Origin: Rhizophagus irregularis | Lineage: Eukaryota; Glomeromycota; Glomeromycetes; Glomerales; Glomeraceae | Length of the DNA stretch: 64,000 nucleotides | Direction: 5' to 3' | NCBI RefSeq assembly: GCF_026210795.1 | Contig: NC_089429.1 | Span: forward strand, 4,216,001-4,280,000 | Part shown: one piece after another, positions 1 to 64,000 of the stretch | Numbering within the stretch: position 1 is the first letter of the stretch | Layout: each line of letters begins with the position of its first letter | Notes under the pieces: model-generated | Told to the model about the DNA's origin: nothing | The model's database searches: none | What the model saw: only the letters and a program-made list of their open reading frames with translations | Made by a program: the position numbers and the translations under genes

Positions 1-640
1 CGTTTATTTGATAAATAAAAAGGACCATCACTTAAAATATTTACATTATTTATTAATTCATCTAGAGTTTTCTTTTCTGTAAATCAAAATTTTAATTAGT
101 TACTTACCATATTAGTTTTACCATTACATTATTTACATATAATATATTTATACTTAACATACCTGTTCTCTTTGTTACACTTGATATAAAAATTTCAGGT
201 CTGTCAGGTATCATATCTTGGCGAAAATTTGTATCCGTTGCATTCAATTTATTATCAGTATCTTCATGGCCATCATTTTCAAATTTATTTTCGTAATCAT
301 CACGATCATCATAATCAAGTTGTGTAAGTGGTGTAAGCTCTCTTGTAGGATGTATATTAAGTACACTACTTTCAGTAAAAGAATTTTTCATTACTGGTGC
401 AAGTGGAGGAGTATTTGTGGTATTTTTATTTATTTGACAACTCGTAGTAAGTATATTATCATCAGGAGTTATAGATTCGCTAGATATATTACTATTAGTA
501 TTAGTAATAGAAGAATTTTTTGTTTGACGTTTTTTAATAGGCATATTGGAAGTTAAAGAAGCATTGTCAGCATTTTTAGTATTTCTAGTTATAGGTCGTC
601 TTCCAGTAAAACCTTTTTTAATTCCTTTACCACGAGGCAT
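1..640 (-). CDS. Partial two-exon gene, unknown product, divergent from the tnp2-like transposase
   Basis: Exon 1 runs 640 to 163 and starts MPRGKGIKKGFTGRRP. It ends in a GTATGT donor at 162; an acceptor TTTACAG ends at 77, and exon 2 (76 to 1) continues in frame off the window edge with the peptide KKTLDELINNVNILSDGPFY. The first 40 residues are strongly basic (Lys/Arg/Gly), the middle is Ser/Thr/Asn-rich and residues 105-140 are acidic (runs of Asp/Glu), so the protein looks like a disordered, possibly nucleic-acid-binding accessory protein. I recognise no domain. It is divergently arranged with the transposase relic, about 200 bases away, so it may be the second gene of the same element rather than a host gene. 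The in-frame splice supports that it is real; the function is unknown. Confidence 0.5.
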
Positions 641-837
641 ATTTGGTTTTAAAAAAAAGAATTTTTTTTAAGAAAAAGTCAATTATTAGTTTAATTTGAT
701 GAAGTTAAATACCGATCAATAAATCAATTGTTACACTAATATAGAATTTTATAGTGTATTTAATCATTAGATCTATAAAATTCTCATCTTTTTTTTATCA
801 AAATTCAAGATTAACGTTAAAATTTAGTTATAGAATA

Positions 838-3800
838 ATGTTTTTAAAAAAAATTAGAGCTAATAAAAAACAACATAAAAAATCCAACTTTCGTTTGCGT
901 AAATCTAGAGATACTCATTCAAATAATAATTCATCTATATCTAATCATACTATCATTTTAGATAAACAACAAAATATTTGTGAAAATAATACTTCATCAC
1001 AATCAAATACGAATAATTTTTATTATAAAATTAATGAAAGTATTAATAATAATCATGATACTAGCAAAAATAATAAAGATTCTTATCACAATTTTAATGA
1101 CTTTAACGAAGATCTTATTGATGATGATTTTACAGAAATTTATGATACTGGTGAAGAATTTAACAATATTGATGAAAATGTAAATGGAAATAGTGATATT
1201 TATGGAGAATTTAATTATATTGACGAAGATTTTACAGAAAATTGTGATACAAATGGGAAATTTAATGGACGAGAATATGATAATAATAAAAAACAAAATT
1301 GTTATTCTGGAGATGCAGGACCATATTTTCCAAATTTTACTATATTTTTATTATTTTTATGGGTTATAAAACATCAAATAGGTATATGTTTTTATCTATA
1401 AAATTACAGTACTACTTTTTATATTTTTATACTAATCATATATATTTTTAAAATTAGGTTTTGAAGCATATAAGGATTTTGCAAATATTGTTAAACATCC
1501 CAAATTTAATGCAAATGATGTTCCATTTTCACTCGCAACTGTTAAAAAGTATCGAAATGGGTTACCTCTCCTTCCATTTAAAGGATATACTGTTTCTCTT
1601 AACAATCATAATACACCATCTACCTCTAAACCTACTACTTAAGCTTTTATTTTTCCCTTAAAAAATATTCTTTGCCATATATTATCAAATCCACAGCTGC
1701 ATGAACATATGTACTTTGGTCCAGGTATATATTGTGAAAACAAACAGGAAATATGGCATGGAGTTCTCTGGCACAAATCTCCATTGTTTGGTACTGAACA
1801 CATTAAATTAAATGAAACAATTTATAATCTTGGTGATTTCATCAAATACTACAATATACATACAATCAATCAATTATGTTATGGTCGAATTATATCAATC
1901 TTACATATTAATGATTCTCATGATATTTGTATTAGAATTGAAAATATTATTGAATATAATTCATTGCCTTTTCAACTCAAATCACAGCAAAGAAGAAATG
2001 CTTCTTATGATGGATGTCTATGGATGACTGATTATACAATAATTATTAATCCTATAAATATTGTGTCAAAAGTAGATATTTGGTTAACAGATATTGGTGA
2101 ACTCAGCAATTTTCAATATTTTATAAATGAAATTGTATATTGTATCAATGGGCAGTGAAGCACAAGACCAATTGATTTACGACATCATCATCCAGTTGAA
2201 TATATAACTACACAAAATACTCCATCTAATTTACCAATTTACAAATTTTTTTTAGATATCTACATTGATAAGTTTGGTCCATTTCGTAATGCATACCATG
2301 GTATTGGTGGTATTTATTTGCAGATCGGAAATATGCCACAGATTTTACGTCAAAAACTAAAAAATCATTTTCTTATTGGCTTTATTCCTTTTTCAGCTTC
2401 ATGTGATGAGGTGTTACAGCCACTAATTAATGATATCCAAGATCTTGAACATGGTTATGAATTGGAAATTAGTAACCAAACTGTTTGGGTTACTGGTGGA
2501 TTGGGTGTCATAACAAGTGATTTACCTGAAGGTAATGAACAATCAGGAATCAAGAATCATAATGCACATTATGGATGCCGAAATTGTATGATCCATCATA
2601 ATAATTTGCATGATATTACTTTTGATATTGTTAAATATGCGTGTTACCATCACATAACTACATCTCATTTTGAAGATATAAGTAATGCTAAAACTCAAGC
2701 TGAACGTGAAATACTTTCTACTCAATATGGAATTCGTGAGAAACCTTCTAGTTTTGATAGTATTTCACGTGATAGACATATTCAATGTCCACATGATGCA
2801 TTTCATTGTATAGGTGGACTTGCAAAAGAAATGTTGCAATCAACATTTGGAATATTAAATTCAATAGGAGAGAATAAATTTTTAAATGTATGGCGTAATT
2901 TTGAATATCCATCAGTTTGGTCTCGTTAACAAAATCCTATTTCTCATTTAAACTCATATTTTTTTTCTGATTATCTTCGTTTAAGTATGATCATGCCATT
3001 TCTTATTAATAGATCATTAATATCCACTTCAATGCTAAATAGAACAATTGTTGAATTTTTAATTGAAGAAAGCAAATTTACAAAACGTCAAATAATAGAT
3101 CAATTTCTTAGTTTATGGGCATCTTTTTCTAAAATGGCATCATTAATATTTTGCAAAGAGTTTTCTGAAGATAATTACAATGATTTACAACAAAATATAA
3201 TACATTGGTCTGAAAAAGTTGGAAAGGTCTGTATCTAATTGATTTATAAGAGAATTTGTAAAAATTTGTCAATTACTTATTATTTTTTATAAATAAATTC
3301 ACAGTTTTTTCCTAGAATTACTCAATTACCAAACTTCCATATATTATGTCATTTTACTATGCATGCACGAAATTTTGCAACTCTGGTAAATGTTGCAGTT
3401 CCTACAAAAGAAATGATGCATAGACTATTCAAGGCAATGATTCCTCATTCTAATAAGAAAAATATAGAGATGGATTTTGTACAACGTGATAATTGTCTAC
3501 AAACTCTAAGATTTTTGTTGGATGGTGGTGTTGATAAAAGATATGATACAGAAAGACAATTAAATTTCAACATGTTATCAAAAGATCAATGTGTACGTGC
3601 ACTTCTTAGTTCATGGTACATTTTGCCATCTAAGTTTGATTTAGAACAAGATGATGATAATACATCTTTGCAAATAACATGTATGGACGAAAATTACATT
3701 AATATAAAAGTTCAAGGACTATATACTAAACACGATTTGCAAACTAATAACCTTGAGAAAAATCTTGATGACAACTTGTTTGCTGAACTTGGTCGTTCAT

Positions 3801-4282
3801 ATAATGAAGAGCTTGATTGTACTGAACATCTTACATCACGAAAAGTAAAATATTATAAAAGTATTAGTTATACTATAGTTGATGGTAATAATCAATCCAA
3901 TATAAGGCTTTGTGTTGGTGATGTCATAAATGTTTTAGAAGATATATCAGATGATAGAGAAACTGAACTTAAAACAATAACTTCTTATGCACAAATTCGG
4001 GCAATTTTTCTCCACACAAAAGATCAGTTACAAATTCCTTTTTTATTGTTAAACTGGTTTATTTCACTGGGTATTAATGATTCAAAATTAGGTTGTCCCC
4101 GATATAGACTTCAGCAACTATCAGATCAAACTTGGCGTCGAATTTATGCAATTAAATGGATAGATCACCAACCTAATAACCATTTTATACATCAGTGTCG
4201 AAAAACAGGTTGTGAAAATGGAAATCATGATAAAACCAATGTATATTATTTGCATAATATCTTTTATTATACTGCTATATAA
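838..4282 (+). pseudogene. tnp2/CACTA-like DNA transposase, decayed
   Basis: Three exons join in frame: 838-1381, 1458-3226 and 3305-4282, with introns GTATAT..TTAG and GTCTGT..CACAG. Residues 1-20 are basic, followed by an Asn/Asp-rich acidic stretch, then PYFPNFTIFLLFLW and an EAYKDF block. The core (about 2220-2620) resembles the Transposase_21/tnp2 family: FGPFRNAYHG.. then a GIYLQIGNMP..LRQKLKN segment, FLIGFIPF, LQPLINDIQDLEHG and a cysteine pair in GCRNCM. Three in-frame stops interrupt exon 2 (near 1640, 2156 and 2927), so this copy cannot encode a full transposase. A further start is possible at 754. Terminal repeats were not found; the left end may lie outside the window. Family assignment is from motif resemblance, not a search; a KDZ-type relative is the main alternative. 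Confidence 0.65.
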
Positions 4283-5079
4283 TATATTTAAATATTTGAT
4301 CAGCAATTAAATTTAAGTTGCATTATAATTTTTAAACTTTCTTTTATTTTATTACAGTCATTTGTCATTTTAAATAAAAAAGTTTTATTATTTTTAATTT
4401 CATTATAAATTTAATATAATAACTTGATTCAGACTGCTAAAATTCAAAGACAAAAAGTTTTGGCATTTACTATACTCTAGTTTAAATTTGTTCTTTAGGT
4501 ATGTCTTTTGAGAAAATCATTAACGATAGTTGTCATGTGTATATTTACTTATATAGATTTGGGAATTAGCAGTTTCTTTCAATAATTTTAACAAAAAAGT
4601 TTTTATTTGAAAAACTGCAAGATATATTAAGTGCAAAGAATAGACAACCAATTCTACTGCGTATATAATAATTTTAGATATACAGTATTATAATTATATT
4701 TTAATTAAGATAAAAATATATGTATTACGATACAATAGTATACTGTATACGATCAACTAACCTTAAAAGTCTAATCGATACTATAAATTACCTACTAACA
4801 TGTGATCGGCATAATAGGCACAGAAGCTACATAAGCATAAATATTTAATCTTGAAGTAAACATCGAATGAATTTTTCTTTCTTCCAGATCTATATCTCTT
4901 TATTATTTTTATTATTAAACTTTCTTATAAATTCTTCTAAATATTTATTATTTATTGCACAAATTTTGGTGATTTATGTTTTATGAAAAAAAAAACTTCC
5001 ACTCTTGTTTAAGAATTTCTTTGCCTTGTAGTGATTTTTAAACTGTTTTCACTTGAAATATACTAAAAACTTCAACACT
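4283..5079. other. AT-rich stretch without a gene
   Basis: Downstream flank of the transposase relic. Very AT-rich with frequent stops in all frames. No terminal inverted repeat or other structure could be recognised; it probably holds the 3' end of the tnp2-like element. Confidence 0.5.
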
Positions 5080-5520
5080 AAAAAATTTGTAAAAGTTTGT
5101 TTGCGAAATGGATTACAAGGTAAAGCTAGAAAAGAAATATTTTTTTTTTATTTATTTTGTTAAGAACGTTTACTAACGTTCTTTTCTTTATATTTTATTT
5201 TTTAGAAAATGGTTTTTCAGAACTAATGGACGCAAGGTAAAACTGAAAAAAAATTTTTTTATTTATTTCATTAAAAATGTTTATTTACGTTCTTTACATT
5301 TTTATTTTTTTAGAAAATGGATCCTTGGATCTTTTAAGATAAAATGGACGTAAGGTAAAGCCAGAAAAAAATTTTTATTATTTATTTCGTTAAAAAATGT
5401 TTACTAACATTCTTTATATTTTTTAGTTTTATTTTGTTATTTTATTTCGTTAAGAACGTTGACTAACGTTCTTCTTTAAATTTTTTTTAGAAAATGGCTC
5501 GCTTCCTAAGCAATGGCACC
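5080..5520 (+). repeat. Exon/intron-like array 1 (about three units)
   Basis: Each unit has a short exon-like segment that begins AAAATGG and ends ..GGACGYAAG, then GTAAAR (donor), a spacer of about 80 bases, and TTTTTTAG (acceptor). The spacers carry an inverted repeat directly before the acceptor tract, for example AAGAACGTT/AACGTTCTT at 5162-5183, with the branch-point-like TACTAAC at 5171-5177 lying in the loop and 3' arm. The unit starting near 5440 repeats it as AAGAACGTT..AACGTTCTT. The exon-like segments (about 31-41 bases) share ATGGA but have no common open frame. Same architecture as the arrays near 7.2, 8.5, 9.6-11.4 and 59.2-60.3 kb. Confidence 0.6.
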
Positions 5521-5539
5521 TTCGGAATTTGTATTTAGC

Positions 5540-7135
5540 AAAAATTTTTAAAAATTTTATTAGATGGTTTGATGCCAGAACGGGATTGAAAGCACGACAA
5601 GAATGAGATAAATGGCAATTGGTCAGGGACTAACTAACGAAAAGATGGAGTGTATTGGAGTCTTCTATAAAGAGTTTGTTCTCTAATCATTATTTCTTGG
5701 CCCTTTGTTTAATTTTATCTGTATGGCCTTGTTGTTCTTCTGCTTGTTCTAGCTTATAACGTATTTAGGTAAAGACCTTAATAAAGAATTTCCAAATAAT
5801 CTATTTTCTAAGAAGAAATTCCAGTACTTCTACCTTGGCCGGAGGGGTTGAAGCAGGATCTCTTGGAATTAAAGAGAACAAGTGAATATGAATTTTTGAA
5901 AAAACCCCAGACAGAATATACTGCAGCTTTCATTAAATTCATCAGGATCACGCAAAATTGAAAAGTGATCGGATACTTTAGTGATTCAAAAATAATGCAC
6001 AGGTCGAAATGCTAAAAATTGGCAAAAAAAATGGCGCGAAAAGCAGTGGCTATTCTTGGCTATTCTTGGCTATTCTTGGCTGTTTTTGGCTATTTACGAA
6101 TTAACCTATACTATTTGTAAATAGTTTATACAAATTTGCGAATAGTTTATGCAATTTGCGCCATTTTTTTTGCCTATTTTTGATCATTTGACGTGTGATG
6201 GAAAATACAGTGCAGGCTTTCATGCAGAAAAATGATTTGAAGAAAGTATGGATGGTAAGGAATTTCAAAACAGTATATAGAGATGGGAAACGTAATAAGG
6301 ATAAGAAGAGAATAGAGGACAAGAGAGCTGCAAACTCTTTGCACAGTAAGGTAAATGATATTCTTATGCCACAAACGCCTCCAGAAAGGATTTACATGGG
6401 ACTATCAAATATGGTGACAAGGAATAAACAAAATTTATTACCCACAGAAATGATTATTGCAGAAATGAATCAAGGTCTAGGTGATTACAAGAAAAGGAGA
6501 ACGTAGATAGTGGCAGTGATGGAAACGATGATGATGATATAGGAATAGGTAATTTGGAAGAGTTAGCTAGCAAACCTTTAAAATGAGATAATGTAGCGCT
6601 GAACAAAGTTGTTGAGATTATAAAAAATTATTAAACAAACGAAAAGATAAAGTATATTTCATATCAAGCATCGTCAACAAATGCGCCTGCCAATGTTAAG
6701 GAAAGGTTAAATGGAAGAAATAAAAGGGATTTTTGATCAGAACTCCAACATGATGGAATGGAAAAAATTAACGTGGAAGTGGTGAGTGTAATATGAGCAG
6801 AGTATGATATAGTCAGGTCCTTAAAAGATTGGGTGCTTAAAGAAAATAATTTCTTTTTTTTGAGCCAAAAGTCATCAGTATGACGAAACAAAATAAAATA
6901 TTCCAGAAATATAACCACCCTTAACAATGATTTCAAAAAAAGGTTGAAAGAAGAAAATTGGAGGACCGATAAAGTAGAAGTAGGAGAAAAACAAGTATTG
7001 GTAGAGTCACCATCAAGAAGTGAATCTGAGAAAGCGAAGGTGAAGGTGAAGAAAAGAAGAAAAGAAGAAAATAGGAGATAGATAGGAATAGGAATGAAGA
7101 TTAATCGAAGTCACGTAATTTTACGTAAAAAAAAT
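5540..7135 (+). pseudogene. Decayed coding relic of unknown family
   Basis: Short coding-like stretches in shifting frames: around 5570-5650 (ARTGLKARQE, then DKWQLVRD), around 5870-5935 (KRTSEYEFLKKPQTEYTAAF) and an open frame 6195-6506 of 103 residues starting MENTVQAFMQKNDLKKVW, Lys/Arg/Asn-rich. After it an acidic stretch (GNDDDDIGIGNLEEL) and a Lys/Glu-rich purine tract to about 7085 look like a continuing but broken frame. Several stops and frame changes separate these pieces. I recognise no family. A similar purine-rich end followed by AGATTAATC..TCACGT recurs at 11940-12100, so it is probably a repeated element gene rather than a host gene. Confidence 0.35.
6053..6096 (+). repeat. Short tandem repeat, about 11-bp unit
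   Basis: Four consecutive near-identical units of TTGGCTATTC (10-11 bases), the last changed to TTGGCTGTTT and followed by a partial TTGGCTATTT. It lies inside the coding relic. Confidence 0.75.
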
Positions 7136-7179
7136 TTTTTTTTTTTCTGATAACAAAGTTTTGAAAAGATGCTAGTATA

Positions 7180-7495
7180 AAATTAAATTTTGAAGAAAGG
7201 TTCAACCGCCAGGAACTTCTCTTAAATTGCAGAAACCTTTCGGACACTTTGGAACTGATGGAAGGTACTTAAAGTTACTTTTTTTAATTAGGAACATTAG
7301 TAAACATTACTAATATTCCATTTATTTTTCTTATTGTAGGAATTTTCAAGACGCTTCAGAACCAATGAAATGCCTTGAAAGGTAATTAAAAAAGGATCGG
7401 GGTCTTTTTTAAAATTAGGAACAGTAGTAAATATTACTAATGCTCCATTTTTTTATAGAAACCAACCTTTGACTTTTTCGGTTAAACAGATCAGA
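7180..7495 (+). repeat. Exon/intron-like array 2 (about two spacers)
   Basis: Exon-like segments between TTGCAG and GTACTT, between TTGTAG and GTAATT, and after TTTATAG. The spacers contain GGAACATTAGTAA paired with TTACTAATATTCC (about 7290-7320) and GGAACAGTAGTAA paired with TTACTAATGCTCC (about 7419-7450): the same stem-loop position with TTACTAAT as branch-like motif. Exon-like parts are 32 and 42 bases and rich in GAAC and TTTCRG motifs, unlike array 1 in sequence but alike in layout. Confidence 0.55.
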
Positions 7496-8329
7496 ATCTG
7501 CATATCATGTGATTTAAAGCACAAAATACTAAAATTAAGCGCCAACTTTTCATTTTATTTAACAATTCTAGGAATATTTAATGATAAGAGAAGAAATTGA
7601 GTGTTGAAGATGAAAAATGAAGACTTGTGAGTTATTTGGACGCTAATCTTGGGATTACCATAAGAACAATGGATATGATCTTCAATGTAACAAGAAATTG
7701 AAATACTGGCGTTAGCTGATCCCATGAAAGGTTGGAATCTTCAAGATTATTGAATGGATCGTATTCTCTTACATCACACAGCCCATGATTGTTGATAAAT
7801 TTCATTGGCTACAGAAAAGACAAATAAGATGAACGTGACGATACTAATTTTATGATTGAAGTGGTCAACTTGACTGATCGTGAATAGAGAATAAGTTATA
7901 TATATATTTAGGATTAATTGTTGTTACATATATATTATATAAAAAAGCAATTACAAATGTTTAATAAATAAGCTACAAATATATTAATAACTAATTATAA
8001 AGTAATTATATACTGAATTAAAATACATTTTAAATATATTTTTATAAAGCATTCATAATATCTTTGATGTATTTGTAAATGATTATAAATATATTATAAA
8101 ATAGTTACAACATATATTTAACATCAATTATAAATTAATTGCATATTTAATTGAATACAATTACAAAACAATTTTAAAAGTATTATAAAATGATTTGATA
8201 TGAAATTACAATTATAGATAACATCATTTGTGATAGTTTCAAAATTATAATGTAATAAATATAAAATAAATTATAGCAAAATGATTTCAAATACATATCA
8301 AAAAAACTATAATTTTTAGTAAAGTATGT
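7496..8329. other. Intergenic, AT-rich
   Basis: No gene is supported. 7900-8330 is extremely AT-rich with repeated words such as AATATATT and TTATAAA, but no defined repeat unit. Confidence 0.5.
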
Positions 8330-8830
8330 CTTTTAAACAGTTACTAATTTCTTTTTTTTCGTTATTCTTCAGCTCTTTAGATGTAAAATTTGGCAAAAAT
8401 ATTATATTCTTTTGACAAAATATTTTAGACTTTGAGTCTTTCAGTGAAATTAATTTTCATTTTTTATTTTTTTTAATGAACTATTTTTAACAGTTCAATT
8501 TTTCTTTTATAAATGGACTTGGTTATTTGAATATTAGATATATGAAAATTTGGTAATAAGGAATTACTTTTAATAATTAAAAGAATAATACTAATAGTAT
8601 TTTTAATTCTCTTCTATAGATATTAACTTTGAACTTGAATATTGCTTGAGATTGGATATTTTGACATGAAATCAGGTACATATATTTAAAGAAATTTCTT
8701 TGATTTTGTTTTTATTCAAAGATATTAATGATGCTCTTTTTATTTTTTTTTTATAGATATTCAATTTTGGGCTTTAAATACGGAGTCAGTACCAAAATTT
8801 GATGCAACTAATAGGAGTTGTAATAATAAT
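8330..8830 (+). repeat. Exon/intron-like array 3 (diverged)
   Basis: Exon-like segments lie between TTTTAG/TTCTATAG/TTTATAG acceptors and GTAATA, GTACAT donors (about 8553, 8680). The spacer after 8553 holds AATAATACTAATAGTATT with a TACTAAT branch-like core before the pyrimidine tract; an earlier one holds GAACTATTTTTAACAGTTC. The pattern is weaker than in arrays 1 and 4, so individual boundaries are tentative. Confidence 0.45.
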
Positions 8831-9579
8831 TTTAAAATTAATAGAATTAGACAGGTTTTAATATTTAATTATTGAAGCTATTTTTATTTAATACTTTTGA
8901 TTAATTAGCTTTAAAAAGAATATATAATAATATATAGAACATAATAAATAAATGTATTAATAATAATAAATAAAATATAATAAATAAAATTAATAAATTA
9001 AATAATATAATAATAGACAAATATAAATAAAAAATACTTTAAGGATTCCTTATTAGCGAATTTAGAGTCCTTAAGGATTCTATAAAAATTTTATGATAGG
9101 GAATCCTTGCTAGTGGGAAAGGTTTATTAGACATCACGAAGTTAAACTAAGCATTTACCAACCATTTATTAAATGCTTTAAGAATATTTAATTTAAGTGC
9201 TTATTAAACAAGTTTCAACGCAGCTTGTATTCGATAAGCATTATTTTTTTATTGCTAATTGATTAATAGAAATTAATATAATTAAATTACTTAAATTAAT
9301 TATATAATAAACACCATTTTAGTATTGATATTTTATTATGGCATAATTTATATTTTATTATTATATTTTATACATTTTTCTATTATATTACATATAATAT
9401 ATAGTATCTTTATATTATGACTAATTTACTTTTTCAGACCTTACTACTATTTAAATTAGAAATTTGCGAAATTCCATATATAATAAGATATTATATTCAG
9501 TAACAGCCAAAAAGAAACAAAATTAAATAATGCATTCTCTGGTTGTAGCAGAAAGTGCGGTATAAAAAAACTGAAGGCA
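8831..9579. other. Intergenic, AT-rich, with left inverted arm
   Basis: No gene is supported. 8925-9020 is built from TAATAAATAAA words. 9040-9210 carries paired AAGGATTC..GGGAATCCTT words followed by CATCACGAAGTT and TTTATTAAATGCTT, which recur inverted near 12400-12560. Confidence 0.5.
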
Positions 9580-12560
9580 GAACAGACCACCACAAGCCAC
9601 AGATCATCACTACATATAGAGACCAGGTCGTCTAAAAAAAAGAAAAATTGAAACGTTAATAAAAACGTTCCGCTAAAAGAAATATATTCAAAAAAAATTC
9701 TCCTTACCAAAATTCTATGCGTCCAAAGATCTGAGCGTCTAGAAAAAAGATAAATCAAAGCGTTAATAAAGCATTTCGTTAAAAAGAAATAAATCAAAGA
9801 AAAATTCTAATACCAATTAAAATCTACGCATCCAATAATCTGATCGCCTAAAAAAAGAAGGATTGAAACGTCAGTGAGAACATTTTGCTAAAAGAAATAA
9901 ATTCAAAAAAATATTTTTGATTTTTCCTACCGATATTCCATACCAAAGGCCCGACCATCTAAATAAAAAAATTGAAACGTTAAAAACGCTTCATTCATTT
10001 CGTTTAAACAAATAATAAAGTAAAATAATAGCCCACCAAATCTAACATGTTCAGACCTGAAGAGCAAACTGACTAAAAAAAAGAAAGAAATGAATATGAT
10101 TAGTAATCTTCGTTAAAAGAAATAAATTAAATATAAAAAAACTTACGAATTCGTGCCTAGGAAATTTTGAAGTTGACTAAAAAAAGAATAATAAATAAAG
10201 CGTTAATAAACATTTTGTTAAAATAAATAAAAGAAAAAGTTACTTACCGAAATGTCACATCCAAAGAAAACTCGCCTAAAAAAAAATGAAAAAACGAAAT
10301 TGTTAGATTAACATTTCATTATAATAAAAAAATTTAAGAAACAAAAATATATACCGTAATCCACGTGTTCAAAGACTTAAAAAAAAGAAGCTGTCTAAAA
10401 AAGAGCAAGAAAACGAAACATTAGTAAATGTTTCATTAAAGAATAATTAAAAAATAGCCCCTCTCCTACCAAATTCAAGTATTCAAAAATCCAAGCCGTC
10501 CAAACTCCAGAAACCAGAAAGATCTGCCTAAAAAAGAAAAAGAAACGAACTGTTAGTATGGTTCATTAAAAATAAAAAAATTAGTAAAAAAAAATTAAGA
10601 CTTACCGAATTCCCAAGCCATCATCAATTTATTTTATTTTTAGTTAAGCTAAAAAAGAAAAAAAAGTGAATTGTTAATAACAGTTTGTTAAAGTAGTTAA
10701 ATTAAGAAAAATAAAAAAAACGTACTTAAGACTCACGTGTCAAAGAAACCAAGAGTCTAAGTGAAGTTGTTCCTAAAGAAAAAGAAAAGAAATGTTAGTG
10801 ATATTCCCAAAATACACAATTCCAACTCCTTCAATTTACAACTTACCTTTCATCAAGTTTCCTAGCCGAAGTCTGAGTCCAGGTGTTGTCTCTATAGAAA
10901 AGAATGAAATGAACATTAACATTAGTAACATTCTTAAATAAAAGAAAAAGTTCCAGCTTCACACATCCCTTCCCTTAACTTACCATAAAGTTCCTTGCCG
11001 AAATCCAAGCTCAGGAAAAAGGAAGAAATAGTAAAGTTTCATAATGAAACTTACCATTATTGAGATTTAATATTACTGCCCGATATTTCAAAAAAAACCT
11101 ACAAAAAAAAAATAGCAAAAGAAACGTTATTTAGCGTTTCTATTGAAAAAAAAGGAAAAAATGATAAGTTTCACTATGAAACTTACCATTTACACTTTAC
11201 AGAAATCCCGCGTCCAAAAAATTATTTCTTGAACTTACACTGGTTTAACATTTTCTTTACCGGTTAGACTATTTTTTTGTAGGTTTCAGTTTTAACTAGT
11301 TTCGAAGTGGTTTTCTACAAAATAATAAAAATGAAGTAAATGAAATCTAATAAAAAAAACAAAATTAGAACCAAAGAAATGAAAAACGATAATAAAAAAA
11401 ATCAATCAACTTACCAACCAGGAATATTCCTAAAGAAAAAAATTGATTAACTTTTGTCATTTCACTTGAACATGAAAGGTTTTATAAAAATGTTTTTTTT
11501 TACAATTTCATTGAATTAGCTTTTAGCTTTTTAACATTTTATACGTGATAGTAAATTTTTTCTAACGAATTTCTATATAAAAAAGATTATCAATTGAATC
11601 AGATCGATAATCATAACCGATACTGGAACTAAAAAAAAAAATAAAATTTTTTTAGTTTAAATAGACCAAATAGACCGAAATTGTATATATATAGTATATA
11701 TATATATTGAATATGATCATGATCTATAAATGTTAGAACTATATGTATATCATATGATATACTACAGCGAAATATCAAAACAGTTTTGCAGGTTTTGACA
11801 GTTTTGCAGTTTCGCATTTTATGATTTTACGAAACTAATTTTGGTAGTTTTGCATATATTACACCGCAAAACCCCTACATTTTTAGTTTAAAAAAAGAAT
11901 TTTTGGTTTTTTTTATGGGTGATTTTAACTTTTAAACAGAAGGGGAAAGGATAAAAAAGAGGAAAGAACAAAGGAAAAGAATAAAGGAAATGGAAATGGA
12001 GAGAGTGAAAGGAAGGAAGAAAAATAGAAGAGTGAAAAAAGTGAAGCTTCGTTGAAAAAAAAATTTGTAAAAAAAAGATTAATCTATATCACGTGATACG
12101 CGTAATACTAATTTTGGGACATGATTTTTTTTTAACAAGTTTATATTATTACATCAAAGGTAAGCCCCTAAGACTTAATATAAAAATAACAAAATCTAAA
12201 TGCTTATATTCTATGTTTTTTTAATAATAAATTCAAATGTTTAATTGATATTTTTTTTTCATAGCAATTAATAAGTATTAATTTAAAATATTTTTTAAGT
12301 GTTTTGTTAAAGTAGCAATTATGAAGTATTTAATAATTAATATTTAATTTGTAATTTATTACAATGATAAATAAATGCTTATTTTAAATACAAATAGATG
12401 TTCATGAAACATTAAGCATTCAGTAAATATAAAATTTAAGCATTTATTAAATAATTTGTGTTTGATGAATACAAGTCTAACATTTGATCAACTTCGTGAT
12501 GGAGATCTTTACTAATTACAGGATTTTTGGAATCCCTAAGGATTTGCATCCCAAAAAATT
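9045..12560. mobile_element. Possible 3.5-kb element with diverged long inverted arms
   Basis: The left arm (about 9045-9300) contains GGGAATCCTT, CATCACGAAGTT, AAGCATTTA and TTTATTAAATGCTT. The right arm (about 12300-12560), read on the minus strand, contains GGGATTCC, CATCACGAAGTT, AATAAATGCTT and AAGCATTTATT in the same order. The arms are clearly diverged and I could not set exact ends or a target duplication. The interior is array 4 plus AT-rich DNA; no transposase is visible. This may be a nonautonomous element that carries the array, or a chance pairing of related AT-rich repeats. Confidence 0.35.
9600..11450 (-). repeat. Exon/intron-like array 4 (about 15 units, minus strand)
   Basis: Read on the minus strand, units of about 100-120 bases repeat: TTTTTTAG, exon-like segment, GTAAG/GTAGG donor, spacer. 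Well-defined exon-like segments are 9738-9708 (31 bases), 10176-10147 (30) and 10275-10248 (28); others are 28-58 bases. They share a loose core GATCTTTGGAYG and an end ATTTTGG or ATTTCGG. The spacers carry a hairpin just before the acceptor, such as GAAACATT/AATGTTTC at 10415-10434 and GAAACGTT/AGCGTTTC near 11120-11140, with TACTAAC or TATTAAC in it. Exon lengths are not multiples of three and stops are present, so a noncoding spliced transcript or a relic fits better than a protein gene. Confidence 0.6.
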
Positions 12561-12858
12561 TACTGATGTTTTCCAGTAATTTTCAAGGTGGATATACATT
12601 CAATTAAATAATGTATCATTATAATAATTATTAAAAAACTTGTAAAAATATCCAAATGAATGAAGGACTTTAAATAAATAAACCCTATCTTGTTGGAATA
12701 TATTTAATGGATACTTTATGCTAGTACTTTGATCTGGTTGATCTATTGATTAGCATCACAACATTTTTCTATTATTTTTGTCAAACTATAATTTTTGTCA
12801 GATTTAAAAAAATTATTCTTCTACAAATTTTATTAATTTTGGCCAAACTTATAGTTTC
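11451..12858. other. Intergenic; TTTTGCAG repeats and purine-rich tract
   Basis: No gene is supported. 11764-11880 holds four or five copies of AGTTTTGCA or close variants on the plus strand. 11937-12060 is a GA-rich tract ending near AGATTAATC..TCACGTG, resembling 7010-7110. The rest is AT-rich. Confidence 0.45.
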
Positions 12859-12862
12859 AACT

Positions 12863-13034
12863 ATACATGCCACCCAAATTATTTTGGGCTGCCGTAATTA
12901 TAAGTAAAATCCCAAATTCAATTATGACATCCCAAATTATTTTAGCATTTTACATAGTAAATTATATATAAATTGAATGAATTACGACATCCCAAATTAT
13001 AATTATGGCATTCCAAAATAATTTGGGCAGCATG
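12863..13034. mobile_element. MITE with about 38-bp terminal inverted repeats
   Basis: The left end ATACATGCCACCCAAATTAT.. and the right end, read inverted, ATACATGCTGCCCAAATTAT.. match over about 38 bases, up to TAATTATAA. The element is about 170 bases. Each side is bordered by a 13-base direct repeat TATAGTTTCAACT (12850-12862 and 13035-13047), which overlaps the arms. Two further internal copies of ATCCCAAATTA make it partly palindromic. No coding capacity. Superfamily not assignable; a TA or TATA duplication is possible. Confidence 0.7.
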
Positions 13035-13149
13035 TATAGTTTCAACTCAAATAAACTGATGCCAAACTGTAGTAAACTACAGATTGATCTGTTAAAAACC
13101 CATCCAAATCAAAGTACTACTTTATGCAATGCACTTTAGAAAGTAATGA

Positions 13150-14332
13150 TGAAAATTATAAGGAGATGATGCAATGAGATTAGTGAATCGTTGGAAATCA
13201 TGGGAGCAACCTTTACTTATCTTATCTTTCTTTTTTACATCCATTCTATAAATTATGATTTTTTACACCTAATGAAAAAATTTTTCACATTAATCTTAAT
13301 AAGTGAGCCCAATACTATTTCTTTAAATGATTTGGTAAAAACCAATTTCTATGATATAAGAATTATTAGCATATAAAGAAAATAAATTTCCATTTAATGA
13401 ATCTTCTTTACAAGAACTAGAAAAAATCCTTTAGATTATTGGTCATTTCTAAGTGATTCAGTGCCAGAATTATTACAATTAGCAACTAAATTATTTAGTA
13501 TATATGTAAATTCTGCTTCATGTGAGTGGCTATTTTCAACTATGGGATTTTTGCATACTAAAAGACGAAATAGATTGAATGCAAGTATTCTTTTTTTAAA
13601 TATTAGCAATATATTTTATATTTTATCGTCAGTTCATCACTAATTCTATTTTAATATTTAGTATTCTAAGGTTCTATGGATGGCACAAATTAGAGGTGAA
13701 CTTAAGAGACAAAAATTTATGAAAAATATTTCTATTGAAAATGAGCAAGCTAAAAATGACAGAATAGCTGTACGATGAAGTAGATTGGATATGGATAATG
13801 AAGAAGTATTTTATGATGAAAGTGATAAAGAAAATGATGAAAATGATGAGAATAATGAATGTGATGAATTTATAAGATCATGGTTAGAAATATTAGTAGA
13901 AGATACTAATAATGGAATTAATAATATTTCAGGTAATCAAATAGATGAAGATTCTTCCGAATTCAATGCATTACTTGAAAATCAAATTCATCCTGCAGAT
14001 AATGACGATGCAAAATGGGATTTAACAACTTTATTCAAATTTGGGTTAGAAGTACCTGGCTTTTTTTATGTGCTTCCTTAATTACATTAATTACATGTTA
14101 AAATCCAAATGTATATAAATAATATCAAATTATCAATAAAATAAATAAATTTCTTTTATAAAATTTTTAGTAATTCCAGTATTCCAAAATAAATTTTTGT
14201 ATTCCATTATTCCAAACTAAGTTCCAATATTCCAGTTTTCCATTGGAATTTTAGTAAATGCATTGAAATACTGGAATACAAAGACTGGAACACATGTTTC
14301 CGGTTCCAATATTCCAGTAAATGCCAACCCTG
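13150..14332 (+). mobile_element. 3' half of a hAT element, 5' truncated
   Basis: It contains the transposase relic below and the 3' terminus. The right end, read inverted, is CAGGGTTGGCATTTACTGGA, the classic hAT-type terminal repeat, ending at 14332. Before it, TTCCAATATTCC and TTCCAGTATTCC words repeat in both orientations (14165-14325), as subterminal repeats of hAT elements do. The eight bases after the end, CGTGCACG (14333-14340), would be the target duplication, but no matching left terminus or duplicate was found in the window. Confidence 0.7.
13155..14081 (+). pseudogene. hAT transposase, C-terminal remnant
   Basis: Starts with RLVNRWKSWEQPLLILSFFF, a hAT domain-end motif, then loses frame. 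From about 13430 the hAT dimerisation region is clear: DYWSFLSDSVPELLQLATKL, then SASCEWLFSTMGFLHTKRRN. About 80 bases (13587-13667) without coding character follow, bounded by AGTATTCT on both sides, then KVLWMAQIRGELKRQKFMKN, one in-frame TGA near 13777, and an Asp/Glu/Asn-rich acidic tail to 14081. The 80-base gap could be a mutated intron or a small insertion. The catalytic N-terminal part is absent, so the gene is dead. Confidence 0.75.
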
Positions 14333-14340
14333 CGTGCACG

Positions 14341-14447
14341 TAGCTTAGCATATCGGTTAAATAGTATTTTGGCTTTAGGCCCTGTTCAAAGCTAGCCTTG
14401 GTGAAAGGTTGTGACACACTATACGAACTCGCACAGTTGTTATTCAA
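14341..14447 (-). other. Short coding-like flank next to the hAT end
   Basis: On the minus strand a 36-residue open stretch (starting MNNNCASSYSVSQPF and ending DMLSYVHA) runs straight into the hAT terminus. Its base composition is less AT-rich than the surroundings. It could be part of a gene interrupted by the hAT insertion or simply part of another repeat. I do not recognise it. Confidence 0.25.
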
Positions 14448-14751
14448 TCGTGGCTGAGATTCGTTAGGTGTAATTACAAATCCTTTTATTATTGGAGTTT
14501 ATTGTTGAAATTTAACGTAGTTATTAGAACTTAAGATTATTTAATTAGCAATTTAATAGCCCCAATAACTCAATCTCAATAAACTAACATTTTTCAGAAG
14601 AGAGCGCACATCATCATTATAACACATAAATGTTGTTATAATTTTTAATTTTTTATTGATTATTATAAATTTCCTATTTTAAAGACTACTTAACATCAAA
14701 TCTAAACATAATACAATCTATTAATTATTAAATTAAAGATACAATTATAAA

Positions 14752-15727
14752 TTATAATTTTGCGGGTATTTTATTTTTTACATTAAGATCTTTTATAAAT
14801 TCATCATCAAATAACCTTTCAGCTAAATAAGTTCCTTCGACAAATTTCATTCCTTTTTGTCTTCTATCCTCTCTTTCTTCCTTTTTTTTTTCACTATCAT
14901 TCTTTAAATACCCACTACCTATAAATAATTCTTCGGGTCTGATCGTTTTACCGTTAGGTTCTTTAAATATACATTTTGATAATCCTAATGAAACAATTTT
15001 ATTCTCTTTATGAAGTCTAAAATAACTTACTAATATGAGCCATTTTTGATCCCATGTTAAAATTCTTGTATATACTGAGTAATTTGAAAATGGTGGAATT
15101 TCATGATTGAAAATCATTAAGACAGCTAGAGAAAAAAAAATGTGAAGAATTTTGAATGAATAAAAATAAATTAATGCTTTTACAAATATTAAAAAAAAAA
15201 ATTCCCACATTTTTGCATTATAACTACTTTATGATTCCACATATAGTTTGCAAATGATGCTGCAAAGAAATGTCCTCTTGCATGATCTAACACTTTGTTA
15301 TACGAACTAAAAAATAAAAAAATTTCAATTATGACGTAAAATCTCATATAAATATAATATAGCATATATAAATTACCTATTGTTCATATGCCTATTTGTA
15401 TCTAACTATTTTTGTAAAAAAAATAAAAATAAAAATAAAAATAAATAATACATAAAATAGCTTATTGTTTGTCTTTTCCCTAGTTTATACAATTATATAT
15501 ATGTATATTTCTCACAAGAAAAAACTTACATCATCAAATAAAACACTATATGTGCTTTCTGTAGCTTGAAATAAATCCCTATCTTCATTATTATTATTCC
15601 GATTTTTAAAAGTTTCTAAAATTAATGGAACGGTTCTGATATGATATGCTAACGGAAATGATTTTATATTCAGAAGGATTAATATAAAGAAAAAAGATTT
15701 TATTATTATTGGAACATTTGAGGCCAT
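14752..15727 (-). CDS. Thioesterase-like hotdog-fold membrane-anchored protein
   Basis: Four exons join in frame: 15727-15530, 15405-15377 (a 29-base microexon), 15306-15209 and 15125-14752, giving 232 residues. Donors are GTAAGT, GTAATT and GTGGGA. The N terminus has a hydrophobic anchor (residues 8-25). The microexon supplies the loop LDTNRHMNN, which joins SSYNKVLDHARGHFF: the D-x-N-x-H-M-N-N motif typical of 4HBT/THEM6-like acyl-CoA thioesterase-related proteins. Later, YTRILTWDQKWLILVSYF and an FKEPNGKTIRP segment match the family's second half. A Lys/Glu-rich stretch follows (residues 185-200). Likely an ER or organelle membrane-associated hotdog protein; enzymatic activity is not proven by sequence. 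Length is normal for the family. The third donor is the least certain splice site. Confidence 0.75.
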
Positions 15728-17054
15728 CTTGATCCTTCTTTTTTTTTTATTATTCTCTTTCTTATTTATTTCTTGGTCAATTTATTTTTTTTTGTTTTTT
15801 AGAAAACAATTTTAAAGAGAAAACGTCAAGTAAATTTTTTAGTGAAGATAGCCTTTTATGCATGTCGGTTATCGGTTGGTAAATTTCCCGAATAATTAAA
15901 TCTATGAAGATCCTATTTAGGTCCAAATTACACAAACTTACCCGACATAGGTAATACATTTTTAATGAGATCCTACCGTACAGCATGAATGGGTAAATCA
16001 AATTTGGTTGGTTGATCTCGGGCTCTAATCTCGGGCCCGAGACAAATGATTCCCAATATAACAAGCTGCCTTTTTATTTTTAATTTTACTTCACAGAGAA
16101 ATACATTATCAGTAAGAACCACAGAAAATTAACATATTTGATACTGTAAAAAAGCCACCTGATGGGACTATCGTAGCTAAAAACCGCACTACTCGTATCG
16201 ATAAGGCACGCACCAGAGCTACCTTTAGTTATTCGGGAAGTGATTTATCCGGTATCATGTGATTTGAATATTGCCTGAATATATATATGTATATAATATG
16301 CCTGATACACGATTTATTATCGTAATTAGATAAGTAACATATAAAGACGTATGGACGTAATTTAAAAATGAGTTAAGTTTGCACCTCTAGTTGTTACATA
16401 CTAAACCCGCATGCACATGAGAAAGCGGGTCACGTGTAATGATAACATTACTATGTATGCAATGAGCCTTCAAAACGTAATCATTTTTAATTATAAAATA
16501 CCGGATAAACGAGAACGATTACATAATATTTTTATTAAAAGAAATTGGGCGTTCTTTTTTTTAAAAAATCTGCACTGCATTTCTTTAATAAACATATACC
16601 AAGGGTACTTATATTAATGTCGGAAATACCTAGACTCCTAGAGGCATGTAAAAAGCAACCTGGTTAAACCAGAAATGTACCTAATCGTGCAAATTTTCAA
16701 ATACAATAAATAATCCCATGAACCTAACTGTCACCATACTCGAATAAAGATGTAGTAAAAAATAATCGAAAATATATATGAAAAAAAAACACTAAAAACA
16801 AAACTACTCGAACCTAACAGATTAAAATCTAAACTATAACTGATCGTAAAATTACAGGTAATCTCCGTTAAACGGAAAATGGGTGTTCTAATCGGACCGT
16901 CAATTAGAACAGATTTAGAACAATATCGGTAAAAGTTTTATATTGATATTAATCTGAAGTGATTTCCAAAGATGATTATTTAATTCAATTTACAAGAATT
17001 CTTATTTAAATGAGATTATTTTATAATTACACCAAAATATTATTACTACTAATA
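15728..17054. other. Intergenic between thioesterase-like and LtrA genes
   Basis: Promoter side of the thioesterase-like gene and 3' side of the LtrA gene. No gene, repeat or known element could be recognised; it is somewhat less AT-rich around 16150-16450. Confidence 0.5.
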
Positions 17055-20000
17055 TCATTCACCTAAAATTATATTACTAGTATCGTTCTCCCTCCTTTTT
17101 TCACCCTTCTTTTTCCTTAATATTCCGGTACTCCAAGTTCTCTTATTTAAATCTTTATTCCCCCATCTCCATCTAATATATTTCTTATATTCGGGATGTA
17201 TTATAACATCATCTTCACATTTACCAAATAATGGTACTCCCTTTCTAAGTCTACCATAAGTTTCAACGAGAACCAAAAATAATGAAAGCAAAGATGTTAT
17301 AACAACCAAATTTAATGAATTAACTTTACTTAATGGTAACAATAAACAAATTGTTCCAATTATGAACCTCAAGATAATTCGATAAGACTAAAGAAAAAAA
17401 AAACAATCGTGAATTTTTTTTGAAAAGAGGTAATTGATCAAAAAATATTAAATTTCGTGAAAGGTTTACCTTTGGAATTCTTAGATAATTATCTTCGTCT
17501 AATCCTTTATGTAATACTCCAATTATGCCCATACAATATAACGAAATTGCTAATGTAACACTATATAACCAAAATAATGGAGCATTATGAGGATCATATG
17601 AATCATTATGTGAATCAACTTCTGTTGGAGTACTTTCGGAAGGAGAGCTACTTTCAGCTACTAATGCATGAGAACCGACTTCATTTGTTGGAATGTTATG
17701 AGCACCAGGAAAATCACGAAGTTGTACAATTTTTCCTAATGACGCTCTATAAAAAAAACTTTTTTAATTTTTTTTGATATTAAAAATTCAAAATTCGATA
17801 TTTAATAAAAGAAATGTACCCAAATGCAATTAACGCCATATTCTACAATAAAAATATATTTCGTTAATATAAATAATTTTATTCATTTGTTTTTTTTTTA
17901 GTAATTTTTAAGATAAACTTACCAATGGAAAATGAATTACCCCAAATAAAAGACCGGTAACTATATGTCTTCTTAAAGCATGTTGAAATTGTTTACTACC
18001 GTCCACAATAAAATATATCCAATGTAGATTGTAAGCAATCAGTAATCCTAATATAGCCTATTAAATATTTTTAACCGATATATTATTAATTTATTTTGAT
18101 TAAAAAAAAACAATATTTATTCTGACCTTCCCAAGTTGACCATCGGGTCGTGGATTAAAACTGGTATATAAAACTCCAAGAACCTATCACCATAAATAAG
18201 TTTTTCTTAATAATCATTTTTAGAAAAACGCGTTAAAGACGTATTCATTTATCATATTTACTTACACCCTCTCCCAAAGCTATAATAGCGAATAATCCTA
18301 ATCTTTCACTATAATGTTCAATATTCATTGCGGGTCTATACTCTGACAACTCAAATATTGAGAATAAGTGTTTCCATTTCCATTGATATTCTGTACCACG
18401 AGTTCTCATTGCTTTATGTGGATGTGGTGAACGACTTGTGGTTGTCGAAGTTCGAGAAAATGGCGAAACTGGAGAAACTGGAGAAGTTGGAGAAGAAGGA
18501 TCATTTACAGGTGCTTTATTCTCACGTGTCGTATCAACAACTACTTCTTCTTTTGCATCTATTTTATGAAAAAGTCGTCTTCCAAATCGAACATATAATG
18601 GCATTAATCCAGACCATAAATTCTCTATTTACGATAAATAATTCGGTAATTGTAAAAAAAAAGAAATCACGCTTTTTTCCAAAAATATATATATATATAT
18701 ATTTAATTACCAAATGCGATTGCAGTCCACATTGCTATATTAGCCTTATTGCGTGGAACAAATATTGCTACAATCCAAATTATGCATGGAATGAAAACTC
18801 CCCATGCAGTATTCATAAATGATGTGCGAAATAATGGAATCCATGCCGCATGTAATATATGCAAAATCATGAATGTCAAGCGTGCAATAACGTATGACAC
18901 TAATTAAAATTTTTTTTTAAATATTAAAAAAAAAAAAGAAAAAGAAATATAATTTAAAAATATTAATTTTCGTATTTACCGAGATAAATCGTTACAGTAT
19001 TATCGAATATATCGAGTGCGTGTGTACCCATTATAATTACAAGCATCATCTCCTATATCAGTATATCAATCTTAATATAGAAACTTTTATAACATTTTAT
19101 AAAACAAATAAATAACTTTGGACTTACAAATAACAAGAAAAATTTCTCAAATAAGTCTTCTGTACTGTAAAAATTCATATAAACGGTCATATCCAGCCAT
19201 ATTTTATAAATAGGATAACTAGATGGAAATATTTCTTTAGTTTGCTGCGCCACATGAACATTTTCTTTGCGGAATCCGATAATTATAATACTCACAAAGT
19301 TAAAATAAATCTTTCAATGTTAGTACCAGAAATATCTTCAACTAAATCATGACCTAAATTTCCGATAACAGCTACAAATATCAAATCCCAAAATAATTCC
19401 GTAAAACTAACTCTTCTTTCTTCGGCTTCTCTATGTAAGTTTTTATTATGCCAATACTGTCTTATTTTAGGTTGTCTCATTATTCTATCATATTTATGTT
19501 CATCTTCGGATGAATCATCATCATCTTCTATTATTTCAAGATTATGCAATGGACCAAATGTATGTATTGTAGCATGAATTGTATGTTCTCCATTTTTTGA
19601 GTTGCTATTATGATGGCCTAGTCGTGATAATTCTCCTGCAAGTGTATCAAGTTGGTTTGATACAGAATCGGAACGTGCCAAAGCTTCTTCACGTTCTCGT
19701 TCTAATTGCTCAGAATGAGATTTCAATTCATTGATTTTTGCTTTCAATGCTGCTACCTATTAATACGAATGTATTGTACAGTGAATTAATTTGACGAATC
19801 ATGTAACATCCACCAACTTTAACTTACATGCTCGGGGCTTCCGAGTACACAACAATTAGGGGCTTCTCCACTTATTACATCCTCTTCTTTATCAACAATC
19901 AACAATTTTGTATTTCCGATTTGTAATTTCTTTGAAAATTCTGTTGATGGAACATTCTGATCTTCCTGTGTAACTACTATTTCTAAATCTCTATTTGACG

Positions 20001-20121
20001 TATTTGGAATTGTTTCCTTAATTTGATCGGTTTCCTTAGTTTGATCTCCATTTGAAATTGAGTTATCTATTTCATTTAATTCATTATTTTCATTATTGTT
20101 AATAATATTTTGGTCTGTCAT
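17055..20121 (-). CDS. LtrA-family (low temperature requirement A) membrane protein, copy A
   Basis: Eleven exons: 20121-19828, 19756-19296, 19218-19128, 19052-18980, 18899-18711, 18624-18266, 18183-18127, 18057-17923, 17842-17820, 17746-17470, 17387-17055. All phases join to 763 residues. The N-terminal 100 residues are polar; a coiled-coil-like segment (KSHSEQLEREREEALARS) follows at about 105-140. The LtrA signature RRVSFTELFWDLIFVAVIGN lies near residue 212, and ERLGLFAIIALGEG near 485, each in hydrophobic segments. A Pro/Ser/Thr-rich loop (SPTSPVSPVSP) sits between. The family is an integral membrane protein of unknown biochemical role, named from Listeria. The start was placed at the Met equal to that of copy B; a Met three codons upstream (20130) is possible. 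It is a tandem duplicate of the gene at 22168-25167 with all intron positions conserved. Confidence 0.9.
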
Positions 20122-20130
20122 ATTTTTCAA

Positions 20131-22167
20131 TAGACAAATTTCTCAAAGTTCTTTTTTAGGTTTATATATATAATTAATTTGAAGGCGTTTTGGTTCAACG
20201 TTACTCAACAATTTACAGTTTAGTGATAAGCAACATTTATTTCTCGATTTATAATGATTTATTTATTTCGCAGTAAAAAAACGAATTCAATCTAGTTTGT
20301 GCTTAATAATGGTATGATGTGCAACCCTAGATCATTATTAAGCATTAAGAAAATTGATCATGTGATTTCACAACGACTTACAAATTAATCGACGGGCTTC
20401 CTTTAAACTTGGACTACTTGTCCTGGACCTAGTCGAAAATTTTAATTGGGAAGCCGGTGTGTTTGATTTTTTGTATTATATATTTTCTTTCCTGTTTCTT
20501 AAGAACGTACATAAATCATCATTATTATCTCATTTATTTTTTTCTTTAAATAGAATTTTAGAATTTTAGAATTTTAGAATTATTAAATTATTATTATTGG
20601 ATTTGGTTAAGATACTGTATAATATTAGAACTGCTATTGTATATAAATATTTTTATTATATTTGTGATATCTGTGAGGATGAAAAATGATAATACTTCAT
20701 ATACAGATGTACTTTTTGACTTTGTTAATGTTATGGAAAAAGTTCGGGTTGAGCGATTGAGTCGGTTCGTTCCATTCGGTTTGTACATCGGTTCTATATC
20801 GGGTTTGATAAATTTTGATAAGTACTGACTCGAATCTGGACTGAAGTGATAAAAACCGATTATGGAGCCGAACCGGTTTTTCGGGTTGACTCTGCTCAAC
20901 TCGAGTTTTCAATAGTATCGGTGCGAGTCATCACCGTCCCTCAGTAAAAATAAAACCAACATCTACAGGCTTTAATAAATATTGTGCCTTTTAAACAATT
21001 ACATTTTTAAAGTAAATATTGTTAATCACTGGATCGGCTTCTAACGTTTCACAGTCAGTTGGCAATAAATACAAACACTAAGCTTATTTACGGTATAGTA
21101 ATAAATCATACCATATATGCCTAGGGAAAACATGTTTATTATTGTAAAAAGGAGTACATTGTACGCGTATCAGATGTGCGTTTTTTTATAAGATTGGTAA
21201 GCACTAAAATTATTAAAACTTAATTATATATCATAAAATACACAGAAAAATAGAATAAGCAAAAAAGGTTGCACATTTGTTATGGTAAATAAGGAGTTGA
21301 CATTGTGTAATCATCAAATTTCGCGATATGCCGATTTTAAAAAGATTCGCGAATATGTTTTCTAGCACAAAACAATTTTATCCAATTAAATTCACTGAAG
21401 ATAAGAATCTGAACCGCCGGTGATCCACTGATACAGGATAAGGATGCTCTCACTCATCGATTTTTAAAATAAAACCTTCGTTTAAAGTTTTCTTTCACCC
21501 ATTCAGAGCACTTCCTGAAAATAATGCCAAAAAAAAAGATAATCACCGCGCACAAATATCAAATGTAATACATAGGAAATGTGGTATTGAAAAAAAAAAA
21601 TTTTTTTCTTTAATATTATAGTATGTATAGGTAGTACTGATCAGAATGGCACTTGCAATGATCATTGGCTAAACTGCGCACTGATCATTTGGTCTCGACT
21701 ATGATTCCGCATATACAATCATTTGGTAAAAACTAACGCTACGAAAAACTGGATTAATGGACTTTCTCTTCGTCTTTTCGTAAAATTAAAAATTTTGGTG
21801 AAATCTCACCGGCATGGAGAACTTCACATGTTAAAAGCCAAGTAACACGGAAAAGTATGTAAATATTTTTTTAGTGGCGTAAGTCGTACTGTCGTAGAAA
21901 AAAAAATCAGCATTTAAATAAACTGAGATATGTTCCAAATCGGATCTAGTCAGGTTTGGATTGAAATTAGCCTAGGAATATATGCATACCTTTATATAAC
22001 GATATAACGATTAATCCGTAACGGAATAATATTAACCACTTTATTATTAAAAGAAAAATAAACATATTATATATACATTTTTTTTTCTATTAACTAAACA
22101 TTAGGCAATTTTAGTCCAAGTTTTTTTTTTCATTATAATTTTTTTATACTTCACATTAAATTTATGA
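20131..22167. other. Intergenic between the two LtrA copies
   Basis: No gene is supported. 20745-20935 is a GC-richer patch with repeated TCGGTT/CGGGTTGA words on both strands, possibly an old MITE. The rest is unique-looking AT-rich DNA that should hold the promoter of copy A and the 3' end of copy B. Confidence 0.5.
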
Positions 22168-25167
22168 TTAACTCTCAAATATTAATTTATCATCCATCCC
22201 AATTTCTTTTTTGTTCTTTCTTTTTCTCAAAATTCCAGTACTCCAAGTTCCCTTATTTAAATCTTTATTCCCCCATCTCCATTTAATATATTTCTTATAT
22301 TCGGGATGTATTATAACATCATCTTCACATTTACCAAATAATGGTAATCCCTTTCTAAGTCTACCATAAGTTTCAACGATAATCAAAAATATTGAAAGCA
22401 TTGATGTTATAACAACCAAATTTAATGAATTAACTTTACTTAATGGTAACAATAAACAAATTGTTCCAATTATGAACCTCAAGATAATTCGATAAGACTA
22501 AATAAAAAAAAAACGATCGTGAATTTTTTTTTAAGAAAAAAAGGTAATTGATCAAAAAAATATCAATTTTGATGAAAAGTTTACCTTTGGAATTCTTAGA
22601 TAATTATCTTCGTCTAATCCTTTATGTAATACTCCAACTATGCCCATACAATATAACGAAATTGCTAATGTAGCACTATATAACCAAAATAATGGAGCAT
22701 TATGAGGATCATATGAATCATTATGTGAATCAACTTCTGTTGGAGTACTTTCGGAAGGAGAGTTACTTTCAGCTACTAATGCATGAGAACCGACTTCATT
22801 TGTTGGAATGCTATGAGCACCAGGAAAATCACGAAGTTGTACAATTTTTCCTAATGACGCTCTATAAAAAAAAACCTTTTAATTTTTTGATATTAAAAAT
22901 TTAAATTCGAAATTTAATAAAAGAAATGTACCCAAATGCAACCAACGCCATGTTCTAATAATAAAATAAAATTTGTTTTGTTAATAAAAATATTTTTTAC
23001 TTATTTTTTAAGTAAATCAAAAATAAATAAAAAAATAAAAAAATAAATTACCAAAGGAAAATGAGTCATTCCAAATAAAAGACCGGTAATAACATGTCTT
23101 CTTAAAGCATGTTGGAATTGTTTACTACCATCCACAATAAAATATATCCAATGTAGGTTATAAGTAATTAGCAATCCTAATATAGCCTATTAAACATTTT
23201 AAACCGATATTAATTATAAAAAATTCGAATCAAAATTTTTCAATAAACTTCAATTGTATTTTATTTCTGACCTTTCCAAGTTGACCATCAGGTTGTGGAT
23301 TATAACTGGTATATAAAACTCCAAGAACCTATTATAATAAATTAATTTACACAATTTATAAGCTCCGAAATAAATTATTCGCGTTATAATAATTAAGACT
23401 TATTCATTACTTACGCCTTCACCCAAAGCTATAATTGCGAATAATCCTAATCTTTCACTATAATGTTCAATATTTAAAGCAGGTCTATATTGATTTGTAT
23501 CAAATATTATGAATAAATCTTTCCATTTCCATTGATATTCTGTACCGCGAGTTCTCATTGCTTTATGTGGTGCACGACTTGTAATTGTTGAAGATGGCGA
23601 GATAGGCGAGGTAGGTGATGATGAAGTAGTTGGAGAAGTAGGTGAAGAAGGATCATTTGCAGGTGTATTCTCACGTGTTGTATCAACAACAATTTCATCT
23701 TGAGTTTTTGTTTTTCTTCCAAATCGAAGATATAATGGCATTATTTTAGTCCATAACATTTCTATTTTTAAAGAAATAAATGAGTATTTCATGAAATTTT
23801 CAAAGAAAAAAGAATCATAAAAAAAAAATATTCAATTACCAATCGCAATCGCGATCCACATTGCTATATTAACCCAATTACTTGGAACAAATATTGCTAC
23901 AATCCAAATTACACATGGAATAAAAACTCCCCACGCAATATTCATAAATGATGCGCGAAATAATGGAATCCATGTTGCATGTAATATATGTAAAAATACA
24001 AATACCATGCGCGCAATAATGAACGACACTTAAATGGTTTTAAAGAAATAAATATTAAAAAAATAGAGATACCATTTTAAATACAATTATAGTATAAATT
24101 TTCGTAATTACCGAGATAAATTGATACATTTTCATGGAATATATCCGTTGCATGTGTGCCCATTATAATTACAAGTATCATCTCCTATTCATTATTATGT
24201 AGTTTTTCTTTGTTTAACATTTAAAACATTTTTTAAAAGATATCGTAAAACAAATAACTTACAAATAAAAAGAAAAACTTCTCAAATATATCGTCTGAAC
24301 TATACCGATTCATGTACATAGCCATATCCAACCATATTTTGTAAATAGGATAACTAAAAAAAAAGGTTAATTTCTTTAGTTTAATGCTCTCCGTCACGTA
24401 AAACATTTTATATTATAATACTTACAAAGTTAAAATAAATCTTTCAATGTTAGTACCAGAAATATCTTCAACTAAATCATGACCTAAATTTCCGATAACA
24501 GCTACAAATATTAAATCCCAAAATAATTCCGTAAAACTGACTCTTCTTTCTTCGGCTTCTCTATGTAAGTTTCCATTATGCCAATACTGTCTTATTTTAG
24601 GTTGTCTCATTATTCTATCGTATTTATGTTCATCTTCGGATGAATCGTCGTCTTCTATTATTTCAAGATTTTGTTGTAATGGACCAAATGTATGTATTGT
24701 AGCATGAATTGTTTGTTCTCCATTTTTTGAAGTGTCATGATGACCTAATTGTGATAATTCTCCAACAAGTTTATCAAGTTGATTTGATACGGATTCTGAA
24801 CGTGCTAAAGCTTCTTTACGTTCTCGTTCCAATTGCTCAGAATGTGATTTCAATTCATCAATTTTTGCTTTCAATGCCGCTACCTATCAATAAAATAAAG
24901 AATTAACATTTTGAACATCATCCAATCGATATTTTAATTCAATTTACCAACATGTTCAGGGCTACCAAGTACGCAACAATTAGGAGCATTTCCACTTATT
25001 ATATTTTCTTCTTTATCGACAATCAACAATTTTGTACCTCCAATTTGAAATTTCTTTGAATATTCAAATGGAACATCCGGAATTTCCTGTGCAACCACTA
25101 CTTCTACATCGTTACTTTTGGGAATGTTTGAATTTCCCGATTCATTATTATTATCTTGTACTGTCAT
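22168..25167 (-). CDS. LtrA-family membrane protein, copy B
   Basis: Eleven exons: 25167-24952, 24883-24426, 24353-24263, 24184-24112, 24028-23840, 23761-23415, 23328-23272, 23186-23052, 22954-22932, 22861-22585, 22497-22168, giving 731 residues. Exons 3, 4, 5, 7, 8, 9 and 10 have exactly the lengths found in copy A, including the 23-base exon 9. The signature RRVSFTELFWDLIFVAVIGN is identical to copy A. Differences concentrate in the N terminus (about 26 residues shorter), the Pro/Ser/Thr loop and the C-terminal tail. The first donor is GTTGGT where copy A has GTAAGT, at the same codon; this is a weaker site and could lower splicing. Introns differ much more than exons, so both copies have been kept under selection since an old duplication. 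Confidence 0.9.
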
Positions 25168-25495
25168 AATGACAAAAAATTATTTTTTGATTATTTAGAA
25201 GCAATACGTACATATATATACGTATATTTAGTGTAATGGCGTTCTTGTTCAACCTTACTCAAATAACTTTAATTCAACGATGAACAACATTTATTTCTCG
25301 ATTTAGGTAATAAAAAAAAAATATATAAAACTTATTATAAATCCTATCGTACAAAAAAATTAATAAACAAATAACAGGATTTGTCATGTAAAATTTTATT
25401 AACCGAAAAAGTATAAAATGATTTTCGTTTCTTCGCGAAACGTGAATTTTTAATTTACAAAAAAATATGTCACCCATAGAAATATTATACAATCA

Positions 25496-26972
25496 TCATA
25501 TAAGTGACCATACAGTTGAAATATTCTTAATTTTAGTATTCCCAGAATTTATCAATTTCTCCCTAGCATTTTTAATACGTCTTGTGAATCTACTTTGTAT
25601 TCTTGCACAACCTCTAGGTCCAGACACGAACCAATCAGCATTAATTAAGACCAACTTATCCAAAATTCCTTGTACTCCACTTCCTTCTAATTCCCACTTA
25701 ATTTTTTCATCATAATCATTCTTTAAATCGTCCAAAGCATTTAAAGATATCCAAGTATTTAATTTAATAGTACTATTAAGTGTACGAATAGCTTGGTGAT
25801 GTTCTTCTCTAATATTATAAAAACTAGCAGATTGAGCTTTATCATAATTACCATGTAAAGGATAATCAGTAGCAAAATAAATATTATCTATTTTATGTTC
25901 TAAAGTAAAATTTTTTATCCAAGAAACCAAACTTGTTGAACATTTTGATAATAATTTAATATTACTATTTTCAATCCTCCAATGAATTGCCAAATAATTA
26001 TCAAGTTTTTTCATAATATTATTTTGAATATTAATTAAATTTTTTGAATAAGGTATAACAGGAAAATTTAATTAAAAGCATAGGTAAATTATGTTTAATT
26101 AATAATACTTTAGAATTAGTTTGTAATTCTTTTAACATAAAATTTTCAATTTTTGTATAATTTTCTGTAGGTGGATATAAAACATTTACACCTAAATAAA
26201 TTCTTTTAAATGTTATATTAGAATTTAATTTTAAATTAAACATTCACTATTATTTAAATAATTAATTTTAGGTTCTTCATTTTCAACAAAAAATGGTTTT
26301 CCTCTTGGTGCAATATGAGCATGAAATGTATCAGGTTTTTCTTCTAATTCTTTCGTCCATTTCATAAAATCTTGTTGAGTTATAAATTGTACTGTAGGAA
26401 AGATTTGTTGTAATCCATCTATATCATAATAAAATGAAAATGGGAATGGTCGACATACATGCATTCTTGATCCGCCAACATTTGGCAAGACTACCGTACG
26501 ATTTAAACGTTGGGCAATTTGTATGGATGATTCAAAATGCATATTCGCTTGAGTTTCTTGTTCTAATAAATGATAAGCCAAAAGGAATTTACATTCGTCT
26601 TTACCGCAATATTTTCGATTAATTAGACCATCACGTGATTCTTGAACAATTTTCGTGTCCTAATCAAAAAACCCTCAAATTTAAGTAACACTTTTTCAAA
26701 TGACTCTAATGAGACTCTAATGACTCTATCTAAAGAACTTTAATACTCACGTTATCATTTGATAAAATTGGTGTGGGAATGTTGCTGGGAGAAGTTTCAT
26801 TTTCTAATTTTAATTCACCAAATAAATTTTTTTGTCCATAAAATAAAATAAATAATAAATTCGATAATCCTAATATAAAGAATACTATGATTATAAATTT
26901 CTTCGTAAAAAAGTATGATGATGTGAACGAGATTTGATTTTGAGTAATCTTTATATTATTATTATCTACCAT
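25496..26972 (-). CDS. O-fucosyltransferase-like type II membrane glycosyltransferase, frame disturbed
   Basis: Exon 1 (26972-26751) encodes a short cytosolic tail and a membrane anchor (residues 25-46, FIIIVFFILGLSNLLFILFY). A 91-base intron (GTGAGT..TTAG) leads to exon 2 at 26659. It reads ..FLLAYHLLEQETQANMHFES.., a region like the N-terminal Rossmann lobe of fungal GDP-fucose O-fucosyltransferase-like proteins (RTVVLPNVGGSRMHVCRP). The C-terminal part has LAIHWRIE (the His-x-Arg motif of the family), YFATDYP and DWFVSGPRGCARIQSRFTRR. Between them, about 26231-26065, the coding frame is shifted: the first frame meets TAA at 26231-26233, the homologous-looking text continues one frame over, and returns to the first frame near a T run at about 26067. 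Either two compensating indels (real or sequence errors) or a young pseudogene. It would act in the Golgi/ER lumen if functional. Confidence 0.65.
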
Positions 26973-27790
26973 ATTTTTTTTTTTACATATACAGTATGTA
27001 CGTGTGAGTACGTATAATGTATACGTGAAAAAAAAATGATCCTAAAGAGGTTAAAGAGGGTATAAAAGAAACAAAAACTTTTAAAAAAAAATTCTTTTTT
27101 TTTTCAAAAAAAAAAACAAAAACAAAAACAAAGTAATTAAATAAATAAGATTAACGAATTCGTGTTTATATATATTTAGGCATTCTTTATTGTAAAATAT
27201 ATTTAGATAATAACTTTATCCAATTATAGTCATTGTCCATCTTTGATGATGAAGAATAATAATTATAGTTACAAATTCCTTTGAAACGGAAAGAATAAAT
27301 AGAAGCATTTTATTATAATACATTTTAACTAAATTATTTTAGGTTTAACGTGTAGTGCCCCTAGACGATGATCGGCCTAAATTACTGGCCCATTTTTATT
27401 AATGTCTTAAGGGCGGTACCAGCACTTGTACCAACTATACTTTCTTTATATAGTAATTAATTATGATCCCCGGGCATAACAAATAAAGTATATGATTTCA
27501 TTGTATAACGGATGGTTACATATAAACTCCTTATCGTTTCGAAATTGCATTATAAAAGATAATTCACATGATTTGATTTTGTCATCGAAATTTCGTTGGT
27601 GTAATAATAAAAATAAAAAAAACATTCGCTCATGTGATATAAATAATTAAATTGTGTGACAAATGAGATCTCACGGGATGATAACGAGTGATGTATTGTT
27701 AATCATGTAATTTATTGCTAAAAAAAAAACCATACAAATATTTATTTATATAACATCCTACAAATTTACCCAACAATTTAGTCATAATAT
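26973..27790. other. Intergenic
   Basis: Promoter side of the fucosyltransferase-like gene and 3' side of the F-box gene. Contains A/T runs at 27030-27140 and nothing else recognisable. Confidence 0.5.
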
Positions 27791-29647
27791 TTAATATTCA
27801 TAAAAAGGATTAACAACATCTATAGGATCAGAAATCTCAGGTATCAATCTCATCAATTCTTCTAAATATATATAACCAGAATATTCTTTTGATTTCATAC
27901 CATCATAATAATTGTTACCATCATTATCATCATCATCATCATCATCATCACCATCATCATCATTATTATTATTACTACCACCACTATCAAGAAAATAATC
28001 ATCATTCAAATAATTACTATTAAAACTAAACTTTCTTAAAGATTTCTTTTTTTCAACATATTCTAATAATACTTTAAAATGTTGATTGGTTATCAATTCT
28101 TTATTATGAAAAGTTATTTCTTTCAATGAAGCCTCACAATTTTCCAATAAGAATTTTTTCAAATCTTTACTTGATATCAAAAGATCTAATTCCAATATCT
28201 TTAATGTTATAGGAATTTGTTTAACTAAATCCCAAATAATATTTTCATCAAAATAAATTTGTAATCTATCAATTGTAGTAGTAGTGACGATAGGAATATT
28301 TGAAGATTTTAATTTTAAATGATATAAATTTTGTAATTCTGAGAATAATTTTAAACAAGATATCAAATTATTATTATCTATTATCATTGATATATGAGTT
28401 ATATTTGGACAATTTAAAGAAATTGTTGGAATAAAATCGTTCGATAAAGAAAATATAGTAAGAGTTTCAACAGATTTGTTTGAATATTCCAATAAAGTTT
28501 GTAATACCTTACAAGAATCTTCAGATCTATGTGGATAACCTTCCTTTGGTAAGAAGAAAATATTTTTAAGATTAAATTTGATGATCGTATTCTTTGAAAC
28601 AGATTCAAAAGTGATTTTATCTTCTCTCGTTAAAATATTACTATTATTATCAACTAGAAAATCTTGATAAGGTACTACTGGTAATTCTATCGTATGCAAA
28701 CATTTTAATTCCAATATTAATAAAAAGAAATGATCAATAGTAATTTGAAATTCCAATCTCAAGAATGTTAAACTATTGGCTTGAGTGATTAAAGAAGGAT
28801 GAAATCTCTTATAAGTGAAAGTATCAGTTGAATCTGAAATATCCAATGTCTCCAAATTTTTTTGTTGTTCAATAACTTTTGTGAATAATTTCATAATCTC
28901 TTTAGAATCATTTGTTGGTATAAAAGGTTTATAATCTAAACATAAACATTTAATATTTTTATTATTTGATATAAGAGAATTTAATAAATTCTTTGTTAAA
29001 GAAATCAAATGATTTAATTCATTAAAATTAACAAAATCACTAAAATCAAATTGTTCAAAATGATATTCTATATCAAATTCTTGAACTTGTGATAATACTT
29101 CAATTGATCCACCATAACTTGTTATATCAACAAATTTAATATCTTCATCATTAATTAAATACATTGTATGATAATTAATATGAAAGAATATATTTTTCAT
29201 TTTATTAATTTGATTAAAAAATAAATTTCCAAATATTTCATTTGTAAGAATTTCTTGAGTTTCTGGTTTTTGATTATTATTTTCATCATACCAACAATTT
29301 ATTGAATATAAAATTCTTACATATTCAAAATCAATAAGAAATTTATGATATTCAATAGAAGATGATGTTGTTAAATAACTATTATCAGTAGTTATAATAT
29401 TTTCATTAAGTAAATAATTAATACGATCTTTTGGTAAACATTTTATATATGTTTTTATAATTGATGATAATTTATTTGTTGGAAGGGTAAAAGAAAAAGG
29501 ATTGCTCCATAATTTTGGTATAATTAAATGAAAGCAAAAATGATTTACAAATAAACATGAATATAATGTTATTCTATCTTCAACAAAATGAAATATATCA
29601 TTAATGCAGTCTGCTGGTAATTTTACAATAGGTTTATTATGTGACAT
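27791..29647 (-). CDS. F-box protein with LRR-like C-terminal region (618 aa)
   Basis: Single uninterrupted frame. The F-box is at about residues 9-50: LPADCINDIFHFVEDRITLY then CLFVNHFCFHLIIPKLWSNP, the form seen in fungal F-box proteins. The remainder alternates Leu/Ile-rich stretches (for example LKCLHTIELPVVP, LKILELDLLISS, LEYVEKKKSLRKFSF) that suggest a leucine-rich-repeat-like substrate-binding solenoid. Near the C terminus (about 555-590) is an Asn/Asp run encoded by a TCA/ATC triplet repeat at 27915-27975. F-box proteins bind Skp1 through the F-box and recruit substrates to SCF ubiquitin ligases; the substrate here is unknown. The gene is intronless. Confidence 0.85.
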   Translation of the reverse strand: MSHNKPIVKLPADCINDIFHFVEDRITLYSCLFVNHFCFHLIIPKLWSNPFSFTLPTNKLSSIIKTYIKCLPKDRINYLLNENIITTDNSYLTTSSSIEYHKFLIDFEYVRILYSINCWYDENNNQKPETQEILTNEIFGNLFFNQINKMKNIFFHINYHTMYLINDEDIKFVDITSYGGSIEVLSQVQEFDIEYHFEQFDFSDFVNFNELNHLISLTKNLLNSLISNNKNIKCLCLDYKPFIPTNDSKEIMKLFTKVIEQQKNLETLDISDSTDTFTYKRFHPSLITQANSLTFLRLEFQITIDHFFLLILELKCLHTIELPVVPYQDFLVDNNSNILTREDKITFESVSKNTIIKFNLKNIFFLPKEGYPHRSEDSCKVLQTLLEYSNKSVETLTIFSLSNDFIPTISLNCPNITHISMIIDNNNLISCLKLFSELQNLYHLKLKSSNIPIVTTTTIDRLQIYFDENIIWDLVKQIPITLKILELDLLISSKDLKKFLLENCEASLKEITFHNKELITNQHFKVLLEYVEKKKSLRKFSFNSNYLNDDYFLDSGGSNNNNDDDGDDDDDDDDNDGNNYYDGMKSKEYSGYIYLEELMRLIPEISDPIDVVNPFYEY

Positions 29648-32369
29648 TTTTTTTTAAAAAAAATCAAAAAAATGTTTCAGAAAGAGAGGGAAAATGAAGA
29701 ATTAATGTAACGTAGGCTATTTTTATTTATTTATATATTCGTAATCTTGTCGTAAGCTTACGCCACTGTCGGTCTGTCGGTACAATTTCGGAGTACCGTG
29801 TCAAGGTTACACAATTTGATGTGATTCATGCATATTAGCCGACATTTTTAGTAAAAAACCATTTGTTTTTTTAGAAGTAATAATATGTTATTTATTCCGA
29901 GATGGAAACCAAATAAGGAAAAATCGGAGCAATAACGCAGTTAATGTCGATACAAAAAGAATTTTTAGGTTTTCCAAAATTGAACTCATTAAATAGTAGT
30001 TTAAGTTTAGCCGTTTAGGCTATTATAAATTATTAAAAAATATGAATAATAATAATAATAAAAAGAAAATAGGTTAGATGATTTTCATTAAATTAAAAAT
30101 ATATATTAAAAATTTGATCTAAAAATATTTTGTTATTATTTAGTTAAGGTCTACAAATACCATTTTATCAACGATAATCGCTACTCATTTAAAGTTTGAG
30201 GTTTGCAACATTTTTAATATCCGGAAATTTAATAATTTTACTCCATCCAATAACTGAGGAATGCTGCGGTGACCAATAGGAATTAATGATACCTTAATAC
30301 CGATTTCAATATTAAAGATATCGGTATATTACTAATCGACTGAATAATAGCTATTTAATGTTGGAGTAACAATAGAATAATATTTATATATATAAAAATT
30401 TTTTTTTTTATTATACACGCAGTATAATACATATACTGTAATATTATGTGAGCGCTATTTTCAATATAAATCTTTACACTTCTAACTAAATGTGAAGAAC
30501 AATCGATCGTATGATCTCCAAAATAATAATTTTTGTGTAACAAAAATATGAGAGAGTGACGGAAGGGGTCAAATAATAAACAAATAAGAATGCATGCTAA
30601 TTTAAGTTAATTCCAATCATGATCTATTTTAAAGTATCCCTTATTTGCAATCAACCCCTGAGTGATGATGTCACATGATCCAATTATTGTTTTCGTACAC
30701 TCTAATAAATAATTTACTTACGAATCCCTGAATCCCTGCAGGTTCTAGAATCAAATTCATTAATCTTTTAACCGGATTGATCCGTATCTGGTGAAACGCT
30801 AAAATAATTGTACGAATGCATCATGAACATCTGGCTAAAAGTTCAAAAAGTTTAATAAATTTGATGATTGTGCAATGATCATCTTTGTAATTATGATCCT
30901 AAATGAGGAAATTAGATTAGATTAAGTTCGACGCCTCAATCCAATCCATTCAAATTGTTCCAATTTGAGGCCAACGATAATAACCTTTTAATAATGTTTA
31001 TTAGTAAAGTTATACAAGGATCTCAATATGTAATTCAATCCAATTCAAAGTTGATCAGCAATCCAATCCAGGGATCATAATTGACTAAACCTTCCATTTC
31101 CCAATATTCTATAAATGTTTTCTTCTGTTCTATTGCATTTCTATTTGGTTATTTATCCAATCGTTGTGATCATATTCTTCGTTCATTCTCATTATCACGT
31201 TATATTCTTGCATTATTGTTGGTGTGAAAACACGTTCTCTTTACTAAAGCGAATTCTGTTTATAATTTAGCATGATATTATACCGCTGGTATAAAGTGCC
31301 CCTAGCCAGGAATGTACTAAGATAAATTACCGAATAAAATGTTAGCAAATTTTATGGTTTTGATAAATTACCAAATTAAATAAATAACAGTTGTAATGTA
31401 TCAATATCAATAAGATTACATCCTGCCAATGGTATAATATTACCGAATAGTGGATATAATACCCCTCGTTCACATAGTTTTAAAATAAATCATTAATTTT
31501 ATGAATAGAATAAATGCACATATTTTATTTCCCATGAAACGAATATGATTCATCTTTACAAAATTGTATTTAGCGTCATGACATTGTAGAGGATTTTTCT
31601 TTTTCTTTATCATACATTATCATCGGCTATTGAAGACTCATGTAAAATGCTTATTAAATATTATGTAAAGATCTAATGCAAAATATTTTATTAAGAAATT
31701 CTCTGTACAAGGATTTATAATAAGGACAAGATTCAGCTGAAAATAAACAGAGTGGAGTAAAATTACCATACAATTTTATAGAAAATCCATGGGTCGAAAC
31801 ACGTAGTATACCCAGGTAATGATACGGCAAGTACTAGAGGATTTATTATATAAAATTATTATTAATGTTTAATCATGAACTAATTGGAGATTAGTATTAG
31901 ACAATGTGCTACATGGTAATTAAAATTTGGCATACATTTGCTTTATTACCAGAAGTCATTTTAGATCTTGAAATTTTGAATTGAGAAAACTAATGCACCA
32001 TTTTAGTTAAATTTGATACCTGTTATACCTGTTGTAGTCCAACCACTTTATCCTAAATTAAAATCTTCAATTTAGAGATATAATAAATGAATAACTGAAT
32101 ACCCATCAAGTTTGGAAAATTTGAAACTTACCACTATGAGTTTACTTACTCCAAATATATTTATGTTAATTTGATTGAAATATGATCCAGGTAAACCTGG
32201 CTATACCAAATTGACTTTATTCCAAAAACATTAATGCAGAAATGCAGATTTGGCTATTTTGGTTTACATACTTCCAAATATGTTCTCCTACATTAATATA
32301 TATAGTAAATAATAATAAAATATAAATTTTATTAATATAATAAATAAATAAATAATATATACAATATAT
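29648..32369. other. Intergenic between the two F-box genes (2.7 kb)
   Basis: No gene, tandem repeat or clear terminal inverted repeat was found. It is AT-rich with scattered short frames only. The sequence TAAAGTGCCCCTAG near 31296 resembles GTAGTGCCCCTAG near 27355, but no paired end was found. Confidence 0.5.
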
Positions 32370-34088
32370 TTATATTAATCCATCAATATCTGATGGTCTA
32401 ATAATTAAATCATCATACATTTTCATTTTTACAATATTTTCAGTTTCTTTAATTAAATTTTTTAAATTATTAGAAAGAACAAATTGATTTGTAATTGCAT
32501 ATGTTAAATATTCTAAATTTTTCCCTTTAACAAATTCTTTAATAACATATAAAGTAGCTTTTAAATTATTTTTACTACTATTACAAATTAATAATTTTTT
32601 TAAATTATTAATATATTTACAATTTTCAAAAAAATGGGTTAAATTAATTGGATCAAGATCAAAATATAAATCTAAATATTCCAAATTAATAGGTAATGAT
32701 TGACCCAATTCTTTTAAAAAATTTTTACCAAGTTTTCCTTTAACTTCAAGAGTAAGATATCTTAAATTATTATTAAATAATTCCATTATTTGAAAAAATA
32801 AATTTTCATAATTATTAATTTCAGTTAAATAAAGAAATTCAATTTTTTCACAATATTGAATAATAAATTCATAAAAATCTTCAATAAAATATGGTTGATA
32901 AATTATTACTAAATATTTTAAATAAGGACCAATATTATGAAATAATAATTGAAAAGGAAAAATTGATTGAATAACATTATCATCAAGTATTAAGGTTTTA
33001 ATTTTTAATGGTATAGAAATATTTAAAAGGGATTGAATAAATAATTCTGGTCTTTCACAATATTTAAATTCTAAAGATTGAATATGTATTAAATGTTCAA
33101 TTTCATTTAATAATAACATATTCTCATTAAAAATAATAAAATGAAAACTAATTGAAGTTAAAGTATTTGAACAATATTTTAAAGATTCTGATAATGAACA
33201 AATTCTATTAAATAAAACTTTTGATAAAGTGATTTGTGATTTAAATAAATTTTTTATCTCTTGTAAAAATTTGTTATGAACTTCATGGGGAAAATTAAGT
33301 TCTATGTATTTAATAGAATTACAAATTAATGGTAAAGATGATAAAAAATTTTGTAATTTACGTATCGCTTCAAATTCAGGACATGATATTATTATACGAA
33401 AATCCTTAACTCTTGAAATAAATTTTGGAGTTTCTAAAATTAATTCATCAAGATTATAAAAATTTTTAGTGCTAAAAAAACGATCTTCTAATTGTAATTT
33501 ATATAATGATGCATCGTTTTTAATGAATATTTCAAATAATAAAAAATATGCTAAATTAATTTTAAGTATTAATGTTGTATCTGCTTTTTTATAAATAAAA
33601 TTTCGAAAATTTTCCATATTAGTTTTATTTGAAGCTTTGTATTGTATTTCAGTTAATGGACAATTAATCGTACAAGTATTTATATGACTAGAAGCTTTGA
33701 GTTCATTACTTAAAATTCTTGATTTATTCATCCAGACCATCAAATGCGAATCAATTAGAGAACTATTTACAGTTTTAAGAAAACTTGGATAATTAAATAA
33801 ATGAGGTTTTAATGATAATGAATCGATCATATTAAATCCATGATTTTTTAAAGTGTTTTTATTTACATCACTTAAATATAAAAAATAGATATCAAGAAAA
33901 TGTATAAATGTTTTATTACTTAAAGGAATTGAAAAAGGATCTTCCCAAAGTAATGGAATTGAAATACGACAAAATAATCGATTTACGAAAATACATGAGT
34001 AAAGTGACCTTAAATCATTTCGTAAATATTGTAAAATATAATCTATAATTTCTGGTATATCCCCAGAAAATATTTTGGAACATGCCAT
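32370..34088 (-). CDS. F-box protein with LRR-like C-terminal region (572 aa)
   Basis: Single intronless frame. The F-box at residues 8-55 reads GDIPEIIDYILQYLRND then LYSCIFVNRLFCRISIPLLW, followed by EDPFSIPLS, a sequence order shared with the neighbour at 27791-29647 (CLFVNHFC..PKLWSNPFSFTLP). The rest is Leu/Ile/Asn-rich with repeating L-x-x-L-x-L patterns (YLKYLVIIYQPYF, YLTLEVKGKLG, LEYLDLYFDLD) consistent with a leucine-rich-repeat-like fold. Likely an SCF ubiquitin-ligase substrate adaptor. The two genes are same-strand paralogs but much diverged. No membrane segment or signal peptide. Confidence 0.85.
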   Translation of the reverse strand: MACSKIFSGDIPEIIDYILQYLRNDLRSLYSCIFVNRLFCRISIPLLWEDPFSIPLSNKTFIHFLDIYFLYLSDVNKNTLKNHGFNMIDSLSLKPHLFNYPSFLKTVNSSLIDSHLMVWMNKSRILSNELKASSHINTCTINCPLTEIQYKASNKTNMENFRNFIYKKADTTLILKINLAYFLLFEIFIKNDASLYKLQLEDRFFSTKNFYNLDELILETPKFISRVKDFRIIISCPEFEAIRKLQNFLSSLPLICNSIKYIELNFPHEVHNKFLQEIKNLFKSQITLSKVLFNRICSLSESLKYCSNTLTSISFHFIIFNENMLLLNEIEHLIHIQSLEFKYCERPELFIQSLLNISIPLKIKTLILDDNVIQSIFPFQLLFHNIGPYLKYLVIIYQPYFIEDFYEFIIQYCEKIEFLYLTEINNYENLFFQIMELFNNNLRYLTLEVKGKLGKNFLKELGQSLPINLEYLDLYFDLDPINLTHFFENCKYINNLKKLLICNSSKNNLKATLYVIKEFVKGKNLEYLTYAITNQFVLSNNLKNLIKETENIVKMKMYDDLIIRPSDIDGLI

Positions 34089-36759
34089 GTTTTTTGAATA
34101 AATTAAAGGAGGGAAAAGACAAAAGGGGAATGAATTTATCCGTTGATCAGTTTTATTTATATGAAATTATTAACCGCAGTAGCCTCGGGAACTTTATGTT
34201 ACACCCGGTGCCCAGATGTAACTTTACTAGAGGATTTATAATTAGGGCGACTTTATTTATTTACTATTTGCATTTTTATTTGTTTTTTTTGTGACACAGA
34301 CTACGGCTGGTAGGGATTAAAAAAAAGCGACTAAATGATTACTAATTTGAAACATCTAACATCTTTGGAACTAATTATAGCTAGTATTAAAGTGTTAATA
34401 TATATTGACGCCTTATTCCTAGTAAGTCACCATTCCCCATAAATTGTGACATAGCTTATTAAGCATTCAGAAACTTGATAAAATTAAAAGTAAAAAAAAA
34501 GCCCCTTTTTTAAATGTAAAAAGGCCAACATATTTACAGTAGTAAATTTGAGAATTCTTTATTCAAATCTTTAAAAAATATTCCATTAAATAAATATCTA
34601 ATTTTAAGTGATAAAATGAATGAATAATTGTCCATTGCATATATAAAATTAGCAAAGACTACAATGATATTTGTTAGAAAATCTTATTGGAAAAAAAAGA
34701 TGAGAAGAGGCCAAAAATAATTAACAAAATTTTTATTATTTCCAGATGTGGATGGATAGATTTTTCGTTTTAATTATAATTAGCAATAATATTTTTTTGC
34801 TCATTTTATAAGTTTTTGTAATTAACGGAAAATTTTATTATATCAATTTTATCCCATATTCATATTATAATATTCATAAACTTTATAGTAAGTTTTATAC
34901 TATTTTATAAAATTTTATATTAAATTTTTTAAAATAGTTCTAAAGAGCAACTTTTTTTTGGCTGCACATTCTCTTTATTTGATTTTATGTTCCTCTGAAG
35001 TGAGCCAAATTTGCTATTTGTTCTCAGTTTTCTTGTTATCTTCATGATGGCTCCTTCATCCAACAAATCTAATATATCATAGCCAGAAGAAAACTCCTTT
35101 TGTTCATAGCAAGTAATGACAAGAGAACATCTCTTTCACCTAGGACAATAAATTATTCTAAGACTTTGACTACACATGCTAAAATGCAAGTTTTATAATC
35201 AAAGAAGGTACGATCTCCTCTTTGATTCCATGCACACTTGTTTATTATAAAAAAATCTAGGTGAAACTTTTCAATATTATTCATCATCCAGTGGTCAAAA
35301 TCTAGTAGTAATCAATCTTTGGCTTTTTTTTTCAAAATATTACAAATATTTGTTATTCATATATGAATATTTGAAATGAATATTTGAAATAAAATTAGAA
35401 TATTATTTGTGTTAAAATTTGGTGTTATTATTTATAAAAAAAAAATTATTCAAAATATTAATGAATAGGAAATAATATTAATATATAATCTGCGATTTTA
35501 CGATGAATAGTATAGATTTGATTAATAATGTTAAGGTGAATAAAACATTTTCGAATTTTTCCTCTTACTTGAGATGAATATTAATATTCAGCAACTATAC
35601 GAGCATAAGCATCTAAACTTAATCTCATTTCGCTAATCTCTTTATCAACTTCCATTAATTGAATAATAAAATCAACCAACTTTGTGTTTGTACATTTGCT
35701 CCGTGTATTTAAAAAATAGGTAGAGTTCATAAAAAAAATGTTTGTAAATTGGGCTTAAAAAATTCGCGTTATCCATTAGTGAAGAAAGTGTGGATATTCG
35801 GATTCCGGATATGTATTTTCCCAAGCACCTGACATACCTGCTTCGTGTAAAAAGTATAAAAAAAATCTAGTCATTCAATCGTATCAATGTCATCACTCAT
35901 CATTTTTTTGCAAGCTTTATTAAGTCGGACTACTATTAATGGCTTGTTATGATGATGAGAAAATCAATTTATCAGTAAGGTGACTTATTGTTGCGGGTAT
36001 GATACAAATATACAAATTTCAGATACCCCTGAGTTTTTGTTATATGACAATTTTTATTATTATTTAGATAACAAGATCGTTCAGAAAATGAGAGTTTGTT
36101 TTTGTAAGGTATTATAAATGAGGTACTGTAGCCCGCAAAATACGGTAATTATTTTTATTTACAGTCATTAATATAACTATGTCAACCCTTTATAGATTAT
36201 CTCCTTAACAATAACAATTCGCAAAAGAATTTATTGAAAAAATTGAGAATCTTCAGAAATTCGGATCGAATCCGCCGAGTTTGATTTGGCTTGCAGTATA
36301 CCAAATAAGTTGCATTGATTCTTTTATCGATGGTGGCGGAAGACTGATTCCTTGAAATAAACTAATTATAAGAAATTTTCAATTACCATCCAAATAATGA
36401 AAATTAATTAATCCAAACTTACTACAATTCAAATTAAACTTGCAATAATAAATATTTGCGAGTAGATATTAGAACATTTATTAACAAAAAACACAAAGAA
36501 CAAAGAAAAAGATTTTTGTCAAATTAATAAGGTGTAAACAATTAGGAATTAATCTGAATATGATAGTTACACTAATTAATACGTAAAAGAAAAAATTTAA
36601 AATAATGTCGATAAGAGTTATTCTCCCCCCATAAAAAATGGAATGTCATGTGATTCATTCGTACGCGTTTTTGAAACAGAATAACATGAATTTGCATACA
36701 ATGAACCAACTAAACTTCAATATAACCAATATAACTGGAGAAGTATACATAAAAAATAA
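34089..36759. other. Intergenic between F-box and BTB genes (2.7 kb)
   Basis: Mostly AT-rich without recognisable elements, apart from a coding-like stretch at 34960-35330 listed separately. 35340-35400 repeats GAATATTTGAAAT three times. Confidence 0.5.
34960..35330 (-). pseudogene. Possible small coding relic, unknown family
   Basis: On the minus strand this stretch is less AT-rich than its flanks. It has a 44-residue frame (35287-35153) beginning MMNNIEKFHLDFFIINK and containing RGDRTFFDYKTCILACV. Coding-like text continues after a stop with frame changes (FIVLGERDVLL; then an open stretch ending in Lys/Asn-rich residues). I do not recognise it; it may be the remnant of a host or element gene. 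Confidence 0.25.
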
Positions 36760-38166
36760 TTAACTCAATTCAATTATTTGAACATTTTGAGAAGGTTGAA
36801 TTCGAAGGCGACCAGGATGACATAACGATGCTACAGGATAAAGCCTTGATGGTAAATCATTCCACACTAGTACGTCTGGATACCTTACGCCATTGACCGT
36901 AAAGGCGCAAGTTCCGCAATTCATATTTAAATGAACAGTAACTCTCGCACCATCTCCAAATTTATTACAATATTCGTTTTGCCAAATTCCGGAATTACAA
37001 CAATTGCCATTGGAACCCAATACCCATCCATTGGGTTGAGATCCTGCAAATTTTTCGTAATTTAAATCCCCTGGTCCGCATACTCCGACATAAACAATTT
37101 TACACTTTCTCTCAATAATGACGTCCCACTCATAGATTCCTTCATTTTCAAATGACATTCTACTTCTAATACTTTGAAGATGGTTACCATATGGCGATTC
37201 TACAACATTTCCATTTTCCTTAATAATAAGTCTCGATCCACATGCTAACTCATCCCAAGCGTAAGAAGATATTCCGCGAACATCGTTTAAATCAGAATCA
37301 TTCGACATTACTTTATATCGATAAACATCCATGATTACTTCTGATGGAATAATTCCCAATGGCTCAATAAATTTTGCTAATATTTGACCTTTAATTCTCT
37401 TGAAATCAATATATTCAATTAAAGGTTCTAATATTTCAGCAACTTTTTGACAATCGGTAAAATTATTTTCTACTTGGATCTGATTTTCTATTTGTTCTAA
37501 AACTGGTAACTGTTTAAAAAGAATTTCATATGCATCGTTGGATACTTTTTTTCCTGCTAGAATAACACTATATCTGAGAACTTCGTATTCCGGTGTTGCA
37601 AAGGGCTTTGCTTTCTCGTGTGTGTGAGACAAAAGACATTGAAGTGCTTCAAGTGATAATCGACCAAATTCAATTGCATTTAATGGAATAGTTGCTAGTT
37701 CTTCGACTAACAAGTTTACGAGAATATTATTTTCCGTAAATGGCATAGTTTTCACGACTTTCGACAAAAATTCTGGTAAATAATCTTCTGAGCGACTAAC
37801 TAGTAAGGCATTTTTTAAAATTCTCATGATAAATTCCTGGAGATTTGGTAATTGAAAATAATCTGCGGCGCTGAAGGCTTCAATTATATTTTCTTCGGTT
37901 ATTGATTCTTCTTTAATTGAACCTGTATAAGCATATTCCAACACAATTTCCATTACAAAAGAATTAATCGTTGGAAAAGAAATTTGATTCTCGTAGCTTT
38001 CTTTCATTCCATTATAAAGTAGCCCATCAAATACTTCTGATCTCGCTGCTAATATTGCCCTAGATGCATATAATCTTTTATTATCTTCACAAATAATTTC
38101 TATATCGCTATATTTTGGGTTATTTAATAATAATTTTAAATCTTGGTCTAGCGAATATCCTTTCAT
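36760..38166 (-). CDS. BTB-BACK-SPRY protein 1 (468 aa)
   Basis: Intronless frame, start MKGYSLDQDLKLLLNNPKYS. BTB/POZ domain at about residues 15-120 (YSDIEIICED, CRAIL-type helix ASRAILAARSEVFDGLLYNG, EYAYTGSIKEES). BACK-like helices at about 125-215 (IPLNAIEFGRLSLEALQCLL, ATPEYEVLRYSVILAGKKVS). A linker rich in acidic residues leads to a SPRY domain at about 305-460: GIYEWDVIIERKCKIVYVGV, PNGWVLGSNGNCCNSG, VTVHLNMNCGTCAFTVNGV, and YPVASLCHPGRLRIQ. In other fungi and animals BTB proteins of this build bring substrates to Cullin-3 ubiquitin ligase, the SPRY part binding the partner. First of a cluster of seven copies. The SPRY core shows extra cysteines compared with its neighbours. No regulatory motif could be assigned. 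Confidence 0.88.
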   Translation of the reverse strand: MKGYSLDQDLKLLLNNPKYSDIEIICEDNKRLYASRAILAARSEVFDGLLYNGMKESYENQISFPTINSFVMEIVLEYAYTGSIKEESITEENIIEAFSAADYFQLPNLQEFIMRILKNALLVSRSEDYLPEFLSKVVKTMPFTENNILVNLLVEELATIPLNAIEFGRLSLEALQCLLSHTHEKAKPFATPEYEVLRYSVILAGKKVSNDAYEILFKQLPVLEQIENQIQVENNFTDCQKVAEILEPLIEYIDFKRIKGQILAKFIEPLGIIPSEVIMDVYRYKVMSNDSDLNDVRGISSYAWDELACGSRLIIKENGNVVESPYGNHLQSIRSRMSFENEGIYEWDVIIERKCKIVYVGVCGPGDLNYEKFAGSQPNGWVLGSNGNCCNSGIWQNEYCNKFGDGARVTVHLNMNCGTCAFTVNGVRYPDVLVWNDLPSRLYPVASLCHPGRLRIQPSQNVQIIELS

Positions 38167-38510
38167 ATTTGAAAATCAAATTTTTTAAATTTTTTTTATT
38201 TTTAAGAAACAGAAAGTGGGTTGTAAGCTTACATGAGACGATAAGCCAAATAAGCTAATATTTATATATTTTTTGCATCAGATTTTCAACAAATTAGGTG
38301 ATTTAAATATGAATCGGAGAAAATTTGGAATCAAACATTCTGATGTATTACCAAATAAGTATTTTAAACAACGCGTTTGTACTTAAAATCACATTCTTAT
38401 ACTTATACGCGTGATTAATTATAATAAATAAAATCGACGTGATTGTACCGTATAGGCGTATACACCGTGTACACTTGATTCACTTGATTCCTGATTTTAA
38501 AAATTTTATA

Positions 38511-38941
38511 TGGTGGCTGTCACCTATAAACAACAATAGTCCGAAATTTTGAAATTTATTTATTTATATTGTGTAACTTATGTTTTAAAGTACTTTGTCA
38601 AAATATTAATTGCCGCGTGAGCGGCAAAATTTTTTTTTTGCCATATTACATGGAATTCTTGTGGATTTCCATGGAATTTTTGTAAAATCCATAAAAATTA
38701 CATGAAAACTAGTCCGAAATTTTATATTTTTATTATTGCTACTTATTAAAATTATCCAACTTTAACCCATAATATTAATTAAAATTCTTATTAAATTCTA
38801 TAAAATAATCCGATAGAAATGTTCAGTACATGTTGCTATATCATTTTATCGGTTTAGTTTTTTCTTTTTACTATTCAATTTACAATTTATAAAAATTTGA
38901 AGTCACTTAATATTAGTGTGGTTTATAGGTGACAGCCACCA
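38511..38941. mobile_element. 431-bp MITE with TA target duplication
   Basis: The left end TGGTGGCTGTCACCTATAAA and the right end, read inverted, TGGTGGCTGTCACCTATAAA are identical for at least 20 bases and continue to AC. TA flanks both sides (38509-38510 and 38942-38943), as for Tc1/mariner-type MITEs. The interior has no coding capacity and a GC-rich hairpin TTGCCGC-GTGA-GCGGCAA at about 38610-38630 followed by a T run. It lies between BTB copies 1 and 2. Confidence 0.8.
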
Positions 38942-39253
38942 TAGTACTATAGTACTGACAATCCCAATAAAAATTAAAGAAATCTTCATATTATAATCCG
39001 TTATATTTGGGACGGGTATTATACCGTCGTATGACCTGTATTTTAGGCATATCGAGATCGAGGTATCGGCTCATTCAGGTGTATCGAGCGGATTATTTTA
39101 TCACGTAAAAAATATGTTAATTGTGTAAATCAGCATACAAAGTACTTTTTGTTTATTCATTTTTAGACTTCGATATATAATACAAATACATACTGTACGT
39201 CATTCGAATTAAAATTTTTTTCTTATTCATCTTCTATATTAACGACCTTTAAA

Positions 39254-40645
39254 TTATTTTCTATGATAAAATTGAATTCGATAGCGACCAGGATGGCGTA
39301 ATGTTACTAGAGGATAAAGCTTTGATGGTAAATTATTCCACCCCGATACTACCGGATACCTTTTACCATTGACTGTAAAAGCGCAAGTTCTTTTATTCAT
39401 ATCTACATGTGCAATGACTTTTGCGCCATTTCCAAATGGTTGGCAATAATTTGATCCTTTACCAGAATTAAAGCAATAACCAGTAGAACTTAATACCCAT
39501 ATAGTAGATTGAGCCTTCGACATAGTTTCAAAATTAATATGCTCTGATGAACATACTCCAACCCAAGCAGGTTTACAATCTTTCTCAATAACAAAATCAA
39601 ATTCAAAAATGCCATTATCTTCTAACGCCACTTTAGCTTTAATACCTTGGTATGAATTAACACCATTTGGCGCACTTACAACTTTTTTATTATTTTCAAT
39701 AATGAGTTTTGATCCACACGCTGAACTATCCCAAACATAATCAAAATCATAGGGTATTCCTCGAGTTCCATTAATATCATTGTTAAGCGATGTTACTTTT
39801 TGTCGATAAGCATTAAAAATTATTTCAGTCGAGATAATTTTCAATGGTTCAATAATATTAGTTAAAATTCTTCCTTTAATTTGACTAAAATCAATAAATT
39901 TAGCTAAAGGATCCAATTCTTCAGCAACTGTTTGATTGTCGGTAATAGATTCGTTTATTCCTTGAATTGGATTCTCTATTTGTTCCAAGGATGGCAACTG
40001 TTGCGTAAGAGCTTGAAATGCATTATCCGAAACTTGCTTTGCTGCTAGAATAGCACTATATCGAAAAACTTCATATTCTGGAGTTGCAAAGAACTTTTCT
40101 TTTTTATGTGTACAATATAAGAGATATTTAAGTCCTGTAGTTGATAATCGACCAAATTCGATAGTATTTAATGGAATAATTGCTACTGCTTCAACCAATA
40201 AATTGAGAAATGCATTATCCTCCGTTAATGGCATTAATTCCGCGGCTTTAGATAGTAACTCTGGTGAATAATCTGTTTCTAATTTATTTTTAATAATTTT
40301 CATAATAAAATCTTGAAGATCTGATAAATGAAAATACTCTGCAGCACAAAAAGCTTCTATTAAATTATTATTCGTTATTGATTCTTCTTTAATTGAACCT
40401 GTATAAGTATATTCCAACACAATTTCCATTACAAAAGAATTAATCGTTGGAAAAGAAATTTGGTTTTCATAACTTTCTTTCATCCCATTATAAAGTAATT
40501 TATCAAATACTTCGGACCTTGCAGCTAAAATTGCTCTACAGCCATATAGTTTCTTTTCATCTTCACATAAAATTTCTATATCACTATACTTTGGATTATT
40601 TACTAACAGTTTTAAGTCTTGTTCTAATGAACATCCTCTCGCCAT
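39254..40645 (-). CDS. BTB-BACK-SPRY protein 2 (463 aa)
   Basis: Intronless, start MARGCSLEQDLKLLVNNPKY. BTB at about 15-120 (CRAILAARSEVFDKLLYNGM, EYTYTGSIKEESIT), BACK-like region at about 125-215 (IPLNTIEFGRLSTTGLKYLL, FATPEYEVFRYSAILAAKQV), linker, and SPRY at about 300-458 (FEFDFVIEKDCKPAWVGVCS, TIWVLSSTGYCFNSG, VDMNKRTCAFTVNGKRYPVV, YPLVTLRHPGRYRIQ). Compared with copies 4-7 the SPRY strand EWDVIIEK is EFDFVIEK. All domains are complete, and length matches the family in this window. Same predicted role as Cullin-3 substrate adaptor. It shares the nucleotide stretch covering SFPTINSFVMEIVLEY with copy 1, so these two are close duplicates or have exchanged sequence. Confidence 0.88.
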   Translation of the reverse strand: MARGCSLEQDLKLLVNNPKYSDIEILCEDEKKLYGCRAILAARSEVFDKLLYNGMKESYENQISFPTINSFVMEIVLEYTYTGSIKEESITNNNLIEAFCAAEYFHLSDLQDFIMKIIKNKLETDYSPELLSKAAELMPLTEDNAFLNLLVEAVAIIPLNTIEFGRLSTTGLKYLLYCTHKKEKFFATPEYEVFRYSAILAAKQVSDNAFQALTQQLPSLEQIENPIQGINESITDNQTVAEELDPLAKFIDFSQIKGRILTNIIEPLKIISTEIIFNAYRQKVTSLNNDINGTRGIPYDFDYVWDSSACGSKLIIENNKKVVSAPNGVNSYQGIKAKVALEDNGIFEFDFVIEKDCKPAWVGVCSSEHINFETMSKAQSTIWVLSSTGYCFNSGKGSNYCQPFGNGAKVIAHVDMNKRTCAFTVNGKRYPVVSGWNNLPSKLYPLVTLRHPGRYRIQFYHRK

Positions 40646-41251
40646 TTTTTGAGAATTTTTTTTTTCAATTTCAATGATTCTATTTTAAGAATTTGACTTA
40701 TATATAAAAAAGTGGTTACACTATGTGCAATGCAGATCATCTCGATAATTAGTTAACAAAAAAAAAAAAAACTTTATTTTTTTGTTAAAAAAAATTAAAA
40801 TTTTTCATCAATTGAATTCTCAAATTAATTATATTTTTTGACTTAAGAGATACGAATTTAATTCTACTAGTTTTATATAAACGTATATTAACAAGATATG
40901 ATATGGTTATAGGTTTATGATAAGAGACCGGAAATAAATGATTGAATTTGAAGGCGACCAGAGTTATATAATGATACCATAGGACAAACCTTTGAAGATA
41001 AATAAATCTCAGCGAATATTTTTTACATTAATTGCAAACAACAATTTTTTTTTTATTATATCCGAATGTCTCAAATGAGGGACGATATCTGGATGATATC
41101 ATGTTAATTACCATAACACCTAATGTCCATATACTATTGAAAAATTACTATGCCGCAGGTAATTTGATCCAAACATGTGTGCATATTTTCTCTATAACAA
41201 TATCTCATTAAAAATACCTTTGTTTTCTAATGCTATTTTAACTCTCACACT

Positions 41252-41813
41252 TAAAGATGGTCAATGGTCCTACTTGGTCCTAATCGGTCCTACGTGATCG
41301 GTCTTTGGGACGGACCGGACCGCAGTCCTTAATACCCGGTCCTAAATAAAGACCGATCACGATGATGGGTAAAATCTATCACGTGACATTACACAAATCC
41401 AAAAAAGGAAATTTTTGTTCCCGTCACACTTGGATCCTGGGGAAAATCTTACCACACCACCCTCGGTTATACAGTGACATTTAGCGTCACATTGTCATGT
41501 GATATCCGCATTCGCATTTTTTATATTTATCTGAGGGACTTACTAGCCTGATCATTATTTGTCACAACCTCGGAAATCACACCCCCAACAAATATTTTGT
41601 GTAACCGAGGGTGGTGTGGTAAGACTACCCGGATCCTGGTTACACTACAATACAAAAAAGGAAATTTCTATGCCGATCATTTAATTCTGGCCGGAATTAT
41701 CATAAATTTCGAAATTTATAAAGACTGATGGAGGACTGCGTTCTATGTGGTCCGGTCTTTTTGCATGTAGGACCGGTCTTAACCATGGTCTTTAGGACCG
41801 TTGACCATCTTTA
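41252..41813. mobile_element. hAT-type nonautonomous element (562 bp) with 8-bp target duplication
   Basis: The left end TAAAGATGGTCAATGGTCCT and the right end, read inverted, TAAAGATGGTCAACGGTCCT match. Both sides carry CTCACACT (41244-41251 and 41814-41821), an exact 8-bp duplication as hAT elements make. Subterminal GGTCCTA/GGACCG/GACCGGTC words repeat through both arms. No coding capacity. It is inserted in the SPRY part of BTB copy 3 and carries the nested element at 41447-41624. Confidence 0.85.
41447..41624. mobile_element. 178-bp MITE nested in the hAT-type element
   Basis: The left end TCTTACCACACCACCCTCGG, continuing TTATACA, and the right end, read inverted, TCTTACCACACCACCCTCGG, continuing TTACACA, match over 27 bases with one difference. 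No clear target duplication; GGATCCTGG lies close to both ends in direct orientation. Noncoding. Confidence 0.75.
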
Positions 41814-42289
41814 CTCACACTCTGTTGTAAGTTACAATCAACTGGCATTTTGTACAACATCTCCATCATCCTCAATAATAAGTTTTGATCCACATACTGC
41901 TTTAATTGAATTCCTCATTAGAATTTTATACGTATTGTTAGAAATTTTTTTACCACAAGAATCGGCGCTGTATTGAAAAACTTCATATTCCGGAGTTGCA
42001 AAATGTATTTCTTTTTACATGTACAAAAGCTTTAATAGATAATCGACCAAATTCAATGGTATTTAATGGAGTAGTTGCCACTGTTTCAACCAGTTGATTA
42101 AGGAGAATATTATCTTCCGTCAATTATCATCGTATCTACAGCTTCAGATAATAATTCAGTTGAATAATTACTGTATCTTTGTAATTCTCCTCTAAATATT
42201 TTACCGGTTTTTTTTATGACGAAAATTTAAAGCCTCAATAATTGAGAATAATCCGCAGCAATAAATTTGTACTATATTATCTTTAGTTA

Positions 42290-42640
42290 GGGGATGGCCA
42301 GAAATGACGTAATTTAAATTTTAGGATTTTTGCCCCCCGCCTCGAACTTGTGATTCCACTCCACATGTTTCGTCACAGGGTATTCAGAAAACATTGGTTC
42401 CACTTAGAATTTCCACGATGGATCCATGTGGATTTCTCTGCAGATTTTGACCGGCAAAAACTTCCTGATGAACTTTATTAACCTCCCTATGTCATCATTC
42501 ATTTTAGGAAATGTAAAATTAAAACACAATTCTGACTAGAATTATATTAACTACAAGTGTCTAAAAATGGAAGGTGTGTAACATCATCATGGTCTTAACC
42601 CCCTCCCCCTTAGGAAATGACGTCATTTCTGGCCATCCCC
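42290..42640. mobile_element. 351-bp Tourist-like (PIF/Harbinger-type) MITE
   Basis: The left end GGGGATGGCCAGAAATGACG and the right end, read inverted, GGGGATGGCCAGAAATGACG are identical over at least 21 bases. TTA flanks each side (42287-42289 and 42641-42643): the 3-bp TWA duplication of PIF/Harbinger elements. Noncoding. Inserted in the BTB part of copy 3. Confidence 0.85.
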
Positions 42641-42870
42641 TTATCCTTTAATTGAACCCGTATAAGAATATTCTAATATCCATTACAGTAGACTCAACAG
42701 TTAGAAGAGAGATTTGATTTTCATATATAGTAATCCGTCAAATAATTCTGACCTTGCAGCCAAAATTGCTTTAGATGCATATATTTTTTTTTTATCTTTA
42801 CATAAAATTCCTATATCGCCATATTTGAGTTATTTATCAACAATATTAAGTCTTATTTTCCTCTCTTCAT

Positions 42871-43808
42871 TTTTTTTTTTATGTCCAAGAAACTTATAAA
42901 TAGTTTAAATTTAGATAAGTAGAGTGTGTTGCATAACAAAGATCAAAATTTAGATCGGATAGCAAATTGTCGATATACGTAATATTTATAATTATTCCTT
43001 GGTTGTAACTTAATTTAATATAAGCAGATAACTTATGGATTTTACAAAATAATATGAATAATGATTCTCAACGTCTATGAAAGAAGAAGAATACTATGAA
43101 AATGAATATGAAGATGAATGGGCCGAGAAGACGAATTAGAAGCTTATGTTTCACTCGATCTAGACTCGAAATTTTTACGAAGGGAAGAGAAATTGCGCAC
43201 TCAACAGTTCAATTCAAGTTTATAGCATTATATTCTAGACTTCGAGTGAGTCAAGTATTGATCTAATATCAATGATATAATATTTAGCGTATTTTGACGG
43301 TATATTGATCATTTCGTGATTATTGTCATTAAAATGATTTTTTTTTATTAATAAATATTGGTTTTTAAGAAATTATAATAATAAAATATCTAAAAAAAAA
43401 AATTGTTATAAATTAAATGAATAAATTAATCGGGTAACGTTTAACCTGCCTTACTGCTAAATTGTACGTATAATTTCAAATATAACACTACGTTTGCTTA
43501 TTAACAATCATTAGTCTTATTCTAACGAATATCCTCTTGTCATTTCTAATCACAGTTATAATGATATTCAAAGATTATAAAGAGTTGTATCTATACATTA
43601 TAGCTATGTGTGCAATGAAGATATGATGCTTTTAACAACTGGAAGTTTAATTGAAATTCATACGGCACATATAAATAATTTCATTCTACGCTAAATACAA
43701 AATTTTTTACTAATGAATTTCTCGACTAAATTATATTATCATCATGACTTTAAATAATATCCAATTTTATTTACTCTCGCATGTATTATAGAGGGTATAT
43801 ATGTAGAT
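42871..43808. other. Intergenic between BTB copies 3 and 4
   Basis: No gene is supported. 43500-43540 on the plus strand holds a short inverse match to the start of a BTB gene (TCTAACGAATATCCTCTTGTCATTT, the antisense of MTRGYSLE), a possible sixteen-codon remnant of another copy. Confidence 0.45.
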
Positions 43809-45224
43809 TTATGATTTTTGATGAGGTTGAATTCGAAAGCGACCAGGATAATGAAATGATACTACGGGATAAAGCTTTGATGGCAAATTATTCCATGTTG
43901 ATACTACCGGATATTTTGTACCATCTACTGTAAAAGCACAAGTTCTTTTATTCATATCTAGATGAACAGTGATTCTTGCACCATTTATAAATTCAGGACA
44001 ATAATCAAGTTGCCAATTCCCGAAATTACAACACCTACCATCACTACACAATACCCATCCATAAGACACCCAACTTTCACTTTCAAAATTTTCCAATGTA
44101 CATACTCCAATATGAAAATAAACGCTGACTTTCTCAATAATGACATCCCATTCAAAAATGTTTTCATTCTCTAATGCAAGTTTTGCTCTAACACTTTGAT
44201 AATTATAAACATTTGCTGATTTAGTACGTACAACTTTTCCATTATCCTCAATAATAAGGTTTGATCCACATGCTGATTCATCCCAAACATAATCGGATTC
44301 ATTAAATTTGTAAATTGACGTTGGAATTCCTCGAATATCATTTAAGTCTGAACTATTCGATTTTGCTATATATCGATAAACATTTAAAATTATTTTGGTT
44401 GGGATAATTTCTAATGGATCAATGAGATCAGCAAATATTTGTCTTTTAATTCGTCTGAAATCAATAAATTCAACCAAAGGTTCCAATTCTTTAGTAACTT
44501 CTGATATTCGGTTATTGTCAATAAATTTAATTTCTATTTGGATCGAGTTATTCATTTGTTCTAAGGTAGGTAATCTCTCCATAAGAATTTTGTATGCACT
44601 ATTAGAGACTTGTTTTGCTGCCAGAATAACGGCATATCGAAAAACTTCATATTCTGGCGTTGCAAAGGGCGTTTCTTTATTATATGTATAAGATAGGAGA
44701 TGTTGAAGTGCCTTGATTGATAATCGACCAAACTCAACAGTATTTAGTGGAATAGTTGCTACAGATTCGACTAATAAATTTAAGAGAATATTATCTTCCG
44801 ATAGCGGAATTGTATTCACTACTTTAGATAATAATTCTGGTGAATAATTTTTTGCATAATTAGCACTTTTAATAGTTTCCATAATAAATTTCTGAAGGTC
44901 TAGTAATTGAAAATAGTCTGCAGCATAAAAAGCTTCGACTATATTTTCTTTATTTAAAGATTCTACTTTAATTGATCCCGAATAAATGTATTCTAATATA
45001 ATTTCCATTTCGGAAGAATTAATATTCGGGAAAGAAAAATGATTTTCATAACTTTCTTTCCTCCCATTATAAAGAAATTTATCAAATACTTCGGACCTTG
45101 CTGCTAAGATTGCTCTGCAACCGTGTAGTATTTGTTTATCCTTACATAAAATTTTTATATCACTATATTTTGGATTATTTATTAATAATCTCAAATCTTG
45201 TTCTAATGAATATCCTTTCGTCAT
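43809..45224 (-). CDS. BTB-BACK-SPRY protein 4 (471 aa)
   Basis: Intronless, start MTKGYSLEQDLRLLINNPKY. BTB at about 15-120 (CRAILAARSEVFDKFLYNGR, ILEYIYSGSIKVES), BACK-like region at about 125-215 (IPLNTVEFGRLSIKALQHLL), linker with INPTKIIL-like helix, and SPRY at about 315-468 (IFEWDVIIEKVSVYFHIGVC, YGWVLCSDGRCCNFG, VHLDMNKRTCAFTVDGTKYP, YPVVSFHYPGRFRIQ). All three domains are complete. Within SPRY the strand after EWDVIIEK differs strongly between copies (VSVYFHIG here, ACKWFWVG in copy 6, LCEYAWIG in copy 7), which is where ligand-facing variation would be expected. Predicted Cullin-3 adaptor. Confidence 0.88.
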   Translation of the reverse strand: MTKGYSLEQDLRLLINNPKYSDIKILCKDKQILHGCRAILAARSEVFDKFLYNGRKESYENHFSFPNINSSEMEIILEYIYSGSIKVESLNKENIVEAFYAADYFQLLDLQKFIMETIKSANYAKNYSPELLSKVVNTIPLSEDNILLNLLVESVATIPLNTVEFGRLSIKALQHLLSYTYNKETPFATPEYEVFRYAVILAAKQVSNSAYKILMERLPTLEQMNNSIQIEIKFIDNNRISEVTKELEPLVEFIDFRRIKRQIFADLIDPLEIIPTKIILNVYRYIAKSNSSDLNDIRGIPTSIYKFNESDYVWDESACGSNLIIEDNGKVVRTKSANVYNYQSVRAKLALENENIFEWDVIIEKVSVYFHIGVCTLENFESESWVSYGWVLCSDGRCCNFGNWQLDYCPEFINGARITVHLDMNKRTCAFTVDGTKYPVVSTWNNLPSKLYPVVSFHYPGRFRIQPHQKS

Positions 45225-46090
45225 TATTGGATTTTTTTTTGTTGAGAAATTGAGAAAGAAGTTTTGTTATTCATCCCATTTCAGACCAAATTTATCGTTA
45301 TAGTAAGTGTAGATTTTTTACAAATTTAGATTCGTACCAAATTCAATTTGGAAAATCGAGTCACGTGTGCATGATATAACAATTTTTTTTACGATTAAAT
45401 AAAAAAATTATTACAAATTTTAAATCTTTTTTCGTTAACAACGCAATTTGCATGAAAATTAAAACATTTTTCATTTATCTGTTACATATTTATGTATAAT
45501 TGTTAATTAACATCTTTTTTCTACGTGTAGTTATAGTTTAAAATCTCCATACGGTCGCATCTCTAGTTGAGAATTACAAAATCGTGTAAATTTTGAATTA
45601 TCATTATAAAGTGAAAATTATGAAATGTTTGGATTAGTAATAACTTCAGAAAATAATACAAAATTAGAAGGAATTTATGTTAATGGCTTTATCCGATCGT
45701 AAGAAATATTGACATAACAAAATATTATATTTATGGGAAACAATGTTCTTAATTTATTGATATATCTATTCCATTAAATATTATTCATTTTTATTGATAA
45801 CCTTTCAATATCTTAAGCGCGTCAGACTGTCATAATTTATATCAATGTAGTAGAGCTAAATTACATAAGAAATAAAGATATTTTCTTAATTTCTTTATAC
45901 CGCTATTAACCAAAATATGTCCCTATAATTCTGGAACATGCTAATTTAAAAAATTGATCAATGTGTTACATTCAGTTATCGATCATGAACAAATGTTCAC
46001 GAAAAAAAATGGAAATAAAATTTTATAATATTACAATATAACATTGTCCGTTTATTAAATAAAAAAAAACATGTAATTGTCTAAATTTAT
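45225..46090. other. Intergenic upstream of BTB copy 4
   Basis: AT-rich promoter side of copy 4. No further element was recognised. Confidence 0.5.
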
Positions 46091-46426
46091 TGCACCCCGC
46101 GGTTTTATATGATCACGTGAAATTTATTTATACAGTTAAAGTAGGATCGGCATCGTGCATGAATTAGAAACCGCGCCCAGAAAACGGAGCTGCTTTTTTT
46201 TTTTTAACAATGAACAATTCTATAAAATAAAAACGTGTACAACATGTGCACAATGAGTCATCGTGTCACGATAACCATAAATCACATTATTTTGGTAATA
46301 TACAATAAATTTGCAGCTCCGTTTTCTGGGAGCGGTTTCTAATTCATGCACGATGCCGATCCTACTTTAACTGTATAAATAAATTTCACGTGATCATATA
46401 AAACCGCCCCAGAATCAGGGGGTGCA
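46091..46426. mobile_element. 336-bp foldback MITE with about 100-bp inverted arms
   Basis: The left arm (46091-46195) and right arm (46314-46426) are nearly perfect inverted repeats: shared words include GGTTTTATATGATCACGTGA, AGTAGGATCGGCATCGTGCA and AACGGAGCTGC. The outermost bases are TGCACCCC on both sides; the right arm has an extra CTGATTCTGGGG near its end. The loop is about 118 bases and noncoding. It borders the truncated BTB copy 5 directly, so its insertion or a recombination at it may have removed that gene's start. Confidence 0.85.
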
Positions 46427-46433
46427 AAAAAAA

Positions 46434-46992
46434 AACATAGTGATATAGAAATATTATGTGAAGATGAAAAGAAACTATATGGTTGTAGAGCAATTTTGGC
46501 TGCAAGGTCCGAAGTATTTGACAGATTACTCTATAATGGGATGAAAGAAAGTTATGAAAACCAAATTTCTTTCCAAAAATTAATTCCTCCGGGATGGAAA
46601 TTATATTGGAATATATTATACGGGATCAATTAAAGAATAATCTTTAACTAAAGAAAATATAGTTGAAGCTTTTAATGCTGAGTATTCAAGATTTTATCGT
46701 GAAAACTCTTAAAAATACTCTTAAAAAAAAATCACAAAAAATTTTTCACCAGAATTATTATCTAAAATTGCAGAAATAATGTCATTAACAGAAGATAATG
46801 TTCTTCTTAACTTATTGATTGAAACGGTGGCAATTATTCCATTGAATACTATTGAATTTGGTCGATTATCTATTGTAGGCCTCAAACATCTTTTATCTTA
46901 TACACAAGAAAAAGAAAAATTTTTTGTGACCCCAAAATTTAAAGTTTTTCGATATAGTGCAATTTTAGCAGCAAAACAAGTTTCTAATGATA
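46434..46992 (+). pseudogene. BTB-BACK-SPRY copy 5, truncated at both ends
   Basis: The text begins at SDIEILCEDEKKLYGCRAIL, lacking the first 19 or so codons, continues ARSEVFDRLLYNGMKESYEN and shifts frame near 46575. A stop lies in the GSIKE-SLTKEN segment (about 46640), then the frame is broken through 46680-46760. A clean open stretch (46779-46990) encodes the BACK-like part NTIEFGRLSIVGLKHLLSYT and AILAAKQVSND, after which similarity ends abruptly. The linker and the whole SPRY domain are missing. It is flanked by the foldback MITE on the left and repeat-rich DNA on the right. Confidence 0.8.
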
Positions 46993-47830
46993 CACCCATG
47001 CATAGCAACATGCTGCTCCATAAATAATGCATAAAAAAACAAGTTTTACTTTACTCACTTTTGATATTGCTTCAGGCAAATTAGATGTTAAGATGAATAA
47101 AAGAGCTGATTAAACGAAAATAAGAGAGATGAAAGGGAAAGAAAAAGCAATCAAGAGAGGGAAGAGAAGAAAGAAAAGGAAGGATGAGAGACAACAAGAG
47201 TAGGAGAGAAAGAGTGAGGGAAGAAACAGAAAAGTGTAAGAGGAAAAAGGGTTTAAAAAAGAAGGCGGGAGAGAAGGAGAGAAAGGAGAGGAAACTGAAA
47301 AAAGAGTAATATAAGATTATTAAATATCTAATAAGAAAAATGATATGTCAAATACTTTTCGCGCAATGCGCAACAAAAAGTCACATGCAATTTGCGTAAA
47401 AACAAATCCAATTTGCGCTTCTAATACTGTATCTGCAAATCTAAGTTTTTAAATATAAAATTTTAAATTATAAGTTGCGCTATGCTCAAACTAGAATTAT
47501 GTATAATTTGCAGAAATTAAAAAGTAAGTTGCGCTCCGCAAATTCTGCAAATAGATTTCATACACTGAGTAAGATTGTATTGGAATAGTGGGAGTCTGTC
47601 TTTTTTCGATGTCTGCGCGGAAAATTCCATAAAGTGCGTATCTCCAAATTTTTTTTTATTTTAAGTTTGATAATTAAACTAGAAAATCATTAATTTCTCT
47701 TCTTTTCAATTTTTATACACGTGTTACTATCGCCTTATAAAGTAAATTATTGTTTAGTTCCTTGCATTAAATATTAATTTATGTTACTAAAATAGCATGC
47801 TGTGTCGCTGCGAAGCAAAGATTACCACAA
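46993..47830. repeat. Repeat-rich stretch: purine tract and TTTGCGC motifs
   Basis: 47085-47310 is an almost pure GA-rich tract on the plus strand (AGAGA, GAAAGGA words). 47355-47560 has about eight copies of TTTGCG, TTGCGC or their inverse (GCGCAAT, CGCAAAT). The same association of TTTGCG words with purine-rich DNA is seen at 6020-7080, so this may be a related, noncoding element remnant. No ends could be set. Confidence 0.4.
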
Positions 47831-47837
47831 GAATGAT

Positions 47838-48000
47838 TCAGATAAATAATTCTATAAAAATTGGAATTATAGCTTCACACCAAAGTTTATTAACTAACAA
47901 ACAAGAGAATAGAGTTTTTTTACACTTTTTATTGTTATTCATAAGCCCAATCAAATGATTTATACCAGATAGCGTCGTTGTATTTGAATATAATGAAAGT
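47838..48000 (-). pseudogene. F-box gene fragment
   Basis: The minus strand encodes LYSNTTTLSGINHLIGLMNN followed by KKTLFSCLLVNKLWCEAIIP, the F-box motif pattern (hydrophobic heptads, then SCLLVNKLWC..IP) seen in the two F-box genes of this window. It stops after about 50 residues, where WE-type continuation would be expected. The in-frame upstream text to 48071 is low-complexity and overlaps a hairpin, so it is probably not part of the gene. Confidence 0.5.
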
Positions 48001-48064
48001 AGATTTATGAAAAGTTCATTTAAACCTTGAAAAATATGATAAAAGAATATCATTATGAAATTGA

Positions 48065-48107
48065 ATATCAATGATTTTCACGGCGCAGCCGTGAAAATCA
48101 TTGATAT
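48065..48107. repeat. Perfect 20-bp stem, 3-base loop palindrome
   Basis: ATATCAATGATTTTCACGGC at 48065-48084, loop GCA, then its exact complement at 48088-48107. Lies about 190 bases before the start of BTB copy 6. Confidence 0.9.
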
Positions 48108-48294
48108 CCACAGTTCCCCGTGAAATAACTATCACTTAATAGTTTGAATATGAACGTTTAAAGACTCTTTTTAGGTAATCGGAGATCCATGTGACAGTAA
48201 ATTTTTTCACCGTACACATGGTACTACAGCGTACAACCCAATTTATTATAAATCAAATTTAATCATTCACATAAACTCGTGTTAAAAAAAAGAA

Positions 48295-49677
48295 ATGACG
48301 AGAGGATATTCATTAGAACAAGATTTAAGTTTGTTAGTAAATAATACCAAATATAGTGATATAGAAATTTTATGTGAAGATGGAAAGAAACTATATGGTT
48401 GTAGAGCAATTTTGGCTGCAAGATCCGAATTATTTGACAGTTTACTTTACAATGGAATGAAAGAAAGTTTTGAAAATAAAATTTCTTTTCCAAAGATTAA
48501 TTCCTCTGGAATGAAAATTATATTGGAATATATTTATACAGGATTAATTAAAAAAGAATCTTTAAATAAAAATAATATAATTGAAGCATTTTATGCTGCA
48601 GATTTTTTTCAATTAACTGATCTTCAAGAAAATATTGTAAGAGTTGTTAATAATACACTGGAATCAGAAAATTATTCACCGGAATTATTATCTAATATTG
48701 TAGAAATAATGCCATTTATAGAAGATAATATTCTTCAAAATTTATTGGTTGAAAAAGTAGCAACTATTCCTTTAAATACAATTGAATTTGATCGATTATC
48801 TATCGCCGGACTTCAATGTCTTTTATCATTTACACATAAAAAAGCAAAGTCCTTTGCAACTCCTGAATATGAAGTTTTTCGATATAGTGCTATTCTAGCA
48901 GCAAAACAAGTTTCTAATGATGCTTTTAAAACTCTTATGAAATGTTTACCAACTTTGGAACAAATAAAGAATTCAATCCAAGTAGAAAATGAACCTATTA
49001 CCGATCACTGTAAAGTTACTAAAGAATTAGAACCTTTAATTGATTTCATTGATTTTAATCAAATTAAAGGAAAAATTTTGACAGATATTATCGAACCATT
49101 AGGAATTATTCCAGCTAAGACAATATTAGATGCTTATCGACAAAAAGCAAGATCACATAATACGGATTTTAATGAAATTCGAGGAACACAGTTTTGGGAT
49201 GAGTTAGCATGCGGATCAAAACTTTTTATTGAAGAAAATGGAAAAGTTGTAAGTGCATCAAACGATTGTCATACACATCAAGGTGTTAGAGCTAAAATTT
49301 TAATTGATAGTAAAGGTATTTTTGAATGGGATTTTATAATTGAGAAAGCTTGTAAATGGTTTTGGGTTGGAGTATGTGCACCAGGAAGTTTTAATAATGA
49401 TGAACCTATTGGATGGGCATTGAGTTCTGAAGGTCGTTACTATAATTCTGGAAATTATTTAGAAGATTATTGTCCTTCATTGGGTGATGGCACGAGAATT
49501 ACTGTTCATTTAGATATGAATAAAAAAACTTGCGCTTTCACAGTCGATGGTACAAGATATCCCGAAGTATTAAATTGTAATAATAATTTACCATCAAAGT
49601 TTTATCCTGTAGCATCATTATGTTATCCTGGTCGTTTTCGAATTCAATCCCATCAAAAGTTAGATGTAATAATTTAA
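48295..49677 (+). CDS. BTB-BACK-SPRY protein 6 (460 aa)
   Basis: Intronless, start MTRGYSLEQDLSLLVNNTKY, the only intact copy on the plus strand. BTB at about 15-120 (CRAILAARSELFDSLLYNGM, LEYIYTGLIKKESL), BACK-like region at about 125-215 (IPLNTIEFDRLSIAGLQCLL, AILAAKQVSNDAF), linker, and SPRY at about 298-455 (IFEWDFIIEKACKWFWVGVC, GWALSSEGRYYNSG, VHLDMNKKTCAFTVDGTRYP, YPVASLCYPGRFRIQ). Complete domains; predicted Cullin-3 substrate adaptor. Its inverted orientation relative to copies 1-4 and 7 points to a local inversion or a separate duplication. The palindrome and F-box fragment lie upstream, so the promoter region is short and partly repeat-derived. Confidence 0.88.
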   Translation: MTRGYSLEQDLSLLVNNTKYSDIEILCEDGKKLYGCRAILAARSELFDSLLYNGMKESFENKISFPKINSSGMKIILEYIYTGLIKKESLNKNNIIEAFYAADFFQLTDLQENIVRVVNNTLESENYSPELLSNIVEIMPFIEDNILQNLLVEKVATIPLNTIEFDRLSIAGLQCLLSFTHKKAKSFATPEYEVFRYSAILAAKQVSNDAFKTLMKCLPTLEQIKNSIQVENEPITDHCKVTKELEPLIDFIDFNQIKGKILTDIIEPLGIIPAKTILDAYRQKARSHNTDFNEIRGTQFWDELACGSKLFIEENGKVVSASNDCHTHQGVRAKILIDSKGIFEWDFIIEKACKWFWVGVCAPGSFNNDEPIGWALSSEGRYYNSGNYLEDYCPSLGDGTRITVHLDMNKKTCAFTVDGTRYPEVLNCNNNLPSKFYPVASLCYPGRFRIQSHQKLDVII

Positions 49678-50439
49678 AAAAAAAAAAAGATTGGGTTATT
49701 TGTTGTGACTAACCACAACTATCGGTTCAGTTTAAAAATAGCTACTTGTTTTAATACCAAAAACTTTATATGACATTATATTCGTTATATAATTAAACAA
49801 TTAAGGAATTGTGAAATATCCTTTATATATTAAATACATAATCTTAATTTTTCGTATATTATGCGACTTTGAATGAAGCAAACCATCAAGAGTAGGATTC
49901 TTATTAAATACATTCAAGCATAGATGTGACATATGTTCTAATACCAATTATACTAATGACAGAATTGGACTTTAAAGTGAAAAGACAATATAAAAATCTC
50001 TTACTTCTTCAGTTGTATAAAATTAGAAGAATGTAAAGGAACAAATATATTAATTGTTATGATTAATTTTAATTTGTATCTGAATAAATCTTTAAAAATT
50101 TAAATATCGTATACAATATGTTCTTTGACGCAACTTTTTTTTATTTATCTTAGTATTTCTACAATCTTTCACGTAAATACTGAGAACGAAAGCGAAAATA
50201 TTATCTACAAAAAGATTACAATTGTGGCTAATATGAAAATAGAATCTAGTAATTTTTCAAAATTTATTCTTCGCCTTTTTCAATAATTTTTTAAACAAAG
50301 TTTGATTACTTATGAACTGTTAGATAAAAAAGTGGTCTTCGCTCTAAAGTTATCCTACACTCCAAGCTGCTATAATAAGAATTATTTAGAAATTACGAAT
50401 TGGAAAAAATCAAAGAATGAGAAACGTTGATAGAAGAAC
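49678..50439. other. Intergenic
   Basis: AT-rich region after copy 6; no element or gene recognised. Confidence 0.5.
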
Positions 50440-51140
50440 ATACCGATCTCTTTTTTTTTCAGATGGTCCGGAATTGAAAGTTCCACCGTCAGTAGTTCCG
50501 TTTATAATAATGTTATTCCCTCCACTCTTGAGTATCGGTTGATAAATGTCGGCCGGTTTATGCTCCCTCAAAGAAAAATTTAGAAAGGTCTTGATTCCAT
50601 CCCGCCAGGCAGGATCGAGACTGAACATCAGATAAGCTCGATGGGTCATCTGTGTTCTGGCGGTAGTTCCGCTTATATTAACGTTATTCCCTCCATTTGT
50701 GAGTATCGGTTGATAAATGTCGGCCGGTTTATGCTCCCTCAAAGAAAAATTTAGAAAGTTACTATTATTCTTAAATATCATATTCATTTATTTCGCTTGA
50801 ATCCATCCCGCCAGGCAGGATCGAGACTGAACATCAGACAAGCTCGATGGGTCATCTATGTTCACGCCTCGAAGCTTAACATCAGACAAGCTCGATGGGT
50901 CATCTGTGTTCTGGAGGGGCTAGTGTCAGATCGGCTTGAAAGTATTGAATACAGATTTTCGCTTGATTCCATCCCGCCAGGCAGGATCGAGACTAAACAT
51001 CAGACAAGCTCGATGGGTCATCTGTGTCCACGGTTGCCTCGAAACTTAACATCAGACAAGCTCGATGGGTCACCTGTGTTCTGGCGGGTTGGCTTGAAAG
51101 ACTTGAACACAGACAAGCTCGAAGGGTCCTCATGCCACTT
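50440..51140. repeat. Complex repeat block (GC-richer)
   Basis: Six copies of ACATCAGACAAGCTCGATGG or close variants (near 50625, 50832, 50878, 50997, 51049, 51107), several within a larger unit that starts TTGATTCCATCCCGCCAGGC (near 50580, 50800, 50965). A second unit of about 50 bases, GGTTGATAAATGTCGGCCGG followed by TTTATGCTCCCTCAAAG, occurs at about 50527 and 50708. The long frames seen here in both directions are repeat-derived. Composition differs sharply from the surroundings. Confidence 0.75.
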
Positions 51141-52170
51141 ATTCTTCTTTTTTACGCAGAAAGTAATTAAGTAAATACTTGCCTGCCTGTATTTGTTGCA
51201 CTTTTTTCTGTCTTCGACCTTCGACCTTCTTCTGTATTGGCGATATTCTCAAGGAAGGAAAGGTAGCAATTTACCTTTCGTCTAAATGGTTCGACATTGT
51301 ACTCACCAAGGAGTCCAGTAATACACCATTCGTTCAAAATATTCATGTATCTGTTTTTGACAGGAGGCCAAAGGGTCATTGGTGGGTCAAAAAAAAATGC
51401 AATAATCCGTATTAAACTTTCTTACCACTTTAGTACTAGATGTGAACGTTTTGTTTTGTGTTGTCTTTGCCTTTACCTTTAGGCGATGCCGACGCAAAGT
51501 GTGAAGTGACGGGAGACTTAAAAATTTACGTGGTCGAGCCGCCGGAGAATTTAAATTTACCATATTCTAACTTACTCTATAAAAGAGGTAACAATATTCA
51601 TTTTCTCAAGGTCGCGTCATTTTTACAGTTATTGCAAAAAAAACGTCATTTTTACTCCGAAGTCATACACAGTCATACCGGCGCACATGATCATAATTGA
51701 TTGCCGGCCAAGTTATAATTTTAACACATACGGGAATGTCGATCATTTCCATTTTTTTGCGAAAGCCAAAAAAAAACTAAATTCTGGCCAGAATTATAAA
51801 TTATGCCGATCAGTCATGCGTGTGAAGCTTCGAAACGAAAATAAATTGGGTGGTCCATTCTTTTGCAATTAGCTGTAAGGATTTAAGATGTCCAAATAAT
51901 TACTTTACACTAAATATTATTCTTAAAAATAAATAAATAAGGTAGGATATAATAATAATTTATTGGATACATTATATAACAAACTTTTAAAATTACAAAT
52001 TTTGCAAATATTACAACTTACTTTACAGCATAAACTTTAATAATACATTTGTACAATAATCGACTTCACTATTTCTATATCACTATATATACTATATTTA
52101 TAAGCCAAAAAAATAGACTTAATGATATGCCAATCTATTACACTGTACTCCATATACTATAAATCAAAAA
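51141..52170. other. Intergenic between repeat block and BTB copy 7
   Basis: 51150-51870 has a mosaic composition with several short frames but no convincing gene. 51690-51820 shares words (ATTCTGGCC, GCCGATCA) with the hAT-type MITE at 41660-41700, so it may contain a related remnant. 51890-52150 is AT-rich. Confidence 0.4.
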
Positions 52171-53571
52171 TCAAACTTTTCTATAAGATTGAATCCGAAA
52201 GCGACCAGGATATATTAATCCTGCTACTGGATAAAGCTTTGATGGTAAATTATTCCACGTAGATACTTCAGGATACCTTATACCATTGACTGTAAAAGCG
52301 CAAGTTCTTTTATTCATATCTAAATGAACAGTAATTCTCGTTCCTTCTCCAAACGGAAGACAATAACGAATTTCTTTACGAGAATTCCAACATAAACCAT
52401 TAGAACCTAGTACCCATCCAGTAGTTTGATACCCTGCAAAGGCTAGGCAATTAAAATTTTCTGGCGCACAAACTCCAATCCAAGCATATTCACACAATTT
52501 TTCAATAATAACATCCCATTCAAAAATACCTTGATTTTCTAATGTTAAGTTAGCTTTAACACATGTTTGGAGATTACAATTACTTTTCGCACTAACAAGT
52601 TTTCCATTTTCTTCAATAAAAAGGCTTGAATCACATGACTCATCCCAAGTGTAATTAGACTCATTAATGTGTACTCCTCGAATTCCGTTTAAATCTGTCT
52701 TGTGTGATCTTGCTTTTTGTCGATAAGCATCTAGTATTATTTTAGGCGAGACTATTTCTAATGGTTCAATAATATCAGTCAAAATGTTTCCTTTAATTTG
52801 ATTAAAATCAATGTATTTAACTAAAGGTTCCAATTCTTTAGTAATTTTTTGATTATCAGTAATAAATTTATTTTCTGTTTGGAATAAATTCTCCACCCGC
52901 TCCAATGTTGGTAACCGCTCCATAATAGTTATAAAAGCATCATTAGAAACTTGTTTTGCTGCTAAAATAGCACTATATCGAAAAACTTCGTATTCTGGAG
53001 TTACAAAGGGTTTTTCTTTTTCATGTGTATATGATAAAAGATATTGAAGTCCTGCAATAGATAATCGACTAAATTCAATAGTATTTAATGGAATAATTGC
53101 TACCATTTCAATCAATAAATCAAGAAGTGCATTATCTTCCGCTAATGGCATCATTCCCGCAATTTTAGATAATAATTCCGGAAAATAATTTTCTGTTTCG
53201 AAAGTATTATTAACAATTTTTACAATATATTTTTGAAGATCTGTTATTTGAAGATAATCTGCAGCGTAAAACACTTCAATTATATTATCTTCTGTTAAAG
53301 TTCTTTCTTCAATTGATCCCGTATAAATAAATTCTAATACAATCTCCATTCCAGAAGAGCTAATTTTTGGAAAAGAAATTCGATTTTCATAGGTTTCTTT
53401 CATCCCATTATAAAGTAATTTGTCAAACATTTCAGACCTCGCGGCCAAAATTGCTCTACAACCATATAGTTTCTTTTCATCTTCGCATAAAATTTCTATA
53501 TCACTATACTTTGGGTTATTTATTAAAAATCTTAAATCTTGTTCTAATGGACATCCACAACCTCTCGTCAT
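52171..53571 (-). CDS. BTB-BACK-SPRY protein 7 (466 aa)
   Basis: Intronless. The frame is open from 53616, but the start was placed at 53571 (MTRGCGCPLEQDLRFLIN) by homology with the other copies; the 15 upstream codons include a run of Phe from a T/A homopolymer and are unlikely to be coding. BTB at about 17-120 (CRAILAARSEMFDKLLYNGM, LEFIYTGSIEERTL), BACK-like region at about 127-217 (IPLNTIEFSRLSIAGLQYLL), linker, and SPRY at about 305-462 (IFEWDVIIEKLCEYAWIGVC, TGWVLGSNGLCWNS, VHLDMNKRTCAFTVNGIRYP, YPVAGLIYPGRFRIQ). Two extra residues (CGC) follow the start compared with the other copies. Complete; predicted Cullin-3 substrate adaptor. Confidence 0.88.
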   Translation of the reverse strand: MTRGCGCPLEQDLRFLINNPKYSDIEILCEDEKKLYGCRAILAARSEMFDKLLYNGMKETYENRISFPKISSSGMEIVLEFIYTGSIEERTLTEDNIIEVFYAADYLQITDLQKYIVKIVNNTFETENYFPELLSKIAGMMPLAEDNALLDLLIEMVAIIPLNTIEFSRLSIAGLQYLLSYTHEKEKPFVTPEYEVFRYSAILAAKQVSNDAFITIMERLPTLERVENLFQTENKFITDNQKITKELEPLVKYIDFNQIKGNILTDIIEPLEIVSPKIILDAYRQKARSHKTDLNGIRGVHINESNYTWDESCDSSLFIEENGKLVSAKSNCNLQTCVKANLTLENQGIFEWDVIIEKLCEYAWIGVCAPENFNCLAFAGYQTTGWVLGSNGLCWNSRKEIRYCLPFGEGTRITVHLDMNKRTCAFTVNGIRYPEVSTWNNLPSKLYPVAGLIYPGRFRIQSYRKV

Positions 53572-55847
53572 TTCTGGAGGAAAAAAAAAAAAGTTTTTTT
53601 TTATTGAAGATTCCAATTCGAGGAATCGGTATTTATATAGTACACTGTAGTACCGTATGTACGACGGCGATCTTTAATCAATATTCCCTGTATATCTTCC
53701 AACTTTTTTTGGCCAGGATCATAATAGAATAATAGAACCAAACATGCTTAATTTCGAAATTTCATTAATTAATAAATATTACACAGTATTTTGGTTATAA
53801 AATTTATTTCTATGGTAAGTTATAAGTTATATAAGTTATTTATTTAATTTTATTATATTTGTAATAAAATATTTACATATAATTTAAGCTAGCTAAATTC
53901 ATATTCATTTTAAGGTTGGCAATCGTTTCGTAAGAACATCAAATTTTAAATGCAAACTTGTTTTACAACTAGAGTAGAGGTTACGAAGTAGTATTAATAA
54001 AAAATTATACGAATCTGTAAAGATATGCCCTTTCTTCTAAAACAAACTATTCTGTCTTCATAAAACTTCGCAAATCATAACATGATCGACAGAATTTCAA
54101 CAATATATATTGCAAGAAAAAAAAATCGAGACTGCTTATCAATTATTTACTGTCTATATCTATAATACCACATCTACAGTACTAACATTTTCTTGATAAC
54201 AACCTGCCTTATTACTAAAAAAAAAAGTCAAAAAGAATTTTCACTTGCCAATCCGGAATTTTTAAACTCCCATTTTATCATAACAAATATGCGCTTATTC
54301 TATTTTCTTATGTTTCTTGCATATGTGTTATGCATTTTATGCCATATAAATAAGTTTTAATAATTTTATTGCATACTAATCAGCATATTTGACACGCTTA
54401 CAATGTAAACTAATAAATAGTTTACATGCAATTTTTTTTTTAGCTTATTCAGGTTTTTTTGCATATATGACGTGTTTTAAATAAGGTTTTGTTTTTGTGT
54501 ATCTATTATTAAACGCTAAATTTCACCCCCGATTTTTTTAATACTGTATGCCGATCTTGGATCAATGATTAATTAATTGTTAAGAGCGTTACATTTTTAA
54601 ACCAAGTAAAAAATAAAAATTTTCCAAAAGCAAAGATTTAAAATGAGAAAAAAAATTGAAAATAAATATCATTTAATACGTATAGCTACCATATAGGTCG
54701 GGATTATGTCTCATTGGGTTTTAAGTTTTCGGGATTTCGTAGTGGATGAGTGTAATGAAGCCAAATGAGTCTACATATTACAAACTTGGTATATTGATAC
54801 GGATATTTTAAGTGGGGGATACTCTCAAAGGGGGTATCTTAGGCAGTGCGGTACGGTAATTGGTGGAGAATAGGTAATGATCATCAGGCTATTATAATAG
54901 TACAATCTACAGTATAAAGAATCAGTGAAGAATCGGGTTTGTGATTCTCCACTGACATACCATCATTCGATCTGTGATATAGTTGTAATGGATATGCCTA
55001 TTTTGGAGATATTTCCAAGGAGAAATGACCCAAGAAAAGAAATGTGTGAAATGCTATTGGAAAGTACCATGAATAGGAGGTACCACCGCCGCTAGCACTA
55101 TGAATGACTATTGTAGGAAATGATGCCCAAGAATCGTCATATTTGATGGCTATTATAAATCAAATTTAAAATTTCACATCTTAAATCCTTCTAGTACTTT
55201 CAGGATGGTAAACCAAATATTTTGTTTTAGACCCGGGGTATTTTAGGCAGTGCGGTACGGTAATGCCTAGATTCTGGACAACATCGGTAAACTGATACTT
55301 TTGAAGGATCGAATTTCCGATTATATACCTAAATTAGAATATCAGCGATCTGAAATTCACATATACAGTATTTCCGATGCCACAACGATTTTACATTAAT
55401 TTTTATATGTACAGTATTTCATTATTATATATTGAGGTATTGAAATTTTGAATAGTTGTTTGTTGGAATCGAACCAACTGGAACAAAATGTTCCAAACCA
55501 TTAACAACATGTACTATGCTCCAAAGCTTCCATGCCAGTATATTTTGAAAAATCACTTTTCCTGAAAAATCAAAAGAGATGTTACTAAAAAATCTTTGAT
55601 CCTACATTCCCATCTTAAAGATGAGTAAAGTTTTGAAATCATAAACTTAACAGCAAGGATTGCACTAACGTACATTTTGTACCACCTTATAACTATAAAA
55701 AAGGCAAAAATTTTTTTAAGGTTACACATTAATTTGACCAGAATTAAGATAATTTCGCCCAGCAAAATTTCTTAGCTATCAGTACTATAGTTGTATCAGT
55801 AATTGTTTTTAAAATTTCGTATTCCGAAATTACGTTACGTAAATATA
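53572..55847. other. Intergenic with a spaced direct repeat
   Basis: No gene is supported. TTAGGCAGTGCGGTACGGTA occurs twice in direct orientation, near 54838 and 55244, each after a short G-rich segment (GGGGGTATC, CCGGGGTAT). The intervening 400 bases are less AT-rich. The rest shows no structure. Confidence 0.5.
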
Positions 55848-56060
55848 ATTACGGATTACTTAATTAGTTACGGATTACTTAATTAATTACGGGTTACTTA
55901 ATTAATTACGGGTCACTTAATTAATTACGGGTCACTTAATTAATTACGGGTCACTTAATTAATTACGGGTCACTTAATTAATTACGGGTCACTTAATTAA
56001 TTACGGGTTACTTAATTAATTACGGGTTACTTAATTAATTACGGGTTAATTAATTACGAG
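55848..56060 (+). repeat. 19-bp minisatellite, about 11 units
   Basis: Unit TTACGGGTCACTTAATTAA. The first two units read ..GGATTAC.., five central units are identical with GGGTCAC, then two or three read GGGTTAC and the last is shortened. This gradient of variants is typical of unequal exchange inside a minisatellite. It lies just beyond the 3' end of the hAT transposase gene. The word TAATTAATTACG also ends the long-inverted-repeat element near 63721. Confidence 0.95.
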
Positions 56061-56295
56061 GTATTGATTATAAAGTAATAAAAGTATTCAAAACATTTTT
56101 TTAATTTTTATAAATAATTAAAATGTTCATAAAATATTTACACCTGTATAACTATATATTTATTAATTATTACTTAAAAAAGTTATAATATTATGATAAA
56201 TACTGTAAAATTCATAGTTATAACAAAATTATATTAAACTGAACTTTATTTTTTATTAAAGAAAAAATCATTTATGATATTACAAAAATACTAAT

Positions 56296-58870
56296 TTAAT
56301 TTTGATCAAATTCTTCTTGTAATAATGCATTTATATCAAAATCCTTTTCTCCATGATCAACTGGTTGTTTTCAATACGTACTTCTACAACTTGTACTTCA
56401 AGAAGTTGACGTAACTCTTCAGATGCCAAATTTAAGTATTCATCAATTCCATTATTATTATTATTTATATCGTTTTCATCTTCAACTTCACTTACATCTG
56501 AATCCTCATCTCCAAATTCTTCTTCTACTTCAATAGTATCATCATCAGCAAGATGTTCAGATAAATTTTTTTCAATTTCCTCATAAAATTTTTCTTCTTG
56601 CAAATCTTGGTATACATATTTTAATTCTGCTTTTGCATTGGTAATATAATAGGCATGTAATTTTGCCATATTTTGTATACGATCAATTCCTAATCTTTAA
56701 AATTATTAAATTATTAATTATTAGTTATATGGAATTTATATAATTCAAAATTATGATTTGCTACCTGGTTCTTCGTTTATTCATCATCCATCCTAATACT
56801 GAAAAAATTCGTTCACAACCAGCATTATGCGGCCTTATTGAAAAAATTTTAAAAGCTAAATCTTGAATGTAATTTTTTTCATCATTTTCTTCATATGTCA
56901 TACTCCACCAACTTTGAACTGTATATATTTCATCAATAAATTGATGATCATATGGAGCTTTTCTATTTCTGTAATTTGAAAACTGACCGATCAAAATCTG
57001 ACTAAAATTTTTTCCTCCACCCATTTTGAGCCATATTTCTCGAATGCCATATTCAATTACTTTGCGAAAAGTGCTTGTTTTCATTCCTTCACTTTAATAT
57101 AAATAAAATATAAATAGTTAAAAAAAGTAGATTAGTTTATTATTAAACCATTTTTTAAAAAAAATCAATTCATTAAAAAAAAAAAATTTAATTGCCACGA
57201 TATTTTGGATGTAATATAAATGCAAGCACATATAATTCAATATCAAATTGCTTCCAACGCTTATTAAAAATTTCAATGCATTCTTTATGAAATGATACTT
57301 GACGTGTTTCAGGTAAATCTTTAATAGCAGCATAAAGCTTAATTATTTCAATAAAACAATCGGCCAAGGTGGTAGATTTGAATTCAAGACATTTTAATGC
57401 TTTTTTAATTGGTTCAATAATTGATACCAATTCTTCTAAATCAACATAAAAATGCCGATTAGAAATAATTTTTTTAATATCATTGTTTAACGTATCAGCA
57501 TCTTGTACTGCAATCTGTTCATTATAATACATTAAAATTAGTAATAATTAATAAATAATAAAAATAAATAAATTAATTTATTTGATAAAGTAAAATTAGT
57601 ACTTAATACTTACATTTTTTAAAATGGTTTCACAAGATAAAATAGAATTTGCACAATCAAACGCTGTAGACTAGCGTGTTTTCACATATGATTTCAACCC
57701 TCCGCCTTTTACCATATTTTCCAATATTTCTGTACGCAAAGTCTCTCCAGCTTTGTGAGAAGTTTTAAAGAATCTGACAATCTTCATGCATTTTTTTAAA
57801 AGATCTTCTGCGAAAGGCAATTTACATATATCAGTGGTAATTAAATTAATTTGATGATCAATGCAACGAATTGGCATTATATTTTCATATTTTTCATTAA
57901 CGAGCTTTTTTGCTTTAACCATAGAAGATGCATTGTCAAATACAACCGCAGAAAATTTCCCTGCGCCCACTGATTCAATTACTTCAATTATTTTTTTGGC
58001 AATATATTGGCTGGTATGCGATTCTTTAGAAAGATTTTGAATTGAATGAATAAATTCTTTTCCGCTTTTAGTGAAAATGATGAATGCGTAGAATGATTGT
58101 CCTACTGGTGACGTCCAACTATCTAACCCTTTATTATTATATAAAATTAAATATTAAATATTAAGTAATTTTTTTAATATTATTTAAATAATAATTTATA
58201 TATTAAATATAAATACCCAACGTCAAACAAGTTTCATTTTCAAGTATCCCATTGATTTTTATTTGGATATGTGATATTTCCAAATTAAGCATATCTGCAG
58301 ACAATTGTTGCCGTAAAGGAAGTGAATATGTCGGGCATAATATCTTAATAAAATCTACGAAGAATGGATGTTGTACTAAATGAAATGGTATTCCACAACA
58401 AACAAATAATTTTATAAGAGCCTGATTGGCCATTTGTACTTTTGAATTAGCTATTTTAAGTGAATCATAATGTTCGTCAATTCGTTGTTGATTATCATGA
58501 TTGCTCTTTATTTTTTTTTTGAGGATCTTTCATTATCATTGATTGAATCATTTGAATGACCCAAATTTCCTCGATTTCGAATAATGTTCATGTATTTTTC
58601 TTTGATTTGATAATCAACTTTAATACACCGAAGACCAATATGAGTCTCAAGTTCATCCGTTTTTGCATTAGCCTTCTTTTCCCAACCACATACTTTACAC
58701 TTAGCACCACAATGACCTTGAACTCGTGCGCCAATTTCTATAAAAAAGGTCCAAACATCATTTTTCGGTCTTCCTGGCTTCCTCTTTTTAGATATCTCTG
58801 CATCATTTGTATCATCTTTATCATCAGTATTTGGCGCTAAAAGTTCTGCTGCTGCTTGTTCAGCTGTCAT
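56296..58870 (-). pseudogene. hAT-superfamily transposase, nearly complete
   Basis: Five exons: 58870-58217, 58128-57614, 57514-57196, 57086-56765 and 56694-56296. The N terminus is acidic, then basic (KKRKPGRPKNDVWTFF), with a BED-type zinc finger (GAKCKVCGWEKKA.. His about 15 residues later). The middle has LDSWTSPVGQSFYAF and a DUF659-like/RNase-H region (FSAVVFDNASSMVKAK, MPIRCIDHQINLITTD). The end has the hAT dimerisation motif (FKIFSIRPHNAGCERIFSVL, MMNKRRTR). Faults: a one-base loss in an A run at about 58515-58524 in exon 1, a TAG where Trp is expected (VKTR-stop-STAFD, about 57672), and a shift near 56365 that changes the last 20 residues (the other frame gives DHGEKDFDINALLQEE). Intron 3 would be GC-AG (57195-57087). 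Element ends were not identified. Confidence 0.85.
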
Positions 58871-59159
58871 TTTACCTTTTAAAATGTTTTAAACGGTTAT
58901 TCACAAAATTTATTCTTTGTATTCTTTGTTCATGAAATATGTATTTATGGTAAGACGAATTTTTATTGGTGTTAATAAATTTCTTAATTTAGATATTAAT
59001 ATTTAACACCATTTTCTAGTGTAATCAGGTGATTATCGATCAATTATAAAAAAAAACCACACGAAAACAACCGAAACAATACCAAAACTTATTAAAATAA
59101 ATAAGAAATAATCTTATACAATAATAATTAAGTTTTATTTAATTTAAGTACCCTTTATT
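58871..59159. other. 5' flank of the hAT transposase gene
   Basis: Short AT-rich flank that should contain the 5' terminus of the hAT element; no terminal repeat could be identified. Confidence 0.4.
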
Positions 59160-60300
59160 TGCTCAAATATCCTGAAATACCGATCGCTTACAAAAAAAGA
59201 AAACCAAAATAATTGGTAATTATTTCATTAGCCGGATAATACCGATGCTTTGATATTTTATTCACAAACGCTCAATTCAGTTTGCGATTGGTCAAAACAG
59301 GATGGTTCAATACAATACATTGATGTTTTCTAAAAAGTCGGAATGATGGGATGGGAAGATTATTTGAAATTGTTGACAGCTTTATAAAGGAAGGAGCGAA
59401 GTTTGGAAAAGAAATAATAATTCAAATTAAGTCCAAGGATCTATACCGGTAGTGAAAGTATTCTATAATTTATCAAATATATTGATCTCAAATAAATGAA
59501 TATTTAATTTGGATCTCAGTTATAATATCTTGAAAATCCCTTACCCATCCAAATATCGCGAATACCAGTTGTCTACAAAAAACATGAAATAATTAGTAAT
59601 TATTTCGTTAATAAAGAAATGAATCAAAAAAAATGAACCTTACTTACTCAAATATCCCGAATACCGATCGTCTATAAAGATGAAAAAAAAGAAACAATTA
59701 GTATTAAATTGTTTCGTTAAAGAATATTCAAAGAAATCCCCTCATCAATTACCATGAAATCAAGTATCCCGAAGTACCGATTGCCTACAAAAAAAAATAA
59801 AATAAAATAAACGAAACAATTAGTAATCGTTTTGTTAACAAAAGAAATATAAATTATTTTTAAAAAAAAACCCTCACCTAGTCAAGTATCCCGAAATATT
59901 GATCGTCTACAAAAAAGAAAATAAATGAAACAATTAATAATCATTTCGTTAACAAAGAATTCTTTAAAAAGAACTCACATCCATTCAAATATCCTTGCCC
60001 AAAGACTCGAAAATTCAGCCGTCTAAAAAAGAAATATCAGAACTTAGTAAATGTTCTGTTAAAATAAACAACTAAGGTAAAATAATAAATACCCTTACCA
60101 AAATTTCCACGCGCCTGTTCAGACCATCTAAAAAATGGAGGAAACGAATGTTAGTGTTCTTCGCTAAAAGAAACAAATTAAATTAAAAAAAAAATACTTA
60201 CAAAGGAGTTTGAAGAAATCAACTAAAAGAAAAATGAAACGTTTTATTAACGTTTCGTTAAAAATTATAAAAAATTCAAAGTTTTACCTTCGAAAACCTA
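59160..60300 (-). repeat. Exon/intron-like array 5 (about nine units, minus strand)
   Basis: Read on the minus strand, units of about 110 bases repeat: TTTTTTGTAG or TTTTTTAG, exon-like segment, donor GTAAGG, GTGAGG or similar, spacer. Exon-like segments share the core ACGATCGGTATTTCGGGATA with a TTGA ending. Spacers have hairpins at the branch-site position: GAAACAATT/AATTGTTTC at 59691-59715 and GAAACGTT/AACGTTTC at 60236-60256, plus GAACTTAGTAAATGTTC near 60030-60050. The stems differ between units but stay paired. Same family as array 4, about 48 kb away. Confidence 0.6.
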
Positions 60301-60879
60301 TATAACCGGCCTGAAACTTGTATAACAAAATTTTTGAAATTTAAAACAGGTTCCGGGCTTGATAATATTGAAAGCTGTGACAATGGAGATTCGGAAATTT
60401 GTTGATAGGAAGCATTTATAGCAAAATCAGTTGATTTTCAGACGCAGTATTGTGGTTATCAGTGCTTCCGATTATCGATCTTGTAGTATCATGCAAGTTG
60501 ACTATCGGTTTACCTGTGTGAGTAAAACTACTATGCAAAATTCGTAATTAATTACATATTATAATCAAGTATTTTCCCGAAAAAAAAATCCGAATTTTTT
60601 GGAATTCTACACTTCTGAAGATAAAAAATTCGCTACTGAGAATTACCCTTTTAGGCTGATCTGTGGCTCGTACTTAAACTATCATAATCATGTGTTTTTC
60701 AGAAAGAATATTCCGAAGGTTTACCCTTATATTAACTATATCTGGTATATTATCATAGTTTACTTCTGGACGCTATTTTTAAATTTCAAACGGAAAGAAA
60801 AAAATATATTTTCAGCATTAATTTCATATAAACTAGAGTTTATGAGCAATTATAATGTGTGTACTTGGTTTCTGATATT

Positions 60880-61390
60880 TTTCGTGGACTTATAACTTGT
60901 GTATGACCTTTTATTTTAATTTATTTGATCTTAAAACAGGCCTTTTTATGGGCAATATTATGGTCTTTCGCGTTTAATGAGCAATTATAATTCATGTATA
61001 ACGGCCTTTTATTTTGATTTTTTAATGGGTAATTTTATTCATATTCTTATTTGATTTTAATACTTTTTCATGGACAATTTTAAATTTATGCGTTAGTGAT
61101 GGTTTTTCCATTTGATCTCTAATATTTTTCGTAGGAATTTTTAATTATGGTGATGGTCTGATCTCTAATGGGCAATTATAATTCATATATAGTGGTCTTC
61201 CTATTTGATCTTTAATATTTTTATGAGTAATTTTGATTTATGTATTGTGGCTTTCATATTTTGATCTTTAATACCTCACTTTCGTGAATTTAATTTATGT
61301 ATGATGGTCTTATTATTATTTGATCTTTAATATTTTTTTTGTGGGCGTGCGATAGTCTTTTCATTTAATTATTCACAGATTTTTAATTTA
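60880..61390 (+). repeat. Diverged tandem repeat, about 60-80 bp unit
   Basis: Seven or eight imperfect units built on TTTGATCTTTAATATTTTT, then a GGGCAATT variant, then AATTTATGTATGATGGTCTT. Spacing varies with small indels. It is inside the long-inverted-repeat element, next to its left arm. Confidence 0.65.
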
Positions 61391-61645
61391 TATGTAATAG
61401 ATGCAATTTTTTTTGGAAAATATCATCTATTATATAAAAATATGAACAATTTAATATTTTACGTAGTTGAAAATAAAATGTTTATTTTGTATCAATAATA
61501 TCAAAATATACTATTCACCAACCTGATACATATATTATTTATAGTCTAAATTTTTATATTTTTCCTTTCTTTCCAATTCTTTATTAATCCAATTTTTAAT
61601 CGCTGTTAATGTTTTATCACATTTAGGTATATCAATATTATTGTA

Positions 61646-62935
61646 CAGTCACGTCCGAAAGTGACGCCCGATTTAAAATTAATGCCAAAAATGGCAAAAC
61701 TTTATTGATTTTCATTAAAATTCACATAAAAAATAATTACTAAAAATGGTTAATAATGTGTTGGCCCTCCCCTTGCTTCTAGTACTGCATTTATTCTTTG
61801 TGGCATTGAAGCAACAACCTCTTCAAAAATGGAGCAATCCAAATTTTCCCATTCTTCACTTAGTGCAACTTTAAGTTCATCCACAGTTCTTGGAAAGACT
61901 TTACAACTCTGGATATTGTCCTTTAACTGCTTCCAGATGTTTTCTATTGGATTTAGATCGGGAGAATTTGCCGGCCAATCAATAACCACAATTTTATTCT
62001 TCTTCAACCAATCCTTGGTTATTTTCGCGGTATGTATGGGTGCATTATCCTGTTGAAAAATTGCAGCCCTTCCTGTTAACTCATGAACTGTATGCTGAAA
62101 TGGATACAGATATGAATTTAGGATTCTAATGTAAGTATTTGAATTGATTTTTTCATTTCCTTCTTTATTTTCATCACAAAAAATTAATGGCCCTTTTATC
62201 CCTCCTGCAAAACATCCCCAAACCATGACTGATTTTCGACCACTTTTAAAGATAGATGTCAAGCATTCAGGTGTTAAACCTTTTCCCCTGTGTGTCTCCA
62301 AACTCTTATTTGTCGTGACTGCTTACCAATCTCAACACTTGATTCATCTGAGAAAATAACTTGTGCCCAATCATAAGCTGTTTTTTCTTTATATTTCTCA
62401 CACCAACTAATACGAGCTAATGCATGCTTTTCTGAGATAAAGGGTTTTTTTGCAGCAACATGGGAATAAATTCCAACACTATGTAATGCTCTTTTAGCAG
62501 TTGTAAGGCTGCAATTTAAATCTAATGTATTAATGACTTCATGTAAAGGTTCGCGTCGATCTTGTGTAACTTTGTTTATGAGTGCATTTTTCTCATTATT
62601 ATTGAGAGCAGGTGGACGCCCCGATCTAGGTAAATTTTCAGTTTTTCCTGTCTTCTTGTATCTGTCAATAATTCTTCTTATTGTGGTGGGGTCACGACCC
62701 ATTTTTCTTGCTATTTGTGCAGGGTTAAAATTCTCCATATATGCTAGTATTTTTCCTTTATCTTGAGAAGTTAACTCAGTTCTATGTGACATTATTTTTT
62801 TAACTTTGCAACGCGTTTATTAGGTTATGAAATTGTGAGAAAAACATTTAAAAATAAAAAAAGGGGGTATAAATAATGTAAATTTTGTGTATCGTAACAC
62901 TGTACAAAATCGGGCGTCACTTTCGGACCCGACTG
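61646..62935 (-). mobile_element. Tc1-type transposon, 1290 bp
   Basis: Ends CAGTCACGTCCGAAAGTGAC on the left and, inverted, CAGTCGGGTCCGAAAGTGAC on the right, continuing GCCCGATTT, about 29 bases with two or three differences. TA duplicates at 61644-61645 and 62936-62937. One transposase gene fills it. Sharp ends and a single break in the gene indicate a young copy. Confidence 0.95.
61750..62792 (-). pseudogene. Tc1-type DD34E transposase with a single frameshift
   Basis: The start MSHRTELTSQDKGKILAYME leads into two helix-turn-helix units (NPAQIARKMGRDPTTIRRII; KTENLPRSGRPPALN, the GRPR-like linker). The catalytic region has FSDESSVEIG (first Asp), FQQDNAPIHTA (second Asp) and SPDLNPIENIW (Glu); 34 residues separate the second Asp and the Glu, so it is DD34E. 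The reading frame breaks once, near 62283, in the run GGGGAAAAGG: one frame ends ..WRHTGEKV-stop, the other goes on GLTPECLTSIFKSGRKSVMV. One missing A would explain it. All other parts are intact and full-length (about 346 residues). It binds the terminal repeats and cuts and pastes at TA. Whether the frameshift is real or a homopolymer sequencing error is open. Confidence 0.92.
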
Positions 62936-63733
62936 TACATACGAGATACTATTGATTGATTAAAACTAATATCATCAAGTGAAATATCCCTTATTTCTTG
63001 AGCTATCCTATATTGACTTGGAACATCAAGGGTTTTCCTATAATCTAAAATTATTCTAAATTCTTTATCTTTGATTCTTTGCTTGTAAAAACTCGTGTTC
63101 TTTTAGGTTTCCATTGTTCATTTAATTTATTTAAGCTTTATTTGATTTATAAACAATGGATAAAATCGTTAAATTTGTTATTTTAACATGCTTCAAAATA
63201 TTAAAAAAGTTAATTTGTCATTTCATTTCGTCATACCTCCCTAAAATTCCCAAAATATCATTATCTTTTCTCACGATCTATCTTTTGAGCGATTAAATTA
63301 TCAAATTACTTGCATTAATAATAGTTTAACAAAAAAAATTCAATTGAAAAGAAAATTATTATTTTTTAATCGTTCTCTTATTACATATAATATCAGATTC
63401 TTATAAAATAACTGACAGTGATCTGCATCTTTCTCGTTATTATATAATATGCAGTATTTTTTATTGTCTAACACGTTATAGTTAAAAAGATAATTTTAGG
63501 GGTAAATTTTTTGAAGTGTAGAATTCTGAAGAATTCGGAATATTCTTTCGGAAAAACACATGATTATGGTTTAAGCACAAGCCACAGATCAGCCTAAAAG
63601 GGTAATTCTCGGTGGCGAATTTTTTTATCTTCGGAAGTGTAGAATTCCGAAAAATTCAGATTTTTTTTTCGGGAAAATACTTGATTATTTACATATTTCC
63701 GTAATTATTTACGCATTTCCGTAATTAATTACG

Positions 63734-64000
63734 TATTTCGTAAAATTGGACGAATATTCCGAAATATTTACAGCAATTAAGAAATACGTAATTCCTTATT
63801 ACGAAATTAATTTCGGCTACTATAATCGCCTATGCTAATTAAGTGATAATTTCAAATCTTATTCGTTACCATTGGTAACAGTTTTTTTGTCACGTGATAA
63901 TTTCGAATGGACTTGATTTTTAGCTGACTCACGTAGAAATTTCTTCTCCTTATTGTGTTGCTTTATTTCACTACTAACGATTTTCTTATGAGCCTCAAGT
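63734..64000. other. Right flank, no gene
   Basis: Contains further TACGTAATTCC and ATTTCGG words related to the element arm, then ordinary AT-rich DNA. Confidence 0.4.

Follow-up and report, generated by a model that had tools for sequence, protein, structure and literature searches.

Tandemly repeated units of short exons and related introns, many with a palindrome at the branch site, may form noncoding, spliced loci in a fungal genome

What kind of locus consists of one short exon-like segment after another, each bounded by apparent splice signals, and holds no reading frame? The question is raised by five arrays (A to E; Table 1) in a 64-kb stretch of AT-rich fungal DNA (G+C 20-36% in 2-kb steps), here called the window. 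About 15 such units had been described on the minus strand at 9600-11450 in an earlier sequence-only reading; 15 consecutive GT...AG introns were found there, from 11414 to 9632 (array D), and the three exons that it gave as examples (9738-9708, 10176-10147 and 10275-10248) are exact. As annotated, all of these introns (15/15) begin with GT and end with AG, and their acceptors are T-rich in nearly every case; the third intron has a weak acceptor, ending in TTCCTGAG. The motif TTTTTTAG, which had been attributed to the units, is present exactly in 8 of the 15 and not in the other 7. A 15-nt piece precedes the first intron, and the 14 pieces between introns measure 128, 44, 26, 45, 36, 43, 58, 40, 28, 30, 36, 28, 34 and 31 nt. 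Units 1-3 are atypical in having the 128-nt exon and, in the first and third, a branch-site palindrome that is not clear. The region has a G+C content of 21-26% and long T runs. The CT-rich stretch upstream of array D, which we take to be promoter-like from its likeness to other fungi, could be a candidate promoter or transcription start region for the array.

Table 1. Coordinates of the five arrays and of the features associated with them
Feature	Position	Strand	Description
Array A	5120..5490	plus	introns 5120-5205, 5237-5313, 5355-5426, and a half unit
Array A, half unit	5427-5490	plus	palindrome and acceptor kept; exon and donor absent
Array B	7233..7458	plus	exon 7233-7264, intron 7265-7339, exon 7340-7381, intron 7382-7458
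Array C	8437..8756	plus	decayed unit 8437-8510; introns 8553-8619, 8676-8756
Array D	9632..11414	minus	15 consecutive introns with short exon-like pieces between
Array D, introns 1-5	11414-11315, 11186-11099, 11054-11010, 10983-10892, 10846-10773	minus	
Array D, introns 6-10	10736-10649, 10605-10528, 10469-10395, 10354-10276, 10247-10177	minus	
Array D, introns 11-15	10146-10073, 10036-9959, 9930-9848, 9813-9739, 9707-9632	minus	
Array D, start of terminal exon-like segment	9560..9631	minus	after the last acceptor; 3' end undefined
CT-rich stretch	11940..12045	minus	0.5 kb upstream of array D
Array E	59573..60287	minus	7 consecutive introns
Array E, introns 1-4	60287-60223, 60201-60128, 60098-60023, 59978-59907	minus	
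Array E, introns 5-7	59877-59785, 59752-59672, 59643-59573	minus	
Array E, last complete exon	59545..59572	minus	donor at 59544
Displaced E-type unit	59150..59260	minus	branch-site palindrome, acceptor and exon; judged by eye

A like layout had been reported elsewhere in the window. Array E has it in its 7 introns; one further E-type unit (59230-59150), set apart from them by an insert of about 280 bp, matches the array E model weakly (E=0.21). The plus-strand arrays are shorter and partly decayed, with 3 introns and a half unit in A, 2 introns in B and 3 in C, where the unit at 8437-8510 has lost both donor and acceptor.

Chains of splice signals were sought with generic rules that had no training on the arrays (donor GT[AG][ATG][GT]; [CT]AG after at least 10/12 pyrimidines; an upstream [CT]T[AG]A[CT] branch site; intron lengths of 55-105 and exon lengths of 20-62). 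These rules gave a chain of 5 consecutive introns in array D and another of 5 in array E, and chains of at least 3 were absent elsewhere in the window. Shuffling that preserved local dinucleotides, applied 60 times in blocks to the entire window and 1000 times to each of the regions D and E, never gave a chain of more than 2 introns. The signals and the periodicity pointed out previously are therefore real. On the plus strand the longest chain under these rules is 1, and hence arrays A to C are put forward on layout and homology.

When ten window ORFs were compared with Pfam, one was BTB plus SPRY, one had an LtrA match slightly under the curated cut-off, two had a Tc1-like transposase match (HTH_Tnp_Tc3_2; DDE_3), one had DUF659 and five had no match. 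A gene set of this kind is reminiscent of arbuscular mycorrhizal fungi such as Rhizophagus. At 36760-53673, five ORFs of 463-500 codons resemble one another, each with a BTB-like start and a SPRY-like end; one of them was Pfam-tested. Repeats are also present, namely a short MITE-like element at 5998-6197, whose inverted ends, about 43 nt long and 86% alike, flank a TGGCTATTCT repeat; an inverted repeat at 9041-9108 with 23-nt arms (78% complementary) and the ends AAGGATTCC/GGAATCCTT, possibly a small MITE-like element; and a minisatellite of 11 copies of a 19-bp unit (96% matches) at 55846-56056.

Two LtrA-type genes in the window, which have many introns, supplied 16 control introns from 16 of their 20 junctions; these were placed by paralogy and, as the genes are paralogous, only about 8 of the control positions are independent. 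Statistics on whole array introns (splice signals and 3' hairpins) cover 30 of the 31, with the half unit A4h omitted. In the array introns, which had been annotated with the help of these same signals and with no unit inside D or E omitted, the pyrimidine fraction before the acceptor is 0.82 (30 introns), against 0.54 in the 16 controls (p=3.5e-7), and a [TC]A[CT]TAA[CT] branch site occurs in 20/30 introns, against 2/16 in the controls. The branch site chosen for each intron is 18-35 nt upstream of the acceptor in 30 of the 31 introns, and the acceptor is the first AG downstream of the branch A in 26 of 29 (D01 and D03 omitted). GT donor, branch site, pyrimidine tract and AG thus stand in register as in U2-type introns, and by their sequence the splice signals of the arrays look functional. 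The earlier description of complete splice signals stands, both in the GT...AG ends throughout array D and in signals stronger than those of the 16 coding-gene introns.

The introns of different arrays are related to one another. A model trained on array E introns only matched those of array D, 50 kb away, with a best E value of 8.5e-6 and 4 of 15 introns at E<0.05; nothing on the reversed window, used as a control, matched it better than E=1.7. When each array in turn was left out of training (A4h, C1, D01, D02 and D03 omitted), the held-out models detected 8 of 15 introns in D, 5 of 7 in E, 1 of 4 in A, 1 of 2 in B and 0 of 3 in C at E<0.05, with best matches of 0.26-1.7 outside the arrays and 0.17-1.6 on the reversed window. 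A model of 25 of the 31 introns (A4h, C1, C3, D01, D02 and D03 omitted) reached E=0.81 at best outside the arrays and 0.24 on the reversed window. The introns of D and E are clearly one family, of which a single clear member is found in each of A and B. The claim of intron homology is limited to A, B, D and E, because the held-out model fails on array C, whose membership of the family rests on its layout.

The exons are related as well. Their local alignment score is 7.45 within arrays and 6.71 between them, in neither case reached by any of 200 shuffles (means 6.25 and 6.22). The motif TTGGA is present in 10 of 26 exons, where mononucleotide shuffles give 1.36, a comparison in which units sharing descent are not independent, and it is found in arrays A, B, C, D and E. 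The exon core proposed in the sequence-only reading, GATCTTTGGAYG, is exact in 1 of 27 exon pieces, and TTGGA is the shared part; nor do the arrays differ wholly in their exon cores, as had been suggested, since this motif is common to A-E. Exon identity within array D is 0.54 versus 0.50 in shuffles, so that a function at the level of the exon is weakly indicated; for introns the values are 0.72 and 0.65. Neighbouring introns of array D are more alike (0.32) than distant pairs (0.18-0.22), as local duplication predicts, and in array E similarity has no clear trend with distance. Since related exons and related introns stand together in tandem, the unit that was copied is exon plus intron. The amplification of such units proposed at the outset thus agrees both with the exon similarity (above 200/200 shuffles) and with the homology of introns between arrays.

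On balance, we favour the reading that the arrays are noncoding, probably spliced loci formed by tandem duplication of exon-intron units, each made of a short exon (mostly 21-58 nt) and a U2-type intron of about 75 nt. Splice signals have been kept through much divergence, so that splicing probably matters or has mattered; transcription is likewise inferred from their retention. The minus-strand arrays would be transcribed and spliced to a short RNA (about 0.6 kb for D) of related modules. About four in ten modules would carry UUGGA, and one RNA-binding protein could then bind such an RNA many times over. Amplification probably proceeded by local unequal crossing-over or slippage, perhaps aided by the palindrome, and not by transposition.

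This palindrome is an inverted repeat around the branch site of many array introns, idealised as GAAACGTT-TACT-AACGTTTC, with arms of roughly 8-13 bp and letters that vary by array; in array B, a mirror of the branch site lies inside the left arm. The arms of one intron fit each other better than those of other introns do, scoring 13.8 together; re-dealing them lowers the score to 10.4 (sd 0.62; p=0.00005) across the 31 introns and to 11.8 (p=0.00025) if each array is kept apart; taken separately, D gives p=0.013, E p=0.0035 and A+B p=0.086. The branch site was picked by motif score in this arm-swap test, by which the palindromes of E1, D09 and array B were missed, a choice that we think lowers the observed value. 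In a sequence alignment of 30 of the 31 introns (D03 omitted), single positions are A-U/G-C in 9/9, 15/6 and 7/13, double-change cells number 31 versus 17.8 in shuffles (5/500 shuffles), and the named register exceeds all six slid registers in paired cells and in covariation score. Double-change pairs (6 versus 5.6) and further pair types (17 versus 18.1) are not above shuffles. Compensatory change of the kind expected for a hairpin is thus seen in the arm-swap test and the double-change cells, with these two other measures at the shuffled level. RNAalifold predicted no consensus pair on the sequence alignment because, in our reading, the arms fall in two registers.

The best 3' hairpin of the array introns is above that of shuffles (Fisher p=2e-6), with 14 of 30 introns individually at p<0.1; the control introns reach p<0.1 in 3 of 16 and likewise show a slight excess (Fisher 0.09, Wilcoxon 0.03). 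Eight array introns, a non-random choice, folded with z from -4.4 to 0.2, and those at 59573-59643 and 59785-59877 are hardly or not stabler than shuffles (z -1.0 and 0.2). At two places on the minus strand in array D, 11186-11164 and 11054-11034, the donor itself lies within a hairpin-forming stretch; the former folded with the donor in the hairpin, and the latter is not above shuffles as a hairpin.

A hairpin in the sense-strand RNA should tolerate G.U more than A.C. In the fixed register the counts were 20 and 20 (expected 28.6 and 28.4), and in the best register 9 and 9 (29 of the 31 introns; D01 and D03 omitted), which does not favour RNA. A palindrome at the level of DNA therefore explains the arms as well as an RNA hairpin does, and it may be maintained at that level, for example by template switching. 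A possible, if rather unlikely, explanation of the arrays as a whole follows the same line: palindromes in the DNA (through template switching, a protein site or a cruciform) would promote duplication, and the splice signals would be kept only through transcribed surroundings. The equal frequency of G.U and A.C cells is in keeping with it, as is the occurrence of palindromes and tandem units together in each of the five arrays (in some units and not in others). However, the branch site keeps its distance from the acceptor in 30/31 introns and the palindrome surrounds it in many, a placement that a DNA-only feature does not predict unless it was inherited from a founder unit.

In spliced arrays of duplicated exon-intron units, the palindrome would place the branch site in a hairpin loop and inner stem, where folding would compete with recognition of the branch site. 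In an engineered system, splicing was inhibited when an RNA-ligand structure sequestered the branch site (PMC2275289), and structure is depleted around the canonical splice sites of yeast introns (PMC12350175); the hairpins, if formed, should hinder splicing. Splicing of the arrays may consequently be slow or conditional, which is the least certain step of the proposed mechanism. We advance only tentatively, as an unlikely idea, that the arrays belong to an undescribed class of fungal noncoding genes that grows by exon-intron units and in which a branch-site hairpin, present in most introns, acts as a brake or switch, so that pre-RNA folding sets how many modules, and which, enter the spliced RNA.

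Micro-exons have precedents in the micro-exon genes of schistosomes and the bicycle genes of aphids, and the arrays might be decayed relics of a protein-coding family with many micro-exons, an origin suggested by the short exons between short introns and by the higher G+C content of most exons (0.25-0.50) compared with the intron mean (0.21). Such an origin is quite improbable given the frames and phases, on which a coding micro-exon gene was rejected. Open exon-frames number 41 of 81 (27 pieces), with no excess over the 42.5 in shuffles, in agreement with the noncoding character claimed before; 4 of the 27 pieces have stops in all three frames, so that stops do occur, as also noted. Exon lengths modulo 3 are distributed 6/10/10 (26 exons, all arrays), giving no constant phase. 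With the exons taken in order, the longest stretch free of stops measures 168 nt in D, where shuffles average 204, and 114 nt in E, where they average 152; no continuous reading frame runs across the exons. A single ORF of at least 55 codons (ATG/GTG/TTG start) overlaps array D, at 9456-9797 on the minus strand; it lies at the 3' end of the array and passes through introns. Finally, the splice signals are still strong, unlike what decay of a whole gene would leave.

Known kinds of gene were also considered and rejected. An array of snoRNA host type should hold a known structured RNA in each intron; among the known families of Rfam, the window has 0 matches at gathering thresholds. The SP7-like effector genes of Rhizophagus are repeat-containing genes of the same probable fungal group, with a different gene structure (PMC11333574). 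Cell-surface protein genes of these fungi are described as having one or two introns.

The arrays could instead consist of introner-like elements, mobile introns inserted side by side with slices of the invaded sequence between them as exons. Related introns do occur in several places, and their palindromes recall fungal introner-like elements and symmetrical stwintrons, but the exons are related within and between arrays, which points to joint copying of exon and intron. Outside the listed arrays, no significant intron match was found in the 64 kb, the two LtrA-type control genes included, and a comparison of ends and flanks across the five arrays gave only AT-rich low-complexity matches. As exons travel with introns and the window has no single copies, insertion of mobile introns is doubtful; a transposable element with shared ends was rejected since the array flanks are not in common. 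No sign of mobility was seen in the window, which has no convincing unit outside the listed arrays. No relatives of 966 bases of array D were found in phage records. Searches with patterns of the branch palindrome brought up 10 stretches in prokaryote genomes and, in viral contigs, 0 and 2, with one match each, and these 12 stretches (10 titled bacteria or archaea) are taken as chance; no fungal contig was confirmed among viral contigs searched with the window proteins.

That the arrays are a plain AT-rich tandem repeat with T runs and GT/AG by chance is very improbable: low G+C content and T runs would suit it, but shuffles that preserve local dinucleotides never exceed a chain of 2, the first AG downstream keeps register with the branch site in 26/29 introns, and the like chains that it predicts at equal density in other intergenic regions are missing from the rest of the window at lengths of 3 or more.

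Tandem noncoding exon-intron loci exist in mammals, in the SNORD116 host locus and the lncRNA Firre. The arrays resemble these in their repeated noncoding exon-intron units and differ in being fungal, in having much shorter units, and in matching no Rfam family at gathering score. In the Hypoxylaceae, internally symmetrical sister stwintrons and cropped sister introns have been described (PMC8469720, PMC9024468). They share with the arrays a large number of related fungal introns, inverted-repeat symmetry and a branch site maskable by predicted pairing. Their symmetry extends over terminal repeats of 45-55 nt and their copies lie at novel gene positions, whereas here arms of about 8-13 bp surround the branch site and the copies are in tandem with exons and noncoding. 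Introners and introner-like elements (PMC9860276, PMC4457414) are likewise families of similar introns in one genome, but they insert in many genes, while the units described here stand in tandem with related exons. The first of these papers cites the Pezizomycotina as fungi that have introners, and neither Rhizophagus nor Glomero- or Mucoromyc- occurs in its main text. Related symmetrical fungal introns and introners are already known; tandem exon-intron arrays combining the features seen here were not found described in the titles and abstract openings listed by searches of the open-access literature.

If the arrays are spliced, they exemplify a route of intron gain that has been little studied, in which introns multiply outside coding genes and take their exons with them, and their branch-site palindromes provide a natural series in which the effect of masking on splicing could be measured. 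Such arrays would be hard to find for gene predictors based on reading frames.
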